DNA of 64,000 nucleotides from Salinisphaera sp. T31B1 (GTDB lineage Bacteria > Pseudomonadota > Gammaproteobacteria > Nevskiales > Salinisphaeraceae): assembly GCF_040361275.1 (NCBI RefSeq), contig NZ_APNH01000001.1, forward strand, positions 682,001-746,000, in the 5' to 3' direction. Each line of letters begins with the position of its first letter. The first letter of the stretch is position 1. Below the pieces are notes generated by a model. It saw nothing but the letters and a program-made list of their open reading frames with translations. It was not told where the DNA came from and ran no database searches. Shown in pieces: positions 1 through 64,000 of this stretch. A program made the position numbers and the translations under genes.

Positions 1-92
1 TCGTAGACCGCCGCGATCGAGGGCGCTACAACGCTCAGGCTCGTGAGTAGCGCGGCGATAAGGCCCAGCGCGAACGATCGACACATCTTCAT
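1..92 (-). CDS. Secreted protein, N-terminal fragment (cut by window edge)
   Basis: Only the first 30 codons are inside the window. They read as a classical signal peptide: a basic start (MKMCRS), a hydrophobic core rich in Leu, Ala and Ile, and a likely cleavage site after SIA. The protein is therefore probably exported to the periplasm or beyond. It lies 70 bp downstream of pdxH on the same strand, so it could be the last gene of the dodecin-pdxH transcript. No strong ribosome binding site precedes the ATG; a second in-frame Met lies two codons in. The function cannot be told from this fragment. Confidence 0.5.
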   Translation of the reverse strand, partial: MKMCRSFALGLIAALLTSLSVVAPSIAAVY

Positions 93-162
93 GGCGTTAA
101 GTTATCCGGTAGGCGCGGACGCGCGTAATCGATATCAAGCCTGCCGTCCGACGTGGCGGCGA

Positions 163-810
163 TCAAGGGGCCAGGCGCTCGATTTGCCAGTGGTCGTCGT
201 GCGCATCGCGCACGTACTGCAGGCGATCGTGAAGCCGGCTGCGTCGGGCCTGCCAGAATTCGATCGCATCGGGTACGAGCGCGTAGCCACCCCAGTGTTC
301 GGGGCGTTCGACCGCGCGACCGGCGAAACGTGCCTCGGTTTCGGCCAGCCGCTGTTCGAGTTCGTCGCGGCCTGCCAGCACGCGGCTCTGCGGCGAGGCA
401 TGGGCACCGAGACGGCTGCCGCGCGAACGGTTCTCGAAATAGGCGTTCGAGGTATCGGCGTCGAGCTTGCGAACCCGGCCGGTAACGCGTACCTGACGTT
501 CGCAGCGTTCCCACCAGAACACCAGGGCTGCGCGCGGGTGTGCGGCCAGGGCCCGCCCCTTGCGGCTGTCGTAATTGGTATAGAACCTGAAGCCGTCGAT
601 ATCGAAGCCCTTGAGCAACACGATGCGCGCCGACGGATTGCCGTCGGCGTCCACCGTGGCCAGCGTCATCGCGGTGGGCTCGACCATGCCCGAGTTCCGG
701 GCATGGTCGTACCAGTCGGCGAACAACGCCAGCGGGTCGGCGGGCACGCGTGACTCGACCAGATCGGCGCGATCCAGCGTACCCTGCCATGCGCTTGGCT
801 GGTCGGCCAT
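163..810 (-). CDS. pdxH: Pyridoxamine/pyridoxine 5'-phosphate oxidase
   Basis: FMN-dependent cytosolic enzyme that oxidises PNP or PMP to pyridoxal 5'-phosphate, the last step of B6 synthesis and salvage. The 215 residues match the family's usual length. Visible family features are the RIVLLK segment (residues 62-67) and the SRK (82-84) of the FMN-phosphate site, the QVRVTG strand (about 106-111), a C-terminal RLHDR substrate-binding segment and the terminal RLAP. Its ATG overlaps the stop codon of the upstream dodecin gene (TGATG), so the two are almost certainly co-translated. Both products bind flavin, which makes the pairing sensible. Identification is secure. Confidence 0.95.
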   Translation of the reverse strand: MADQPSAWQGTLDRADLVESRVPADPLALFADWYDHARNSGMVEPTAMTLATVDADGNPSARIVLLKGFDIDGFRFYTNYDSRKGRALAAHPRAALVFWWERCERQVRVTGRVRKLDADTSNAYFENRSRGSRLGAHASPQSRVLAGRDELEQRLAETEARFAGRAVERPEHWGGYALVPDAIEFWQARRSRLHDRLQYVRDAHDDHWQIERLAP

Positions 811-1019
811 CAGTCTTCGAGCGTGAACCCGACCTTGACCGTGACCTGCCAGTGCGCGATCTCGCCGTTTTCGATATGACCGCGGGTGCCGGTGACCTGA
901 AACCAGCGCATCTGCTTGATGGTCTTCGAGGCCTCGGAGATGGCCTTGCGTACGGCGTCTTCCTGGCTGGTTTCCGAAGAACCGGTCAGCTCGACCGACT
1001 TGTACACATTGTCGCTCAT
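810..1019 (-). CDS. Dodecin family flavin-binding protein
   Basis: A 69-residue protein of normal dodecin length. Dodecins assemble into hollow dodecamers that store or buffer flavins (FMN, riboflavin) and in some species CoA. The beginning ([10 protein letters not shown]) and the central IKQMRWFQV strand, with the Trp that stacks on the isoalloxazine ring, are typical, as is the closing WQVTVKVGF strand. Its stop codon overlaps the pdxH start by one base, which implies translational coupling to the FMN enzyme PdxH. It is transcribed away from acuI across a short intergenic region. Confidence 0.9.
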
Positions 1020-1152
1020 TGTGTTTCCAAAAAAGGTTGAGAAAGAGTCGGCAAGAGCCTACGCCGGCCGGCCGAACGGCTCAAGCGGCTGCCGAACAGG
1101 CGTTCGTTATGGTACAACGCGGCACTCACACTCGAACGTGGAAACCGCAATA

Positions 1153-2139
1153 ATGAAAGCCATCCGGATTGTTGACACCGACAACGGCACCTCCGCCGAT
1201 ATCACCGACATGGAGATCGCAGACCTGTCCGACGGCAATGTCGTCATTCGGTCGCAGTACTCCTCGCTCAACTTCAAGGATGCGCTGGCGATCACGGGCA
1301 AGGGCAAGATTGCCCGCAAACGGCCGCTCAACGCCGGCATCGACGTGGCCGGTGTGGTCGAGGAAAGCGATGACGATCGCTTCGCGCCGGGCGACGAAGT
1401 CGTGGTGACCGGCTGGTTCTTGAGCGAGACCCGCGACGGCGGTCTGGCCGAATATGTGCGCGTGCCGGGTGATCTGGTGATCAAGCGCCCGGACGGGCTG
1501 AGCCTGTGGGAAACCATGGCGCTGGGCACGGCGGGCTTTACTGCCGGCATGGCGATCAAGCGCATGGAAGACAATTTCCAGACGCCCGCCGACGGGCCGG
1601 TCCTGGTCACCGGTGCAACCGGCGGTGTGGGCATGTTCGCTGTCGACCTGCTGGCACGGCGCGGCTATGAAGTGACCGCCGTCTCCCGCAAGGCCGACGC
1701 CGAAGGCGATTTCCTCAAGAAGCTGGGCGCGACCAACGTCATCACGCCCGATGCGCTCGATCTGGAGGGCAAGCCGCTGGGCAAGCCGGTCTACGCCGGC
1801 GCCATCGACTCGGTCGGTGCCGATCTGCTGGCCAACATCTGTGCCCAGATCCAGCCCTATGGCAACGTTGCCGCGATCGGGCTGGCCGGCGGGCCGAAAC
1901 TGTCCACGACGGTGATGCCGTTCATTCTGCGCGGCGTCTCGCTGCTTGGCGTTCATTCGGTGGAGTGCCCGCAGGCGTGGCGCGAGCAGATCTGGGCCCA
2001 GCTGGCCGGTGAGCACAAGCCTGCCCATCTACAGACCATCGCCGCCGAAACCGTGGGTCTGGCCGAGGTCTTCGGTGTGTGTGACAAGATCATGGCCGGC
2101 GAGAACACCGGCCGTACGGTCGTCGATATCAACGCCTGA
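1153..2139 (+). CDS. acuI: AcuI/YhdH-type acryloyl-CoA reductase (NADPH)
   Basis: Medium-chain reductase of 328 residues (YhdH/AcuI proteins are about 324-330). It carries a GroES-like N-terminal half with NFKDALAITGKG and AGIDVAGVV, and a nucleotide-binding VTGATGGVG motif near residues 152-160, without structural zinc cysteines. Characterised members reduce acryloyl-CoA to propionyl-CoA, detoxifying the acryloyl-CoA that arises from DMSP, acrylate or 3-hydroxypropionate. The gene is followed after 56 bp by a citrate/methylcitrate synthase that could consume the propionyl-CoA. The ATG at 1153 starts the MKAIRIV strand; upstream in-frame Mets would add an unrelated extension. The family is certain; the exact substrate is inferred. 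Confidence 0.88.
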   Translation: MKAIRIVDTDNGTSADITDMEIADLSDGNVVIRSQYSSLNFKDALAITGKGKIARKRPLNAGIDVAGVVEESDDDRFAPGDEVVVTGWFLSETRDGGLAEYVRVPGDLVIKRPDGLSLWETMALGTAGFTAGMAIKRMEDNFQTPADGPVLVTGATGGVGMFAVDLLARRGYEVTAVSRKADAEGDFLKKLGATNVITPDALDLEGKPLGKPVYAGAIDSVGADLLANICAQIQPYGNVAAIGLAGGPKLSTTVMPFILRGVSLLGVHSVECPQAWREQIWAQLAGEHKPAHLQTIAAETVGLAEVFGVCDKIMAGENTGRTVVDINA

Positions 2140-2195
2140 GCAAACCCGCACCGGTCGTCGAGGTCGACCGCAGCACGTTTTCGAGGAGCGATACG

Positions 2196-3326
2196 ATGAG
2201 CAAGACCGAGAACAGCGCCGGCCTGGCCGGTGTGACCGCCGGCAAGACGGCGATCTGCACCGTCGGAAAGCAGGGCGTCGGCCTGACCTATCGCGGCTAT
2301 CTGATTCAGGATCTGGCCGCCAAGGCCGAGTTCGAGGAAGTCGCCTATCTGATGCTCTACGGTGAGCTGCCCACAGCCGGGCAGCTCGACGACTACAAGC
2401 AGCGCTTGGCCGGCATGCGGGGCCTGCCCGACGCGGTCAGGACCGCACTCGAGTTGTTGCCTGCGAACACTCACCCGATGGATGTGATGCGTACCGGCGC
2501 CTCGGTGCTCGGTACCATCGAGCAGGAGAACGATCCGAGTCGCCAGCACGAGGTCGCCGATCGGCTGCTGGCGGCGTTCCCCTCGATGCTGCTTTACTGG
2601 TATCACTTCGTTGAATCCGGCAAGCGGATCGAGGTCGACACCGACGACGACAAGGTCGGCGCGCATTTTCTGCATCTGCTCCACGGAGAAGTGCCCTCCG
2701 AGGACGCAGTGCGCTGCATGTCCACCTCGCTGATCCTCTACGCCGAGCACGAGTTCAATGCCTCGACGTTCACCGCGCGGGTGATCACGGCAACGCTGAG
2801 TGACTTTTATTCGGCTGTAGTGGGGGCCATCGGCGCGCTGCGCGGCCCGCTGCACGGCGGGGCCAATGAGAAGGCCATGGAGCTGATCCAGACCTTCAAG
2901 GACCCCGACGACGCCGAGGCGGGTCTGAAGAGGATGCTGGCCGACAAGGAAAAGATCATGGGCTTCGGGCATCGCGTCTACAAGACCGGGGACCCGCGCA
3001 ACGCCATCATCAAGGAATGGTCGGAAAAGCTTGCCGGCGACGACCCGTACAAGCGCAATCTGTATGCGATCTCCGAGCGCCTGGAGCAGGTCATGCAGGA
3101 TGAAAAGGGCATGTTTCCCAACGCGGATTTCTACCATGCCACGGCGTATCACTTCCTGGGCATCCCGACGATGCTGTTCACGCCGATCTTCGTGATCTCG
3201 CGCTTGACCGGCTGGGGTGCGCACATCTTCGAACAGCGCGCCGACAACCGTCTCATCCGTCCCAACGCAGAATATGTCGGTCCGGCGGTGCGCGACTTCC
3301 GGCCGATCGAGCAGCGCGGCCGCTGA
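2196..3326 (+). CDS. prpC: Citrate synthase / 2-methylcitrate synthase (first paralogue)
   Basis: Condenses oxaloacetate with propionyl-CoA (2-methylcitrate) or acetyl-CoA (citrate). The 376 residues fit the short bacterial citrate-synthase class that includes PrpC and Bacillus-type enzymes. Catalytic residues are intact: His220 in LHGGAN, His259 in GFGHRVY and Asp311 in NADFY. The C-terminal RPNAEYVGP is PrpC-like, but Arg after the second His (GHRVYK) is more like bifunctional or true citrate synthases. A GAGGAG ribosome binding site precedes the ATG. Placement directly after acuI favours propionyl-CoA disposal. No prpB or prpD lies alongside. A second paralogue is at 40220-41335. Confidence 0.85.
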   Translation: MSKTENSAGLAGVTAGKTAICTVGKQGVGLTYRGYLIQDLAAKAEFEEVAYLMLYGELPTAGQLDDYKQRLAGMRGLPDAVRTALELLPANTHPMDVMRTGASVLGTIEQENDPSRQHEVADRLLAAFPSMLLYWYHFVESGKRIEVDTDDDKVGAHFLHLLHGEVPSEDAVRCMSTSLILYAEHEFNASTFTARVITATLSDFYSAVVGAIGALRGPLHGGANEKAMELIQTFKDPDDAEAGLKRMLADKEKIMGFGHRVYKTGDPRNAIIKEWSEKLAGDDPYKRNLYAISERLEQVMQDEKGMFPNADFYHATAYHFLGIPTMLFTPIFVISRLTGWGAHIFEQRADNRLIRPNAEYVGPAVRDFRPIEQRGR

Positions 3327-3417
3327 TCGGCCGCGATTGCGCCGCCGGGCCGAACAGGCGCTATGATCGGTGACATAACAAACACAACGGCCTGTAGGCC
3401 GGGCAGGGGAGATGCAG

Positions 3418-3813
3418 ATGATTCTGGCTTACTGGTGCGTACTGATCGCTGCGTTCATGCCGGTGGCGTTCGTCGCCTATGCGAAGTTCTTCGGTGGCGA
3501 CAAGAAGATGGATTTCGAAACCAATCGTTATCCACGTCGCTGGCTCGAGCAGACCGAAGGTGCCCAGCAGCGTGCCTACTGGGCCCAGCTGAATTCGTTC
3601 GAGGCGTTTCCGCCGTTCGCCGCCGGCGTGATCATCGCCGTGATCTCGGGCGGCGCGATCGGCGCGATCAATCTGCTGGCGGTGCTGTTCGTGATCCTCC
3701 GCATCGTCTACGGCTGGTGCTATATCAGCGACCGCGCCACCGCGCGCAGTCTGGTCTGGGGAGCAGCGACCCTGTGCACCGTGCTGCTGTTCATCGTCGC
3801 CGCCATCGGCTAG
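3418..3813 (+). CDS. MAPEG family membrane protein
   Basis: About 131 residues with four predicted membrane helices, the pattern of the MAPEG family (eicosanoid and glutathione metabolism) of small glutathione-dependent membrane enzymes. Family-like features are the NRYPRRWLEQTEGAQQRA loop after helix 1 and NSFEAFPPFAAGV entering helix 2. The AGGGGAG ribosome binding site at 3405-3411 abuts an ATG at 3412 but is ideally spaced (6 bases) from the ATG at 3418, so the latter was chosen; the alternative adds two residues. Bacterial members are mostly uncharacterised. It is in line with, but not tightly coupled to, the upstream synthase gene. Confidence 0.8.
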   Translation: MILAYWCVLIAAFMPVAFVAYAKFFGGDKKMDFETNRYPRRWLEQTEGAQQRAYWAQLNSFEAFPPFAAGVIIAVISGGAIGAINLLAVLFVILRIVYGWCYISDRATARSLVWGAATLCTVLLFIVAAIG

Positions 3814-4026
3814 CGCATCCGGCCTGTTTTCGCCTGCCGGCGGTGTCTCGCGCCGGTGGGCTCCGGTCGTGCGTCGTGCGTCGTGCGTCGAGTCACAGTC
3901 GAGGCCAGCGCGAATACGCGCTCTTGACGGACCGTGCGCGGGGTCGGATAAAAGAGGCATTTTCATAATCCTGCGAACGCGTAGACTGGCTGTTCGACGG
4001 CGCGACGTGATGAGGAGTCTGCGGTC

Positions 4027-5505
4027 ATGGAAACCAAACGCCTGAATCTGGTCGATACGGCCTGGCTGAACGTGGAAACCGATCGCGCGCCCATGCACGT
4101 CGGCGGTCTGCTCACCTTTCGTATGCCGGCCGATGCGCCCGCCGATCTGCCGCGTCGCATCGTCGAGCACTATCATTCGTTCACCCGCGCATACTCGCCC
4201 TGGAATCACCGGCTCAGAAGCGGCGGACGGCTGAGCAACGTCACCCCCGAATGGGAGCTGCTCGACGAGATCGATGTCGAATATCATTTTCGTCATTCGG
4301 CGCTGCCGGCGCCGGGCGGCGAACGCGAACTCGGCGAACTTGCCTCGCGCCTGCACAGCCATCCGCTGGATTTCCGGCGCCCGCCGTGGGAGGCGTATCT
4401 GATCGAGGGCCTCGAGGACAACCGCTTTGCGATGTACCTGAAGGTCCATCATTCGCTGATCGACGGTGTCGCCGGCATGAAGCTGCTGGCGCGAGCGCTC
4501 AGCGACGACGCCGGCGACACGACACGGCCCCCGTTCTGGGCGATCGAGCCGCGGCGTCGGCGTCGACGTCCGCCCAGCGAAGTCCGGCCCGGGCTGTATC
4601 GAGCCGTGGCCGAGCTGGTGGGCGATGCCCGTGACCAGGTCAGCTCGTTGCCCGGATTCGGCGGCATCGTGCGGGACATGCTCAACGCCGCCCGACGCAA
4701 GGGCGGGTCCGTCGGCCTGCCGTTCTCCTCGGCCTCGTCGATCCTCAACGGCCGGATCGAGGCCCAGCGCCGTTATGCCACCCAGCTGTATTCGCTGTCG
4801 GAGTTCCGTGCGCTGGCCAAGAGCGCGCATGTCACGGTCAACGATATCGTGCTTGCGGTCTGTGGCGGCGGGCTGCGACGTTATCTGAAGGATATCGGTG
4901 AGCTGCCGGCCAAGCCCCTGACCGCCGGCATTCCGGTGTCGGTGCGTCCGGCCGACGACGACGAGGCTTCCGGCAATGCGCTGACCTTCATCGTGGCCAA
5001 CCTGGCGACCGATATCGACGATCCGGCAGAACGGCTGGCCGCGATCGCTCAATCCACCCGGCATGCCAAGTACAACCTGGGCAAACTGTCGGCGGCGGCG
5101 ATCACGCAGTACACGGTCGCATTGATGGCGCCCTATGTCCTGTCGCTGGTCAGTGGCATGGCCGGTCGCACGCGGCCTGTGTTCAACGTGACGGTGTCGA
5201 ACCTGCCCGGCCCGGAAGGTCCGCTGTTCATCCACGGCGCAGAGATGGAAGCCTTCTACCCGACCTCTCTGGTCACCCATGGCCAGGCGCTCAATATCAC
5301 TGTGCACGGCTATGCCGATACGCTGGGTTTCGGGTTCATGGGCTGTCGGGAGACGCTGCCGTCGCTGCAGCGGCTGGCGGTGTTTGCCGGTGAATCGCTC
5401 GATGAGCTGCGCGCCTTGTACGGTGAACCCCGTGACGAGCCGAGTAGCCGGCCCGCCTCGGATACGGCCCGCAAGTCGACCGCACGACGCCGCAAGTCCG
5501 GCTGA
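4027..5505 (+). CDS. Wax ester synthase / diacylglycerol acyltransferase (WS/DGAT)
   Basis: Bifunctional acyltransferase that makes wax esters or triacylglycerol from acyl-CoA at the inner membrane and lipid-body surface. At 492 residues it has the family's length. The N-terminal acyltransferase domain carries the catalytic HHxxxDG motif as HHSLIDG (141-147) after the RPPWEAYLIEG segment (119-129). The C-terminal domain contains NVTVSNLPGP and the NITVHGY strand. The tail is basic and low-complexity (TARKSTARRRKSG), perhaps a membrane or droplet contact. Storage lipids of this type are common in marine hydrocarbon-using gammaproteobacteria. A class B monooxygenase follows in the same direction. 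Confidence 0.93.
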   Translation: METKRLNLVDTAWLNVETDRAPMHVGGLLTFRMPADAPADLPRRIVEHYHSFTRAYSPWNHRLRSGGRLSNVTPEWELLDEIDVEYHFRHSALPAPGGERELGELASRLHSHPLDFRRPPWEAYLIEGLEDNRFAMYLKVHHSLIDGVAGMKLLARALSDDAGDTTRPPFWAIEPRRRRRRPPSEVRPGLYRAVAELVGDARDQVSSLPGFGGIVRDMLNAARRKGGSVGLPFSSASSILNGRIEAQRRYATQLYSLSEFRALAKSAHVTVNDIVLAVCGGGLRRYLKDIGELPAKPLTAGIPVSVRPADDDEASGNALTFIVANLATDIDDPAERLAAIAQSTRHAKYNLGKLSAAAITQYTVALMAPYVLSLVSGMAGRTRPVFNVTVSNLPGPEGPLFIHGAEMEAFYPTSLVTHGQALNITVHGYADTLGFGFMGCRETLPSLQRLAVFAGESLDELRALYGEPRDEPSSRPASDTARKSTARRRKSG

Positions 5506-5666
5506 ACGGATATCGGGTCGCCGGCATCCTTGCGTGTCTTGGCAGTGCGTGGACATGCCGTCTGACCTTTTTTGAACGCGCAGGCGCTAGCTGCCGGCCG
5601 GGCGGCTGGCGTGATGCGCTCGGGTGATGCATAATCCTGCCATTGTTCAATGACAATGTTGCAGAC

Positions 5667-7157
5667 ATGGCTGATACCAAGATGCTGGACGTACTCATCG
5701 TCGGGGCCGGAATCTCCGGCATCGGCATGGCCTGTCACCTGCGCGAATCCTGCCCCGACAAGACGTTCGCTCTCGTCGAGCGACGTGCTTCGCTGGGCGG
5801 TACCTGGGATCTGTTCCGGTATCCGGGTATCCGTTCGGATTCCGACATGTTCAGCTTCGGTTACCGGTTCCGGCCGTGGCAGGAACCGCGGATTCTGTCG
5901 GACGGCGGGTCGATCCGCGAGTATCTGGCCGAGACCGCGCGTGAGTTCGACGTCGAGCGGCATATCCATTTCGGCCGGAAGACCACGCGGGCCCAGTGGT
6001 CCTCCGACCAGGCCTGCTGGACTGTGACGACCGAGTCCGAGACCAACGGTGAGCGCGAGCGTTGGCAGTGTCGGTATCTCGTGCTCGGCACCGGTTATTA
6101 CCGCTACGACGAGGGCTTCACGCCTGAATTTCCGGGTCGCGCCGAGTTCAAGGGGCGTTTCGTGCATCCTCAGCAGTGGCCGGAGGATCTCGACTACTCC
6201 GGCAAGAAGGTGGTGGTGATCGGCAGCGGGGCCACCGCCATTACGCTGGTGCCGGCCATGGCCGAAGACGCAGCCCATGTCACCATGCTTCAGCGTTCGC
6301 CGACCTATATCCTGTCGCTGCCGGCGGTGGATACGATATCCAGTCAGCTCCAGCGCATTCTGCCCAAGTCGTGGGTGTTTCGAATGGCGCGTGAGCGCAA
6401 CATCGGACTACAGCGCCTGATCTATATCGTCTGTCGGCGCTACCCGCGACTCATGCGCAAGCTGCTGCTGGCCAGCGTTCGCGCCCAGGTCGGCCGGGAT
6501 GTCGACATGCGCCACTTTTCCCCCGACTACAATCCCTGGGATCAGCGGTTGTGCGTCGTGCCCAACGGTGATCTGTTCAAGACCCTGCGCTCGGACCGGG
6601 CGTCGATCGTCACCGACGAGATCGACTGCCTGACCGAAAACGGTATCCGGCTGAAATCGGGGACGCTGATCGAGGCCGATATCATCGTGTCGGCCACTGG
6701 GCTGAACATGGAAATGCTCGGGGGTATCGAGCTGGTCAAGGACGGCGAGCGGCAGAACCCGAACGAACATATGACCTACAAGGGTGTACTGGTCGAGGGG
6801 CTGCCCAATCTGGCCGCCATCTTCGGCTATACCAACGCATCCTGGACGCTCAAGGCCGATATCGCCGCCGCCTACATGTGTCGGCTGATTCGTCATATGG
6901 ACTCGCGCGGCTATCGTAGTGCGACCCCGCGCGCTATCGACGCCATCGCGGAAGATCGTTCGGTGATGGATTCTCTGAACGCCGGTTATGTGAAGCGGGC
7001 CAGCGCGAAGTTGCCGCGCCAGGGCGATCGTCTGCCCTGGCGCGTGCTCAATCACTATCGCCGCGATCGTAAGATGCTCGTCGAATCACCGATCGAAGAC
7101 GGCGTGCTCCGCTTCGACGAGCCGGGCGTGGCGACCGGCGAGCAGAACGCCGCCTGA
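5667..7157 (+). CDS. Flavin-containing (Baeyer-Villiger type) monooxygenase
   Basis: FAD/NADPH class B monooxygenase of about 496 residues. It has an N-terminal Rossmann motif VGAGISGIG (about 12-20), the class B fingerprint FxGxxxHxxxW as FKGRFVHPQQW (161-171) and a second dinucleotide motif GSGATAI. Such enzymes insert one oxygen into ketones (Baeyer-Villiger) or oxidise soft nucleophiles; many relatives act on long-chain or cyclic ketones. Three in-frame starts exist; ATG 5667 puts the FAD motif at the usual distance, while ATG 5643 would add eight residues. It lies downstream of WS/DGAT. The substrate cannot be predicted. Confidence 0.9.
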   Translation: MADTKMLDVLIVGAGISGIGMACHLRESCPDKTFALVERRASLGGTWDLFRYPGIRSDSDMFSFGYRFRPWQEPRILSDGGSIREYLAETAREFDVERHIHFGRKTTRAQWSSDQACWTVTTESETNGERERWQCRYLVLGTGYYRYDEGFTPEFPGRAEFKGRFVHPQQWPEDLDYSGKKVVVIGSGATAITLVPAMAEDAAHVTMLQRSPTYILSLPAVDTISSQLQRILPKSWVFRMARERNIGLQRLIYIVCRRYPRLMRKLLLASVRAQVGRDVDMRHFSPDYNPWDQRLCVVPNGDLFKTLRSDRASIVTDEIDCLTENGIRLKSGTLIEADIIVSATGLNMEMLGGIELVKDGERQNPNEHMTYKGVLVEGLPNLAAIFGYTNASWTLKADIAAAYMCRLIRHMDSRGYRSATPRAIDAIAEDRSVMDSLNAGYVKRASAKLPRQGDRLPWRVLNHYRRDRKMLVESPIEDGVLRFDEPGVATGEQNAA

Positions 7158-7182
7158 GCGGCCCGGCGACGTCCGGGCCGGC

Positions 7183-7620
7183 TCACCAACGGCCGAACAG
7201 CCCACCCTCGTGCGGCCGGTGGCCGGTATAGCGCGGGGCGTGGCGGCGCGCCTCGTATGCGCCGTATCGACGATCACGCCGATCCTGGTGCCGGGCCTCC
7301 CGGTTGCGCCAGCCATGACGGCCATCGCGGTTGTTCCGCCAGTCGTGATGCCGCGGATCGCGACGATCGTCGTGTCGGGCGTCGCGGTCATGACGGCCGT
7401 GGTGGCGATCGCGGTAGTGGGCTCGGTCGTGGCGATCGGAATGGGTATGACGTCCGTAGGCGCGGTGCTCAGTATGGCGATCGTGATGGGGCAGCTCCAC
7501 GTTCATGGCCGCCTGGGCACCGGCGCCGCCACACAGCAACGCAAGGCCCGCCAGGGTGAGACCCAGGCGCTGCCGGATACGCCTGGTTGATGGCTTGGAG
7601 CTATAGGCATTCGGGTTCAT
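7183..7620 (-). CDS. Secreted His/Arg/Asp-rich low-complexity protein
   Basis: A 145-residue protein with a basic N-terminus and a good signal peptide (LGLTLAGLALLCGGAGAQA, cleaved after AQA near residue 38). The mature part is almost entirely His, Arg, Asp, Gly and Tyr in repeats such as DRHH, RHDR and DRRDPRHHDW. No Cys occurs in the mature part. The composition suggests a periplasmic or surface protein that binds divalent metal or polyanions. Codon use is ordinary for the genome, and the reading frame is supported by its signal peptide. I do not recognise a family, although His-rich small exported proteins recur in proteobacteria. It is a single gene, convergent with the monooxygenase. Confidence 0.7.
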   Translation of the reverse strand: MNPNAYSSKPSTRRIRQRLGLTLAGLALLCGGAGAQAAMNVELPHHDRHTEHRAYGRHTHSDRHDRAHYRDRHHGRHDRDARHDDRRDPRHHDWRNNRDGRHGWRNREARHQDRRDRRYGAYEARRHAPRYTGHRPHEGGLFGRW

Positions 7621-7794
7621 GTGGGTTCTCCTGCGTCAGGGAATGCGCGAGTCCAGACCTCGCGCGACCACTGCAGCATGCAGTTGTCAATCTGAACCGT
7701 TAATTAATTACTGAACGAAATGAATGGTCACTGGTGGTGGCGAGACGGCACGGCTGTGCTAATTTCGCCGCTGGCCTTCGTGTGGAACCGTCGC

Positions 7795-8721
7795 ATGTCG
7801 TTGATCGTGCTAATTGTGGATCTTCCCGAGCGTTACCGGCAGCGGATCGCCGAGCGTCACGAACTGGTGGTCCGAAAGGCGGATGAAATCCAGGCGGAGG
7901 ACCCGGTCTGTCAGCGCGCTGACGTGGTCTGGACCAACGGAATGGTCGGCCTGAGCGACGCGGCGATGGCTGCGTTGCCATCGCTGGCCCTGATCGTCTG
8001 TCAGGGGGTGGGCTATGACGGCGTGGATACCGAGGCCGCGCAGCGCCGGGGGATCGCGGTGGCTGCGGGTCGCGGGGTGAACAGCTCGACCGTGGCTGAC
8101 CACGCACTCGCACTTACCCTCGCATTATTACGCCGGATACCGGTCTACGATCGCAACGTGCGCGACGGCCACTGGCTCGAGGTACGCCGGCTCGATCCGC
8201 TGCTGACCGGTCGCCGGGTGGGTATCCTGGGTTTCGGCCAGATCGGGCGTCTGATTGCGCGTCGCGCGGCCGGCTTCGACTGCGAGGTGCATTACCACGC
8301 CCGGCGGCAGGTCGCGGACAGTCAGGCCTGCTATGCCGACTCGCCCCGTGCGCTGGCCGCCGCCTGCGACGTGCTCGTGCTGTGTTGTCCGGGTGGGCCG
8401 GCGACGCACCATATCGTCGATGCAACGGTCCTTGCGGCGCTGGGCGGTGAGGGCGTGCTGATCAACGTGGCGCGGGGCAGCGTCGTCGACACCCCGGCGC
8501 TGTGGACGGCGCTGCACGAGGGCACGATCGCCGGAGCGGCACTGGATGTGATCGAAGGCGAGCCGGGCCTGCCCGAGGGCTGGCACGAACTGGACAACGT
8601 GGTGTTCACCCCGCATACGGGCGGTCTGTCGAGCCAGGCCTTCGACGAGATGGTCGCCCAGGGGCTGGCCAGCGTCGCCGCGCTCGGCGCGAACGAGCCG
8701 ATTGCCGGGCGGGTGGTCTGA
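7795..8721 (+). CDS. D-isomer-specific 2-hydroxyacid dehydrogenase
   Basis: NAD(P)H-dependent reductase of 2-oxoacids such as glyoxylate or hydroxypyruvate, about 308 residues. It has the Rossmann motif GILGFGQIGR, the catalytic Arg in NVARGSVVD, the catalytic Glu in the following helix and the catalytic His in FTPHTGG near the C-terminus. The N-terminal substrate domain includes CQGVGYDGVD and GRGVNSSTVADHAL. ATG 7795 (MSLIVLIVD) starts at the first beta strand; the longer in-frame start at 7720 would add an unlikely Trp-rich extension. The gene stands alone. It is similar to the glyoxylate/hydroxypyruvate reductase branch; the substrate is uncertain. Confidence 0.88.
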   Translation: MSLIVLIVDLPERYRQRIAERHELVVRKADEIQAEDPVCQRADVVWTNGMVGLSDAAMAALPSLALIVCQGVGYDGVDTEAAQRRGIAVAAGRGVNSSTVADHALALTLALLRRIPVYDRNVRDGHWLEVRRLDPLLTGRRVGILGFGQIGRLIARRAAGFDCEVHYHARRQVADSQACYADSPRALAAACDVLVLCCPGGPATHHIVDATVLAALGGEGVLINVARGSVVDTPALWTALHEGTIAGAALDVIEGEPGLPEGWHELDNVVFTPHTGGLSSQAFDEMVAQGLASVAALGANEPIAGRVV

Positions 8722-8764
8722 CACCGGCCGGGGGGTTTTGCCGAAACACAGGCTCCCGAGCCGT

Positions 8765-8770
8765 TATAAT
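8765..8770 (+). promoter_or_regulatory. Candidate -10 box of glnS
   Basis: A perfect TATAAT lies 63 bp upstream of the glnS start. No good -35 hexamer sits 16-18 bp upstream, so this would be a weak -35 or activator-assisted promoter. Confidence 0.4.
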
Positions 8771-8832
8771 CCGGCGCAGTTCATTTGTCTTCAAGCGTTC
8801 GACCTCCGGGTCGGCGCCGGTAGCCTTCTCGT

Positions 8833-10527
8833 ATGACCGACCACGCCTCATCGCCTCACGCCGGCCCCAACTTCGTCGCCCAAATGATCGCCGAGCAGAT
8901 CCGGACCGGCGAGCATGCCGGCGAGGTGATAACCCGGTTCCCACCCGAGCCCAACGGCTATCTGCATATCGGTCATGCCAAGTCGATCTGCCTGAATTTC
9001 GGCCTGGCCGAGCGTTTTGGCGGCCGCTGTCGACTGCGTTTCGACGATACCAATCCCGAAAAGGAGAATCAGGAATATATCGATGCCATACAGGCGGATG
9101 TGCGCTGGCTGGGTTTCGAATGGGACGGTGCGGTGCGGTTTACCTCCGACTATTTCGATACGCTCTACGACTATGCGCTGCACCTGATCGAAAATGGCGA
9201 CGCCTATGTCGACGAACTGAGTTCCGAACAGGCCCGGGCGTACCGGGGCGACTGGAATACGCCGGGTAAGAACAGCCCCTACCGTGATCGCAGCGTTGCA
9301 GAGAACCTGGCCGCGTTCGAGAAGATGCGCACCGGGGCGTTCGCCGAAGGACAAGCCGCCCTGCGCGCCAAGATCGACATGGCCAGCGGCAACATGAATC
9401 TGCGGGACCCGATCATCTATCGGATCCGGCATGCGTCGCATCATCAGACCGGCGATGCGTGGTGTATCTATCCGTCCTACGATTTCGCACACGGCCAGTC
9501 GGATGCCATCGAGGGCGTCACCCATTCGATCTGCACGCTCGAGTTCGAGGATCACCGCCCGCTCTACGACTGGTTTCTGGATCATCTGCCCGTGCCGGCC
9601 CGCCCGGTCCAGACCGAGTTCGGCCGGCTCAATCTGAACTACACGATCACCAGCAAGCGCAAACTCAAGCGTCTGGTCGATGAACGGATCGTCGATGGCT
9701 GGGACGATCCGCGTATGCCCACGATCAGCGGTATTCGCCGTCGCGGCTATACGCCGGCGGCGATCCGCGGTTTCTGCCAGACCATTGGCGTGTCGCGTTC
9801 GGACGGCGTGATCGATGCCAGCGTGCTGGAAGCCGCGGTGCGCGACGATCTCAACCACGCAGCCGCGCGGGCGATGTGCGTGATGGACCCGCTCAAGCTG
9901 GTCCTCACCAATGTCGATGCCGACACCGTCGAGCAGCTGTCGGCGCCGGGTCATCCCAACCGCGACGACCTGCCGGAGCGGCATCTGCCGTTCACCCGCG
10001 AGATCTATATCGAGCGCGAGGACTTCCGCGAACAGGCCAACAAGAAGTACAAGCGCCTCGTGCTGGGCAAGAAAGTACGCCTGCGCAATGCGTACGTGAT
10101 CACGGCAAACGACATCGTGACCGACGATGCCGGGGAGATCATCGAAGTTCATTGCACCTACGATCCCGACACGCTCGGCGACAACCCGGCCGACGGCATC
10201 AAGCCCAAAGGCGTGATCCACTGGGTGTCGGCCAGCCACGGCAAGCAGGCACTGGTGCGGGAATATGACCGGCTGTTCGCCGCGCCCCATCCCGGCCGTG
10301 GAGCAGGCGATTTCCTCGACGACCTGAACCCGGCTTCGCTGACCGTCCATCGGGGATGCTGGATCGAGCCGGGGCTGGCGGACGTGACGCCCGAAACACG
10401 GGTGCAGTTCGAGCGCATCGGCTATTTCGTGACTGACCGCTACGATCACGCGCCGGGTGCGCCAGTGTTCAACCGGGTCGTCGCGCTGCGCGATACCTGG
10501 GGCAAGATCGACGCAGACCGCGCCTGA
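8833..10527 (+). CDS. glnS: Glutaminyl-tRNA synthetase
   Basis: Class I aminoacyl-tRNA synthetase that charges tRNA-Gln in the cytosol. At 564 residues it has the normal bacterial GlnRS length. Class I signatures are [16 protein letters not shown] (HIGH, about 37-52) and a KMSKS-equivalent [10 protein letters not shown] near residue 275, with [10 protein letters not shown] and [11 protein letters not shown] characteristic of GlnRS/GluRS, and a C-terminal two-barrel anticodon-binding domain. Its presence implies direct charging rather than transamidation of Glu-tRNA-Gln. It precedes rsmG by 22 bp and may be co-transcribed with it. Confidence 0.97.
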
Positions 10528-10549
10528 CACGGGCCCGGGGAGTCAGACC

Positions 10550-11197
10550 ATGGCGATGACCGACTGGAGCGCCTGCGAACAGCGGCTGGAAGCGGGCGTT
10601 CAGGCCCTGCAGGCCGATGTGGATGCGCACGCCCAGGCTCAGCTGATTGCCTATCTCAAGGAACTGGTCGCCTGGAACGGCACCTACAACCTCACCGCCG
10701 TACGCGATCCGCTGGTCATGGTCACCCGGCACCTGCTCGACAGCCTGGTCGTGCTGGACTTCGTGACTGGCCGTCGGCTGGTCGACGTGGGCAGCGGCCC
10801 GGGGCTGCCGGGCCTGGTGCTGGCCATTGCACGCACCGATCTCGCCGTCACCCTGGTCGAAACCAACGGCAAGAAGGCCGCGTTCCTGCGCCACGCGCGC
10901 CGACGTCTTGGCCTGACCAACGTCGAAGTCGTGCAGGCGCGTGTCGAGCGCTGGACGCCCGCAATACGCTTCGATTGCGTGATCTGCCGGGCGTTCGCCG
11001 CCGCCGGCGAGTGCGCACGGCTGGCTGGCCACCTGATCGCTCCGGGTGGGCGTTTTCTACTGATGAAGGGGCGCGACCCGGCCACGGAACTGGCCGATTT
11101 GCCGCTGGATTTCCGGCATGTCGATACCATCGCGTTGACCGTGCCGGGTCTCGACGAGCAGCGCCATCTGGCGGTTCTCGAGCCGGGGCTGATCTGA
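10550..11197 (+). CDS. rsmG: 16S rRNA (guanine-N7)-methyltransferase RsmG
   Basis: SAM-dependent enzyme (formerly GidB) that methylates G527 of 16S rRNA in the 530 loop. The 215 residues match the family. It has the Rossmann motif VDVGSGPGLPGLVLAI, preceded by WNGTYNLTA and RHLLDSL, all typical of RsmG. The ATG at 10550 has a GGGGAG ribosome binding site seven bases upstream and is preferred over an in-frame start inside glnS. In most gammaproteobacteria mnmG (gidA) lies upstream; here glnS takes that place while parAB follow as usual. Confidence 0.95.
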   Translation: MAMTDWSACEQRLEAGVQALQADVDAHAQAQLIAYLKELVAWNGTYNLTAVRDPLVMVTRHLLDSLVVLDFVTGRRLVDVGSGPGLPGLVLAIARTDLAVTLVETNGKKAAFLRHARRRLGLTNVEVVQARVERWTPAIRFDCVICRAFAAAGECARLAGHLIAPGGRFLLMKGRDPATELADLPLDFRHVDTIALTVPGLDEQRHLAVLEPGLI

Positions 11198-11262
11198 ATC
11201 AATACGCCAGCGCCCGTGCAGGGGCGGCGCAGGATGCCCGCGGTGCTTTAGGATAGTCGGCT

Positions 11263-12111
11263 ATGAGCAATATCATCGCCATTGCCAATCAGAAAGGCGG
11301 CGTCGGCAAGACCACGACCAGCATCAACCTTGCGGCCGCACTCGCCGAGGCCGAGCAGCGCGTGCTGCTCGTGGACATGGACGCCCAGGGCAACGCCACC
11401 ATGGGTGTGGGGGTGGACAAGAATGCGCTGAATGCGACCGTCTGCGATTTTCTGCTCGGCGACAAGGGCGTGGCCGAAGCGCTGCAGGTCGTGCTCGACG
11501 GCGACATGTATCTGCTCGGCGCCAACGGCGACATGACCGCCGCCGAAGTCGGCCTGCGTGATCGCAAGAATGGACGGCTGGCGCTCAAGGACGCGCTCGG
11601 CGAGATCTCGGGCAGTTTCGACTATGTCATCATCGACTGCCCGCCGGCGTTGTCCATGCTCACCGTCAATGCGCTAGCCGCGGCACGCGGGGTGATCATC
11701 CCGATGCAGTGCGAGTACTACGCCCTGGAGGGGTTGTCGGCGCTGCTGGAAACTATCGAGAGTGTACGTCGGATGATGAATCCCCAGCTGATCATCGAAG
11801 GCGTGCTCATGACCATGCACGACCCGCGCAACCGCCTGACCGGCGACGTGTCGGCCCAGCTGCACGATTACTTCGGCGACGCCGTCTACAAGACCGTGAT
11901 TCCGCGTAACGTGCGTCTGGCCGAGGCGCCCAGCCACGGGCTGCCGATCATGCAGTACGATAACGGCGCTTCGGGTGCGGCCGCTTATCGCGCACTGGCC
12001 GCCGAAATCCTGGGGCGCGACGATGCCGAGGTGGTGGCAGCGCCCACCGGCGGCGCCCGGCGGGCCGTCTCGGCGCTGTTCGGCCGTCGCGGCCGTCGCA
12101 GTTCCGGTTAG
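11263..12111 (+). CDS. parA: Chromosome-partitioning ATPase ParA (Soj)
   Basis: Walker-type ATPase that binds the nucleoid and, with ParB bound to parS, drives separation of newly replicated origins. It has 282 residues with the deviant Walker A motif QKGGVGKTT (10-18, with signature Lys11), the Walker A' VDMDAQGN and Walker B VIIDCPP. No N-terminal HTH is present, as expected for chromosomal Soj-type proteins. It is followed after 22 bp by parB in the usual rsmG-parA-parB order, which places the window close to the chromosomal origin. Confidence 0.96.
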   Translation: MSNIIAIANQKGGVGKTTTSINLAAALAEAEQRVLLVDMDAQGNATMGVGVDKNALNATVCDFLLGDKGVAEALQVVLDGDMYLLGANGDMTAAEVGLRDRKNGRLALKDALGEISGSFDYVIIDCPPALSMLTVNALAAARGVIIPMQCEYYALEGLSALLETIESVRRMMNPQLIIEGVLMTMHDPRNRLTGDVSAQLHDYFGDAVYKTVIPRNVRLAEAPSHGLPIMQYDNGASGAAAYRALAAEILGRDDAEVVAAPTGGARRAVSALFGRRGRRSSG

Positions 12112-12133
12112 CGCTCAACAGACGACGAACCTT

Positions 12134-12982
12134 ATGGCACAGAAAAAACGAGGGCTGGGTCGCGGTCTGGAGTCCCTGCTGAGCAAGGACTTCGACGACG
12201 CGACGCCGGCCGCCTCCGAGCTGATCGAGCTCGAGCTCGATGCGCTCCGGCCGGGCCGCTACCAGCCGCGGCGGGACATGGACGCCGACGCGCTCGAGGC
12301 CCTGGCGCAGTCGATCCGTACCCAAGGCATCATTCAGCCGCTGGTCGTACGGGCGACCGGCGACGGCTACGAGATCGTGGCCGGCGAACGGCGCTGGCGC
12401 GCCGCGCGGATCGCCGAATTGACCAGTGTGCCCGTGGTGGTGCGCGAGCTGGCCGACGAAACCGCCATGGCCGTTGCCCTCATCGAGAACATCCAGCGCG
12501 AGGATCTGAACCCGCTGGAGGAGTCGGCCGCGCTAAGGCGGCTGATCGAGGAATGCGGGCTTACGCATGCCGCCTGTGCCGAGGCCGTCGGGCGCTCGCG
12601 CGCGAGTGTTTCCAACCTGCTGCGCCTGTCCGAGCTCGTCCATGAAGCCCAGGCGCTGCTGCGGGCCGGCGATATCCAGATGGGGCACGCGCGGGCACTG
12701 CTCGGCGCCCCGGCTGCGCTTCAGGCTGATCTCGCCGCGCGTGTGGCGGCGCGTCAGTTGACCGTCCGCCAGACCGAGGCGCTGGTGGCATCGGCAATGG
12801 CCGAGCATGAAGAACAGGCCGCGCCGCGGCAGAGCAACCGGCTCGTGCGCTTCGAGCGCGCGCTCGGAGACAGCCTTGGCGCCAAGGTCACCGTGCGCGC
12901 TCAGCGCGGCGGTCGCGCCCGGGTCGTGATCGACTATGCCAGCGCCGGCGAGCTCGACGCGCTTCTGGAGCGGCTGAAATAG
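12134..12982 (+). CDS. parB: Chromosome-partitioning protein ParB (Spo0J)
   Basis: CTP-dependent DNA clamp that loads at parS and recruits ParA and SMC. The 282 residues show the N-terminal GLGRGLESLL peptide that stimulates ParA ATPase, the CTP-binding ParB motifs (GERRWRAA, and ENIQREDLNPLEEA-like ENIQREDLNPLEES), an HTH with SRASVSNLLRL, and a C-terminal dimerisation domain. The ATG at 12134 was chosen because it begins the conserved MAQKKRGLGRG. I found no parS-like palindrome in or next to parAB, so parS must lie elsewhere. Confidence 0.96.
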   Translation: MAQKKRGLGRGLESLLSKDFDDATPAASELIELELDALRPGRYQPRRDMDADALEALAQSIRTQGIIQPLVVRATGDGYEIVAGERRWRAARIAELTSVPVVVRELADETAMAVALIENIQREDLNPLEESAALRRLIEECGLTHAACAEAVGRSRASVSNLLRLSELVHEAQALLRAGDIQMGHARALLGAPAALQADLAARVAARQLTVRQTEALVASAMAEHEEQAAPRQSNRLVRFERALGDSLGAKVTVRAQRGGRARVVIDYASAGELDALLERLK

Positions 12983-13026
12983 CCGACTCTGGAAATCAAT
13001 GTAAATAACAAGCGTTCTCAAGAACA

Positions 13027-13055
13027 TTGACCTTCGATTTTGCTTTGTCTATAGT
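13027..13055 (+). promoter_or_regulatory. Sigma-70 promoter of the ATP synthase operon
   Basis: TTGACC at 13027-13032 and TATAGT at 13050-13055 are separated by exactly 17 bp. Each hexamer matches the consensus in five of six positions. The pair sits in an AT-richer patch between parB and atpI and is the best promoter in the window. Confidence 0.85.
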
Positions 13056-13085
13056 CCGCCGAACGCCTTGGTTGTCGCGAGGAGA

Positions 13086-14400
<1,315 letters not shown>

Positions 14401-14438
14401 CTGACCACTGACCCCACTGACTCGTAAACGGAGAGTAG

Positions 14439-14720
<282 letters not shown>

Positions 14721-14779
14721 CGACCGGCGCATTCTGCCCGGTCGCTTAGAGTCGAGTTACGTAAAGCCAGGGGTAACCC

Positions 14780-15253
14780 ATGAGCATCAATGCCACATTG
14801 CTGGCCCAGATGATCGTCTTCGCGGTCTTTGTCTGGTTCACGATGAAGTTCGTTTGGCCGCCGATCATGACGGCCATGCGCGAGCGCCAGAAGCGGATCA
14901 GCGAAGGCCTCGCAGCGGCCGAGCGCGGCGTGCGCGAGCTCAACGAAGCCACGGCCAAGGCCGAGGAGATGGTGGGCAAGGCGCGCGAGCAGGCCCAGGA
15001 AATCCTGAGCAACGCCCAGCGTCAGGCCAACGAAACCCTCGATCGGGCCCGTGACGAGGCGCGCGCCGAGGGCGATCGCATCGTTACCGCCGCCCGCGAG
15101 GAGATCGACCAGGCCGTGGCATCGGCCAAGGAAGATCTGCGCCGCGAGGTCGGTACGCTGGCCGTGGCCGGCGCCGAGCGCATACTCAAGCGCGAGATCG
15201 ATGCCAAGGCGCATAACGACATCATCGACGACCTCGTCGCGGAGATTCGCTAG
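14780..15253 (+). CDS. atpF: ATP synthase F0 subunit b
   Basis: Peripheral-stalk subunit of 157 residues: one N-terminal membrane helix ([20 protein letters not shown]) followed by a long, charged, Ala-rich coiled coil that dimerises and binds subunit delta. Length and layout match E. coli b (156). Its stop is two bases before the atpH start, indicating coupled translation. Confidence 0.97.
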
Positions 15254-15255
15254 CC

Positions 15256-15792
15256 ATGGCCGAGATGCAGACGCTGGCCCGGCCGTACGCCGATGCGGTG
15301 TTCGAGCTGGCCGAGGCCAAGGGTGAGCTCGACGCCTGGTCGACCTCGCTGGCCGCGCTGTCGGCGATCGTCGACAACGAGGACGTGGCGGCCTTGATGG
15401 ATAACCCGGGCGTCGGCGATACGGTGCTGGCAGAGGCCGTCATCGGCGTCGGTGCCGAGGACCTGAACGAAGGCGCCCGGAATCTCGTGCGTCTGCTGAT
15501 CGAGAACGACCGGCTACGGCTGGCGCCGTCCATCGCCGCATTGTTCGAGCAGCGCAAGGCCGAAGCGGAGAGCCGCGTCGATGTGCGCGTCACCTCGGCG
15601 GTCGCGTTCAGCGACGAGCAGCAGGCCGCACTGGCCAAGTCGTTGGAGAAGCGTCTGTCGCGCACGGTGCGTCTGAGCTTCGAGCAGGATGAAAACGTGA
15701 TCGGTGGCGCGGTGATCCGTGCCGGCGATCTGGTGATCGATGGGTCGCTGCGCGCCCAGCTCGAGCGCATGCGCACCACGCTCGCGCACTAG
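15256..15792 (+). CDS. atpH: ATP synthase F1 subunit delta
   Basis: OSCP-type subunit, 178 residues, that ties the b2 stalk to the top of the alpha3beta3 hexamer. The N-terminal helical domain begins [13 protein letters not shown], the usual opening of the family, and the C-terminal region has the conserved [20 protein letters not shown]. It follows atpF with a 2-bp gap. Confidence 0.96.
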
Positions 15793-15862
15793 CCCGGCTA
15801 ATCGGCGAGCAACCGCCGGCGGCAGATCGCCGCGGCGATATGGATATAGAGGAAAAAGGTCA

Positions 15863-17404
15863 ATGCAACTCAATCCGTCGGAAATCTCAGACCTGATCAA
15901 GAAACGGATCGATAACTTCGAATCCGTGACCGAGTCGCGCAACGTCGGCACGCTGGTGAGCCTGGCGGACGGGATTGCCAAAATCCACGGTCTGGCCAAC
16001 GCCATGCAGGGCGAGATGCTCGAGTTCCCGGGCGGCACCTTCGGTATCGCGCTCAACCTCGAGCGGGATTCAGTGGGTGCGGTGCTCATGGGCGAGTACA
16101 CGCATATCTCCGAGGGCTGCGAGGTCAAGACGACCGGTCGTATCCTGGAGGTGCCGGTCGGCGACGAGCTGCTCGGCCGCGTGGTCGATCCGCTGGGCAA
16201 CCCGATCGATGGCAAGGGCGAGCTGGGCGCCACCCAGACATCGCCGATCGAAAAGGTCGCGCCGGGCGTGATCGAGCGTCAGTCGGTCGACGAGCCGGTA
16301 CAGACCGGCCTGAAATCCATCGACGCCATGATCCCCATCGGTCGTGGCCAGCGTGAGCTGATCATCGGCGATCGCCAGATCGGCAAGACCGCGATCGCGA
16401 TCGACGCGATCATCAATCAGAAGAACACCGGCATCAAATGCATCTACGTGGCCATCGGGCAGAAGAACAGCTCGATCGCCAACGTCGTGCGCAAGCTCGA
16501 AGAGCAGGGCGCGATGGATCACACCATCGTCGTGGCCGCCGGTGCCGCGATCTCGCCGGCGCTGCAGTACATCGCGCCGTATGCCGGCTGCTCGATGGGC
16601 GAGTTCTTCCGCGACAAGGGCGAAGACGCGCTGATCGTCTATGACGATCTGTCCAAGCAGGCGGTGGCCTATCGCCAGATTTCCCTGCTGTTGCGCCGTC
16701 CGCCGGGCCGTGAAGCCTATCCGGGCGACGTGTTCTATCTCCACTCCCGGTTGCTCGAGCGCGCGTCGCGTATCAACGCCGATTATGTCGAGAAGCTGAC
16801 CGACGGCAAGGTCACCGGCCAGACCGGTTCGCTGACGGCGCTGCCGATCATCGAAACACAGGCCGGCGACGTGTCCGCGTTCGTGCCAACCAACGTGATC
16901 TCGATCACCGACGGCCAGATCTATCTGGAAACCGACATGTTCAACGCCGGTACACGACCGGCCGTGAATGCCGGTCTGTCGGTATCGCGTGTGGGCGGCT
17001 CGGCTCAGACCAAGATCATCAAGAAGCTCGGTGGCGGTGTGCGTCTGGCACTGGCCCAGTATCGTGAGCTGGCCGCGTTCGCCCAGTTCGCCTCCGATCT
17101 TGACGAGGCGACCCGCAAGCAGCTCGAGCACGGTGAGCGTGTCACCCAGCTGATGATTCAGAAACAGTACGCCCCGTTGTCGGTGGCGCTGATGGCATCG
17201 TCTTTGTTCGCGGCCGAGAAAGGCTATCTGGACGACGTCGAGGCCGAGAAGGTCGTCGATTTCGAAGCGTCGCTGCATCAGTACATGGAATCCGAGCAGA
17301 AGGCGCTGGTCGACAAGATCAACGAAACCGGCGATTACAGCGACGAGATCCAGTCGGAGCTGCATACCGCGATGAAGGAATTCAAGGAAACCCATACCTG
17401 GTAA
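15863..17404 (+). CDS. atpA: ATP synthase F1 subunit alpha
   Basis: Non-catalytic nucleotide-binding subunit, 513 residues as in E. coli. The Walker A motif is GDRQIGKT near residue 170, and the Arg finger region is in the VGGSAQTK segment (normally VSRVGGAAQ). The ATG at 15863 begins the conserved [13 protein letters not shown] and follows GAGGAAAAAGG. Longer in-frame starts overlap atpH and are unlikely. Confidence 0.98.
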
Positions 17405-17510
17405 GCCATGTCCGCCGAGAGGTGGTCGCCGTCGATGATCGACCCGGCCCCCTCCCGAGCGCAGCGCGGCAGTTGCCGCGGTTTCCGAACTCACGTACTG
17501 GAGTCCACTG

Positions 17511-18371
17511 ATGGCCGGCGCAAAGGAAGTCAAAGGCAAGATCAAAAGCGTAGAAAATACGCAGAAGATCACCAAGGCCATGGAAATGGTGGCCGCGTCG
17601 AAGATGCGCAAGGCACAGGAGCGCGTCGAGGCGGCACGCCCCTATGCCGAGAAGATTCGTCGCACGATCGGACATCTGTCGCAGGCCAATCCGGATTTCG
17701 AACATCCGTTCATGGTCGAGCGCGAAGTCGAGCGCGTGGGCATGATCGTCATCTCGACCGACCGCGGGCTGTGCGGCGGTCTGAACATCAACCTGTTCCG
17801 CAAGGTGATGGGTGAGCTGCGGCACTGGGAAAAACAGAACGTGCCGGTCGAGATGGTCGTGGTCGGCCGAAAGGCGGCCAGCTTCTTCCGCCGCTTCAAG
17901 GATCTCAAGGCCGAGGTGCACGATCTGGGGGATACACCCCATCTCGAGGATCTCATCGGCACGATCAAGGTCATGCTGGACGACTATCGGGAGGCCCAGG
18001 CCGACCGCGTCTACCTGATGTCCAACCAGTTCGTGAACACGATGACTCAGAAGCCCGAGGTCCAGCAGTTGCTGCCGGTTCAGGCTAGCGAGGACAACGA
18101 GCTGCCCGACTACTGGGATTACATCTACGAACCGGATGCCGGTGACCTGCTCGAAGACATCCTTGTGCGTTATATCGAGGCGCAGGTCTATCAGGGCGTG
18201 GTCGAGAACGTGGCCTGCGAAATGGCCGCGCGGATGGTCGCGATGAAGTCGGCCTCCGACAACGCCGGTGAGATCATCGACGACCTGCAGCTGCAATACA
18301 ACAAGGCGCGTCAGGCAGCGATTACCCAGGAGCTGGGCGAGATCGTGGCCGGTGCCGAAGCGGTCTCGTAA
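17511..18371 (+). CDS. atpG: ATP synthase F1 subunit gamma
   Basis: Central rotor shaft of 286 residues. The N-terminal helix [20 protein letters not shown] with the conserved KMRKAQ and the C-terminal helix ([20 protein letters not shown]) form the coiled coil inside the hexamer. The internal [12 protein letters not shown] is the family signature. It sits between atpA and atpD in the standard order. Confidence 0.97.
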
Positions 18372-18391
18372 CGCGCGGATCGTATTTCTAG

Positions 18392-19837
<1,446 letters not shown>

Positions 19838-19907
19838 GGTCGGCGTCTTGGCCGGGCAGTTCCGGGTTGGCCGTCGCACAGACGGCCGCACACCATAGAG
19901 CAGCGAT

Positions 19908-20321
19908 ATGAAACTACACGTCGACGTCGTCAGTGCCGAAGGCCAGATCTACTCCGGCTCGGCTTCCATGGTGTTTGTCGCAGCGGAAATGGGCGAAGTC
20001 GGCATTGCCCCGCGCCACGCCCCGCTGTTGACGCGGATTCGTCCGGGGCAGGTGCGGATCCAGCAGGACGGCAAGGACGAGGAGACCTTCTTCGTTTCGG
20101 GCGGGATTCTCGAGGTCCAGCCCCATCTGGTGACGGTCATGGCCGACACCGCCGAGCGCGCCGCCGATATCGACGAGGCGGCTGCCGAGAAGGCCAAGCA
20201 GCGCGCCGAGGAGGCAATGTCCAACGCCGAGGACCGGGTGGATATGGCCCGGGCCCAGGCGGAGCTGGCCGAAGCGGCAGCGCGTCTGAATATGGTCAAG
20301 AAGCTGCGTAGCGGCCACTGA
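19908..20321 (+). CDS. atpC: ATP synthase F1 subunit epsilon
   Basis: Rotor and regulatory subunit of 137 residues: an N-terminal beta sandwich ([29 protein letters not shown]) and a C-terminal helical hairpin rich in Ala and Glu that can inhibit ATP hydrolysis. It is the last gene of the atp operon; a GC-rich stem-loop follows the stop codon. Confidence 0.97.
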
Positions 20322-20327
20322 TCGGCG

Positions 20328-20369
20328 ACCGGCCACGCTCGCGCCGCTTTGCGCGTGGCAGGGGCCGGT
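20328..20369 (+). terminator. Nested stem-loop after atpC
   Basis: Outer arms ACCGGCC (20328-20334) and GGCCGGT (20363-20369) enclose a six-base stem CCACGC/GCGTGG (20333-20338 and 20353-20358). There is no U-tract, so it would be an mRNA-stabilising or Rho-assisted 3' end of the atp transcript. Confidence 0.45.
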
Positions 20370-20492
20370 ACTCGCGCACACATCCGAGGAACTTAGCGTC
20401 AAGTTTAGCTTTATGCCGTAACTTGCGGTTTGTGCTGGCTTCGCTTAGATTGTTGCGGTGCGATATCCGCTTCGCCGAACCCGGTGGCTCCC

Positions 20493-21725
20493 ATGCGTGC
20501 CGTACGCTTGCCGATCCGACTTCTTCTCGTTGCTGCGCTGTGGTCCGGCGCTACCGTGTGCGCATATGCGGGCCCGACCAAGTCGATCTCCCCGTTCATG
20601 TCATCGTCGTTCAGCCGGACGGTGCATGGCGATCAGCGTTCCATCGATCTCAGCGATATCGCCCAGGGTCTGGGCGAGGCCGATGCGTTCGTGGGCGTGG
20701 ATGCGCTCAGTACCCGCGAGCGGCAATATCTAACCAGTGGTCTGGAATGGCGGTCGGGCGCCAGCGACGCGCCGCTGGTGCACGTGTCGGCGCTGCAGAC
20801 CGAGGGCCGTGGCGATGGCCTGGGCGGTGGCCAGACGCTGGTACGGGCCGAAAATCGTCTAGACCTGGGCAGCCGCTGGTTTCTGCCCGATCTGACGACC
20901 GAAATCGCCCAGGTCAGCAACAGCGGCGATAGCCAGGCCACAGCGTTGGGCGGGCGTGCCGCACGTATCGGCGTCAGTCAGGAGTTCGGGCCGGCTTCAC
21001 TAAACCTCGGCTACTACCAGGCCGATCCGTCGTTCGACGCGCTCGGCAGCAACGTGACGGCCGGCGATCGCGGCATGGAGCTGGAGAGCAGCTACGACCT
21101 GGGTGCCGACTGGCGGCTGGCCCACGATGTGCGTTTCCATCAGGCGACCGAGCTGCGCGCCGATCCGGCGCTGGCGCAGACGTTTGTGCTTTCGCGCGCC
21201 CCACGCCTGACCGACGTCGGAACCCCCTGGCGTGTGAGCGCACAGCTGGGGGCTCCGGCAGTCGCGGCGGACGCCGGGCGCCGGGCCCCGATGGCGCTCG
21301 AACTCGGCGCACAGACAGCCCGCTGGCGCGCCTGGCGGGTGAACAACACGCTGGGCTGGTACGACGCCGGGCTCGACGCGCCGCTGGCGTTGCCGGTCCA
21401 AGGTGGCATGTGGCAGATGTCGGCCAGCCGCGGACTCAATATCGCCGGTTTGTATACGGAGATCACGCCAAGCTTCTCGCTGGGGGGAAGCCGGTATGAC
21501 GATCTGGGTTTGGGCACGCGCACCGGTCTGAGCCTCGGGCTGTCCCGGCTCAGCGACAGTATCGATCTGAACGTCGACTATCTGTCGGCGGGTTGGAGTC
21601 CGGTACAGGGGCGCGACAGCGACCTGCAGATGACGCTCAATTTCACTCAGAGTACATCGGCGATCATGCCGAGTCTGCGCTCGATGGCATCAAGCCTTCG
21701 TTTGCCGTGGCAGCCCCGTTATTGA
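20493..21725 (+). CDS. Secreted, probably outer-membrane beta-barrel-like protein
   Basis: A 410-residue protein with a clear signal peptide (MRAVRLPIRLLLVAALWSG, cleaved after AYA near residue 27). The rest is a run of short amphipathic strands with many Gly, Ser, Asp and aromatic residues and no Cys in the mature part. The chain ends in Tyr within LPWQPRY, an aromatic C-terminus as seen in outer-membrane proteins. I do not recognise a family. It lies between the ATP synthase operon and opgGH, is read in the same direction and ends 130 bp before opgG, so a link to periplasmic glucans or the envelope is possible. The ATG at 20493 starts directly at the signal peptide. Confidence 0.7.
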   Translation: MRAVRLPIRLLLVAALWSGATVCAYAGPTKSISPFMSSSFSRTVHGDQRSIDLSDIAQGLGEADAFVGVDALSTRERQYLTSGLEWRSGASDAPLVHVSALQTEGRGDGLGGGQTLVRAENRLDLGSRWFLPDLTTEIAQVSNSGDSQATALGGRAARIGVSQEFGPASLNLGYYQADPSFDALGSNVTAGDRGMELESSYDLGADWRLAHDVRFHQATELRADPALAQTFVLSRAPRLTDVGTPWRVSAQLGAPAVAADAGRRAPMALELGAQTARWRAWRVNNTLGWYDAGLDAPLALPVQGGMWQMSASRGLNIAGLYTEITPSFSLGGSRYDDLGLGTRTGLSLGLSRLSDSIDLNVDYLSAGWSPVQGRDSDLQMTLNFTQSTSAIMPSLRSMASSLRLPWQPRY

Positions 21726-21855
21726 GTGCACAAAGTTTATTTTCGCCCGCTTTGCTGCGGATTTGTTAAATTGGTAGCACGACAGGCGGAACTCGTTCGC
21801 GTGTCGCACTGTCCATGACCTGCACCGATGGGGCCCGGGTAATTTGGAGTCATTA

Positions 21856-23514
21856 ATGGAAAGGCACTGCCCATTGGGCCTGCTTCGAGGGCTTGTCGTG
21901 TGCGCGATGCTCGCCACGCCGCTCGTTCCCGCATTTGCCGCGGATGCGGCCGATACGTCGGCCCCCAGGAGCGATCCGGCCGCGTCGGCGGACGCCAAGG
22001 GCGGCGCCGACGCGAGCGCCGGTGCGCGGGACAACGCACAAGCACCCGACGAGCGCCCGGCTCAGGCGTTCGGCTACGACCAGGTCGTCGAAAAAGCCAA
22101 GGCGCTTGCCGCCAAGGGTTACACGCCGCCCGCGCAAATTCCGAAATTCCTCCAGGATTTCGATTTCGCCCAGCTGGACCAGATTCAGTACAGAGCCGAT
22201 CAGGCGCTGTGGCACGATGCCGGGCTTGGCTTCGAGGCCATGTTCTATCACCCGGGCTCCTACTACACCCATGCGGTGAAGATGAATCTAGTCAACGCCA
22301 ACGGTGTCACCCCGTTCGCCTTCGACAAGAATCGCTACACCTACCCCAACGACGACTTGAAAAACCGTGTGCCGGATGATCTTGGCTATGCGGGCTTCAA
22401 ACTCCTGCATGAGCTCGACAAACCGGGCAAGCTGGACGAAGTGGTGTCGTTCCTGGGGGCGTCGTATTTCCGCGGCCTGGGTGCCGACGAGCATTACGGC
22501 CTGTCGGCGCGTGGCCTGGCGATCAATACCGGCAGCGACAAGGGCGAAGAGTTTCCCTCCTTCGTCGAGTTCTGGCTGGTCGAGCCGGCCAAGGACGGCG
22601 ACGACATCACGGCCTATGCGCTGCTGGATTCGCCCAGCGTATCGGGTGCCTATCGATTCATGATCACCCCCGGTTCGGCCACGGTCACCCATGTCGAAAT
22701 GACCCTGTTCACCCGCAAGGGCATCGACAAGCTGGGCGTAGCACCGCTGACGAGCATGTTCACCTGGGGCGAAAACAGTCTGACCCGGCTCGACGACTAC
22801 CGCCCTGAAGCACATGATTCAGACGGTATGCTGATCTCGTCGGCCAACGGCGAATGGGTCTGGCGGCCCTTGGTCAACCCGCAGAAACTGTGGATGAACC
22901 AATTCTCGGCCAACAACGTGCGTGGGTTCGGGTTGCTGCAGCGCGATCGTAATTTCGATCACTACCAGGATCTGGACTACGAATACGAAAAAAGGCCGAA
23001 TGCATGGATCACGCCCGCCGGCGACTGGGGTGAGGGCCATCTGGAGTTGGTCCAGATTCCTTCGGACAGCGAGGTGAACGACAACATCGCGTTGTACTGG
23101 GTGCCCAAGGAGCCGGTCACGGCCGGACAGCGTTTGCACTACGGCTACGATATCCGCTGGAGCGCCGACCAGGCCGCACCGGATTCGCTGGGCCATGCGG
23201 TTGCCTCGCGTATTGGCCGTGCGGCCGTGGTGCCGGGCCAGCCGCGTGATTCGATCCGTGTGGCCATCGAGTTCACCGGTGGTGAGCTGGGCAATCTAGT
23301 CGATGCCAATTCGGTTCAGCCGCGTGTCAACGCCATGCGCGATGCGACCATCAACAACATTCAGGCGGTGCGCAACCCGCATACCGGCGGCTGGCGCCTG
23401 ACCTTCCTCGTGCCGACCGCGTCGCTGGATTCGCCGCTGGAACTGCGTGCCTATCTGGCCGATAGCAAGGGCGGGGCGTTGACCGAAACCTGGACATACG
23501 CGCTCGCCCCGTGA
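21856..23514 (+). CDS. opgG: Glucan biosynthesis protein G (periplasmic)
   Basis: Periplasmic protein required for synthesis and branching of osmoregulated periplasmic glucans (OPG). It has 552 residues: a signal peptide (LRGLVVCAMLATPLVPAFA), then an Ala/Asp-rich linker of about 40 residues not usual in E. coli OpgG, then the conserved domain beginning FGYDQVVEKAKALAAKGY, with WGENSL, RDRNFDHYQDL and YEKRPNAWI. The ATG at 21856 has GGAG six bases upstream and is preferred over an upstream TTG. It overlaps opgH (GTGA), so the two form a coupled operon. Between OpgG and OpgD, the coupling to opgH favours OpgG. Confidence 0.95.
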   Translation: MERHCPLGLLRGLVVCAMLATPLVPAFAADAADTSAPRSDPAASADAKGGADASAGARDNAQAPDERPAQAFGYDQVVEKAKALAAKGYTPPAQIPKFLQDFDFAQLDQIQYRADQALWHDAGLGFEAMFYHPGSYYTHAVKMNLVNANGVTPFAFDKNRYTYPNDDLKNRVPDDLGYAGFKLLHELDKPGKLDEVVSFLGASYFRGLGADEHYGLSARGLAINTGSDKGEEFPSFVEFWLVEPAKDGDDITAYALLDSPSVSGAYRFMITPGSATVTHVEMTLFTRKGIDKLGVAPLTSMFTWGENSLTRLDDYRPEAHDSDGMLISSANGEWVWRPLVNPQKLWMNQFSANNVRGFGLLQRDRNFDHYQDLDYEYEKRPNAWITPAGDWGEGHLELVQIPSDSEVNDNIALYWVPKEPVTAGQRLHYGYDIRWSADQAAPDSLGHAVASRIGRAAVVPGQPRDSIRVAIEFTGGELGNLVDANSVQPRVNAMRDATINNIQAVRNPHTGGWRLTFLVPTASLDSPLELRAYLADSKGGALTETWTYALAP

Positions 23515-25964
23515 GTCCAGATCACAGCCGACCCGACGATGCCATCGTGCGGACACTCAGCGCCTACCTGAAGCGTCTGCCGCTCACGCCAGAGCGTCGT
23601 CAGAGTCTGTACGCGAGCGTGATCGCGACCCAGCCTACGGACATGACACACGCGTTCGGCGCGCTCGCCGACGAGTTGGCCAGCGGACAGGACGACGAGC
23701 AGGCGCTGGTGGCGCGGGTGCAGGCCGCCTACCCCGGGCTGCACGGTAGCGACCAGCCCAGCGGCGCGCTGCGCGGTGCGTCCATGCCGCGTCTGAATCG
23801 CTGGCCGATGTCGCCGGCCGATATCGATCGAAGGCCCTGGCGTGTGTTGTCGCCGCTGGTGCCCTGGCTGCGCCGCGGAGGACGCGCCCTGCCCAAGGCG
23901 GTGCCGAGCCGGCTCAAGGCGGTGGTGCGCTGGCGGCAATGTCTGCTGGCGACCATGGTGGCCATTCCCGCGGCCGGCGCGACAGCCTATATGGGCACGG
24001 TATTGCCGCACCGCGGCGCCACGCTGCTGGAAACATTCATCCTGGGCGCCGCGTTCATGCTGTTTGCCTGGATTCTGGTGGGATTCTGGACCGCGCTGTC
24101 GGGGTTCTTCGTGCTCTCGCGCGGCGATCGCTACCTGGTCCGCGGCGAGCAGAATCCGGCCGCCGATGACGGCGCGCGTACCGCCATCGTCATGCCCATC
24201 TATGAAGAGGACGTGTCCCGCACGTTCGCGGGGCTGAGGGCGATCTACGAATCCCTGGAGGCGACCGGACGTCTGGCCGAGTTCGATTTCTTCGTGCTCA
24301 GCGATTCAGTCAAGCCGGATACCGTCGTCGCCGAGCAGAAGGCATGGGCCGATACCTGCGATGCGCTGGGTGCGTTCGGCCGTTTCTTCTATCGACGCCG
24401 GCGAGCGCGGGTCAAGCGCAAGAGCGGCAATCTGGCCGATTTCTGTCGCCGTTGGGGCGGCCATTACCGCTACATGATCGTGCTCGATGCCGACTCGATC
24501 ATGGTCGGCAAGACGCTGACCGCGATGGTCGACCGCATGCAGGCCAACCCCAGTGCCGGATTGATTCAGACGCCGCCGACCGCGGTCAACCGTGACAGCA
24601 TGCTCGCTCGCGTGCAGCAGTTCGCCACCCGGGTCTACGGCCGTATGTTTGCGGCGGGGCTGCATTTCTGGCACCTAGATAACGCCCACTACTGGGGGCA
24701 TAACGCGATCATTCGTATCGCCCCGTTCATGGCGCACTGCGCACTCCCGCGTCTGCCGGGCCGCGGCGCGCTGTCCGGCGAGATCCTGTCGCACGATTTC
24801 GTCGAGGCGGCGTTGATGCGGCGCGCGGGGTGGGGTGTATATATCGCCTACGACCTCGCGGGCAGCTATGAGGAAGTCCCACCCACGCTGCTCGACGAAC
24901 TCGGCCGCGACCGGCGCTGGTGTCAGGGCAATATCCAGCATATCCGGCTGCTGTTTTCGGACAATCTGGCGCCGGCTCACCGGGCCCTGTTCGCCAACGG
25001 GGTGATGGCCTATACCTCTGCGGCGATCTGGTTCATCTTCCTGCTGTTGTCCAGCGGCGAGGCGATACTGGAGGCGCTGCGCACGCCCGACTATTTCCCG
25101 GTCGCCGGTGCGCTGTTTCCGCAGTGGCCGGTCTGGCAGCCGATATGGGCAGTGAGCCTGTTCGTAGCCACTCTCGTGGTGCTGTTTCTTCCCAAGATTC
25201 TGGGGATGGCCATGATCATCTGGCGCGGGCGTCAGGCGGAGTTCGGCGGCGTGGGCAGTCTGGTCGGTTCCACGCTCATCGAGATCTTCTTGACGTCGCT
25301 GCTCGCCCCCATCCGCATGCTTGCCCATACCCGCTTCGTTTTCACGACCCTGCTCGGCATGCAGGTCAAGTGGGACAGTCAGCAGCGGGCCGATGTACAG
25401 GTTGCCTGGTTGCGTGCGCTCCGCTTTCATCTGCCCGGTATGATTTTGGCCGTGGTTTGGGGCGGACTGCTTGTCTGGTACACGCCCGGTTTTGCGCCGT
25501 GGCTGGCGCCCATCCTCGTGCCGTTGCTGCTTGCGCCGGCGGTCACCGTGCTGACCTCGCGAGTCGATCTCGGTGTCTGGATGCGCCGCCACGATCTGCA
25601 GCTGATTCCCGAAGAGCGGCACCCGCCGGCGGAGCTGGCCCGCGTGGTGGAACTGGAAGCGGCAGCTGGTCCCGAGGCGGACTTCGCCGATGCGGTCGTC
25701 GATCCGGTGATCAACGCCTTGCATATCGGCCTGCAGGGCCGGCCGCGTCGGTTTGCAGACGAGCTCGTCGACTATCGCCAGAGTCTGACGGACCGGGCGC
25801 TGGCTGAAGGCGCGCAGTCGCTGACCACCGGTGAACAGAAGACCTTGCTGGCCGATCCGGCACGCATGCGCTGGCTCCACGAAGCGGTATGGACACAGGC
25901 GCCCGCGGCCTGGCAGGTGCGCCTGGAGCAGGCGTCTACGCAAGCGCCGGCCGGGTCTGTATAG
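23511..25964 (+). CDS. opgH: Glucan biosynthesis glucosyltransferase H
   Basis: Inner-membrane family 2 glycosyltransferase (817 residues) that polymerises UDP-glucose into linear beta-1,2-glucan and passes it to OpgG. The cytosolic catalytic domain contains AIVMPIYEEDVSRTFAG, the DADSIM metal-binding motif and GRDRRWCQGN, the QxxRW-type motif; it is flanked by about eight hydrophobic segments. It starts with GTG at 23511, the opgG stop (TGA) overlapping by three bases. In some bacteria OpgH also links UDP-glucose levels to cell size through FtsZ; nothing here tests that. Confidence 0.96.
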   Translation: MSPDHSRPDDAIVRTLSAYLKRLPLTPERRQSLYASVIATQPTDMTHAFGALADELASGQDDEQALVARVQAAYPGLHGSDQPSGALRGASMPRLNRWPMSPADIDRRPWRVLSPLVPWLRRGGRALPKAVPSRLKAVVRWRQCLLATMVAIPAAGATAYMGTVLPHRGATLLETFILGAAFMLFAWILVGFWTALSGFFVLSRGDRYLVRGEQNPAADDGARTAIVMPIYEEDVSRTFAGLRAIYESLEATGRLAEFDFFVLSDSVKPDTVVAEQKAWADTCDALGAFGRFFYRRRRARVKRKSGNLADFCRRWGGHYRYMIVLDADSIMVGKTLTAMVDRMQANPSAGLIQTPPTAVNRDSMLARVQQFATRVYGRMFAAGLHFWHLDNAHYWGHNAIIRIAPFMAHCALPRLPGRGALSGEILSHDFVEAALMRRAGWGVYIAYDLAGSYEEVPPTLLDELGRDRRWCQGNIQHIRLLFSDNLAPAHRALFANGVMAYTSAAIWFIFLLLSSGEAILEALRTPDYFPVAGALFPQWPVWQPIWAVSLFVATLVVLFLPKILGMAMIIWRGRQAEFGGVGSLVGSTLIEIFLTSLLAPIRMLAHTRFVFTTLLGMQVKWDSQQRADVQVAWLRALRFHLPGMILAVVWGGLLVWYTPGFAPWLAPILVPLLLAPAVTVLTSRVDLGVWMRRHDLQLIPEERHPPAELARVVELEAAAGPEADFADAVVDPVINALHIGLQGRPRRFADELVDYRQSLTDRALAEGAQSLTTGEQKTLLADPARMRWLHEAVWTQAPAAWQVRLEQASTQAPAGSV

Positions 25965-25965
25965 T
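25937..25965 (+). promoter_or_regulatory. Possible glmU promoter at the opgH 3' end
   Basis: TATAGT (25960-25965) overlaps the opgH stop codon, with a weak -35 (TACGCA) 17 bp upstream. An inverted repeat CTGTA/TACAG (25958-25962 and 25971-25975) covers the -10 region and could be an operator. Confidence 0.35.
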
Positions 25966-25994
25966 CGCCCTACAGTTCTCGGGTAGCATCTAAC

Positions 25995-27371
25995 ATGGGT
26001 CTACATATTGTCGTGCTCGCCGCGGGCAAGGGAAAGCGCATGCATTCCGCCCTGCCCAAGGTGCTCCAACCGTTGGGCGACCGACCGTTGCTCAAGCATG
26101 TCGTGGAAGCTGCGCAGGCGTTGGATCCGGAAGCGATCCACGTCGTCTATGGTCACGGTGCCGAGCAGGTGCAGTCGGCTCTGGGTTATCTGGATGTGAA
26201 CTGGGTCTTCCAGGAGCAGCAGCTGGGTACCGGTCACGCGGTCGATCAGGCAATCGGCGATGTGCCGGACGGGGCCCAGGTCCTGGTGCTGTACGGCGAC
26301 GTGCCTTTGATCCGGGCCGGCACGTTGTCGCATCTGGTCGAAGCCGCGGGCCAGAGCGCCCTGGCGCTGTTGACCGTCGTGCTCGACGATCCCAGCGGCT
26401 ACGGGCGTATCAAGCGCGACGATGACAACCGTGTGGTCGGCATCGTCGAGGAGAAGGACACAAGCGCCGACGAGCGGTATATCCGCGAGGTGAACACCGG
26501 CCTTCTGTGTGCCCAGGCCGGGCATCTTCGCGACTGGCTGTCGCGGCTGACCAATGAAAATACGCAGGGCGAGTACTATCTAACCGACTGTATCGCCATG
26601 GCGGCCGGCGACGGGATCTCGATCGTCGCAGGCCAGGCGGGCAGCGTCGCCGAGACACAGGGCATCAACGACAAACGCGATCTGGCCGTGGCCGAGCGAC
26701 AGCTGCAGAAGCGCCAGGCCGAGGCCCTGATGGCTCAGGGTCTGACTCTGCGCGACCCCGATCGTTTCGATCTGCGTGGGTCGCTGCGTGTCGGCCGGGA
26801 TTGCATCATCGACGTCAACGCTGTGATCGAAGGTGAGGTCGTACTCGGCGATGGTGTGAGCATCGGCCCGCACTGCGTGCTGCGCAACTGTACGATCGGT
26901 GATCAGACCCAGGTGCTGTCGCATACCGTCATCGAGCACGCCGAGATCGGCGATCGCTGCCAGATCGGCCCGTTCGCCCGGCTGCGGCCGGACACCCGAC
27001 TCGGCGATCGCGCCAAGATCGGGAATTTCGTCGAAACCAAGAAGATCCGGCTGGGCAAGGGCAGCAAGATCAATCACCTGAGCTATGTCGGGGATGCCCA
27101 CGTCGGCGACAACGTCAATATCGGTGCGGGCGTGATCACCTGCAACTACGATGGGGCCAACAAGCATCTGACCACGATCGGCGACGACGCCTTCATCGGC
27201 TCGGATTGTCAGTTGGTGGCCCCCGTGGCCGTCGAGCGGGGCGCGACGATTGGCGCCGGCTCGACGATCACCAAGACTGCACCGGCCGATGCGCTGACCT
27301 TGACTCGCGGCAAGCAAGTCACCATTGAAAACTGGAAACGCCCGCGCAAGCATACGCCCGGCCACGATTGA
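25995..27371 (+). CDS. glmU: Bifunctional GlcNAc-1-P uridyltransferase / GlcN-1-P acetyltransferase
   Basis: Makes UDP-GlcNAc for peptidoglycan and LPS in two steps. It has 458 residues, the usual length. The N-terminal pyrophosphorylase domain has LAAGKGKRMHSALPKVL (8-24), a GTGHAV nucleotide loop and LYGDVPLI with the metal-binding Asp. The C-terminal half is a left-handed beta helix of hexapeptide repeats with the acetyl-transfer region NFVETKK and HLSYVGDAHVG. It precedes glmS by 48 bp, forming the classical glmUS pair. Confidence 0.98.
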   Translation: MGLHIVVLAAGKGKRMHSALPKVLQPLGDRPLLKHVVEAAQALDPEAIHVVYGHGAEQVQSALGYLDVNWVFQEQQLGTGHAVDQAIGDVPDGAQVLVLYGDVPLIRAGTLSHLVEAAGQSALALLTVVLDDPSGYGRIKRDDDNRVVGIVEEKDTSADERYIREVNTGLLCAQAGHLRDWLSRLTNENTQGEYYLTDCIAMAAGDGISIVAGQAGSVAETQGINDKRDLAVAERQLQKRQAEALMAQGLTLRDPDRFDLRGSLRVGRDCIIDVNAVIEGEVVLGDGVSIGPHCVLRNCTIGDQTQVLSHTVIEHAEIGDRCQIGPFARLRPDTRLGDRAKIGNFVETKKIRLGKGSKINHLSYVGDAHVGDNVNIGAGVITCNYDGANKHLTTIGDDAFIGSDCQLVAPVAVERGATIGAGSTITKTAPADALTLTRGKQVTIENWKRPRKHTPGHD

Positions 27372-27419
27372 GTCCGGTCGGTTCGAGCGAACGTCTTCTA
27401 ATCAGAGCAAGCCAAAACC

Positions 27420-29249
27420 ATGTGTGGAATCGTCGGCGCGAGTGCGCAACGAAACGTCGAGCCCATCCTTCTCGAAGGGTTGCGTCGTCTGGAATATCGC
27501 GGCTACGACTCGGCCGGCATGGCCGTCATCGACGGCCGCTCGCTCGATCGCGTTCGGGCGGTCGGCAAGGTTCAGGCCCTGGCCGACAAGCTCGAGAACG
27601 CGCCCAGACCGGGCACGCTCGGCATCGCCCACACCCGCTGGGCCACCCATGGCGGTGTATCGGAGATCAACGCGCATCCCCATGTGTCGACCGATCGGGT
27701 CGCGGTTGTCCATAATGGCATCATCGAGAACTTCGAAGGCCTCAAGCGGCGGCTGACCGATGCCGGCTACGAGTTCACCTCCGAAACCGATACCGAAGTC
27801 GTCGCGCATCTGATCGAGAGCTATCTCGACGATTCTGCCGATCTCGCCGAAGCGGTCCGACGGGCGGTGGCCGAATTGCACGGCGCCTATGCGCTGGCCG
27901 TGGTCAGCCGGGACGATCCGAGTACGCTGGTCGCCACCCGCAGCGGCTCGCCGCTGGTGCTCGGTGTGGGCATCGGCGAGCACTTCGTGGCATCGGATGT
28001 GGCGGCGTTGCTGCCGGTCACGCGGCGCTTCGTGTATCTCGAAGAGGGCGATCTGGTCGTGCTCACGCCCGAGGCGTTCGCCATCACCGATGGCGACGGT
28101 AGCGCCGTGACCCGCGAGATCAAGGAATCCGAGCTGTCGATTGCCGCCACCGAGAAAGGCGGCTATCGCCACTTCATGCTCAAGGAGATTCACGAACAAC
28201 CCGCCGCGCTCGCCGAAACCTGGCAGGGGCGAATGTCGGCCGAGGATATTCTGGCCTCCAGTATCGGCCCGCAGGCCGCCGAAATGCTCGATCAGGTCGA
28301 AGCGATCCATATTGTCGCCTGCGGCACGAGCCACCATGCGGGGCTCGTCGCGCGGTACTGGATCGAAGCCATGGCGCGGATCCCCTGCAACGTCGAACTG
28401 GCCAGCGAATATCGCTATCGTGATCCGGTCGTGCCCCGGAATTGTCTGTTCGTGACCCTGTCCCAATCCGGCGAGACGGCCGATACACTGGCAGCGCTGC
28501 GCTATGCCAAGGGTCTTGGTGACGGGCAGGGCTATCTGGCCACGCTCGCGATCTGCAACAAGCCCGAGACCTCGCTCACGCGTGAGTCTGATCTGGTGCT
28601 CATGACCCGTGCCGGCCCGGAAATCGGTGTCGCCTCGACCAAGGCGTTCACCACTCAGCTGCTGTGCCTGCTGCTTTTGGCCGGCATGCTCGATCGCGAC
28701 AAACTGCGCCGCGCCGCTCTGGCCGCCGATATTCGAAAGATTGAACAGGCCGTCAACCAGGTGCTCGAACTCGACGACGCGATTCGCCATCTGGCTGAAG
28801 AATTCGTCGACAAGCAACATGCGTTGTTCCTGGGCCGCGGCCCGATGTACCCGATCGCCATGGAAGGCGCGCTCAAGCTCAAGGAGATCTCCTATCTCCA
28901 TGCCGAGGCCTATGCCGCCGGTGAGCTCAAGCACGGCCCACTCGCGCTCGTCGACGAGAACATGCCGGTTATCGCCGTCGCGCCACGCAACGACTGGCTG
29001 GAAAAGGTCAAATCCAATCTGCAGGAAGTTCGTGCCCGCGGCGGCAAGCTCTACGTATTCGCCGACGCCGACGCCGGCCTGGATACCGGGCCCGGCATCA
29101 CCGTGCTCGACATGCCCCATGTCGACGAGACGTTAGCGCCGATCGCCTACACGATCCCGCTGCAGTTGCTGTCCTACTATGTGGCCGTCGCCAAAGGCAC
29201 GGACGTCGACCAACCGCGAAACCTGGCCAAGTCGGTGACCGTGGAGTGA
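27420..29249 (+). CDS. glmS: Glutamine-fructose-6-phosphate aminotransferase
   Basis: Forms glucosamine-6-phosphate from fructose-6-P and glutamine, the entry to amino-sugar synthesis. It has 609 residues. The N-terminal Ntn amidotransferase domain starts MCGIVGA with the catalytic Cys exposed after Met removal, and has [10 protein letters not shown] and HTRWATHG. Two SIS domains follow ([39 protein letters not shown]), with the C-terminal AKSVTVE. No glmS ribozyme is expected or seen. It is the last gene of the conserved block; about 500 bp of apparently non-coding DNA follows. Confidence 0.98.
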
Positions 29250-29754
29250 TCGGCCGACGGCCCGTGGGTTAGGTATTCGGGCGCCGGCGCAATGCTCGAC
29301 AGTCGAACGAGGCGGCGTAATGGTCACCGGCCGCTCGGCTGGCTCGCCTCGGTTTGGCTCGCCAGCGCGGGGCCGGACGATCGGCTGTTCACACGGATCA
29401 CGTCCTATCCGGTTGGCGGCAATACACGGATGTCTATCGTTGTCGGGGATCTCGCCGCGACTGCCGCTAGTGCCGCGTAGTCCGCCGGATCCCGGCCGGC
29501 GACCCAGGGCGACGCCCCGTCGTGTGACGCCTGTCAGGACTCGTTATCGGCGCGCCTTGAATAGGTATCGGTGCTGCGATGCGACGGTGTATTCACCGTA
29601 GGCGTCGCCTGAAGTGAATGACGGCCGAGATCATTGACCCGGATTGTCTGCTGGCAGTACCGCCCTGTTCGAACACGGCGGGCCGCGCCCCACGGACGTA
29701 TACGTGTGCGTTCATAGTTGGTATTAAAGGACTTTCTCCGGCCATCTGTCAGGT
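29250..29754. other. Intergenic region between glmS and the MFS-soxCD unit
   Basis: About 505 bp without a credible gene: short frames here show no ribosome binding sites or recognisable protein. The main structure is an imperfect 29-bp palindrome at 29591-29619. The last 60 bp are AT-richer (GGTATTAAAGG near 29730) and probably contain the promoter of the MFS gene. Confidence 0.6.
29591..29619. repeat. 29-bp imperfect palindrome
   Basis: Arms ATTCAC/GTGAAT (29591-29596 and 29614-29619) and AGGCG/CGCCT (29600-29604 and 29606-29610) are symmetrical about T29605; only the three-base spacers CGT/GAA do not pair. It lies 136 bp upstream of the MFS start and could be an operator or a stem-loop. 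Confidence 0.55.
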
Positions 29755-30999
29755 ATGAGTCCGAACAGCCCAACTACTGCCCACGACCCGCCCGGACGCT
29801 GGGCGGCGCTGGCGATACTAGCCAGCGCCATGCTGCTGGGCATGACAACCTGGTTTTCGGCTACTGCGGTGGTGCCGCAGCTGCGCGAGCTGTGGGCGCT
29901 ATCGCCAGGCGAGGCCGCTTGGATGACCATCGCGGTTCAGCTGGGTTTTGTCGCCGGTGCACTCACCTCGGCAGTGTTCAATATTGCCGATCGGGTGCCG
30001 CCTCGCCGGCTGATGCTCTACGGGGCCATACTCGCAGCGTTCGCCAACATCTGTCTGTTGGCGACCCCACCGGTGGCACTGGCGATCGGTCTACGTGCGG
30101 TCACCGGCTTCGGCCTGGCCAGCGTCTATCCGCCGGCCATGAAGGCGATGGCCACCTGGTTCAAGGTCAACCGCGGTACTGCGCTCGGGATCATGGTGGG
30201 CGCGCTCACCCTGGGTTCGGCGATGCCCCATCTGGTCAACGGCCTCGGCGGGCTGGACTGGCGAATCGTCATCGTGGCGACATCGGTCTTGTCCGTGATC
30301 GGCGGCCTGGTCGCCGCGTTCATGGGCAGCGACGGTCCGTTTGCGTTTCCTCGGGCGCCGTTCGATCTAAGGCAGAGCTGGCGCGCCTTTTCGGATCGGC
30401 CCGTGCGGCTCGCCTCGATCGGCTATTTCGGCCATATGTGGGAGCTCTATGCGATGTGGGCCTGGTTTTCGGTCTTCTATGGCGATGTGTTGGCCGGGCA
30501 GGCCTTCGATGCACCGCTGGCCACCGCCGCCCTGGCGACATTCGCGGTCATCGGCATCGGTGCGATCGGATGCTGGATCGGCGGCATCCTCGGCGATCGC
30601 TGGGGTCGCGGCCGTGCGACGTCGTTGGCCATGTGCGTGTCCGGCGCCTGCGCATTGCTGATTGGCTGGTTGCCGGATAACTACTGGCCGCTTATTCTCA
30701 TCGTGGGGTTGGTCTGGGGTTTCTGGGTCGTGGCCGATTCGGCCCAGTTCTCGACGGTGATTACCGAACTTGGGGACCAGCGTTATGTCGGCACCGCGCT
30801 GACCATACAACTGGCGATCGGCTATATCCTCACCGTGCCGACGTTGTGGCTGATCCCGGTGGTTCACGAACATTTCGGTTGGGCGGCCGCGTTCGGGGTG
30901 CTGGCGATTGGCCCAGCGGTCGGCACGATTGCGATGCAGCGTCTGGGCACGTGCGAAACCAAGAGCACGCGTGCGTCGGCGCCTGCGACTACACCATGA
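29755..30999 (+). CDS. MFS transporter
   Basis: Inner-membrane major facilitator of 414 residues with about 12 predicted helices. The A-like motif after helix 2 reads FNIADRVPPRR and its repeat in the second half GGILGDRWGRGRA. It resembles the anion or organic-solute branches of the MFS, but the substrate cannot be deduced. The gene ends 28 bp before the GTG start of soxC and probably shares its transcript, so an oxyanion or sulfur-compound exporter or importer is plausible. The last dozen residues are polar and Thr-rich. Confidence 0.85.
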   Translation: MSPNSPTTAHDPPGRWAALAILASAMLLGMTTWFSATAVVPQLRELWALSPGEAAWMTIAVQLGFVAGALTSAVFNIADRVPPRRLMLYGAILAAFANICLLATPPVALAIGLRAVTGFGLASVYPPAMKAMATWFKVNRGTALGIMVGALTLGSAMPHLVNGLGGLDWRIVIVATSVLSVIGGLVAAFMGSDGPFAFPRAPFDLRQSWRAFSDRPVRLASIGYFGHMWELYAMWAWFSVFYGDVLAGQAFDAPLATAALATFAVIGIGAIGCWIGGILGDRWGRGRATSLAMCVSGACALLIGWLPDNYWPLILIVGLVWGFWVVADSAQFSTVITELGDQRYVGTALTIQLAIGYILTVPTLWLIPVVHEHFGWAAAFGVLAIGPAVGTIAMQRLGTCETKSTRASAPATTP

Positions 31000-31027
31000 T
31001 GGGTCTGTCTTTCAGGGAGTCGAAACA

Positions 31028-32317
31028 GTGAATGACGATATGCCGGACAGCCGAGGCGCTGCGCCCGACGCTAAACGCCGTCGGTTGCTCAAGCAGGCGC
31101 TTGGTACCGTGGGTGCGCTCGGCGTGCCTCTCATTGCGGGACGCGGGGTCGCGGCCGAAGCCGGCGACAATCAGGCGCCGAACGTGCCCGAGTGGATGCG
31201 CAGCCAGGGCAAGCCGATATTGTCTCCGGCCTATGGCGTGCCGTCGACGTTCGAGAAAGATGTCGTACGCACGCCCACGGATCTCACCACGACCAAGACG
31301 TCGTCATGGAGTTTTACGCCCCTGCAGGCGTTGGAAGGCAGCATCACGCCGAACGGTCTGGTGTTCGAGCGTCATCACGGCGGCGTGCCGACGATCGATC
31401 CCGAGCAGCATCAGCTGATGCTGCATGGCCTAGTCGAGCGGCCGCTGATCTTCGATATGGCGCAGCTCCGGCGATTTCCACAAGTATCGATCAAGCGTTT
31501 CCTGGAGTGCTCGGGCAATACGCTCACCGAGTGGGAAAAACCCACCGGTAAGACGGTGCAGGATACCCACGGCCTGTTGTCGTGCTGTGAATGGACCGGC
31601 GTGCCGCTGGCGACGCTGCTGCGCGAGGCTGGCGTGAAGGACAAGGCCAAATGGATTCTTGCCGAAGGGGCCGATGCATCCGCGCTCACGCGAAGCATTC
31701 CCATGGACAAGGCGCTGGACGATGCGTTAGTGGTCTATGCCCAGAACGGCGAAGCGCTGCGGCCCGAGCAGGGCTACCCGTTGCGTCTGATCCTGCCCGG
31801 CTTCGAAGGCAACATGCAGGTCAAATGGCTGCGTCGATTGGAGGTCGGGGACGCGCCATTCATGACGCGAGAAGAAACCTCGAAATACACCGACCTCATG
31901 CCGAGTGGTAAGGCGCGCCAGTTCACGTTTGTCATGGATGCCAAGTCGGTCATCACCGCGCCGTCCGGCGGCCAGAATCTGGCCGGCAAGGGTTTCTACG
32001 AGATTCGCGGGCTGGCGTGGTCCGGCCGCGGTCGAATCAAGCGGGTGGATGTATCGGTGGACGGCGGGCGCAACTGGCAGCAGGCCGAACTCGATGGCCC
32101 GGTACAGCCCAAATGTCTGACGCGCTTCCGATTACCCTGGCGATGGAAGGGCGATTCCGTGCTGCTTCAGAGCCGGGCCGTTGACGACACCGGCTACGTG
32201 CAGCCCACGCGCGAGCAGCTGGTTTCGGTGCGCGGCACGAACTATGTCTACCACCTGAATGCCATTCAAACCTGGGAAGTCTCGTCGAGCGGGGAGGTCA
32301 GCAATGTCCACGTCTAG
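31028..32317 (+). CDS. soxC: SoxC-like sulfite/sulfane dehydrogenase, molybdopterin subunit
   Basis: Sulfite-oxidase-family molybdoenzyme, 429 residues. SoxC with its cytochrome partner SoxD oxidises sulfane sulfur or sulfite in the periplasm. The N-terminus is a Tat-type signal (DAKRRRLLKQALGTVG followed by a hydrophobic stretch ending RGVAAEA). The Mo-coordinating Cys is Cys161 in LECSGN; other family parts are FERHHGGVPTIDPEQH and LPGFEGNMQVKWLRRL, and a C-terminal dimerisation domain. The GTG start at 31028 has AGGGAG nine bases upstream. The stop overlaps soxD by 14 bp. No soxXYZAB genes are near, so sulfite oxidation (SorAB-like role) is as likely as thiosulfate oxidation. Confidence 0.88.
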   Translation: MNDDMPDSRGAAPDAKRRRLLKQALGTVGALGVPLIAGRGVAAEAGDNQAPNVPEWMRSQGKPILSPAYGVPSTFEKDVVRTPTDLTTTKTSSWSFTPLQALEGSITPNGLVFERHHGGVPTIDPEQHQLMLHGLVERPLIFDMAQLRRFPQVSIKRFLECSGNTLTEWEKPTGKTVQDTHGLLSCCEWTGVPLATLLREAGVKDKAKWILAEGADASALTRSIPMDKALDDALVVYAQNGEALRPEQGYPLRLILPGFEGNMQVKWLRRLEVGDAPFMTREETSKYTDLMPSGKARQFTFVMDAKSVITAPSGGQNLAGKGFYEIRGLAWSGRGRIKRVDVSVDGGRNWQQAELDGPVQPKCLTRFRLPWRWKGDSVLLQSRAVDDTGYVQPTREQLVSVRGTNYVYHLNAIQTWEVSSSGEVSNVHV

Positions 32318-32942
32318 AATCCTGCTGTTGAGTCTGATCCTGGGATGGACGGTCGGGGCGACGGCCGAGGTCCAGCCCGAGGCGGGCGAATACGGGCTTG
32401 GCGACCCCGCCAGCGAGGCCGAAATCGCCGGCTGGGACATCGACGTGCCGCCCAGCGGTGCCGGCTTGCCGGCGGGTTCGGGCACCGCGGCGCAGGGTGA
32501 GGCCGTATACAACGCGCAGTGCGCCGCCTGCCACGGGCCGGAGGGTAAAGACGGTGCCTACCCGAGACTGTCGGGCGGGCAGGGAACGCTGGCCAGCGAC
32601 AAGCCGGTCAAGACCGTGGGCAGCTACTGGCCGTACGCCACCACGCTCTACGACTATATTCATCGCGCGATGCCGTTCACCGCGCCCCAATCGCTGTCGG
32701 CAGACGATACCTATGCGGTGACCGCCTACGTGTTGTATATCAACGGTATTATCGATCGTGATACCACGCTCGACGCAGATACGCTGGCGGGTATCGTGAT
32801 GCCCAACAGGGACGGTTTCATATCCCCGGATCCCCGTCCGGATGTACACAACACAGCGTGCATGGATCACTGCGACGAGCGCGCCAATGGCGCGTCCGGA
32901 TCAGCCGAGCGCAAACCGGACGATGGCGTGCCGACCATGTAG
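32304..32942 (+). CDS. soxD: SoxD-like c-type cytochrome
   Basis: Periplasmic monohaem cytochrome c of 212 residues that would take electrons from the SoxC-like subunit. A short signal peptide precedes the haem site CAACH (Cys73, Cys76, His77), and the distal ligand is probably Met123 in RAMPFTAP. The segment MPNRDGF-SPDPRPDV (about 166-181) is typical of SoxD/SorB-type partners. The C-terminal CMDHC (186-190) is not a haem motif and may form a disulfide. It is half the length of two-domain SoxD of Paracoccus. The ATG at 32304 has GGGGAGG upstream and lies inside the soxC end. Confidence 0.87.
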   Translation: MSTSRILLLSLILGWTVGATAEVQPEAGEYGLGDPASEAEIAGWDIDVPPSGAGLPAGSGTAAQGEAVYNAQCAACHGPEGKDGAYPRLSGGQGTLASDKPVKTVGSYWPYATTLYDYIHRAMPFTAPQSLSADDTYAVTAYVLYINGIIDRDTTLDADTLAGIVMPNRDGFISPDPRPDVHNTACMDHCDERANGASGSAERKPDDGVPTM

Positions 32943-33072
32943 CGATACTCGCCGTAGCGCTCTGCACGAACCGGTACCTGCGTGGTTCGCGTCAAATCGG
33001 CGCGGCCGCGCTGCGACCGGTCGGCCATTTCTCAAGCGCCTTTGCCTGATGTGCTTGACCAGCGCGCCGTTG

Positions 33073-33098
33073 CCCGGGCCTCGTACGCGCGGCCCGGG
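33073..33098. terminator. Stem-loop between convergent soxD and the XRE regulator
   Basis: CCCGGGCC (33073-33080) pairs perfectly with GGCCCGGG (33091-33098) across a 10-base loop. It lies midway between two converging genes and can act on both strands. No long T-run follows on either side. Confidence 0.5.
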
Positions 33099-33151
33099 TC
33101 TCTACATCTGCCCGTTTGGCGCTCGGCTGTCGTCCTCAGCCGGGTCGGCGA

Positions 33152-33751
33152 CTAGAAGGTTCTGGGCGTGACGGCGCTGACGACGATGCACTCTTCGTCG
33201 GACGTGTTTTCCATACGATGCGGCAGGGTGCTGTCGAAATAGTAGGCATCGCCCGGGCCGAGCGTCTCGGTCTTGTCGCCCACCGTGATCTCCAGCGAGC
33301 CCTGGATCACGATGCCACCTTCCTGCGCCTGATGGCTGTAGCCTTCGTCGCCGGTGGTTGCGCCGGGCGCGTAGCGCTCGTGCAGCAGCATCATCTGCGC
33401 GTTTTTCAGATTCGCCCCGACCTGGCGGTAGGAGAGTGTCTCGCCGTCGGCGAGTTCGACGAGCTCATGGCTTTTATAGAAGGCCACGCGCTCGAGCGAG
33501 TCCTTGGGCGAGAAGAAGTCGCTCAAGGTCGTGTCCAGGGCGGCCAGAATCTTCTTGAGCGACCCCACTGACGGGCTGGTCTCGTTGCGTTCGACCAGCG
33601 ACAGGAATGGATGGCTCAGACCGCTTCGCTTGGCGACTTCACGGATCGATAGTTGACGCGCCTGTCGCAGCGAACGGATTTGGGGGCCCAACTGCTCGGT
33701 TCGGTCTGTGACTTGCTCGGCCGGCTTACCCAAGACAGTGCTCCTCAGCAT
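33152..33751 (-). CDS. XRE-family transcriptional regulator with cupin sensor domain
   Basis: About 199 residues: an N-terminal HTH_3 domain (LGPQIRSLRQARQLSIREVA, SHPFLSLVERNETSPSVGSL) and a C-terminal cupin_2 barrel with the GDAYYFDSTLPHR strand, typical of regulators that sense small carboxylates, amines or sulfonates. The gene is divergent from the HisD-like dehydrogenase and TRAP genes, whose upstream region carries a duplicated AT-rich element, so it most likely controls that unit. The ATG at 33751 is chosen; the longer frame begins with TTG at 33781 and would contain the putative -10 box. Confidence 0.85.
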   Translation of the reverse strand: MLRSTVLGKPAEQVTDRTEQLGPQIRSLRQARQLSIREVAKRSGLSHPFLSLVERNETSPSVGSLKKILAALDTTLSDFFSPKDSLERVAFYKSHELVELADGETLSYRQVGANLKNAQMMLLHERYAPGATTGDEGYSHQAQEGGIVIQGSLEITVGDKTETLGPGDAYYFDSTLPHRMENTSDEECIVVSAVTPRTF

Positions 33752-34059
33752 GGCGATCGCGGCCTTGGAATTATAGGCCAAACACGTCGGCGAATCTGCG
33801 GTGACCGGCCCGGGTCGGCTGACGATTTTGCACGCTTCGGCCGGTTGCGTCGACTCGAAGATATTGTATTCAAATAATTAAATCGGCAGATGGGGCGAAC
33901 CCAGGCGATGCCGGCCGGACAGGCCTTGCGCAACGGCATGAACTCAGGCACGTTAAAGTGGTAAATATATATACCAGTCTATCCGTGCCCCGAGTGGTAA
34001 ATATATATGCCGACCCGGCACGGAGTCTATTCAGTCGCAAACAAGGATCGAGCAGCCGC
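33752..34059. promoter_or_regulatory. Divergent control region with duplicated AT-rich operator
   Basis: About 308 bp between the XRE-cupin gene and the HisD-like gene. It contains a perfect 16-bp direct repeat AGTGGTAAATATATAT at 33957-33972 and 33993-34008, one copy every 36 bp (about 3.4 helical turns). The first copy is completed to a palindrome with TGGTA/TACCA arms; in the second the right arm is degenerate (TGCCG). These are likely regulator sites for the dehydrogenase-TRAP operon. Confidence 0.6.
33770..33775 (-). promoter_or_regulatory. Candidate -10 box of the XRE-cupin gene
   Basis: A perfect TATAAT on the minus strand ends 19 bp before the ATG at 33751; the -35 region (CAGATT, 17 bp upstream) is weak. 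It would leave a leader of roughly a dozen bases. Confidence 0.4.
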
Positions 34060-35385
34060 ATGAGTACAGCACGTCGTTGGACGCAGCCGGAGAAGTTGCG
34101 CTTCATCAAGTCGCCGCAGGAAACCGATGCCACTGAAATGGGCGGGATCACCGATAGCGTGACGACCATTCTTCGCGAGGTGGCCGCCGAAGGAGACGCG
34201 GCCGTGCGTCGTTTCAGCCAGAAGTTCGATCGGGCCGAACTGGAGGCGCTTGAAGTCACCGAGGCCGAGATCGAACGCGCGTATGCACAGTTCGATCCGC
34301 AGTCGCTGGCGGACAGCCAGTTCGCGATCGCCCAGGTCACGGCCTTTGCCGAACGCCAGCTCGAGACCATGCAGCCTCTCGAGATCGAAACCTTGCCGGG
34401 CGTACATCTGGGCCATCGGATCATTCCGATCGAAACGGTCGGCTGCTATGTGCCGGGGGGGCGCTATCCGCTCTACTCTGCGCCGATCATGTCGATCGTG
34501 CCGGCCGTGGTGGCCGGCTGCCGCGAGATTGTGGCGTGTCTGCCGCCCAATACGCACGAAACCATGTTCGCGCTGTGCCATCTCGCCGGTGCCCACCGCA
34601 TCTTCAAGATCGGTGGCGCGCAGGCCATCGCGGCCATGGCCTATGGCACCGAATCGGTGCCGGCAGCGGACAAGATCGTGGGCCCGGGTAATGCGTTCGT
34701 CAACGAAGCCAAGCGGCAGGTGTTTGGCGCGGTCGGGATCGACCAGCTCGCCGGGCCGAGCGAGATCTTCACCATCGCCGACGACAGCGGTGATGCGCGC
34801 GTGATCGCCGCCGACCTGCTCGCCCAGGCCGAACACGATGTGCATACCCGGGTTGGCCTTGCGACGACATCCGCGCGGCTGGCCGAGGATACGCTGGCCG
34901 CCATCGACGCTCAGCTGGCAACCCTGTCGACCCGCGACACGGCCGGTGAGGCGTGGGCGCGCCAGGGCCAGATCGTGGTCTGCGAGGACCGGGCCACGCT
35001 GATCGACTATGCCAACTTCATGGCGACCGAGCATCTGCAGATTCATGCCACGGATGCGCACGAAATGGCCCGCGAGATTCACAACTACGGCTCGCTGTTC
35101 ATCGGCGAGAACGCCAGCGTCGTCTATTCGGACAAGTGCTGCGGAACCAACCATACGCTGCCGACCATGGCGGCGGCGCGCTATACGGGCGGGCTTTGGG
35201 TCGGCACCTACGTCAAGGTCTGCACACATCAGTGGATGGAGACCACAGGCGTCGAGACGGTGGCGCCCAAGGCTGTGCGCCAGAGCCTGTCCGAGGGCAT
35301 GGAAGGCCATGCCCGGGCAGCCGCGTTGCGTCTATACCCGCAGGCCCACGATCGAATTCTCGACGGCGACATTCCCGAGACCTGA
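34060..35385 (+). CDS. hpsN: HisD-family dehydrogenase, probably sulfopropanediol 3-dehydrogenase (HpsN-like)
   Basis: A 441-residue NAD-dependent enzyme of the histidinol dehydrogenase family. Catalytic Glu324-His325 in TEHLQIH correspond to E. coli HisD Glu326-His327, and GPGNAFVNEAKRQVFG and AGPSEIFTIADD are conserved. The context is not histidine synthesis: a TRAP importer follows directly and a cupin-type regulator is divergent. Family members with this neighbourhood, and with the VGCYVPGGRYPLYSAP and YSDKCCGTNHTLPT segments, are HpsN enzymes that oxidise (R)-2,3-dihydroxypropane-1-sulfonate to sulfolactate in two NAD+ steps. The assignment is by family memory and context; another polyol or amino alcohol is possible. 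Confidence 0.68.
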   Translation: MSTARRWTQPEKLRFIKSPQETDATEMGGITDSVTTILREVAAEGDAAVRRFSQKFDRAELEALEVTEAEIERAYAQFDPQSLADSQFAIAQVTAFAERQLETMQPLEIETLPGVHLGHRIIPIETVGCYVPGGRYPLYSAPIMSIVPAVVAGCREIVACLPPNTHETMFALCHLAGAHRIFKIGGAQAIAAMAYGTESVPAADKIVGPGNAFVNEAKRQVFGAVGIDQLAGPSEIFTIADDSGDARVIAADLLAQAEHDVHTRVGLATTSARLAEDTLAAIDAQLATLSTRDTAGEAWARQGQIVVCEDRATLIDYANFMATEHLQIHATDAHEMAREIHNYGSLFIGENASVVYSDKCCGTNHTLPTMAAARYTGGLWVGTYVKVCTHQWMETTGVETVAPKAVRQSLSEGMEGHARAAALRLYPQAHDRILDGDIPET

Positions 35386-35414
35386 GCACGATAATCCTAG
35401 AAGGGGGTAATACG

Positions 35415-36464
35415 ATGAACGACCTGATGTCCTGTCTGTTGACCGGCGGTCTGGGCAAACGCCTGGCCGCGACCGCGGTGGGGGCCGCACTGGCCATCGG
35501 CGTGCCGACGGCCGCCGTGGCGGCGCAATACAACCTCAAGATCGGTTGTATCGAATCGCCGTCCGGCTCGAACACGCGCGGCTGGAAGACCTTCGAACAG
35601 TATGTGGAAGCGGCCAGCGACGGCCGGATCGCCATCGAGATTCTGCCGTCGGGCCAGCTCGGCGACACCCAGCAGCTGCTCGAGGGCCTGCAGCTGGGCA
35701 TCCACAAGATGGCCCAGGGTGACGAGACCATCACCAGTGCCTACAAGCCGATGATGGCTTGGTTCAGCCCGTATCTGTTCCGCGACGAATTGTCGATGAA
35801 GCGTTTCTTTGAAAGCGATACCTTCGCCGAGCTGAACGACGACATGGCCAAGGACATGGGCGTACGCGCACTGGCCGTCGCACCCTACGGGTTCTACGAC
35901 TTCATCAATAAAAAGCGTGATATCAAGACCCTAGAGGACATGAAGGGCCTGAAGCTGCGCACGTTGCCCAACAGTCAGATCACCATCAAGACCTGGGATG
36001 CGCTCGATGCGTCGGCGACGCCGGTAGCCTGGTCGGAGATCTACACCTCGATCCGGACCGGCGTGATCGACGGTTTGGGTCATACGCCGAGCATCATGGT
36101 CGACCAGAAATACTACGAGGTGGCCAAGCACGTCACGCTCGACCAGAGCATGGGCGTAGCCAACATGTATCTGGTCAACGAAAACTTCTACGAATCGCTG
36201 CCGGCCGATCTGCAGGCGGTACTCAAGCAGGGCGCAGAGCTGGCCGCGAACGTCGAGTTCGGCATTGCCAGCTACCGGAATCGCGTCACCGCGCTCGAAA
36301 CGTTGAGTGACGAAGGCGTCAAGATCTATGCATTGCCCGCCGACGAACGTGCCCGGTTCAAGAAGGCCGCGCAGGACGGGGTCACGCCGTGGCTGAAAAA
36401 GACCTCCGGCGACGACAACGTCGAGGCGGTATTCGATGCGGTCGAGCAGATCGAGTCGAACTGA
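35415..36464 (+). CDS. dctP: TRAP transporter substrate-binding protein
   Basis: Periplasmic solute receptor, 349 residues, that delivers an organic anion to the DctQM permease. The signal peptide ends AVAAQ near residue 36. The conserved Arg that salt-bridges the substrate's anionic group is in MKGLKLRTLPNS, followed by the Trp-rich EIYTSIRTGVIDG region. AGGGGG precedes the ATG at 35415. It follows the HpsN-like gene by 29 bp and is followed by a strong stem-loop before dctQ. The expected ligand is the dehydrogenase substrate, such as a C3 sulfonate. Confidence 0.9.
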   Translation: MNDLMSCLLTGGLGKRLAATAVGAALAIGVPTAAVAAQYNLKIGCIESPSGSNTRGWKTFEQYVEAASDGRIAIEILPSGQLGDTQQLLEGLQLGIHKMAQGDETITSAYKPMMAWFSPYLFRDELSMKRFFESDTFAELNDDMAKDMGVRALAVAPYGFYDFINKKRDIKTLEDMKGLKLRTLPNSQITIKTWDALDASATPVAWSEIYTSIRTGVIDGLGHTPSIMVDQKYYEVAKHVTLDQSMGVANMYLVNENFYESLPADLQAVLKQGAELAANVEFGIASYRNRVTALETLSDEGVKIYALPADERARFKKAAQDGVTPWLKKTSGDDNVEAVFDAVEQIESN

Positions 36465-36481
36465 TCTTTCCCGGGCCTGAT

Positions 36482-36526
36482 CGGCCGCGCGTCTTGTCGT
36501 CCGCTGGGCGATTGAGCGCGCGGCCG
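36482..36526 (+). terminator. Intercistronic stem-loop between dctP and dctQ
   Basis: CGGCCGCGCG (36482-36491) pairs perfectly over 10 bp with CGCGCGGCCG (36517-36526). There is no U-tract. It would protect or attenuate the transcript so that the binding protein is made in excess of the permease. Confidence 0.5.
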
Positions 36527-36567
36527 GGGCCGCACAAGCGCTTCGTCTGTATTACTTGGAGGCTGCC

Positions 36568-37044
36568 ATGCCTGCCCGACTCTCGTTATGGCTGGGCCGT
36601 GCCGTCAAGAGCGTGATCGCCCTGAGCATGCTCGCGATTCTGATCATCGTGTGTGTCCAGGTCTTCTGCCGGTTCGTGCTTGACGACGCCCTGTCCTGGC
36701 CGGAGGAGGCCGCCCGGTTTCTGATGGTCTGGGGCTTGATGCTGGGCGGGGCGTTCGCCTTTCTCGACGGCGAACATACGGGCATCCAGATTCTGGCCGG
36801 CCGGCTGAAAGGACGGGCGGCGATCGCCAACAGCCTGGTGGTACACGGTCTGATCCTGGGGTTTCTCGGCTGTCTGATCTACGGCGGCTGGCAGGAGATG
36901 TCCATGCTCATGCGCTTCAAGACCGGTGCACTCGGGATCTCCAAGGCCATTCCCTACGGAGCGATACCGATCAGTGCTGCACTCTACGGCCTGTTCGCGA
37001 TCGTGCTGGTCGTACGTCGCCTTCGTCGGGAGCAGGGTCGATGA
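36568..37044 (+). CDS. dctQ: TRAP transporter small permease
   Basis: Four-helix inner-membrane subunit, 158 residues, with the family's VFCRFVLDDALSWPEEAARFLMVW segment (in parts) where the conserved Trp-x-E-E lies before helix 2. GGAGG stands five bases before the ATG at 36568; the longer frame starts at a TTG. Its stop overlaps the dctM ATG (ATGA), so the two permease subunits are co-translated. Confidence 0.92.
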   Translation: MPARLSLWLGRAVKSVIALSMLAILIIVCVQVFCRFVLDDALSWPEEAARFLMVWGLMLGGAFAFLDGEHTGIQILAGRLKGRAAIANSLVVHGLILGFLGCLIYGGWQEMSMLMRFKTGALGISKAIPYGAIPISAALYGLFAIVLVVRRLRREQGR

Positions 37045-38321
37045 TCATCACGGTTTTGCTGGTCGCCTTCGTGGTGCTGTTGCTCATGGGCATGCCGGTG
37101 GCATTCGCGATCGGGGTCTCGTCCACGCTGGCGATCATCCTGTCGGGAGATTCGCTGGTGGTGGCGGCCCATTACATGTTCGGCGGCGTCAATTCCTATC
37201 TGCTGGTTGCGATTCCGATGTTCGTACTGGCCGGCGATCTGATGCTCCATTCGGGCATGACCAAATCGCTGACCGATTTCGCCGATCTCTTCGTGGGGCG
37301 GCTGCGGGGCGGACTGGGCCATACCAATATCGGTGGCAGCGTGTTCTTTTCGGGCATCACCGGTTCGGCGACGGCCGATACCACGGCCATCGGTTCGGTG
37401 ATGATCCCGGCGATGTCCGAAAATGGGTACGGGCGTGCCTATGCGACCGCGATCACCGTGGCCTCGTCCGCGATCGGGCCGATCATTCCGCCGAGCCTGA
37501 CGTTCGTGATCTATGCGCTGGCGGTGGGCAATATCTCCATCGGCGGTCTGTTCGTTGCCGGGCTGGTCCCCGGGCTGCTGACCGCCGTGGCGCTGATGGT
37601 CATGAACCACGTAATCAGTACGCGTCGGCGATATCCGAAACGCGAACATCGTTACAGCCCCGGCGAAGCATTCACGATCACGCGCAAGAGTCTCGTGGTG
37701 CTGGTCATGCCGGCCCTGATCGCCTTTGGTGTGATCACGGGTATCTATACCGCGACCGAAGCGGCGGCGGTGGCCGCCGCCTATGCATTGGTCCTGAGTC
37801 TGGCGATGCGCAAGCTGACGCTGCGCGTCCTGCCGGGGCTGTTCTTCAACGCCTCGAAGACCAGCTCGATCATGTTCCTGCTGCTGGCGACCAGCAGCCT
37901 GTTCTCCTACGTGCTGTCGACCCAGGGCGTTCCGGGAGACATCGCCCGGGCCTTCGATGGGCTGACCGATAGTCCGCTGGTGTTCCTGTTGATTCTGAAC
38001 ATCACCCTGCTGCTCATCGGGCTGGTGATCGATCTGTATCCGGCAATACTGATCTTCGGGCCGATCTTTGCACCGATTGCCCAGCAGTACGGCATCGACC
38101 CGATCCATTTCGGTGTGCTGTTCTGCGTGAATCTCATCGTGGGCATGAACACGCCGCCGGTCGGCTCGGGGCTGTTCATCGGCGCCGCGATCGGGCGGGT
38201 GAGTATCGAAGCCTTGGTTCGCGAGATCCTGCCGTTCATTCTCATGCAACTGCTGGTGCTGACGCTGATCACGTACGTACCGGTCCTGACCACCGGTTTG
38301 CCGAGACTTCTGGGGTATTGA
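37041..38321 (+). CDS. dctM: TRAP transporter large permease
   Basis: Ion-coupled permease of 426 residues with about 12-14 hydrophobic segments. Family motifs are GMPVAFAIGVS, GSVFFSGITGSATADTTAIG, IPPSLTFVIYA and MNTPPVGSGLF. It uses a Na+ gradient in characterised members. It is the last gene of the hpsN-dctPQM unit, and about 450 bp of regulatory DNA follows before the next gene. Confidence 0.94.
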   Translation: MIITVLLVAFVVLLLMGMPVAFAIGVSSTLAIILSGDSLVVAAHYMFGGVNSYLLVAIPMFVLAGDLMLHSGMTKSLTDFADLFVGRLRGGLGHTNIGGSVFFSGITGSATADTTAIGSVMIPAMSENGYGRAYATAITVASSAIGPIIPPSLTFVIYALAVGNISIGGLFVAGLVPGLLTAVALMVMNHVISTRRRYPKREHRYSPGEAFTITRKSLVVLVMPALIAFGVITGIYTATEAAAVAAAYALVLSLAMRKLTLRVLPGLFFNASKTSSIMFLLLATSSLFSYVLSTQGVPGDIARAFDGLTDSPLVFLLILNITLLLIGLVIDLYPAILIFGPIFAPIAQQYGIDPIHFGVLFCVNLIVGMNTPPVGSGLFIGAAIGRVSIEALVREILPFILMQLLVLTLITYVPVLTTGLPRLLGY

Positions 38322-38769
38322 GGCATACGCCGCTACGCCGCGGCGCTGAGGGTTGCGAATCGGTCGGCCGTGGCCGGTATGTCTGAGCGCCTGGCCGCCA
38401 TCGATGAACACACGGCCGCCCGCACCGCTGAGCGACAGCGCGGCCGATAAGGCGGCGCATGCGTTGGCAGGAGCCCGGCGTCTGGCTGATTCGAGACGTA
38501 TGCGCGAGCCGACCGCGTATGCATACGCTCGAGTGTATACTGTATGCAAAGAAGCGTTTGGCCGTCGCCAAACCGAGTGGTGCTCGGCGGTGGTCGACAG
38601 TCTGGCAAGCCAGAGCTGCGGTTCGATATTCATCGGCCGGTTCTCGCCATACTGGCGTTGTGCCGCCGCTTTCTCGGGCCGTCATGCGTGCTGCGTGGGC
38701 GACAATAGCTCTGTATTCGATCGAAACGGCCGCCGCCTCATGCCGGGCGCGCCGAGCGGGTGGACCCTG
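38322..38769. promoter_or_regulatory. Upstream region of MFS gene with palindromes
   Basis: About 450 bp without a credible gene. It holds a perfect 14-bp palindrome GCGTATGCATACGC (38515-38528) and, six bases later, TGTATACTGT (38534-38543), which also occurs inverted upstream of the TRAP unit at 61213-61222. These look like GntR-type operators controlling the MFS gene at 38770. Confidence 0.5.
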
Positions 38770-40035
38770 ATGACAAGACACCGATGGTACGGGGGCTGGA
38801 GCATCGTCGCGGCGGCCACGCTGCTGACCTTATTGACGGTCGGGATGCGCCTGGGCACCGGCCCGTTCTTCCTGCCGATGGCTGAAGATCTCGGCTTCAG
38901 CCGCAGCCAGCTCGGCTCGATCGTCAGCGTCGGTATGTTTTTCTACGGCTTGGCCATGCCGCTGGCCGGCTGGCTGGTCAGCCGCGTCGGCACGCGGTCG
39001 GTGTTGATCGCCGGTACGGTCATGGTCGCGGTTGCGGTTGCATGGACGGTCATCGCACGTACGCCGATCACGCTATACCTGTCGTTTGGCATCCTTCTTT
39101 CGGTCGGGCTGGGTTTCATCAGTCCGGTTGTGTTGACCCCCGTCATCTGCCGCTGGTTCGCCCGCCAGCGTGGCAAGGCCCTGTTCTTCCTGTCGACCGG
39201 TTCGATGGCCGGCATCGCGGTAATGACGCCGCTGTTCAGCGTCTCCATCGCGGCATTCGGCTGGCAGGCCACATTGATCGGCTTTGCGGCGGTCCTCATG
39301 GGCGTGGCCCTGGTGACTGCTCTCTGGGTGATCCGTGACGAGGTGCCGGCCGAGGCGGTCAACCCGACATATGCGGGTGCGGTGGACCCGAGCGGCAGCG
39401 ATCCGGCGCCGGCGGATGCCCCGTTCGTGGTCGCCGTCATGTCTGCGCCGTTCCTGAAAATATTCCTGGGGCTGTTCGCCTGCGGTTTCAGCATGAACCT
39501 GCTCGGCACCCACGGCGTGCCCATGCTCATGGATCACGGATTCGACTCGACCACGAGCTCGCTGGGTATCGGGCTGATCGGCCTGGTCGCCATACTCGGT
39601 ACGGTGATGATCGGACGGGTGGCCGATCGTGTCCCGCGGCGCAACCTGTTGGCTTTGATCTACGGTGTGCGCGGGCTGGGATTCTTTGCTTTGCTGATGG
39701 TCTACACGCCGCTCGGGCTGTATGCCTCGGCCGCGGTCGGAGGCATGGTCTGGGCCGGCAGCATCGCCACCTCCTCGGCGATGCTGGCCGACGTCTACGG
39801 GGTGCGTATGGTCGGGGTGCTGTACGGCACGGCCTATGTCGGCCATCAGATCGGCGCGACGATCAGTACCTGGCTCGGCGGCTGGGGTTTTCAGCACTTC
39901 GGCACCCATTGGGTTGCCTTCGGCAGTGCCGGCGTGCTGTTGCTGCTGGCCGCAGCGATTTCGCTGCGCCTGCCGGCAGACGGCTTTGTCTTCGGCGCGA
40001 ATGCGCGGGGCGCGGTGAAGCAGTCGAGCACATAG
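38770..40035 (+). CDS. MFS transporter, monocarboxylate/oxalate-formate-like
   Basis: About 421 residues and 12 predicted helices, with the motif A-like GWLVSRVGTRSV after helix 2 and GRVADRVPRRN in the second half. The compact shape and the CRWFARQRGKAL loop resemble the oxalate/formate antiporter and monocarboxylate group. Alternative start ATG 38740 would add 10 residues. Neither start has a strong ribosome binding site. The gene converges on the second citrate synthase. Its substrate may relate to the nearby GntR-controlled carboxylate genes. Confidence 0.82.
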   Translation: MTRHRWYGGWSIVAAATLLTLLTVGMRLGTGPFFLPMAEDLGFSRSQLGSIVSVGMFFYGLAMPLAGWLVSRVGTRSVLIAGTVMVAVAVAWTVIARTPITLYLSFGILLSVGLGFISPVVLTPVICRWFARQRGKALFFLSTGSMAGIAVMTPLFSVSIAAFGWQATLIGFAAVLMGVALVTALWVIRDEVPAEAVNPTYAGAVDPSGSDPAPADAPFVVAVMSAPFLKIFLGLFACGFSMNLLGTHGVPMLMDHGFDSTTSSLGIGLIGLVAILGTVMIGRVADRVPRRNLLALIYGVRGLGFFALLMVYTPLGLYASAAVGGMVWAGSIATSSAMLADVYGVRMVGVLYGTAYVGHQIGATISTWLGGWGFQHFGTHWVAFGSAGVLLLLAAAISLRLPADGFVFGANARGAVKQSST

Positions 40036-40172
40036 CCGGGCCGGCCCGCTCGCCGTACCGCCCGCCGACTGATCGAAGGCGCGAGCGCGGCGCCCAAGCA
40101 GGTCGCACCCAGGAGCGGACTGGGCTCAGTGCGCCAGGCCGCTCGCCCCATCCAGTGTTGCGGCGGCCATCA

Positions 40173-40203
40173 CCGCCTCGCCCCGGCGTGCGGGGCGAGG
40201 CGG
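40173..40203. terminator. Bidirectional stem-loop between MFS gene and second citrate synthase
   Basis: A perfect 12-bp stem CCGCCTCGCCCC (40173-40184) with GGGGCGAGGCGG (40192-40203) and a seven-base loop lies between the two converging genes. Confidence 0.6.
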
Positions 40204-40219
40204 GGCCAGGTCCCGAGCC

Positions 40220-41335
40220 TTATGCGTCAGGAACGGCGCGCGGCGCCGGGCCCACATATTCGGCGCTCGGCCGGATGATGCGATTGTCGGCGCGCTGTTC
40301 GAACACATGCGCGGCCCACCCGGACAACCGGCTCATCACGAAGATCGGCGTGAACAGCTTCGTCGGAATATCCATGAAGTGGTAGGCCGAGGCATGGAAG
40401 AAGTCGGCATTGCAGAACAGCTTCTTTTCACGCCACATCACTTGTTCGCAGCGCACCGAGACCGGGTAGAGCGTCGTGTCGCCGACATCCTCGGCGAGTT
40501 TTTCGGCCCACTGCTTGATGATGCCGTTGCGCGGATCGGACTCGCGATAGATGGCGTGCCCGAACCCCATGATCTTTTCCTTGCGCTCGAGCATGCCGAG
40601 CATCTTGGCCTCGGCATCGTCCGGATCGGTGAACTGCTCGATCATGGCCATGGCGGCTTCGTTGGCGCCGCCGTGCAGGGGACCGCGCAGGGTGCCAATC
40701 GCGCCTGTGATACAGCTGTGGATATCGCTGAGGGTCGAGGCGCACACGCGAGCGTTGAACGTCGAGGCGTTGAATTCGTGCTCCGCATACAGAATCAGCG
40801 ACGTGTTCATGGCCGCGGCGTGCAACGCACTCGCCGGCTTGCCATGCAGCATTTCCAGAAAATGTGCGCCCAGCGAGTCGGCGCTGGTATCGGTATCGAT
40901 CCGTTCACCGTGGTGGCTGAAGCGATACCAGTAACAGATCATGCCCGGGAACAGCGACATCATGCGATCGGTCGCGTCCTGCTGCTGGCTGAAATCCGCC
41001 TCGCCTTCGAGGTTGCCCAGCGTCGAGCAGCCAGTACGCAGCACGTCCATCGGATGGGCGTCGGCCGGAATCCGTTCGAGCACTTCCTTGAGCGTATCCG
41101 GCAGATCGCGCAGGGATTTGAGCTTGGCCTTGTAGTCGACGAGTTCTTCGGCGCTGGGCAGCTCGCCTTTGAGCAGCAGATAGGCCACGGCCTCGAACTC
41201 GCATTTATCGGCGAGCTCCTGGATATCGTAGCCTCGATAGGTCAGGCCGGAGCCGCTCTGGCCGACTGTGGAAAGCGACGTGCGGCCGGCGACCTGGCCT
41301 CGCAGGCCGGCGGTATTGGTCTTGTTTTCGGTCAT
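40220..41335 (-). CDS. 2-methylcitrate synthase-like citrate synthase (second paralogue)
   Basis: A 371-residue enzyme of the short citrate-synthase class with catalytic His221 (LHGGAN), His260 (GFGHAIY) and Asp311 (CNADFF). The residue after the second His is Ala, where the first paralogue (2196-3326) has Arg; PrpC of E. coli has Pro there, so this copy is more PrpC-like. AAGGAG precedes the ATG. It lies 81 bp downstream of a GntR regulator gene on the same strand and opposite a PEP-mutase/isocitrate-lyase family gene, so it probably joins oxaloacetate with propionyl-CoA or another short acyl-CoA in a dedicated pathway. Confidence 0.85.
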
Positions 41336-41416
41336 GACAACTCCTTCACGAGTAGACTGGTTTTCCTGAATCTGTATCCCGACAAGTCGACCGCGCGGCG
41401 GGCCTCCGAGAGGCCT

Positions 41417-42127
41417 TCACCAGTCGGTCGCGGCACTCGGCTGTCGGCATTCGATTTCGATATTCCGGCGGGCACGGCTGATGTGCCGCCGCATGAGCAT
41501 TTCGGCGAACTCTCCATCGCGTGCCTCGAGCGCTTCGACGATTCGGCGGTGCTCGAGCAATGCGGCCTGCGGGCGTTTGGCCACGCTGCTGAATTGATAC
41601 CGCGACATGCGAATCAGGTAGTAGAGCTCGCCGATCAGCGTATCGATCAATGCCGTGTTATGGCTGCCCTGGATGATGCGGTAGTGGAAATCCAGGTCAC
41701 CTTCGCGCTGAAAGTAGGCGATATCTTCCTGCAGATCCTGCTGCTGCTCGTGTCGGGCGAGCAGTTCGTAGAGCCCGCGAATCTCGGTATCGCTCATCGC
41801 CGTTGCGGCCATGCGTGCAGCCATGCCTTCCAGGGCTTCGCGTACATAGTAGAGCTGCGACAGCCGCTCCGGATCGAGCGAGGACACGCGCGTGCCCACG
41901 TGAACCTTTCGTTCCAGCAACTTCCGCGACTCCAGCCGCCGGATCACCTCGCGCATCGGGCCTCGGCTGACCCCGTAGCGCATTGCGAGCTCGGATTCTG
42001 ACAGCCGGGTGCCGGGGGCGATTACCCCGCGCACGATATCGTCCTGCAGCGCAGCCAGGGCACGATCGGCCAGCGTACGCGGCTCAGCGGCGAGCGGCAC
42101 GGCAGATTCGGTATCGGTTGTCGACAA
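41417..42127 (-). CDS. GntR-family regulator, FCD domain
   Basis: About 236 residues: an N-terminal winged helix (LSESELAMRYGVSRGPMREVIRRLE) and a C-terminal all-helical FCD domain with the metal- or ligand-binding His/Asp residues (DLDFHYRI, LEHRRIVEALEARD). FCD regulators commonly sense organic acids. The reading frame begins with TTG at 42127, which lies inside a TTGTCGACAA palindrome; a GTG nine codons later is an alternative start. The gene is transcribed with the downstream citrate synthase and is divergent from the lyase gene, and both promoters are probably under its control. Confidence 0.85.
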   Translation of the reverse strand: MSTTDTESAVPLAAEPRTLADRALAALQDDIVRGVIAPGTRLSESELAMRYGVSRGPMREVIRRLESRKLLERKVHVGTRVSSLDPERLSQLYYVREALEGMAARMAATAMSDTEIRGLYELLARHEQQQDLQEDIAYFQREGDLDFHYRIIQGSHNTALIDTLIGELYYLIRMSRYQFSSVAKRPQAALLEHRRIVEALEARDGEFAEMLMRRHISRARRNIEIECRQPSAATDW

Positions 42128-42190
42128 TGGGTGCGATCAGTTCGTCCTATGATCGCTTTATCTTTACATGATTCCAATATTGTCTACAAT
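42118..42190. promoter_or_regulatory. Two TTGTCnACAA operators between gntR and lyase gene
   Basis: Palindromes TTGTCGACAA (42118-42127) and TTGTCTACAA (42180-42189, extended to ATTGTCTACAAT at 42179-42190) have centres 62 bp apart, about six turns. They flank the divergent promoter region and one covers the regulator's start codon, as expected for autoregulation by the GntR protein. Confidence 0.6.
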
Positions 42191-42314
42191 CGGTGATCTT
42201 ACTAGCGGCTGACGCGGTCGCTACACAGACAGTGCTTGTATCGTGCCGGCTGCCCCGAACATGACGCCGTGCCGGTTACCGGCGCTGACACCGATCTTTT
42301 CGCGAGGACCAGAC

Positions 42315-43193
42315 ATGACCCAATCCGATGCTTCCCGTCGTGCCGCCTTTCGTGCGCGCGTGGCCGAGCGCAAGGCGCCGATCATTGCCGGTGCCTACAA
42401 TGCGCTCAGTGCCCGGATCATCGAGGACACCGGCTTCGAGGCGGTGTATCTGACCGGTGCCGGGGTGACGAATATGGCGTTCGGTCTGCCCGATCTGAGT
42501 TTTGTCAGTCTACGCGACATGGCCGAGCATGCTGCGCGCGTGCGTGAGGCGGTAGAGTTGCCGCTGGTAGTCGACGCCGACACCGGCTTCGGCAATGCGC
42601 TGAACGTGCGTCAGAGCGTGCACACGCTCGAACGCAGCGGTGCCGACGCGATCCAGATGGAAGACCAGATACTGCCCAAGAAATGCGGCCATTTCGAAGG
42701 CAAGCAGGTCATTCCGGCCGGCGAGATGGTCGGCAAGATACGGGCCGCCGTCGATGCACGCCGCGATGAGAACTTCCAGATCATCGCGCGTACCGATGCG
42801 GCAGCCGTTCACGGCATCGAGGATGCGATCGAGCGGGCCCATCGCTATGCCGAGGCGGGGGCCGACGTGCTGTTCATCGAGGCAACCGAAACCCGCGAGG
42901 ACATCGAGCGCCTGCCCGCGCTGTTCGAAATTCCTCTGCTCATCAACGTGGTCATCGGCGGCAAGACGCCGACCCTGTCGCAGACCGAGTTGGCCGGGCT
43001 TGGCTACGGGCTGACCCTGTATGCCAATGCGGCACTCCAGAGTGCGGTATGCGGCATGCAGCGGGCGTTGTCCAAACTCAGTGAAGACGGCCGTCTGGAT
43101 GAGGATCCGACGCTGGTCGCCCCGTTCGCCGAGCGCCAGCGGCTGGTCGACAAGGCGCTCTTCGATCGCCTGTCCAGCGAATACGGCGACTGA
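42315..43193 (+). CDS. Isocitrate lyase/PEP mutase family lyase (2-methylisocitrate lyase-like)
   Basis: A 292-residue TIM-barrel enzyme. Metal-binding Asp residues are in VVDADTGFGN, and the flexible catalytic loop carries KKCGHFEGK with the catalytic Cys. Relatives cleave 2-methylisocitrate (PrpB) or 2,3-dimethylmalate, or decarboxylate oxaloacetate. PrpB usually has KRCGHRPNK, so the GHFEGK variant points to the dimethylmalate-lyase/decarboxylase side. It is divergent from the gntR-citrate synthase operon. Synthase and lyase together would form the ends of a methylcitrate-like cycle, but no dehydratase (PrpD) is present here. ATG 42315 follows GAGGACC. Confidence 0.82.
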   Translation: MTQSDASRRAAFRARVAERKAPIIAGAYNALSARIIEDTGFEAVYLTGAGVTNMAFGLPDLSFVSLRDMAEHAARVREAVELPLVVDADTGFGNALNVRQSVHTLERSGADAIQMEDQILPKKCGHFEGKQVIPAGEMVGKIRAAVDARRDENFQIIARTDAAAVHGIEDAIERAHRYAEAGADVLFIEATETREDIERLPALFEIPLLINVVIGGKTPTLSQTELAGLGYGLTLYANAALQSAVCGMQRALSKLSEDGRLDEDPTLVAPFAERQRLVDKALFDRLSSEYGD

Positions 43194-43990
43194 ACCGGCG
43201 GCGCCGGAGCGGCAAAAGCCGCCGTCCGGCTGATCGAGCCGGCGTGGATCAACCACGTGTCGCGATCGGCTGGCCGTGCGCAGTGGTGTGCGCATGCCTG
43301 ACCGAGCCGAGGGGCGCGTAAATCCGGGGCCCACGAGCTTGGCTCGGGGCCGGGGCGAGGCATGACGCCGATCGCGTGTGAACGGACTCTTGCCTGCCGC
43401 GATGCGCCCGAATAGCACCCGTCCAGCCGATCCGAGCCTGTACGCCGGCTGCGACGTCCCTATCGTTCACGGTCGTGGTCCCGGCAGCGGTGCGGTCGGA
43501 TGATTCGCGTGCCGCCGCCGGAGCCTTCGGCCGCTTGTCTCGAAACCATGTAAACAGAATGGTTGCTCGCGAGGGCCTGTCACCGCGGTGGCAGGCGGGT
43601 GTGTTCGGCCCCCGTCGTCGGGAACAGGATTTTCGTGCTCGAATCGACGGCGCCAACGCGGCCGGCGTCGCTGCGGTCCCGACATCATGCGAACAGCGCC
43701 GTACGGGTCGGCGAGATGCCCATACCGCCCGTGGTCAGCGGCGATCAGGCGCCCGCCAGTCGATACTCGCCGGCGCACTCTGAACGGGTCGCGTGGACGG
43801 CTCGGGTACGGCCAGTCAAAGCCGTGAATCATCTCCTTGAAAAAGGTTGACGGCTCAAGCGGCGCGTGCGTATCTTAATTCAGGACGTTATTCCATAATT
43901 AAGAACATGCGTCGACGATATGAGCGATGATCAGGCCACGGTCGGCGCTGCACAACGCCCGTCTCGGCGAGCCAAGAGGAGGTATCTCGC
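43194..43990. other. About 800-bp gene-free region before the CoA-transferase
   Basis: No credible gene is seen. A GC-rich stem-loop (GCCGGAGCGGC, AAAA loop, GCCGCCGTCCGGC, 43208-43235 approximately) follows the lyase gene. The right end becomes AT-rich and contains an inverted repeat CTTAATT/AATTAAG at 43874-43880 and 43897-43903, probably the control site of the CoA-transferase operon. Confidence 0.55.
43874..43903. promoter_or_regulatory. Inverted repeat upstream of the CoA-transferase operon
   Basis: Perfect seven-base arms CTTAATT and AATTAAG, 16 bp apart, lie 88 bp before the GTG start in an otherwise GC-rich context. They are a candidate operator overlapping the promoter. Confidence 0.45.
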
Positions 43991-45205
43991 GTGGTGGATA
44001 GAGGTTTGCTGGACGGCCTGCGCGTGGTCGAATTCGGTCAGATCGCGGCCGGCCCATTTGCCGGCTCCCTGTTGGCCGATCTGGGCGCGGATGTGGTCAA
44101 GATCGAACGGGCCGACGGCGGGGACGGCATGCGTGCCTGGCCGCCGCTGACGGAAAACGATGCGGGCGATGCGTTCAGCGAGAACTTCGCTTCGCTGAAC
44201 CGAAACAAGCGCAGTGTTGCGCTGGATCTCAAGAGTGAAGCCGGACAAGCCCATGCCCGTAGCCTGTGCGAGCGGGCCGACGTGGTGCTGGAGAATTATC
44301 GCCCGGGCGTGATGGAACGACTGGGCTTGGGCCACGAGACGTTGGCCGAACTCAACCCGCGCCTGGTTTTCTGCTCGATCAGCGGCTACGGACAACGCGG
44401 GCCGTCGGCGGGTAAAGGCGCGTTCGACGTCACGGTCCAGGCGATGAGCGGGATCATGAGCGTTACCGGCGAACCCGACAGCGGACCGGTCAAGTGCGGC
44501 GTGCCGGTCGGCGATTTCTGTGCCGGTCTGTATGCCGGATATACGATCCTTGCCGCGCTTCGCCGCCGTGAACAGAGCGGCGAAGGTGCGTTCATCGATT
44601 GTTCCATGGTCGGCAGTCTGCTCGGGATTTCGGCGCTGCAGACCAGCGAGTTCTTCGGCACCGGACAACCCGCGCAGCGGCTCGGCTCGGCGCATCCGCG
44701 AAATGCGCCTTACCAGGCATTCCGTGCCCGGGATACGCACTTCGTGGTCGCTGCCGGTAACGACAAGCTGTGGCGCTCGGTATGTCAAATCGTCGAACGT
44801 CCGGCCCTGGCCGAGGACGCTCGTTTCGAGACCCAGGCGCTGCGCGCAGCCAACCAGGAAACTCTGGCGGCCGAACTTCAGCCTGTGTTCGAAACCCGCA
44901 ATGCCGCCCACTGGCTGAGCGAACTCGAGGCCGAGGGCGTGCCGTGCAGCCCGATCAACAGCTTTCGGGAAGTCTTCGATGATGCGCATGTTCAGAGTAT
45001 GGGCATCGTGCGTGATCTGACACTGCCCAACGGCGCGCGCACCCATACCACCGGTTTCCCTATCGCCATATCGGGCTTCGACTTCGATATCGCCCGGCAA
45101 CCGCCCAAGCTCGGTGAGCATAACGATGAGGTGCTCGCCGAATGGAGCGGCGCGTCGTCTGTGAACGGTGAGCGGCAGGCCTCGGGTACGGGTGGGGCCG
45201 GTTGA
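43991..45205 (+). CDS. Family III (CaiB/BaiF) CoA-transferase
   Basis: A 404-residue cytosolic enzyme that moves CoA between carboxylic acids through an aspartyl-CoA thioester. It has the N-terminal GLRVVEFGQIAAGPFAGSLL, LADLGADVVKIE and DLKSEAG segments, the nucleophile Asp146 in GKGAFDVTVQ and the typical C-terminal GVPCSPINSF. GTG at 43991 has GAGGAGG eight bases upstream. The stop codon overlaps the next gene's ATG (TGATG). Relatives act on carnitine, formate/oxalate, succinate, itaconate, mesaconate or 3-sulfinopropionate; the neighbouring lyase genes suggest a hydroxylated or sulfonated C3-C5 acid. Confidence 0.9.
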   Translation: MVDRGLLDGLRVVEFGQIAAGPFAGSLLADLGADVVKIERADGGDGMRAWPPLTENDAGDAFSENFASLNRNKRSVALDLKSEAGQAHARSLCERADVVLENYRPGVMERLGLGHETLAELNPRLVFCSISGYGQRGPSAGKGAFDVTVQAMSGIMSVTGEPDSGPVKCGVPVGDFCAGLYAGYTILAALRRREQSGEGAFIDCSMVGSLLGISALQTSEFFGTGQPAQRLGSAHPRNAPYQAFRARDTHFVVAAGNDKLWRSVCQIVERPALAEDARFETQALRAANQETLAAELQPVFETRNAAHWLSELEAEGVPCSPINSFREVFDDAHVQSMGIVRDLTLPNGARTHTTGFPIAISGFDFDIARQPPKLGEHNDEVLAEWSGASSVNGERQASGTGGAG

Positions 45206-45507
45206 TGGCGCGGTCAGCGGCCGAGGAGCCGACCGCCCGGGCGCTCATGTTGCATGACGGCGACGATGTGGCCGTGGTCATCGCGCCTGTGTCGGCCGGC
45301 ACGCTTTGCGAGATCACCACTCCTTCCGGCAAGCAGTCGGTGCGGGCCGCGGGGGATATCGCCTTCGGGCACAAGATGTCGGTCCGTGCAATCGGCGTCG
45401 GCGAGACGGTCATCAAGTACGGCCACCCCATCGGTCGCGCCGCGGCGGCGATCGAGTGCGGAGCGCATGTTCATGTTCACAATCTTCAGGGTGGCGTGTC
45501 GGCCTGA
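45205..45507 (+). CDS. UxaA/SuyA-type small lyase subunit (SAF domain)
   Basis: A 100-residue SAF-domain protein, the small subunit of two-part hydro-lyases or sulfo-lyases such as altronate dehydratase (N-terminal part) and sulfolactate sulfo-lyase SuyAB. Typical features are VAVVIAPVSAGT at the start, GDIAFGHKMSVRAI, VIKYGHPIGRA and the terminal GAHVHVHNLQGG. The ATG overlaps the CoA-transferase stop by one base. It is followed by the large subunit after 30 bp. Whether it works on a sugar acid or on sulfolactate cannot be decided by inspection. Confidence 0.85.
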   Translation: MARSAAEEPTARALMLHDGDDVAVVIAPVSAGTLCEITTPSGKQSVRAAGDIAFGHKMSVRAIGVGETVIKYGHPIGRAAAAIECGAHVHVHNLQGGVSA

Positions 45508-45537
45508 CATGGCGCCTTGGCGAGCTGGAGAAACGTC

Positions 45538-46743
45538 GTGAATCAGGTGTTCTACGGTTTTCCCCGGCCGGTCGGCCGAGCGGGCATTCGCAACAAGATA
45601 CTGCTGCTGCCGATCGACCGCTATTCGAACGAGGCGGCCTGGCAGATCGATCAAACGGTCGCGGGCCTGACCCGGTTTACCTGTCCGGGCGATATGGGGC
45701 GACATGCGGGCGACCGCGAGCGGCTGTTCAGCATCATGCGGGGTGTGGCCGCCAATCCCAACGTGGCGGGTGTGGTGCTGATTTCGGTCAACCGCGAATT
45801 CAACTATCCCGAAACTCGGGCGCAGCGTCTGCTGGATGCGCTGGCCGCATTGGAGAAACCGGTCGTGCCGCTGTTCATGTCCGAACTGGGCGGCGCGGCC
45901 CGGACGGTAGTCGAGGGACAGATCGCGGCGCGCAACCTGCTACGCGAGATCGGTCGGCAACAGCGTTGCCCCGTGCCGCTGGGTGAGCTGTCGATCGGAA
46001 TCAAGTGCGGCACATCCGACGGCACGTCCGGTATCAGTGGCAACCCGGCGCTGGGCGCTGCCATGGATCGTCTGGTCGCGGCGAACGGCACCGTGATCTT
46101 CTCGGAGACGACCGAGATCATCGGCGCCGAGCAGGTGCTGGCCGAGCGGGCGGCCGATGCGCAGACCGCCGAGCGAATCGTTTGCATGGCCCGGCGTGTC
46201 GAACGCCAGGCCCGCGATCTCGGCGAGGATATCCGCACCATCAACCCGATCCCCTCGAACATCAAGGCCGGCATTTCCACGCTCGAGGAGAAGTCGCTCG
46301 GTGCGATCGCCAAGGGGGGCACGACACCGCTGTGCGGCGCGCTCGACTATGCTCAGGCGCCCGACCGCCGTGGCCTGTTCTTCATGGACGGCTGGATGGC
46401 CTCGAATTCGCTGCCGATATCGCTGGCCGCGGCCGGTGCCCAGATCACCGTGCTGCAGAGCGGCGGCTCGGACCTGCCCGATGACCCGCCGCTGGCTGCA
46501 ACCAACCCAGGCTTGGTCGCGCCCAACTTTTATATGTCGGGCAACCCGGAGCTGGTGGCCAAGATGCGGGTGGGGCTGGACTTCGATTCATCGGCGGTAC
46601 TGGTCGGCGATGAGTCGCTCGCCGACATTGGCGCCCGGATCCTGCAAGCGCTTTCGGAGATCGCCTCAGGCCAGCCGACCTACGGCGAGACGCTCAAGTA
46701 TTCGGAAGTTCAGGAAATCTGGTTCGACGGGCCGGTCTTCTAG
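45538..46743 (+). CDS. UxaA/SuyB-type large lyase subunit
   Basis: Large subunit of 401 residues from the altronate/galactarate dehydratase and sulfolactate sulfo-lyase family, Fe2+-dependent in known members. Landmarks are the GRAGIRNKIL opening, LSIGIKCGTSDGTSGISGNP with a conserved Cys, SETTEIIGAEQVL, NPIPSNIKAGIS and KGGTTPLCGALDYA. GTG 45538 has GGAG eight bases upstream; an in-frame ATG at 45517 adds seven residues. If it is SuyB it would split (R)-sulfolactate into pyruvate and sulfite, fitting the HpsN-like and SoxCD genes in the same window. If not, it dehydrates a sugar acid together with the enolase-superfamily enzyme downstream. Confidence 0.82.
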   Translation: MNQVFYGFPRPVGRAGIRNKILLLPIDRYSNEAAWQIDQTVAGLTRFTCPGDMGRHAGDRERLFSIMRGVAANPNVAGVVLISVNREFNYPETRAQRLLDALAALEKPVVPLFMSELGGAARTVVEGQIAARNLLREIGRQQRCPVPLGELSIGIKCGTSDGTSGISGNPALGAAMDRLVAANGTVIFSETTEIIGAEQVLAERAADAQTAERIVCMARRVERQARDLGEDIRTINPIPSNIKAGISTLEEKSLGAIAKGGTTPLCGALDYAQAPDRRGLFFMDGWMASNSLPISLAAAGAQITVLQSGGSDLPDDPPLAATNPGLVAPNFYMSGNPELVAKMRVGLDFDSSAVLVGDESLADIGARILQALSEIASGQPTYGETLKYSEVQEIWFDGPVF

Positions 46744-46835
46744 AAGCACGGTGGCCCCGGCCGCGTTCCTGTGGACAACACGCACGGCGCATCCGGCCAG
46801 TCCCGGTGTCGAAAAATCAAAACGGAGGATGAGCA

Positions 46836-48035
46836 ATGAAGATCACCGATCTGGAAATTCTGGAGTGCGACGCAGGCTGGCGTAACTACTCTTTCGTCAA
46901 GATCAGCACCGACGAGGGGCTGGTCGGCTGGAGCGAGTTCAACGAAGGCTTCGGCTCGCCCGGCATCGGGACGGTCATACAGCAGCTGGCGGGCACGCTC
47001 ATCGGCCAGCCGTTGCCCGGTCTCAACCGGTTCTTTGCCGATGTCTATGCCCGTACCCGTCCGGCGGCCGGCGGCGTCGTGGCCGAGGGGATCGCGGCGA
47101 TCGAGAACGCCCTGCTGGATCTGCACGCAAAGCGGCTGAACGTGCCTTGCTATGAATTGCTGGGCGGCAAGGTACGGGATCGCTTGCGGGTGTACTGGTC
47201 GCACTGCCCGGCCTGGCGAATCAATCACCCGAGTTACTACGGGCCGCAGATCAGCGACCTGGACGGTGTCCGGGCGATCGGCGGGGAGGCACGTGAACGC
47301 GGTTTCGATGCGCTCAAGACGAATCTGTTCCTGTTCGAGCAGGGCAGCGCACGCGCATGGCGCCCGGGTTTCTCCGCGCCGTTCTACCCGGAGCTGAATA
47401 TCGATCGCACCGTCATCCGCAACATGCTCGACACCATCGAAGCGCTGCGGGCCGGTGCCGGTGCGGACATGGACATCCTCATCGATGTCAATTTCCACGC
47501 CAAGACCGACGGCTATCTGAAGCTGCTGCGGGCGTTGTCGGATGTCGATCTGTTCTGGGTCGAACTGGACACCTATCGTCCTGAAGCGCTTGCCCATATA
47601 CGACGCCAGGCGGGCCAGACCATCAGTTCGTGTGAAACCTTGTGTGGCGGACGCGAATTCCTGCCGTTCTTCCAGCAACAGGCGGTGGATGTGGCCATCG
47701 TCGACGTCATCTGGAACGGCGCCTGGCAGTCGATGAAGATCGCCGATCTGGCCGATGTGCACGAAGTCAATATCGCGCCCCACAACTTCTATGGCCATCT
47801 GGCCACGATGATGAGCGCACACGTGGCCTGTGCAGTGCCCAATTTCTGCATCATGGAAACCGATATCGATCGGCTGGAGTGGGATGCGGAGATCTTCACC
47901 CATGTGCCCGAATATCGAGACGGTCATCTCGTCATGCCCGATCGGCCGGGCTGGGGCACGGAACCGGTCGAAAGCGAGATTCGGGCCCGGCCACCCAAGC
48001 GTGGCGGCGGGCTCATGCAGCCACGCAAGAGCTGA
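46836..48035 (+). CDS. Mandelate racemase/muconate lactonising enzyme family protein (acid-sugar dehydratase-like)
   Basis: A 399-residue enolase-superfamily enzyme. Mg2+ ligands are visible as Asp217 (IDVNF), Glu243 (WVELDTY) and Glu267 (CETLCG). Lys161 in KTNLF and His316 in APHNFYGH, with an Asp in VDVIWN, give the Lys and Asp-His bases of the mandelate racemase subgroup. Such enzymes remove a proton alpha to a carboxylate and usually dehydrate or epimerise sugar acids. GGAGG precedes the ATG. It is the last gene of the CoA-transferase unit and is followed by a strong stem-loop. The substrate is unknown. Confidence 0.87.
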   Translation: MKITDLEILECDAGWRNYSFVKISTDEGLVGWSEFNEGFGSPGIGTVIQQLAGTLIGQPLPGLNRFFADVYARTRPAAGGVVAEGIAAIENALLDLHAKRLNVPCYELLGGKVRDRLRVYWSHCPAWRINHPSYYGPQISDLDGVRAIGGEARERGFDALKTNLFLFEQGSARAWRPGFSAPFYPELNIDRTVIRNMLDTIEALRAGAGADMDILIDVNFHAKTDGYLKLLRALSDVDLFWVELDTYRPEALAHIRRQAGQTISSCETLCGGREFLPFFQQQAVDVAIVDVIWNGAWQSMKIADLADVHEVNIAPHNFYGHLATMMSAHVACAVPNFCIMETDIDRLEWDAEIFTHVPEYRDGHLVMPDRPGWGTEPVESEIRARPPKRGGGLMQPRKS

Positions 48036-48056
48036 CGAACGCCCGCCCAATGGGAC

Positions 48057-48091
48057 CCGGCGGCCCGGGGGTGACCCGGCCGGGCCGCCGG
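48057..48091 (+). terminator. Stem-loop after the CoA-transferase/lyase operon
   Basis: A perfect 12-bp GC stem CCGGCGGCCCGG (48057-48068) and CCGGGCCGCCGG (48080-48091) with an 11-base loop, 21 bp after the stop codon. No U-tract follows. Confidence 0.6.
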
Positions 48092-48467
48092 ATGTCCGGT
48101 TCGGTTAGCGGCTCACTACCAGTGGCCGGATCGCGGCTCGCAAAGCGACGTGGCTATCGGCGTCGTGCCTCGCCGGCTGAAGTGCAATGAATTCATACGT
48201 TGGTATTACAAGCCGCGCGGCCGGGAGCCGATCGGCACGGCGGCAAGTGATCGAAAAATAAATAAATATCTGATTAATATAAAAAATATTAGTCGTGTGC
48301 CCGCGCGTCGACGGCTTGGGCCGGGTTTCAAATTGTCTTGACAGTGGTATTCGCAAGGCGCTAGTGTCGTTTCGTAATGTATTAAGACGTTCTGAATAGC
48401 AGAATAAACAATCGCCGAGGCATCGTGACTCGTACGGCCCGCCCCGCGATTACACATGGAGGAGAGC
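48092..48467. promoter_or_regulatory. AT-rich regulatory region before the acyl-CoA synthetase operon
   Basis: No gene is seen. A block of about 45 bp at 48248-48293 is almost pure A+T and contains TAATAT/ATATTA arms, in sharp contrast to the GC-rich surroundings, as for IHF/H-NS or UP-element sites. A TTGACA lies at 48340-48345, but the hexamer 17 bp downstream (CTAGTG) is a poor -10, so the promoter may need an activator. Confidence 0.5.
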
Positions 48468-50594
48468 ATGAGTCAGGCATTGGCGATCGGTCAGGAGAGC
48501 TCCGCGGTTCATGCCGCCTTCGAGCCGCGCAGCATCGCGGTCGTGGGTGCGTCGGAGGATATGGGCAAGTTCGGCGGTCGTATCCTCCACTACCTCCTGC
48601 ATCACCGGTTTGCCGGCCAGATCTTTCCTGTCAACGCCACGCGCGACCAAGTCTGCGGGCTCGATGCCTATGCGTCGCTGGACGACCTCCCGAGCACCCC
48701 GGATCTGGTCGTCATCTGCGTGCCGCAGCGGCATGTGCACGGCGTCGTCGAATCAGCCGGGCGGCTGGGTGTCGGCGTGGCCGTGGTGGTCTCCAACGGT
48801 TTTGCCGATGCGGGCGATGAAGGTCGGCAACAGGAACAGGTGCTCGTAGCCCTGGCGCAACGCCATGGCCTCCGCTTGGTCGGGCCCAACTGTATGGGCT
48901 TCGTGTCCGCGGCGACCGGCGTCATCGTCTGTTCGTCGAATATCCTGGCCATCGACAGCGTGCCGACCGGCGGCGTCGGGTTCATCAGCCAGAGCGGCGC
49001 CGTGCTCATGGCGCTGATGGACTGCGGTTTTCGTCAGGGGATCGGCTTTTCCCACTGCGTCACGCTGGGCAACCAGGCCGATCTGGAGCTGTGTGACTTC
49101 GTCGAGTATCTGCTCGAGGACGACGCCACGCAGGTCATCTGCACCTATGTCGAAGGCTTGAAAGACGCGGAGCGCTTCCAGCGCCTGGCGCGTCGCGCTG
49201 CCGCCCAGAACAAGCCCTGGATCATGCTCAAGTCCGGCCGCACGGCGGCCGGCGCCGAAGCGGCCTATTCGCATACCGCGAGTCTGGCGGGCAGCTATCA
49301 GGCCTTCGAGACCGTCTGCCGCGAGAACGGCATCATTCTGGTCGAGGATGTCGAATCGCTGCTGTGTCTGGCGGCGATCCTGGAGAAGTTTCCCGGTCAG
49401 CGTCTGGACCGCGTGGCGCTGTCGTCGACTTCGGGGGGCAGCCTGGCGTTGTGTGCCGATCGGCTGTCCGATGAAGGCATCAAACTGGCCGAACTGTCGA
49501 GCGAAACACTCGACAAACTGCACGAGCACTATCCGGCGTCGGTTTCCAACCCCGTCGATATCGGTGTCGCCACGCAGGGTGCGCTGGGCCGGGTCGCACG
49601 GCCGACCGCCGAGATCCTGCTATCAGACCCGGGCGTGGATATCTTCCTGCCGGTACTGAGTACCGCACCGGACGTGCACGCGCTGACGCAGTGGTATATC
49701 GAAGGCGCCGAAGCCGCAGGCGACAAGCCGTATCTGGTGGTCTTGCAGCCGGCGGCTCTGGCCGACAGCACGCGTCTGGAGCTTCGCCGCCGAGGCATTG
49801 CCTTTGTCGATAGCTTCGACGCCCTGGCCCGTGCGCTCAGAGCCTGGAAACAGACGATGGCGGCGCCCCGCAAGCCCGCAGACTGCGAGCGTCCGGCGGG
49901 GCTGCCCGCACCGGGTACGATCGCCGCACCTTCCGGAGCGATGGACGAGACCCAGGCGAAGACGCTGCTGGATCGCTATGGCATCCGGACCAATCTGGGG
50001 GTGACCTGTACGACTCCCGAACAGGCAGGCGAGGCGGCCGCGAACATGCAATTCCCGGTGGTCGTGAAGATCGTATCGCCGGACATCGTGCACAAAAGCG
50101 ATATGGGCGGCGTAGCGCTCAATCTCGATAGCGTAGAGGCCGTCGAGCAGGCAGCCCGCGACATGGCCGCTCGCATCACCGCCGCCGACTCCAGTCTTCG
50201 ACTGGAAGGGTTTTCCGTGCAGGAGCAGGCCACCGGAAAGATGGAACTCGTGCTCGGTGTGAACACCGACGAACAGTTCGGTCCGATGATCGTGTTCGGC
50301 GCCGGCGGCACGCTGGTCGAGATTCTCTCCGACGTGGCGGTGGCCAGTGCGCCGGTCGCCCGTGCCACCGCGCGTGCCCTGCTCGAGCGGCTGCGTATTT
50401 ACAAGGTGCTGGCCGGCGCGCGTGGCAATGCGCCACTGGATATCGACGCGGTGGCTGAACAGATCGAGCGGCTGAGTTGGTTGGCCGAGGATTTCAAGGA
50501 CTCGTTGCAGGAACTGGATATCAACCCGTTGCTGGTCGACGACGAGGGGCGCGGCGCCGTGGCAGTGGATGCCCGGGCGCTGTTCAAGAAATAG
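48468..50594 (+). CDS. Acyl-CoA synthetase, NDP-forming
   Basis: A 708-residue fusion of the alpha (CoA-binding, ligase) and beta (ATP-grasp) parts of ADP-forming acyl-CoA synthetases. The N-terminal CoA-binding Rossmann domain starts RSIAVVGASEDMGKFGGRIL; the phospho-His is His269 in YSHTASLAGS; the ATP-grasp part includes VVKIVSPDIVHKSDMGG and DINPLLVDDEG. It would reversibly activate a carboxylic acid, conserving energy as ATP when run backward. GGAGG lies just before the ATG at 48468; an ATG 12 bp upstream is less well placed. It heads the unit that continues with the TctCBA importer. Confidence 0.9.
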   Translation: MSQALAIGQESSAVHAAFEPRSIAVVGASEDMGKFGGRILHYLLHHRFAGQIFPVNATRDQVCGLDAYASLDDLPSTPDLVVICVPQRHVHGVVESAGRLGVGVAVVVSNGFADAGDEGRQQEQVLVALAQRHGLRLVGPNCMGFVSAATGVIVCSSNILAIDSVPTGGVGFISQSGAVLMALMDCGFRQGIGFSHCVTLGNQADLELCDFVEYLLEDDATQVICTYVEGLKDAERFQRLARRAAAQNKPWIMLKSGRTAAGAEAAYSHTASLAGSYQAFETVCRENGIILVEDVESLLCLAAILEKFPGQRLDRVALSSTSGGSLALCADRLSDEGIKLAELSSETLDKLHEHYPASVSNPVDIGVATQGALGRVARPTAEILLSDPGVDIFLPVLSTAPDVHALTQWYIEGAEAAGDKPYLVVLQPAALADSTRLELRRRGIAFVDSFDALARALRAWKQTMAAPRKPADCERPAGLPAPGTIAAPSGAMDETQAKTLLDRYGIRTNLGVTCTTPEQAGEAAANMQFPVVVKIVSPDIVHKSDMGGVALNLDSVEAVEQAARDMAARITAADSSLRLEGFSVQEQATGKMELVLGVNTDEQFGPMIVFGAGGTLVEILSDVAVASAPVARATARALLERLRIYKVLAGARGNAPLDIDAVAEQIERLSWLAEDFKDSLQELDINPLLVDDEGRGAVAVDARALFKK

Positions 50595-50653
50595 TCAGCT
50601 GCCCTCGGGGACCGGGCTGACCACTATAAAAACGTGTGCAGAGGAGCATCGAC

Positions 50654-51628
50654 ATGACTGACAAAAAGACCAGAAAGGCGGCTAGAAAACTGCTCGCCGC
50701 CGGTTTGGCGGTAGCGGGCCTGATCGTCCAGACCACCGTGCTGGCCGCAACGTTTCCGGATCGGCCGGTGCGCCTGATCGTGCCGTATCCGCCGGGTGGA
50801 ACCAGCGATAACGTAGCGCGTTCGATCCAGCAGCCGCTGGAGAAAGCGCTTGGCCAGACGGTGATCATTGAAAACGTGTCGGGTAGTGCCGGCACTGTCG
50901 GTACGGCCGCTCTGGCTGATGCCAAGCCCGACGGCTATACGGTCGGCATCAATGCCAGCGCGACAATCACTACATCGCCGCATCTCACGCCCGTGAACTA
51001 CGATCTCGATTCGTTCGCGCCGGTGGCACGGGTCGCGATCTCGTATCTGGGCATTGCCGTACGCCCGGATTTCCCGGCCTCCAACTTCAAGGAGTTCGTC
51101 GAGTATGCAAAGACGCATCGGGTGACGGTGAGCAACACCGGCATCGGTGCGACGACCCATCTGTGTGTGGAAGCGCTCAAGAAGGAGACGGGCACGCAGC
51201 TGGTTCAGGTGCCCTTCAAAGGCTCGAGTCCATCGATGAACGCGGTTATCAACGGCCATATCGATGCCGTGTGCGATCCCGCGCTGATCAACCCCATGCA
51301 GAGCGGCATCCTCAAGCCTATCGTCACCCTGACGCCCGAGCGCTGGAAGGAAATCCCCGATACGCCGACCTACAAGGAAGCCACTGGCAAGGCGTTTCCG
51401 GTGACCAACTGGTACGTGGCGCTGGCACCGGCCGGCACCCCGGATGATCGTCTCCAGATACTGACCGATGCCTTCAAGCAGGCGCTGGATGATCCCGATC
51501 TGGCCAAACGCTTCGCGTCGATGGGCATCCAGCCCTATTTCTCGCCCTCTGCCGAAGTCGAGAAAGAACTCCACGAAGAGTTCGACACGCGCGGCGACAC
51601 GCTCAAGGACCTGGGTCTGACGCAGTAA
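50654..51628 (+). CDS. tctC: Tripartite tricarboxylate transporter substrate-binding protein (Bug family)
   Basis: Periplasmic receptor of 324 residues. The signal peptide (LLAAGLAVAGLIVQTTVLAA) is followed by FPDRPVRLIVPYPPGGTSDN, the typical Bug opening, and VPFKGSSPSMNAVINGHID later on. Ligands of this family are carboxylates bound by main-chain contacts, such as citrate, malate, nicotinate and terephthalate. AGAGGAG precedes the ATG at 50654. A perfect stem-loop separates it from tctB. Confidence 0.93.
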   Translation: MTDKKTRKAARKLLAAGLAVAGLIVQTTVLAATFPDRPVRLIVPYPPGGTSDNVARSIQQPLEKALGQTVIIENVSGSAGTVGTAALADAKPDGYTVGINASATITTSPHLTPVNYDLDSFAPVARVAISYLGIAVRPDFPASNFKEFVEYAKTHRVTVSNTGIGATTHLCVEALKKETGTQLVQVPFKGSSPSMNAVINGHIDAVCDPALINPMQSGILKPIVTLTPERWKEIPDTPTYKEATGKAFPVTNWYVALAPAGTPDDRLQILTDAFKQALDDPDLAKRFASMGIQPYFSPSAEVEKELHEEFDTRGDTLKDLGLTQ

Positions 51629-51639
51629 CGCAGTCGACG

Positions 51640-51671
51640 GCCGCCAACCATCGATCGGGGTGGTTGGCGGC
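51640..51671 (+). terminator. Intercistronic stem-loop between tctC and tctB
   Basis: GCCGCCAACCA (51640-51650) pairs perfectly over 11 bp with TGGTTGGCGGC (51661-51671) around a 10-base loop. There is no U-tract. It is likely to set the binding-protein to permease ratio. Confidence 0.6.
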
Positions 51672-51719
51672 GGTTGCCGCTACGTCCTTGCCTGTTTCCA
51701 GCTGACCGAGGCCGGTGTC

Positions 51720-52202
51720 ATGACGATCCGAAAGCTACATATCAGTGCCGGGTTATGGGGGGCCGTGATCGGCCTGCTGCTGATTTTCTGGCTGATACCC
51801 GAGTACATCAGTGTGCCGCCGGCTGCCAAGTTCACGCCGGGGCCGACGCCCCGCACCTTCCCGACGATTCTCGCGTGGGCGCTGGTCGTATCCGGGATCG
51901 GGTCGATGATCATTGACATGCTTGCACGGCCGGTGGCCCAGACCGCGCCCGCCTACCGGCTCGACTGGAAGACAGCGCTGCTGATCGCCGGGCTGATCGC
52001 GCTGTACGTGCTGTTGTTTCACTGGGCCGGCTTTACTGTGACGACCGTGATCGTGCTGTTCGGTTTTCTCTGGTTGCTGTCGCCGCTTGGCGTATTGCCG
52101 GCAGCCGGCGTCTCGGTGGCGGTGACGCTGATCATCGTTGCCCTGTTTTCCACGCTCCTGCAGATACCGCTGCCGGAGAGCTTTCCGGCACTGGGTCTTT
52201 AA
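51720..52202 (+). CDS. tctB: Tripartite tricarboxylate transporter small permease
   Basis: A 160-residue membrane protein with four predicted helices, the TctB pattern, including the amphipathic segment around FTPGPTPRTFPTILA after helix 1. The ATG at 51720 is chosen; upstream in-frame codons lie in the stem-loop. TctA follows after 42 bp. Confidence 0.88.
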   Translation: MTIRKLHISAGLWGAVIGLLLIFWLIPEYISVPPAAKFTPGPTPRTFPTILAWALVVSGIGSMIIDMLARPVAQTAPAYRLDWKTALLIAGLIALYVLLFHWAGFTVTTVIVLFGFLWLLSPLGVLPAAGVSVAVTLIIVALFSTLLQIPLPESFPALGL

Positions 52203-52244
52203 CAGCGAGCTGCGGACGGTTCGCATCATTCGCGGTATACGCAT

Positions 52245-53786
52245 ATGAACTACATGCCGGAAATCATCGGTTACTTCACGGACTGGCATCTGCTGGTGTT
52301 CCTGCCGCTGGGTGTGCTGATCGGAATCGTGGTGGGCGCCATTCCGGGCCTGACCGCGACGATGACGATCGGCCTGCTGCTGCCGTTCACGTTCACGCTC
52401 ACGCCGTTGCCCGCCTTCATCCTGCTCATCGGCATCTTCAAAGGGGCGATGTTCGGTGGCTCGATCGCGGCGATTCTGCTGGGTTGCCCGGGCACGCCGG
52501 CGGCTGCCTGTACCATGCTCGAAGGCGTGCCGATGGCGCGCAACGGCCGCGCGAGTGCCGCACTCGATGCGGCGTTGTGGTCGTCCTTTCTCGGCGATCT
52601 GATGTCCACGGTCGCGCTGCTGTTCGCTGCCACCTATATCGCACGGGTCGCCGGTGTCCTCGGGCCGCCGGAATTCTTCGCACTCATGCTGCTCGCACTC
52701 ACGATCATCGCCGCCATCTCGGCCGAAGGCGTGGTCAAGGGCATCATTGCCGGTTGTCTGGGACTGCTTGCCGGCACCGTAGGATTGGATCTGGTGTATG
52801 GCAGCGCGCGTCTGACGTTCGGCCAGCCCGAGCTGAATCAGGGCCTGGCGTTCATCCCCATTCTGGTGGGGCTGTTCGCGCTACCCGATATTTTTCTGCA
52901 CTATTTCAAGACCGACAAGGCCGTTGACGATTCCAGCCGTGTCGCCGCGATGACCGACGACGGCATGAGAAAGGGCGAACTGAGGATGATCGCGCCCACC
53001 ATCGGCCGCAGCGGGCTGCTGGGCATGGTGCTCGGCGCCGTGCCAGGCGTGGGGGCGACGATCAGCACCTTCATGGCCTACGGCATCTCCCGCAACTATG
53101 CGCCGGACCGGGCGGAGTACGGCAAAGGCGCAATTTCGGGCGTCGCGGCCGCGGAGTCGGCCAACAGTGCCAACGGCGGCGCCACGCTCATTCCCCTGCT
53201 CACCCTGGGCGTGCCCGGCGATATCGTGACCGCAGTGTTGCTGGGCGCATTCCAGTATCACGGCCTGGCGCCCGGTCCGCTGCTGTTCAAAAGCCACATG
53301 GGGCTGGTATATGCGCTGCTGATCGCGGTGCTGATCTCCAGTTTCCTGGTCTTCGTCGTGGGCAAGCTAACCTACCGGCGGATCGCGTTGATCGCCGGTA
53401 TCCGGGCCGAGTATCTCTATCCGGTGATCATCGTGCTGGCGATCGTCGGCTCGTATGCGCTGTCCAACACGATGTACAACGTGTACGTGCTGATCGGTGC
53501 CGGCGTGCTGGGGCTGCTGTTCCGGCGCCTGCGGATTCCGGCCCCGGCGTTTCTCATCGGCTTCGTGCTCTCGCCGCTGATCGAAGACAACCTTCGCCGA
53601 ACGCTGTTGATATCCGGCGGCGACGTATCGGCGCTGTATGCCAGCCCGACGAGCATCGTCATGTATGCGCTGACCGCGATCATCGTGGTCGTGACGATCG
53701 TCCGCCGCATCCGTTATGTACGCAGCGCCGGGGCTGATGCGCCGGAGGAATACGTGGCCCCGGAATTGTCGGAATCGGTGAAATAG
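52245..53786 (+). CDS. tctA: Tripartite tricarboxylate transporter large permease
   Basis: A 513-residue permease with about 12 hydrophobic segments. Family motifs are GAIPGLTATMTIGLLLPFTF, YGGSIAAILL-like FGGSIAAILLGCPGTPAA, and their inverted-repeat counterpart GAVPGVGATISTFMAYG with SANSANGGATLIPLLTLGVPG. It imports the carboxylate handed over by TctC, driven by an ion gradient. The hydratase-2 homologue follows after 39 bp. Confidence 0.94.
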   Translation: MNYMPEIIGYFTDWHLLVFLPLGVLIGIVVGAIPGLTATMTIGLLLPFTFTLTPLPAFILLIGIFKGAMFGGSIAAILLGCPGTPAAACTMLEGVPMARNGRASAALDAALWSSFLGDLMSTVALLFAATYIARVAGVLGPPEFFALMLLALTIIAAISAEGVVKGIIAGCLGLLAGTVGLDLVYGSARLTFGQPELNQGLAFIPILVGLFALPDIFLHYFKTDKAVDDSSRVAAMTDDGMRKGELRMIAPTIGRSGLLGMVLGAVPGVGATISTFMAYGISRNYAPDRAEYGKGAISGVAAAESANSANGGATLIPLLTLGVPGDIVTAVLLGAFQYHGLAPGPLLFKSHMGLVYALLIAVLISSFLVFVVGKLTYRRIALIAGIRAEYLYPVIIVLAIVGSYALSNTMYNVYVLIGAGVLGLLFRRLRIPAPAFLIGFVLSPLIEDNLRRTLLISGGDVSALYASPTSIVMYALTAIIVVVTIVRRIRYVRSAGADAPEEYVAPELSESVK

Positions 53787-53825
53787 CATGCGCTCCGAAC
53801 AGATCGATCCCATCGAGATACAGTC

Positions 53826-54716
53826 ATGAACGAGACCCTGCCCGATATCGAATGCGGCGTGTTTGCACGTAAACAGGCTACGTGGAGCGAGTTCGACGGC
53901 CTGCTGTACGGCGTCGGTATCGGCGCCGGCACACAGGACTTCGAGTCCGAGCTGGCCTTCACGACCGAGAATTCTCGGGACGTGTCGTTCAAGATGCTGC
54001 CGACCTTCGGTCTGGTGCTGGTCGGCGGTGAAAAGGAAATGCTCGACCGCTACGGGCTTTCCGAGAACAACGTGCTGTTGATGTCCGAATCACTGCGCCT
54101 GGCGCGCGATCTGCCGAGCCAGGGGGCAGTCGATATCGTCAAGCGCGTAATCGCCGTCGACGACCATCATGCCGGGCGCGTGGTCACGATGACCGCCGAA
54201 GCGCTCGACCAGGCCGACGGTAGTCAATTGTTCGAAACACGGTCGCGGCTGCTCGTGCGCGATCCCGAGACGAACCGCCGTGCCGCGTCGGCCGCCGACC
54301 GTCGTACCAATCGAAGCCGGGCGCACGACGAGCCGGCGGTGGTGGCCAGCCGCGAGTTCCATATTCCGCAGAATCAGGCCTTGGTGTACCGCCTGTCGGC
54401 CGGTCGCAATCCGCTGCACTCCGATCCCGCGTCGGCCGCCCTGGTCGGTTACCACGCGCCGATCCTGCATGGCCGCTGCACGCTCGGATTCTGTGTGCGC
54501 CAGATTCTGTTTCACCACGGCGCGCCGGCCGGTCATGCCGCGCTGTCGTTCATCGAGGCCACCTTCGCCGCACCGGTATGGCCGAACGAAACCCTCGTTC
54601 AACGTTTTTTTGATGCCCCCGCGGCGGCCGAGGGCGGCTTCGAGGTTCGCCGTGCGGCTGACGACCAGATCGTCATGGCACGCGGACGTTATCAGCTGCG
54701 CAAGCCGAGCGACTGA
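53826..54716 (+). CDS. Hydratase-2 (MaoC double hot-dog) family protein with altered active site
   Basis: A 296-residue protein with the double hot-dog layout of eukaryotic-type (R)-specific enoyl-CoA hydratase 2. The N-terminal half has YGVGIGAGTQD and MLPTFGLVLVG; the C-terminal half carries the hydratase motif as YRLSAGRNPLHSDP (188-201) and ILHGRCTLGF. The catalytic pair is normally Asp and His in GDxNPLH; here His198 is kept, but the Asp position is Gly193. The canonical hydration of trans-2-enoyl-CoA may therefore be lost or changed. It sits between the TctA gene and a crotonase in the same operon. Confidence 0.82.
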   Translation: MNETLPDIECGVFARKQATWSEFDGLLYGVGIGAGTQDFESELAFTTENSRDVSFKMLPTFGLVLVGGEKEMLDRYGLSENNVLLMSESLRLARDLPSQGAVDIVKRVIAVDDHHAGRVVTMTAEALDQADGSQLFETRSRLLVRDPETNRRAASAADRRTNRSRAHDEPAVVASREFHIPQNQALVYRLSAGRNPLHSDPASAALVGYHAPILHGRCTLGFCVRQILFHHGAPAGHAALSFIEATFAAPVWPNETLVQRFFDAPAAAEGGFEVRRAADDQIVMARGRYQLRKPSD

Positions 54717-54781
54717 GCGCCGCGTGTTGGTACGACTCGAACCATTGATTTGTTAACCCATTCATAACAGGAGACTCGAAC

Positions 54782-55528
54782 TTGACTGAAGCAGCCGTAA
54801 CCTATGAATCCGAAGGCGCGATCGCCACGATCACGATCAACCGTCCGGACAAGCTCAACTCGATCAACAAGGAGGTCGAAGACCAGCTGGCCGACGCGTG
54901 GGCGCGTTTCGAAGCCGGTGATGATCGCGTAGCGATCCTGACCGGTGCGGGCGACAAGGCCTTCTCGGCCGGCAAGGATCTCAAGTCCTCCGCACCGCCG
55001 AACTTCACGCGGTTCACCCCGGGCGTCGGCGTCAAGCTGACCAAGCCGGTCATCGCCGCGGTTGAAGGCTGGTGTATCGGCGGCGCGCTCACGCTGGTCC
55101 AGATGTGCGACCTGTGCGTGGTCAGCGAGAACACGAAGTTCGTCTATCCCGAGCCCAAGGTCGGCTTCGCCGGCGGCCTGATCGCATCGCTGGCCGCGCG
55201 TATCCCCCACAAGGTGGCAATGGAGCTCATGCTCCTGGGCGAGGAAGTCAGCGGTCAGCGCATGTACGACGTCGGTTTTGCCAATCGTATCGTGCCCAAG
55301 GGCCAGGTCATGGACGAGGCCAATCGACTGGCACGCAGCCTGGCCGAGAATGCGCCGCTGGTCATGGCCATGCTCAAGGAGTTCGCCAACTTCAGCCTGC
55401 CGCCGAGCCCGGTCGAGCACGCCGGGTTCGCCCAGCGCGTGCTGCAGACCGTCTTCGACAGCGAGGACTACCAGGAAGGCTTTGCCAGCGTTCGTGAAAA
55501 ACGCAAGCCGACATTCACCGGCCGTTAG
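54782..55528 (+). CDS. Crotonase (enoyl-CoA hydratase/isomerase) family protein
   Basis: A 248-residue crotonase-fold enzyme. The oxyanion-hole segments are FSAGKDL and EGWCIGGALTL. Of the two catalytic glutamates of enoyl-CoA hydratase, the one in PEP (Glu124) is kept, while the other position is Thr104 (GGALTLVQMCD in place of GGGCELA). Single-Glu crotonases include isomerases, dehalogenases, hydrolases and lyases. The start is TTG at 54782, supported by AGGAG eight bases upstream. It belongs to the operon with the hydratase-2 homologue upstream and a GST downstream. Confidence 0.85.
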   Translation: MTEAAVTYESEGAIATITINRPDKLNSINKEVEDQLADAWARFEAGDDRVAILTGAGDKAFSAGKDLKSSAPPNFTRFTPGVGVKLTKPVIAAVEGWCIGGALTLVQMCDLCVVSENTKFVYPEPKVGFAGGLIASLAARIPHKVAMELMLLGEEVSGQRMYDVGFANRIVPKGQVMDEANRLARSLAENAPLVMAMLKEFANFSLPPSPVEHAGFAQRVLQTVFDSEDYQEGFASVREKRKPTFTGR

Positions 55529-55643
55529 GGCGCATCGAGGTTCCGTGCGGGCCCGGCGCCGGCCGAGCCCGTCGTGACGAGGGCTCGCACGACTTCGTAA
55601 TGCCCCGGCAGACAGGACATGCCAACTTTTCAAGGAAACGACC

Positions 55644-56237
55644 ATGAAGCTATTCATTTCGCCGACCTCTCCCTATGCGCGTCTGTGCCGTGCAGTGATC
55701 ATCGAAAAGGGTCTCACCGACCAGGTCGAACTGGACAAGACCGACCCCTGGCAATCCGATCCGGCGCTGGTCGAGGCGAACACGTTCTCCAAGATCCCGT
55801 CGCTGGTGCTCGACGACGGCGAGGTGCTGACCGAAAGCCTGCTCATTTCTCAGTACCTCGATGGCCAGGCGGGCGGCAAGTCGTTGGTCGACGATGCCGA
55901 CCGCACGAAAGTGTTCAAGAAGCTGGGCGTTGCGTTCGGCTTTATCGATGCGGCGGTGGCCATCGCGTCGGCCGGAAAGTTCAAGAACGATCTGAGCGAC
56001 GATGCGATCATCACTCGTCGGCATGCAGCGATCGAGCGCAGCCTGCCCTTGCTCGACCAGCTGCCGGTGGGCGACCCGAGTACGCCGGACCTCGGTGATC
56101 TGGCCCTCGCGGTCGCCCTCGGCTATCTCGACTTCCGGTTCAAGGAGTTCGACTGGCGCGCCAATGCGCCGCAGATCAGCCAGTGGTACAAAGAGATCGC
56201 ATCGCGGCCGGCCCTGAACGAGACGATGCCGGGCTAG
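55644..56237 (+). CDS. Glutathione S-transferase family protein
   Basis: A 197-residue cytosolic GST: an N-terminal thioredoxin-fold domain starting MKLFISPTSPYARL, the cis-Pro and gamma-Glu-binding region FSKIPSLVLDDGEVLTESLLI, and a helical C-terminal domain. There is no active-site Cys; Ser or Tyr of SPTSPY would activate glutathione. AAGGAAACGACC precedes the ATG. The place between a crotonase and a thiol dioxygenase suggests thiol addition to or removal from an activated (acrylyl-type) acid, rather than general detoxification; this is an inference. Confidence 0.85.
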   Translation: MKLFISPTSPYARLCRAVIIEKGLTDQVELDKTDPWQSDPALVEANTFSKIPSLVLDDGEVLTESLLISQYLDGQAGGKSLVDDADRTKVFKKLGVAFGFIDAAVAIASAGKFKNDLSDDAIITRRHAAIERSLPLLDQLPVGDPSTPDLGDLALAVALGYLDFRFKEFDWRANAPQISQWYKEIASRPALNETMPG

Positions 56238-56287
56238 CGGCCGGCCCCCGCCGGATTCGACGTTTTTTCAACTATCGAGTACTGCCT

Positions 56288-56887
56288 ATGCAAGCAACAG
56301 AATCGAATCTGTCGCGTCTGTCGACGTTCGTTCGGCAGATGACGGTGTTGACGCGCGACGCGGGGGCCGATGAACCGGCCATCCTGGCGCGTGGCACGGA
56401 GCACCTGTCGGCGCTGATCGCGCACGACGACTGGCTGCCGGACTACTGTGCCCAGCCGCATCCGGAGTACTACCAGCAGTATCTGCTGCACTGTGATCCG
56501 GAGGAGCGTTTTTCGGTGGTGAGTTTCGTCTGGGGGCCGGGCCAGACCACCCCCGTACACGACCACACCGTCTGGGGGCTGGTCGGCATGTTGCGCGGCA
56601 AGGAGATCGGCCGTCGGTTCGCCTTCGAGGGCGACCGGCTGGTTGAACAGGACAGCGATATTCTCGAGCCGGGCCAGATCGATGCGGTGTCGCCCAGCGT
56701 GGGCGATATCCATTCGGTCGCCAATGCCTACGACGACCGTGTCTCGATCAGTATTCATGTCTATGGTGGCAATATCGGCAAGGTGCGCCGACACGTGTTC
56801 GATATCGGCACCGGCCAGGCGAAAGACTTCGTGTCCGGCTACGCCAACGACCGATTGCCTAACCTCTGGTCCCAGGAACACGGCTGA
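56288..56887 (+). CDS. Thiol dioxygenase, 3-mercaptopropionate dioxygenase type
   Basis: A 199-residue non-haem iron cupin of the cysteine dioxygenase family. Fe ligands are His91 and His93 (VHDHTVWG) and His142 (GDIHSVAN). The Ser155-His157-Tyr159 triad (SISIHVYG) and a Gln (YQQYLLH, 62-68) in place of the carboxylate-binding Arg of cysteine dioxygenase are features of 3-mercaptopropionate dioxygenases of Pseudomonas and Azotobacter. No Cys follows the HxH motif, so the Cys-Tyr cross-link of animal enzymes is absent. The product would be 3-sulfinopropionate. ATG 56288 opens the conserved region. A strong stem-loop follows, then a convergent IclR gene. Confidence 0.85.
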   Translation: MQATESNLSRLSTFVRQMTVLTRDAGADEPAILARGTEHLSALIAHDDWLPDYCAQPHPEYYQQYLLHCDPEERFSVVSFVWGPGQTTPVHDHTVWGLVGMLRGKEIGRRFAFEGDRLVEQDSDILEPGQIDAVSPSVGDIHSVANAYDDRVSISIHVYGGNIGKVRRHVFDIGTGQAKDFVSGYANDRLPNLWSQEHG

Positions 56888-56911
56888 CGCCGGCAGGACG
56901 GTTTGCGCTAG

Positions 56912-56945
56912 CCGCCGGGATCGGCCGAAAGAGGCCGCCCGGCGG
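56912..56945. terminator. Bidirectional stem-loop between thiol dioxygenase and iclR
   Basis: CCGCCGGG (56912-56919) pairs with CCCGGCGG (56938-56945), continued inside by CGGCC (56922-56926) with GGCCG (56933-56937), a two-base bulge and a GAAAGA loop. It lies between converging genes. Confidence 0.6.
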
Positions 56946-56971
56946 TGCGCGACCCGGCCTCGGTCAGCCGG

Positions 56972-57712
56972 CTAGAGGGTGGCGCCAAGCATGGTGGAGA
57001 TCCGGCCCGCGGCCTGCTTGACCAGGGCCGCCAGTTCGGGGACCCGCTCGTCGGACAGGCGTGTCTTCGGTCCGGAGATTCCCAGGGCGGCCACCGGCCG
57101 GGACTGGCTGTCGAAGATGGGGGCGGCGATGCCACCGATCTCGGAACGCCATTCGCCGCGATTGACTGCATAGCCCTGGCCGCGAATCGCGTCCAGTTCA
57201 TCGCGCATCCTGGCCTGGTCGGTGATCGTGTATTCGGTGATCGGCTCCAGGTGGGCAAGCACTTCCTCGATGACCTCGCTGCTCTGAAAGGCGAGCAGTA
57301 CCTTGCCGGTGGCCACGCAATGGGCCGGTGCGCGCCCGCCGACCTTGGTATAGGCTCGGATCGGCTGCGGGCTGTCGATCTTCTCGACGTAGATCACCTC
57401 GGATTTTTCATAGATCGACAGGTGCACGGTCTCGGACGTGGTCTCGGCCAGCTTCTCGAGCTCGGGCAGGGCGACGCGCTTGAAATCCAGCTTGGAGATG
57501 GCATCGGCGCCCAGCACCCACATCTTCGAGCTCAGGCGGTACTTGCCGCCCGTGGAGAACACGTAGTCCTTGGCGACCAGCGTCTGCAACAACCGGTGCG
57601 TATTGCTTTTCGTCAGGTCAAGTTCGCGTGCGATATCCGACACGCCGCGTGGGTCGTCGCTTCGTGCGAGGGTTTCGAGTATGACCAGGCCTTTGACGAG
57701 CGTTTTGTCCAT
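56972..57712 (-). CDS. IclR-family transcriptional regulator
   Basis: About 246 residues: an N-terminal winged HTH (TLVKGLVILETLARSDDPRG, KSNTHRLLQTLVAKDYV) and a C-terminal GAF-like effector domain with the typical PAHCVATGKVLLAF, YAVNRGEWRSEIGGIAAPIFD and GISGPKTRL segments. IclR proteins usually sense aromatic or small organic acids and control nearby operons. It converges on the acyl-CoA synthetase/TctCBA/thiol dioxygenase unit, which is its most likely target. ATG 57712 is used; the longer frame starts at TTG 57763. Confidence 0.9.
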   Translation of the reverse strand: MDKTLVKGLVILETLARSDDPRGVSDIARELDLTKSNTHRLLQTLVAKDYVFSTGGKYRLSSKMWVLGADAISKLDFKRVALPELEKLAETTSETVHLSIYEKSEVIYVEKIDSPQPIRAYTKVGGRAPAHCVATGKVLLAFQSSEVIEEVLAHLEPITEYTITDQARMRDELDAIRGQGYAVNRGEWRSEIGGIAAPIFDSQSRPVAALGISGPKTRLSDERVPELAALVKQAAGRISTMLGATL

Positions 57713-58055
57713 GACGGGCAATATCACCGAAATCGCAACGATTGGGGTATTGGCACGAGCCAATGAGGCGTTCCGGCGGCGCTGGAGCCGTCCGGGCCAT
57801 TCGCGCCAGACGTTTTCCGCATGTTAGCACGCCTGTCCGGCCCGTCCGGGCCCGGACGAGCCGGCGCCCGCCTCTGGTCCGCGTCAGGCGTCGGTGCGCT
57901 GTCCAACACGCTCGCCGGACGCGCAAGACAGCGCAACGGGCCGCGTCGGGCTGCGGGCGGCAACCCGTCCAACCCGCGCTCCGGTACTACCGCCGGATGC
58001 GCGATGGACCATCCATCGGGCGCCGTCCGTCGTGCGCCGGCAACGCTGCCGGCGG
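57713..58055. other. Intergenic region upstream of iclR and downstream of the acyl-CoA synthetase
   Basis: About 340 bp of GC-rich DNA without a credible gene. It contains a perfect 16-bp palindrome of GTCCGGG half-sites (57843-57858) and a hairpin next to the synthetase stop. Confidence 0.5.
58036..58053 (-). terminator. Stem-loop after the acyl-CoA synthetase gene
   Basis: GCCGGCA (58036-58042) and TGCCGGC (58047-58053) form a perfect seven-base stem with a four-base loop, three bases beyond the stop codon on the minus strand. It has no U-tract. Confidence 0.45.
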
Positions 58056-59600
58056 CTATCGAGGCTGAGCGAACAGCTCGGCGTAGGTGGCCTGTAGCGT
58101 TTTCTTCATCACCTTGCCCATGGCATTGCGCGGAAATTCGTCGACGAACACTACCGCCTTCGGACGCTTGTACGCGGCCAGATCGCTCATGGCACGCTCG
58201 TTGATCATCGCTTCGGTCACGCGCTCGTCGGGCTGGCAGCGGATGGCCGCCAGCACGCCTTCACCGAAATCCGGATGCGGTACACCCAGGACCACCGCTT
58301 CCTCGACGCCGGGTACCGTTTCGAGGACGTTCTCCACTTCACGCGGGTAGACGTTGTAGCCACCGGATATGATCAGTTCTTTCTTGCGACCGACCAGCCA
58401 GACATATCCATCGGCATCGAACCGGCCCATGTCACCGGTGTCGAAAAAACCGTCCTGGGTCCAGTCGTCGGTCAACTCGGGCCGATTCCAGTACTGGCCG
58501 ATCGTGGCAGGGCTTCTGGCTTGCAGGCTGCCTACTTCGCCGTCGGTGACCGGCACGCCGGCTGCGTCGGTGATACGCAGGTCGACAATGGACAGCGGCT
58601 TGCCGACCGAGCCGACCCGGGCGCTGCCGTCGATCGGATTGGATGTCAGGATGCTGGTTTCGGTCAGGCCGTAGCGTTCAACCACCGTCACGCCCATCGC
58701 TTGTTGCAGGGCAGCGAACATCTCGGGCGACAAGGGCGCGGAGCCGGAGGTCGCCAGCCGTAGATTCCGGCACGCCCGCCGGTCGAAGCCGGGCTGTGCG
58801 AGCAGGCGCGTATAGATCGCCGGAACGGCCATGAACACCGTTGCCTCGGGCAACAGACGGCAGGCCTGGGCGGCATCGAACGTCTCGGTGATCATGAGGC
58901 TTGCGCCTGTCGACAGCGGCATGGCCGCGGCGACAAACAAGCCGTGTGCATGGAATACGGGCAGTACATGCAGCACGCGATCGTCGGGGCTGATCTGCCA
59001 GGCCTCGGCCAGCGCATCCAGATTGGACATCAGGTTCGCGTGCGTCAGCGGTGCGCCCTTCGGCCGTCCGGTGGTGCCGGAGGTGAACAGCATGGCCGCG
59101 TAGTCGTCGGGCTGCGGCTCGTCCTGGATATCAGCTGCCGGCTCCGCCGTGTTCAACAGGTCGTCGGCCGAGCCGTCGCCATAGGCGATGATCTTGTATG
59201 GGGTGTCGTCCGCCAGGTTGAGCGCCTGGGCATCGTTGTCGATCAACAGCGACGGGGTGGAATCCTCGAGCAGTATGCCGGCTTCACGCGCGGTGAAACC
59301 GGGATTGACCGGCACATAAATCGCACCGGCCCTCAAGACGCCGAGAAACAGCAGAATGCCATCGGCCGATTTGCCCAGACGCACCGCGACCCGGTCGCCG
59401 CGCGTAACACCGTGCTGGCGAAGTGTGGCGGCGACCCGGCTGACGCGTGCGTCGGCCTGAGCGAATGTGATCCACGGTTCGTGTGTGTCCTGGCGTGCGG
59501 GGTAGAAACACAGCGCCGGCGCATCCGGGCGCGAGGCCGCCTGGTGTCGCAGGGCGTGCGAGAGAGTCGGGGTCGGAGTCAATGGCGTCACCTTGAACAT
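58056..59600 (-). CDS. matB: AMP-forming acyl-CoA synthetase, malonyl-CoA synthetase (MatB)-like
   Basis: A 514-residue ANL-superfamily ligase. The P-loop is LFTSGTTGRPKGAPLTH; other core motifs are VVERYGLTE, GFFDTGDMGRFDADGY and GRKKELIISGGYNVYP, with the catalytic Lys in PRNAMGKVMKK. The substrate-pocket segment LPVFHAHGLFVA resembles MatB, which activates malonate or methylmalonate, better than it does fatty-acid ligases. The ATG at 59600 lies seven bases after the upstream crotonase stop. With the GntR gene and the divergent TRAP importer it resembles matR-matB-matPQM arrangements. The substrate is inferred. Confidence 0.75.
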   Translation of the reverse strand: MFKVTPLTPTPTLSHALRHQAASRPDAPALCFYPARQDTHEPWITFAQADARVSRVAATLRQHGVTRGDRVAVRLGKSADGILLFLGVLRAGAIYVPVNPGFTAREAGILLEDSTPSLLIDNDAQALNLADDTPYKIIAYGDGSADDLLNTAEPAADIQDEPQPDDYAAMLFTSGTTGRPKGAPLTHANLMSNLDALAEAWQISPDDRVLHVLPVFHAHGLFVAAAMPLSTGASLMITETFDAAQACRLLPEATVFMAVPAIYTRLLAQPGFDRRACRNLRLATSGSAPLSPEMFAALQQAMGVTVVERYGLTETSILTSNPIDGSARVGSVGKPLSIVDLRITDAAGVPVTDGEVGSLQARSPATIGQYWNRPELTDDWTQDGFFDTGDMGRFDADGYVWLVGRKKELIISGGYNVYPREVENVLETVPGVEEAVVLGVPHPDFGEGVLAAIRCQPDERVTEAMINERAMSDLAAYKRPKAVVFVDEFPRNAMGKVMKKTLQATYAELFAQPR

Positions 59601-59607
59601 CGGTTGA

Positions 59608-60405
59608 TCAGTAGCCGTTAAAGACCGGTTTCTGCTTGTCTGCAAACGCGGCCAGTGCACCGAGATAGTCCTGGCTGCGGGCACAGGCTTCGACCGCGGC
59701 GAAGGGCGCAGACCAGTCGCGCTCGGATTCGAAGGCGGCGATCTCGCGTAGACTGATCTTGGCCGCGGTCAGTGTCAGCGGGGCGTTGCCTGCCATGGTC
59801 TGCAGCTGGGTCTCCACGAAAGCATCCAGTGACTCCGGCGGTAGCGTCTCGTTGGCAAAGCCGCAGCGCAGCGCCTTGTCGGCATCGAAGAACTGCCCGG
59901 TCATGAGAATTTCGGCGGTCACCGCACGTCCTACGACTTCGACCAGCCGCTTGATCCAGTAAGGGCTGTAGCCGATACCCAGACGAGCCGCAGGCACGCC
60001 GAAGCGGGCATTGGTATCCAGATAGCGCAGATCGCATGCCAGTGCGATCGCCGTACCCGCGCCGATACAGAAGCCGTGAACCAAGGCGACCACCGGCGTA
60101 CGGATGGATTCGATACCGTCGAGGGCGGTCTGAATGATATGGGTGTGCTGGTCGGCCTGTGCGGGGTCGCGGCGAGACTCGCCGAATTCGCTGATGTCCG
60201 CGCCCGAGGCGAACGCCACGTCTCCCTCGCCACGGATCAGGACCACACGCAGGTCCTCGCGCGCCTTGAGTTCGTCGGCGATGCGCGTCAGGTCGAGCCA
60301 CATGCTCCGCGTGATGGCGTTGCGACGCGCCGGGTTCGACAGCGTCACACGGGCGATGCCCTGTTCGACGGTCAAGGTTACACGGGGCGTGTCGGTCGTA
60401 GTCAT
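59608..60405 (-). CDS. Crotonase family protein lacking both hydratase glutamates
   Basis: A 265-residue crotonase-fold protein with FASGADISEF and GFCIGAGTAIALACD oxyanion-hole segments. Both glutamates needed by enoyl-CoA hydratase are replaced: Ala119 (GTAIALA for GCELA) and Ala139 (GVPAARLG for QPEILLG). Tyr146 in LGIGY aligns with the Tyr of LGVPY in E. coli methylmalonyl-CoA decarboxylase (YgfG/ScpB), as far as I recall it. A decarboxylase role on malonyl- or methylmalonyl-CoA would fit the coupled MatB-like ligase. Its ATG overlaps the gntR stop (ATGA), so gntR, this gene and the ligase form one coupled operon. Confidence 0.82.
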   Translation of the reverse strand: MTTTDTPRVTLTVEQGIARVTLSNPARRNAITRSMWLDLTRIADELKAREDLRVVLIRGEGDVAFASGADISEFGESRRDPAQADQHTHIIQTALDGIESIRTPVVALVHGFCIGAGTAIALACDLRYLDTNARFGVPAARLGIGYSPYWIKRLVEVVGRAVTAEILMTGQFFDADKALRCGFANETLPPESLDAFVETQLQTMAGNAPLTLTAAKISLREIAAFESERDWSAPFAAVEACARSQDYLGALAAFADKQKPVFNGY

Positions 60406-61142
60406 CGGTGGGTTCCTGTTTCCAGACTCATCTGTTCGGCGATGGTCGAATGCATCTCGGAGATATGCACCACGCCCGCGGCGTTGGTGTGTTTCAGCAT
60501 GGTGTGCAGGCTTTCGCCCTGGAGGATCAGATGCGTGCGCATTGCGCGGGCGGCCCCGTCCTCGTCCTGAGCGCCGATGGCTCGCAGCACCGCGTCGTGC
60601 TCGGAAGACGACTCCGCGAGACGCCCGGGCAGGCGCCCCTGGGTGATCCGTAAAAACCACATGCGGTCGCGAAGACGAAGGGTTTCGGTCCAGAGATAGC
60701 GGTTGCCGGAAGCCGCGTAGATCGCCTCATGAAACCGGACGTTGGCTTCGTAGTAGTCGACCGGGTCCGCGTCGACGCAGCGTGCGCGACAGTCGGCCTG
60801 GTGATGTTCCATCAGCGCGAGTTCGTCGCCGCTGCGACGGCGCGCCGCCAAGCGTGCGCAGGCGGCTTCCAGTTCGGCCATGGCCTCGAACTGATCGAGG
60901 ATCTCGGCAGCGGTCTGACCTTTCACGACGGCTCGCTGGCGCGGGCGCAGCGTCACCAGACCATCGGCAGCGAGATGACGAATCGCTTCGCGGACAGGCG
61001 TTCGCGAAACGCCGTACTGCTGTGCGATCTGGGTCTCGGATAAAAAATCGCCCGGTTTCAGTTGCCCGATCATGATGTCTCGGCTTAATCCGTGGCTCAC
61101 GAGTTCGGATTGGGAAACAGCGGGTTGTGCGTCTTCGGGCAT
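60402..61142 (-). CDS. GntR-family regulator, FCD domain
   Basis: A 246-residue regulator: an N-terminal winged helix (LSETQIAQQYGVSRTPVREAIRHLA) and an FCD effector domain (NVRFHEAIYAASGNRYL, SSSEHDAVLRAI) with the His residues that bind a metal and a carboxylate. It heads the minus-strand operon with the crotonase and the MatB-like ligase and is divergent from the TRAP genes. The intergenic region has a GTATAC-centred site at 61213-61222, probably its operator. Confidence 0.87.
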   Translation of the reverse strand: MPEDAQPAVSQSELVSHGLSRDIMIGQLKPGDFLSETQIAQQYGVSRTPVREAIRHLAADGLVTLRPRQRAVVKGQTAAEILDQFEAMAELEAACARLAARRRSGDELALMEHHQADCRARCVDADPVDYYEANVRFHEAIYAASGNRYLWTETLRLRDRMWFLRITQGRLPGRLAESSSEHDAVLRAIGAQDEDGAARAMRTHLILQGESLHTMLKHTNAAGVVHISEMHSTIAEQMSLETGTHR

Positions 61143-61212
61143 GGGTCGTGCCTAGGTTGTCTGCGTCGCATACGCATCGAATGCGCATGCGAGAGAGTGC
61201 AATTCTCGTAAA

Positions 61213-61222
61213 ACAGTATACA
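61213..61222. promoter_or_regulatory. GTATAC-centred putative GntR operator
   Basis: ACAGTATACA lies between the divergent gntR and dctQ genes in an AT-rich stretch. Its reverse complement TGTATACTGT recurs at 38534-38543 upstream of an MFS gene. GntR/FCD regulators often bind TATAC-centred palindromes. Confidence 0.5.
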
Positions 61223-61313
61223 GTTTGGAAAACCTTGTGTAGCTTTTTACGCAAACAGAATACCTAGACGAGTCGCGCGGCGTCCTAGACCCGTGCCGAC
61301 GAAGGGGAGATCG

Positions 61314-61811
61314 ATGACAGCCTTGAGAACTGTCCTGGAAGCATTCAGCCGGCTGCTGTTCGGCCTGTGCGCGCTGGTGATCGTCGCCATGGCGCTATCG
61401 GTCACCTACGAGGTGCTCAGCCGGTACTTCTTCGGCCGGCCCACGATCTGGGTGACCGAAGTCTCCAGCTATCTGCTGGTGGCGGTGACGTTCCTCGGCG
61501 CGGCGTGGACATTGCGCATCGACGGTCATATCCGTATGGACCTGCTCGGCGAGACGGGCGGCTGGCTAGGACGCCGCGTCTCCGATCTGGCGATGTTCGT
61601 GGTCGCCGCGGTTGTCGCCGCGGCCTTGCTTTGGAGCGGCTGGCACATGACCTCGGCCAACTACAGCTTCGGCTGGCGCGCTTCGACGATTCTCGCCACC
61701 CCGCTGTGGATGCCGCAGGCGCTCATCCCGCTGGGCTCGCTTGCATTGCTCATTCAATCGCTGATCGGTCTTTGGGACACCCTGACCGGCGCCCGGTACG
61801 TCGAGGAGTAG
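61314..61811 (+). CDS. dctQ: TRAP transporter small permease
   Basis: A 165-residue, four-helix subunit with the family's SRYFFGRPTIWVTEVSSYLL region and the WTLRIDGHIRMDLL loop. AAGGGGAG precedes the ATG at 61314. It is divergent from the gntR-crotonase-ligase operon and followed by dctM after four bases. The gene order here is Q-M-P, unlike P-Q-M in the unit at 35-38 kb. Confidence 0.9.
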   Translation: MTALRTVLEAFSRLLFGLCALVIVAMALSVTYEVLSRYFFGRPTIWVTEVSSYLLVAVTFLGAAWTLRIDGHIRMDLLGETGGWLGRRVSDLAMFVVAAVVAAALLWSGWHMTSANYSFGWRASTILATPLWMPQALIPLGSLALLIQSLIGLWDTLTGARYVEE

Positions 61812-61815
61812 TGCG

Positions 61816-63078
61816 GTGTTTCTAGGCTTTGTTTTTCTCGGCGTTCTGTTGCTGCTGATTCTCCTGGGCGTGCCGGTCGCGCTGTCTCTGGCCGGCACCA
61901 CGCTGCTGGGTCTGTTCGCCATGGGTGGCTGGGGCGCGGTCTCGGCCATGTCCAATACCGCCTGGAGCACCACCTCCGAGTTCGTGCTCACCGCCATACC
62001 GCTGTTCATCCTCATGAGCGAGATCATCGGTGCCACCGGTATCGGCCGCGATCTATTCATCGCGGTGGAACGGTTTCTGGGACGCATCAGCGGCGGGCAG
62101 GCGGTGGCGACCGTGGTGGCCTGTGCAATCTTCGGCGCCGTGAGCGGCACCGCGGTCGGCGTGGCGGCCGTGATCGGCGGCGTGGCGATACCGGAGATGC
62201 TCTCGCGCGGTTACCCCAGGCGTATCGCTACCGGCGCCGTGGCCGGCGGCAGCCCGCTGGGCATGATCATTCCGCCTAGCCTGCCGTTGATCATCTATGG
62301 CGTGGTCACCGAAACCCCCATCGCCGATCTGTTCCTGGCCGGTATCGTCCCGGGACTGATCATCACCGTGCTGTGCTGCATCTGCGTCAGTTTCATGGTG
62401 CGCCGCTCGGGCATTCGCAGCGAGCCCGTCGATGCCGGCAGTGCATTCGACTCGATCAAGCTCTCGCTGCCAGTGGTGATCCTGATCGTGCTCGTCATCG
62501 GCTCGATCTATGCCGGTATCGCCACCCCCACGGAAGCCGCCGCCGTGGGCGCGGTCGGCGCCTTCGTCATTGCCGGCATCCAAGGCCGGCTGACCTGGGA
62601 GCGCGTGGTGAGTTCGCTTTATGCATCGGCCCGTACGAGCGCGATGCTGCTATTCGTACTCGTCGGCGCCATGCTGTTCGGCTACCTGCTGGGCATCACT
62701 CGCATGCCGCAGGAACTCACCGCGCTGGTCGTCGACCTGGACGTCTCGCGGTGGGTGATCTTCGCGATGATCATGCTGGCGTTCTTCATCCTCGGCATGT
62801 TCCTGGAAGTCACCTCCATCATTCTCATCACGATGCCGGTGATCTTTCCGACGGTCGTCGCCCTGCAGTTCGATCCGGTGTGGTTCGCGATCGTGCTCAT
62901 GGCCAATATGAGCCTTGCCGTGGTCACGCCCCCGGTCGGTCTGTGTCTGTATGTCGTCAAGTCCTGTGCCCCGAACACGTCGCTGCGCGACGTCATTCTC
63001 GGTACCGCACCGCTCATGATGATGTATGTCCTCGTGCTGATTGCGCTGTGTTTCTTCCCGGAACTGGCGATTTACTGA
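61816..63078 (+). CDS. dctM: TRAP transporter large permease
   Basis: A 420-residue ion-coupled permease with about 12 hydrophobic segments and the motifs GVPVALSLAG, FGAVSGTAVGVAAVIGGVAIP, IPPSLPLIIYGVVTE and VVTPPVGLCLYV. It starts with GTG at 61816, with GAGGAG seven bases upstream inside the dctQ end. It likely imports the acid activated by the MatB-like ligase. Confidence 0.93.
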   Translation: MFLGFVFLGVLLLLILLGVPVALSLAGTTLLGLFAMGGWGAVSAMSNTAWSTTSEFVLTAIPLFILMSEIIGATGIGRDLFIAVERFLGRISGGQAVATVVACAIFGAVSGTAVGVAAVIGGVAIPEMLSRGYPRRIATGAVAGGSPLGMIIPPSLPLIIYGVVTETPIADLFLAGIVPGLIITVLCCICVSFMVRRSGIRSEPVDAGSAFDSIKLSLPVVILIVLVIGSIYAGIATPTEAAAVGAVGAFVIAGIQGRLTWERVVSSLYASARTSAMLLFVLVGAMLFGYLLGITRMPQELTALVVDLDVSRWVIFAMIMLAFFILGMFLEVTSIILITMPVIFPTVVALQFDPVWFAIVLMANMSLAVVTPPVGLCLYVVKSCAPNTSLRDVILGTAPLMMMYVLVLIALCFFPELAIY

Positions 63079-63103
63079 AACGACAATAAAAGGAGATGAG
63101 CTT

Positions 63104-64000
63104 ATGAACAGAAAGACCACGTTGTGTATGGCGCTGGGCGTTGCCGCCACGGTGTTTGCCGGTACCGCCTGGGCACAGCAGACGCTGCGCCTGGGCCACT
63201 ATTTCGCCACCGAGGACTTCAGAGGCAAGACCGCTCAGCACTTCGCCGATCAGGTCAACGAACAGACCGACGACCTTCAGGTCGACGTCTATCCGAACGA
63301 ATCGCTGGTCAAGGGTCGCGAGGCGCTGCAGGCGACCTCCCAGGGTGTGGTCGATATCTATTCGGTATATGCCGGGTATCTCTCCGGCCAGGTGCCGTTG
63401 ATCAATATCTTCTCGTTGCCGTTCCCCCCGCCGTCGTATGACGACAAGGCGATGTACGAGCTCGCGCTGGATCCCGATACCGTCGCGCTGATGGACAAGA
63501 CGTTCGCCAAGTTCGGGGTGAAATATCTGGGCGTGATCAACTCTTCCGGGCCGGCACAGCTGTTCCTGCGCAACCCGGCCAAGTCCGTATCCGATATCCG
63601 TGGCCGCAAGCTGCGCGGTGCCGGCGGTCTGTCCGACGTGGCATTGCGCAAGCTCGGTGCTTCGGTGGTTCTGCTCAGCGCCGCCGAGCAGTTCCTTGCC
63701 CTGCAGACCGGCACCGTCGACGGCATTTCAACCACTTGGTCGTCGTACGTGAACTACGGCCTGGCCGACGTGGCGCCGACCTATCTCGCGGCGACCGTGG
63801 TGCGTGCGCCGTATCTGTTGCTGATGAACAAGGCCAAATACGACGCCTTGAGCGATGCGCAGCGCGATGCGATCACCAATGCCGTCAACAACACCGTGGA
63901 ATGGTCGCGCGAAAACTTCGCCGCGGAGCAGAAGATGCTTCACGACAAGGTCGTCGAACAGGCCAAGAACGTTGTGGAAGTCTCTGATGCAGACAAGGCC
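63104..64000 (+). CDS. dctP: TRAP transporter substrate-binding protein, C-terminus beyond window
   Basis: The first 299 codons are in the window and stay open to the edge. The signal peptide (MALGVAATVFAGTAWA) ends near residue 24. The conserved anion-binding Arg is in IRGRKLRGAGG, followed by the VALRKLGASVVLL and QTGTVDGIST segments of DctP proteins. AAAAGGAG precedes the ATG. Only the last helix or so is missing, judging by the usual length of 320-340 residues. Confidence 0.9.
   Translation, partial: MNRKTTLCMALGVAATVFAGTAWAQQTLRLGHYFATEDFRGKTAQHFADQVNEQTDDLQVDVYPNESLVKGREALQATSQGVVDIYSVYAGYLSGQVPLINIFSLPFPPPSYDDKAMYELALDPDTVALMDKTFAKFGVKYLGVINSSGPAQLFLRNPAKSVSDIRGRKLRGAGGLSDVALRKLGASVVLLSAAEQFLALQTGTVDGISTTWSSYVNYGLADVAPTYLAATVVRAPYLLLMNKAKYDALSDAQRDAITNAVNNTVEWSRENFAAEQKMLHDKVVEQAKNVVEVSDADKA

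Follow-up and report, generated by a model that had tools for sequence, protein, structure and literature searches.

Side by side at 43991-48035 of the 64,000-nucleotide stretch of Salinisphaera sp. T31B1 DNA analysed here (the window) lie genes for a family III CoA-transferase, a split UxaA-type lyase and an enolase-superfamily enzyme, which raises the question of what chemistry could call on all three. The initial annotation had named these families and their adjacency, and both are borne out by open frames and Pfam matches. It also knew of no described pathway that uses the three together, and our search of the open-licence literature found none.

Gene layout of the locus

The three genes stand at the front of a plus-strand run in the list of open reading frames that extends from 43991 to 56887. 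The frames of the CoA-transferase, SAF, UxaA-C and enolase genes are open and free of stops over the coordinates given below. Their spacing agrees with the one-base overlap and short gaps described earlier: the TGA stop of the CoA-transferase gene (45203-45205) overlaps by one base the ATG at which the SAF gene starts (45205-45207; TGATG), 9 nt separate the SAF gene from the UxaA-C gene, and 92 nt separate the latter from the enolase gene. That these frames are no product of chance is shown by the enolase, which shares 63-64% of its residues with an LB400 protein of known crystal structure (2oo6/3go2). Beyond 48035, a gap of 420 nt is followed by plus-strand genes onward to 56887. A single weak promoter-like match was found at 43847-43876 (n=1 in 43100-57900, with 2.8 expected by chance), and Rfam gave no match at gathering scores within 40000-58500. 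The genes of the region are as follows:

40220-41335, minus strand: 2-methylcitrate/citrate synthase, PrpC type, possible propionyl-CoA disposal gene (635.8, above the cut-off of 550)
41417-42127, minus strand: GntR/FCD regulator, divergent from the PrpB-like gene (profile matches)
42243-43193, plus strand: isocitrate-lyase/PEP-mutase family protein, PrpB-like, possible disposal gene (274.5 of 354.4, below the PrpB cut-off)
43991-45205, plus strand: family III (CaiB/BaiF) CoA-transferase (Pfam CoA_transf_3, NCBIfam)
45205-45507, plus strand: SAF subunit, SuyA/UxaA-N like (Pfam SAF; start ATG 45205)
45517-46743, plus strand: UxaA/GarD-C large subunit, diverged, substrate loops remodelled (Pfam, tree, alignment)
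46836-48035, plus strand: enolase-superfamily (MR/MLE) enzyme of the LB400 2oo6/3go2 clade (MR_MLE_N and MR_MLE_C; 2oo6 match)
48456-50594, plus strand: ADP-forming acyl-CoA synthetase, 712 aa (450.8 bits of a cut-off of 1200; Pfam)
50636-51628, 51660-52202 and 52245-53786, plus strand: TctC, TctB and TctA of a TTT uptake system (Pfam, 199, 56.6 and 437.5 bits)
53826-54716, plus strand: MaoC-type hydratase, two-domain, MFE-2 hydratase-2-like (Pfam; best solved relative 3khp)
54782-55528, plus strand: crotonase-fold protein with only the second catalytic Glu kept (alignment)
55644-56237, plus strand: glutathione S-transferase-like protein (family match)
56285-56887, plus strand: 3-mercaptopropionate-dioxygenase-like protein (MDO), CDO family (first Met near 56285 in ORF 56183-56887)
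56972-57763, minus strand: IclR-type regulator (Pfam IclR_C, 172.5 bits)

Affiliation of the three enzymes

The CoA-transferase matches CoA_transf_3 over its full length (residues 7-378, 428 bits over 404 aa; Pfam). Among the families scored, the closest depend on succinyl-CoA (glutarate, mesaconate); against them it reaches 353.8 of 750 and 310.8 of 700, below the equivalog cut-offs (NCBIfam). The protein is 55-63% identical to four examined plasmid CoA-transferases, each encoded near a crotonase; their other neighbours are a Rieske oxygenase (two cases), a luciferase-type monooxygenase (one) and a CDO-family gene together with sulfonate-transport (ssu) genes (one). Identity to the CoA-transferase of an Advenella-type DTDP cluster (L172) is 38-39%.

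In the SAF/UxaA pair, the SAF domain is weakly matched (21.8 bits against a Pfam cut-off of 21), while the large subunit is composed of GD_AH_second and GD_AH_C (212.7 bits; Pfam). The tree unites the large subunit with SuyB in a 22-row clade (support 99/95), apart from E. coli UxaA and GarD. It falls outside the 16-row SuyB group; its connection to that group has a support of 89/63 and a branch of 2.55, flagged as unsure by the tree program. Relatives reach 36% identity within the order and 40% at E<=1e-58 in 268 genomes of another family. A first scan of genome contigs with this protein returned no relative. A SuyB-clade pair lies elsewhere in the window's genome, near TauE; its large subunit has 70% identity to the corresponding protein from the hpsNO cluster of C. 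pinatubonensis. A structure predicted without an alignment had a pLDDT of 32, and no conclusion was drawn from the model.

The tree places the pair nearer to SuyAB than to UxaA/GarD, on a long branch. Like SuyAB, the (R)-sulfolactate sulfo-lyase, it is split into a SAF and a large subunit and lies on the same side of the tree. In contrast to SuyAB, it has insertions in two loops and the change K339Y, matches 81 of the 181 SuyB-invariant columns and is 33% identical to the SuyB-clade protein of its own genome. The galactarate/altronate dehydratases GarD/UxaA share the family fold and 35 of the 42 family-conserved columns (the seven lost include K339Y), but they are fused in E. coli, occupy the other side of the tree and set a cut-off far above the window protein's score (136.6 of 730.85 bits for the galactarate dehydratase equivalog; NCBIfam). 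Of the two functions initially offered for the lyase, SuyAB-like or sugar-acid dehydratase, the former is the one toward which the tree leans, and the latter is not supported, in view of the cut-offs and the distance from E. coli UxaA and GarD.

The enolase aligns with 2oo6 at 619.7 bits. More specifically, K161, N163, D217, N219, E243, E267, D290, H316 and E341 are invariant in 80 of 80 aligned enolases, the window's counted. The LB400 enolase (PDB 2oo6, 3go2, 3sn0, 3sn1, 3sn4), at 64% identity, agrees with it in all nine checked active-site columns and differs in lacking the window's N221H change, which is found in 3 of the 80 aligned sequences. Scores against galactonate and mannonate dehydratase reach 133.1 of 311 and 106 of 550 (NCBIfam), and among solved structures mannonate dehydratases are some of the closest folds, ranking behind the LB400 entries. 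At 1e-90, the enolase has no match in any other genome among the 85 of the order or the 369 of the class, the window's own being counted in both.

Companions of the enolase clade

To follow the clade in other bacteria, 268 genomes of one family were surveyed at a match threshold of E<=1e-100, with clade membership set at an identity of at least 61%. Thirty genomes had a match, 17 of them with a clade member and 13 with paralogues of 42-57% only. An MDO gene lies 1.6-4.8 kb from the clade enolase in 14 of the 17, and MDO occurs overall in 163 of the 268 genomes. Among the remaining three, the two genes are unlinked in one (G450, 931 kb apart) and two are undecided among the matches listed; G512 and the second MDO of G492 lie outside those matches. 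A second enolase of G571 (61%) is 114 kb from the MDO of its contig. The paralogues show no MDO link in 12 of 13 genomes, a weak control because in ten of these 12 the enolase and MDO genes sit on separate draft contigs. A naive linkage probability of ~1e-33 overstates independence, since the surveyed genomes are related.

Across 80 related enolase loci, the recurring partners are a crotonase (15), an AMP-ligase (14), AcuI (13), MDO (11), CMD/AhpD (11), IclR (8) and a 2-hydroxyacid dehydrogenase (4); TctC also recurs around the clade enolase. Such loci include those of Advenella, Bordetella, Achromobacter, Herminiimonas, Paraburkholderia and Methylobacterium. The AcuI of one of them (L009) scores 495, above the equivalog cut-off of 440. 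The LB400 locus (L045) has the crotonase, AcuI, AMP-ligase and 2-hydroxyacid dehydrogenase, with no MDO match in the stretch covered. Genes linked to the enolase clade in other bacteria thus include those for an MDO-type thiol dioxygenase and a crotonase as well as for a CoA ligase and an acrylyl-CoA reductase. These companions point to CoA and organosulfur chemistry rather than sugar-acid chemistry, and they speak against the earlier suggestion that the enolase-family enzyme epimerises the substrate first. They also give a testable organosulfur-acid/thiol-dioxygenase context to a clade with five PDB entries, at least four of which are still titled 'putative L-alanine-DL-glutamate epimerase'.

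The window holds the crotonase and MDO of this module on the plus-strand run of the enolase, and the IclR gene after the run. Its crotonase has a 59-66% relative beside the enolase in 15 of the 80 loci; 16 of 16 aligned sequences carry T or V at the first catalytic Glu and keep the second. The window MDO matches 4qma, 3uss/4tlf, 4wvz and 6xb9 at E values of 1e-65 to 1e-70 and, when aligned with entries named 3-mercaptopropionate dioxygenase, shows its HxH pair, third His and Gln at the same positions as theirs. The IclR regulator is 44-47% identical to IclR genes next to the enolase in 8 of the 80 loci.

Other partners have no close counterpart in the window. The best AMP-ligase match is 31% (59564-58071, minus strand), the nearest AcuI relative is 45% identical, below the AcuI cut-off and ~45 kb from the enolase (1096-2133), the best 2-hydroxyacid dehydrogenase match is 33% (7798-8625), and CMD/AhpD has no match. 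The ADP-forming synthetase, a relative of which at 40% identity or more occurs in one of the 80 loci (L045, 42%), is probably the CoA-activating enzyme here, replacing the AMP-ligase of the related loci. Furthermore, AcdA was sought in the genome with L172:6844-8046, which has an 891-bit match (1-401) to 5af7, the AcdA desulfinase. No close relative was found in the genome (best 35%, 192 bits), and we reject the exact known DTDP pathway on this ground.

Within the stretches covered, none of the 80 related loci contains the UxaA pair, MaoC, a GST relative of 40% identity or more, or a TctC of the window type, and three contain a CoA-transferase. The absence of the UxaA pair is in keeping with the lack of a described three-enzyme pathway. 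Given these counts for the pair and the CoA-transferase, 43991-46743 may serve another pathway.

A proposed organosulfur pathway and its alternatives

We tentatively propose, at somewhat less than an even chance, that the three genes head a ~13-kb organosulfur-carboxylate cluster for TTT import, CoA activation, thiol beta-elimination, MDO oxidation and propionyl-CoA disposal. The substrate would most likely be a mercapto acid or a thioether acid, with 3-mercaptopropionate or a closely related compound as its product. The acid would be imported by the TTT system and converted to its CoA ester by the CoA-transferase, the ADP-forming synthetase or both. The crotonase, without the water-activating Glu but with the proton-abstracting one, could then expel the thiol by beta-elimination, and oxidation of the freed thiol by MDO would give a sulfinate. 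What is left, a C3 unit, would pass as propionyl-CoA into the methylcitrate route through the adjoining PrpC/PrpB-like genes. The enolase and the SAF/UxaA pair may be lyases that abstract an alpha proton from the substrate's hydroxy- or sulfo-acid portion, perhaps C-S beta-lyases, and the pair may replace the missing desulfinase step. In an unlikely, more specific form, the 2oo6/3go2 clade would be a thioether/mercapto hydroxy-acid beta-lyase that passes the thiol to MDO, and the diverged UxaA pair a second, unrelated C-S lyase of the same pathway. If the organosulfur context is right, the known chemistry of two large lyase families would come to include C-S substrates, and organic sulfur would have a further route, one that lacks the known desulfinase.

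Against the proposed pathway, the module is partial, a 420-nt gap lies at 48035-48456, the CoA-transferase shares 38-39% with that of the DTDP cluster, the best AcdA relative reaches 35%, and the PrpB-like protein stays below its cut-off. The N221H change of the enolase and the seven family-conserved positions lost from the UxaA protein also weigh against it.

Sugar-acid dehydratases abound in both lyase families, galactarate and galactonate dehydratase are the top NCBIfam names, and mannonate dehydratases are among the nearest folds after the LB400 entries. A sugar-acid pathway could accommodate this, with the enolase epimerising or dehydrating, the UxaA pair dehydrating an aldonate, aldarate or tartrate, and the CoA-transferase activating the product. 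However, both scores (136.6 and 133.1) are far under their cut-offs, the UxaA protein is away from the E. coli enzymes in the tree, the partners in the module work on CoA esters and thiols, and the families assigned to 43991-56887 include neither an aldolase nor a kinase or transporter for sugars; we consider this pathway improbable and set it aside on the HMM cut-offs and the tree. The split layout and the clade shared with SuyB would also suit a second sulfolactate lyase (SuyAB) releasing pyruvate and sulfite, the latter a substrate for the SoxC-type enzyme at 30.9 kb, a sulfite dehydrogenase scoring 651 against a cut-off of 420; a HisD-family dehydrogenase and a TRAP system (DctM confirmed) are present upstream in the window. 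This assignment is distinctly improbable: the SuyB-clade pair already present elsewhere in the genome and the differing residues, with only 81 of 181 SuyB-invariant columns matched, disfavour a plain SuyAB, the HisD-family protein is only 38% identical to HpsN, and the genes of 43991-56887 include no SlcC- or ComC-type dehydrogenase.

Sulfur might instead be incidental. AcuI, ligase, crotonase and methylcitrate genes process C3 acids with or without sulfur, so a 3-hydroxypropionate/acrylate-type carboxylate pathway could carry MDO and the enolase as passengers or have them act on a sulfur-free substrate. This is improbable as well: MDO is linked in 14 of 17 genomes and also across separate lineages, it closely matches thiol dioxygenases, and the crotonase is without the water-handling Glu. 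Finally, the 420-nt gap and the occurrence of the module elsewhere without the UxaA pair could mark two adjoining operons, 43991-48035 for an unrelated acid and 48456-56887 alone as an organosulfur or acyl-CoA unit. With the enolase in the first block and its usual partners, crotonase, MDO and IclR, in or after the second, we hold this to be the least probable of the alternatives.

The proposed organosulfur pathway has its nearest described counterparts in two clusters. According to PMC5373536, the DTDP/3-mercaptopropionate cluster of Advenella mimigardefordensis DPN7 combines prp genes with those for Mdo, AhpD, TctC and a family III CoA-transferase, and it resembles the window in MDO, the CoA-transferase, TTT receptors and 2-methylcitrate synthase. 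The TDP cluster of Variovorax paradoxus TBEA6 resembles it in MDO, a family III CoA-transferase, TTT receptors and enoyl-CoA hydratases, according to PMC6370202; a TctC is required for thiodipropionate uptake in this strain (PMC8102459). The word 'mandelate' is absent from the main text of PMC5373536 and PMC6370202. G514, the genome in which the DTDP-type locus L172 lies, encodes an enolase too, and a second MDO gene is found 3.9 kb from it. Compared with both clusters, the window is without a close AcdA and carries in addition the enolase, the SAF/UxaA pair, the ADP-forming synthetase and MaoC.

Gene content of the cluster and its surroundings

The three functions that the initial annotation had placed here, a CoA-transferase, a UxaA-type lyase and an enolase-superfamily enzyme, are present and encoded by four genes. 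The first two of these overlap by one base (TGATG). The plus-strand run resumes 420 nt beyond the enolase gene and ends at 56887, directly beyond which lies a convergent IclR gene.

Genes of the cluster (open reading frames; the four genes with coordinates by Pfam, the run to 56887 by assigned families)
Upstream of the CoA-transferase: PrpC-type 2-methylcitrate/citrate synthase (635.8 over cut-off 550), GntR regulator, PrpB-like protein (below its cut-off)
43991-45205, +, family III CoA-transferase
45205-45507, +, SAF subunit
45517-46743, +, UxaA-type large subunit
46836-48035, +, enolase-superfamily protein
Up to 56887, +, ADP-forming acyl-CoA synthetase, then TctC-TctB-TctA, MaoC, crotonase, GST, cysteine-dioxygenase-family protein

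Several other gene groups occupy the window. A SoxC-type sulfite dehydrogenase (651.5 over cut-off 420) and, after it, a cytochrome c lie at 30908-32942 (+), some 11 kb before the CoA-transferase, in keeping with a role in sulfite disposal. A HisD-family dehydrogenase (38% identical to C. pinatubonensis HpsN) with TRAP DctP-DctQ-DctM (33958-38321, +), divergent from an HTH-cupin regulator (33152-33781), may form a separate sulfonate or hydroxy-acid module. At 916-3326 (+), an AcuI/YhdH-family reductase (397.6 over the family's 297, below the AcuI cut-off at 337.7 vs 440) adjoins a second citrate synthase. Beyond the IclR gene, 58056-63078 encodes an AMP-ligase that scores near the malonyl-CoA synthase cut-off (533 of 558 bits), along with an enoyl-CoA hydratase, a second TRAP transporter (DctQ, DctM) and a GntR regulator.

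Enolase, dioxygenase and their neighborhoods

The nearest solved relative of the enolase is the Paraburkholderia xenovorans LB400 protein (2oo6, 3go2, 3sn0, 3sn1, 3sn4; 619.7 bits, 64% identity). A structure model built with 19 relatives (pLDDT 87) matched the four LB400 entries listed at Z 57-59, the next entries reaching 45 or less. Nine putative active-site positions, which we take to be catalytic from superfamily knowledge, are invariant in 80/80 aligned sequences; position 221 is N in 77 of these and H in the window.

From 435 enolase relatives in a named-genome scan, the best 80 loci were kept, with flanks of up to 10 kb (many contigs are shorter), and partners were counted within 7 kb at identity limits of our choosing. 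Two of these loci, L009 and L017, supplied the query proteins for ligase, AcuI, CMD and 2-hydroxyacid dehydrogenase. The window-type crotonase was found at 15/80 loci, AMP-forming CoA ligase at 14, AcuI at 13, the 3-mercaptopropionate-dioxygenase-like gene (MDO) and a CMD/AhpD-like protein at 11 each, IclR at eight, 2-hydroxyacid dehydrogenase at four, CoA-transferase (50% or more) at three, and citrate synthase and ADP-forming synthetase at one each. SAF, UxaA-C, MaoC, GST, PrpB-like protein and TctC of 40% or more were found at 0/80. A more distant TctC adjoins the enolase in this group (at L009 also by Pfam), and the L009 AcuI exceeds its curated cut-off (495.2 vs 440). The window holds just part of this enolase module, because the same queries gave no CMD match there and others for ligase (31%), AcuI (45%, about 45 kb off) and 2-hydroxyacid dehydrogenase (33%, about 38 kb off). 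Judging by gene families, sulfur-related company is seen again on an Agrobacterium plasmid (L007 4337-11670), where a 56% enolase relative lies near a PatB C-S lyase, a D-cysteine desulfhydrase-family gene, OsmC and 2-hydroxyacid dehydrogenase.

Linkage was counted separately in 268 genomes of the family of Bordetella ansorpii genome G452, with an enolase (E<=1e-100) in 30 and an MDO homologue (E<=1e-25) in 163. Within the 61-73% enolase clade, 14 of 17 genomes carry MDO 1.6 to 4.8 kb from the enolase; in G450 the distance is 931 kb, in G492, which has a second MDO copy, the copy among the matches listed is 841 kb off, and for G512 the position is not among them. G571 has a second enolase (61%), with the MDO of the same contig 114 kb off. 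Among the 13 genomes with 42-57% paralogues only, the MDO among the matches listed is on another contig in ten and 166 kb off in G664; none was found in G580, and its position in G723 is not among the matches listed. The naive probability of 14 linked genomes is about 1e-33; because the counted genomes are kin, we place more weight on the recurrence of the pairing in Methylobacterium (L065, L076), Herminiimonas (L028) and the window.

The window MDO aligns near full length with 4qma, 3uss/4tlf, 4wvz and 6xb9 (E 1e-65 to 1e-70). Two of these, the 3uss/4tlf sequence and 4wvz, are entries named 3-mercaptopropionate dioxygenase. The HDH pair, third His and a Gln of the window protein line up with the solved dioxygenases. 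At an Advenella kashmirensis locus (L170 1519-8900), an MDO match accompanies TctC and TctA relatives, an MmgE/PrpD protein, an IclR 50% identical to that of the window and an adenylosuccinate-lyase-family lyase, perhaps another lyase type feeding MDO.

In alignments with hydratases, T or V replaces the first of the two catalytic Glu residues in the crotonase and only the second is retained; this is so in 16/16 sequences (window and 15 loci). Since single-Glu crotonases are, to our knowledge, not ordinary hydratases, the protein might plausibly isomerise its substrate or expel a good leaving group, for instance a thiolate. Plasmid records with a CoA-transferase relative at 1e-90 number 48; in the four inspected (55-63%), a crotonase is always close. 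Two of the four have an annotated Rieske oxygenase, one has a luciferase-type monooxygenase, and one has aliphatic-sulfonate transport genes together with an LLM-class oxidoreductase and a cysteine-dioxygenase-family gene.

The UxaA pair and alternative readings

The initial annotation had suggested that the lyase may be SuyAB-like or a sugar-acid dehydratase; its reading holds in part, and the tree leans toward the former option. Built from 50 sequences, this tree puts the UxaA protein in a group of 22 rows (support 99/95), together with 16 SuyB-type rows and five others and apart from E. coli UxaA and GarD; the branch that carries it, 2.55 long, was flagged as unsure by the tree program. The SuyB rows include a Cupriavidus pinatubonensis pair, which shares its locus with hpsN and hpsO, and one row from Sinorhizobium mexicanum, for which PMC12421959 reports SuyB homologues. 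They also include the second split UxaA pair of the window genome (L137 7129-8582; large-subunit match G000:C1:419161-420288), 33% identical to the window pair and near a TauE exporter gene and an NMT1-type ABC system. The window protein keeps 35/42 family-conserved columns (altered: G59D, G251A, F313L, T315S, G318S, G322D, K339Y), has additional residues in two loops and shares 81/181 SuyB-invariant columns. These changes mark it as a diverged member whose substrate is probably altered.

We tentatively favor an organosulfur reading of the cluster, at somewhat under an even chance. A sugar-acid pathway is unlikely: the families would suit it, but the enolase scores far under the cut-offs of galactonate and mannonate dehydratase models. 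A pathway for a C3 acid free of sulfur, with the PrpC-type synthase on its side and the MDO pairing against it, is improbable to the same degree. Slightly less probable is a second SuyAB, given the SuyB grouping on one hand and the altered columns on the other. Least probable are two unrelated operons, a division that would fall at the 420-nt interval and part the enolase from its recurrent partner MDO. Since no surveyed locus combines the UxaA pair with the enolase, we say only that the pair may serve the same pathway.

Proposed route and known organosulfur pathways

In the organosulfur reading, an acid would enter through the tripartite tricarboxylate system and be activated with CoA; beta-elimination would release a thiol for oxidation by MDO, and propionyl-CoA would pass to the methylcitrate route. 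The genes behind these steps are present, and we infer each reaction from them. Both families, enolase and UxaA, drive out a beta group after taking the alpha proton next to a carboxylate; the hydroxy- or sulfo-acid half of the substrate could therefore be where the two act, possibly as C-S lyases.

As described in PMC6370202, Variovorax paradoxus TBEA6 handles thiodipropionate with Mdo, Act, AcdA and two enoyl-CoA hydratases, beta-elimination of the CoA ester being one proposed route. The DTDP cluster of Advenella mimigardefordensis comprises, according to PMC5373536, prpB, prpF, acnD, prpC, xre, lysR, a family III CoA-transferase, desulfinase Acd, Mdo, an AhpD-like protein and two TctC genes. 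Locus L172 has this layout, and its genome (G514) also carries an enolase that lies 3.9 kb from a second MDO. The L172 acyl-CoA dehydrogenase matches 5af7, which we take to be the Advenella desulfinase, over its full length. The window genome differs from this cluster: a close Acd relative is absent from it (best 35%), and its CoA-transferase shares only 38-39% identity with that of L172.
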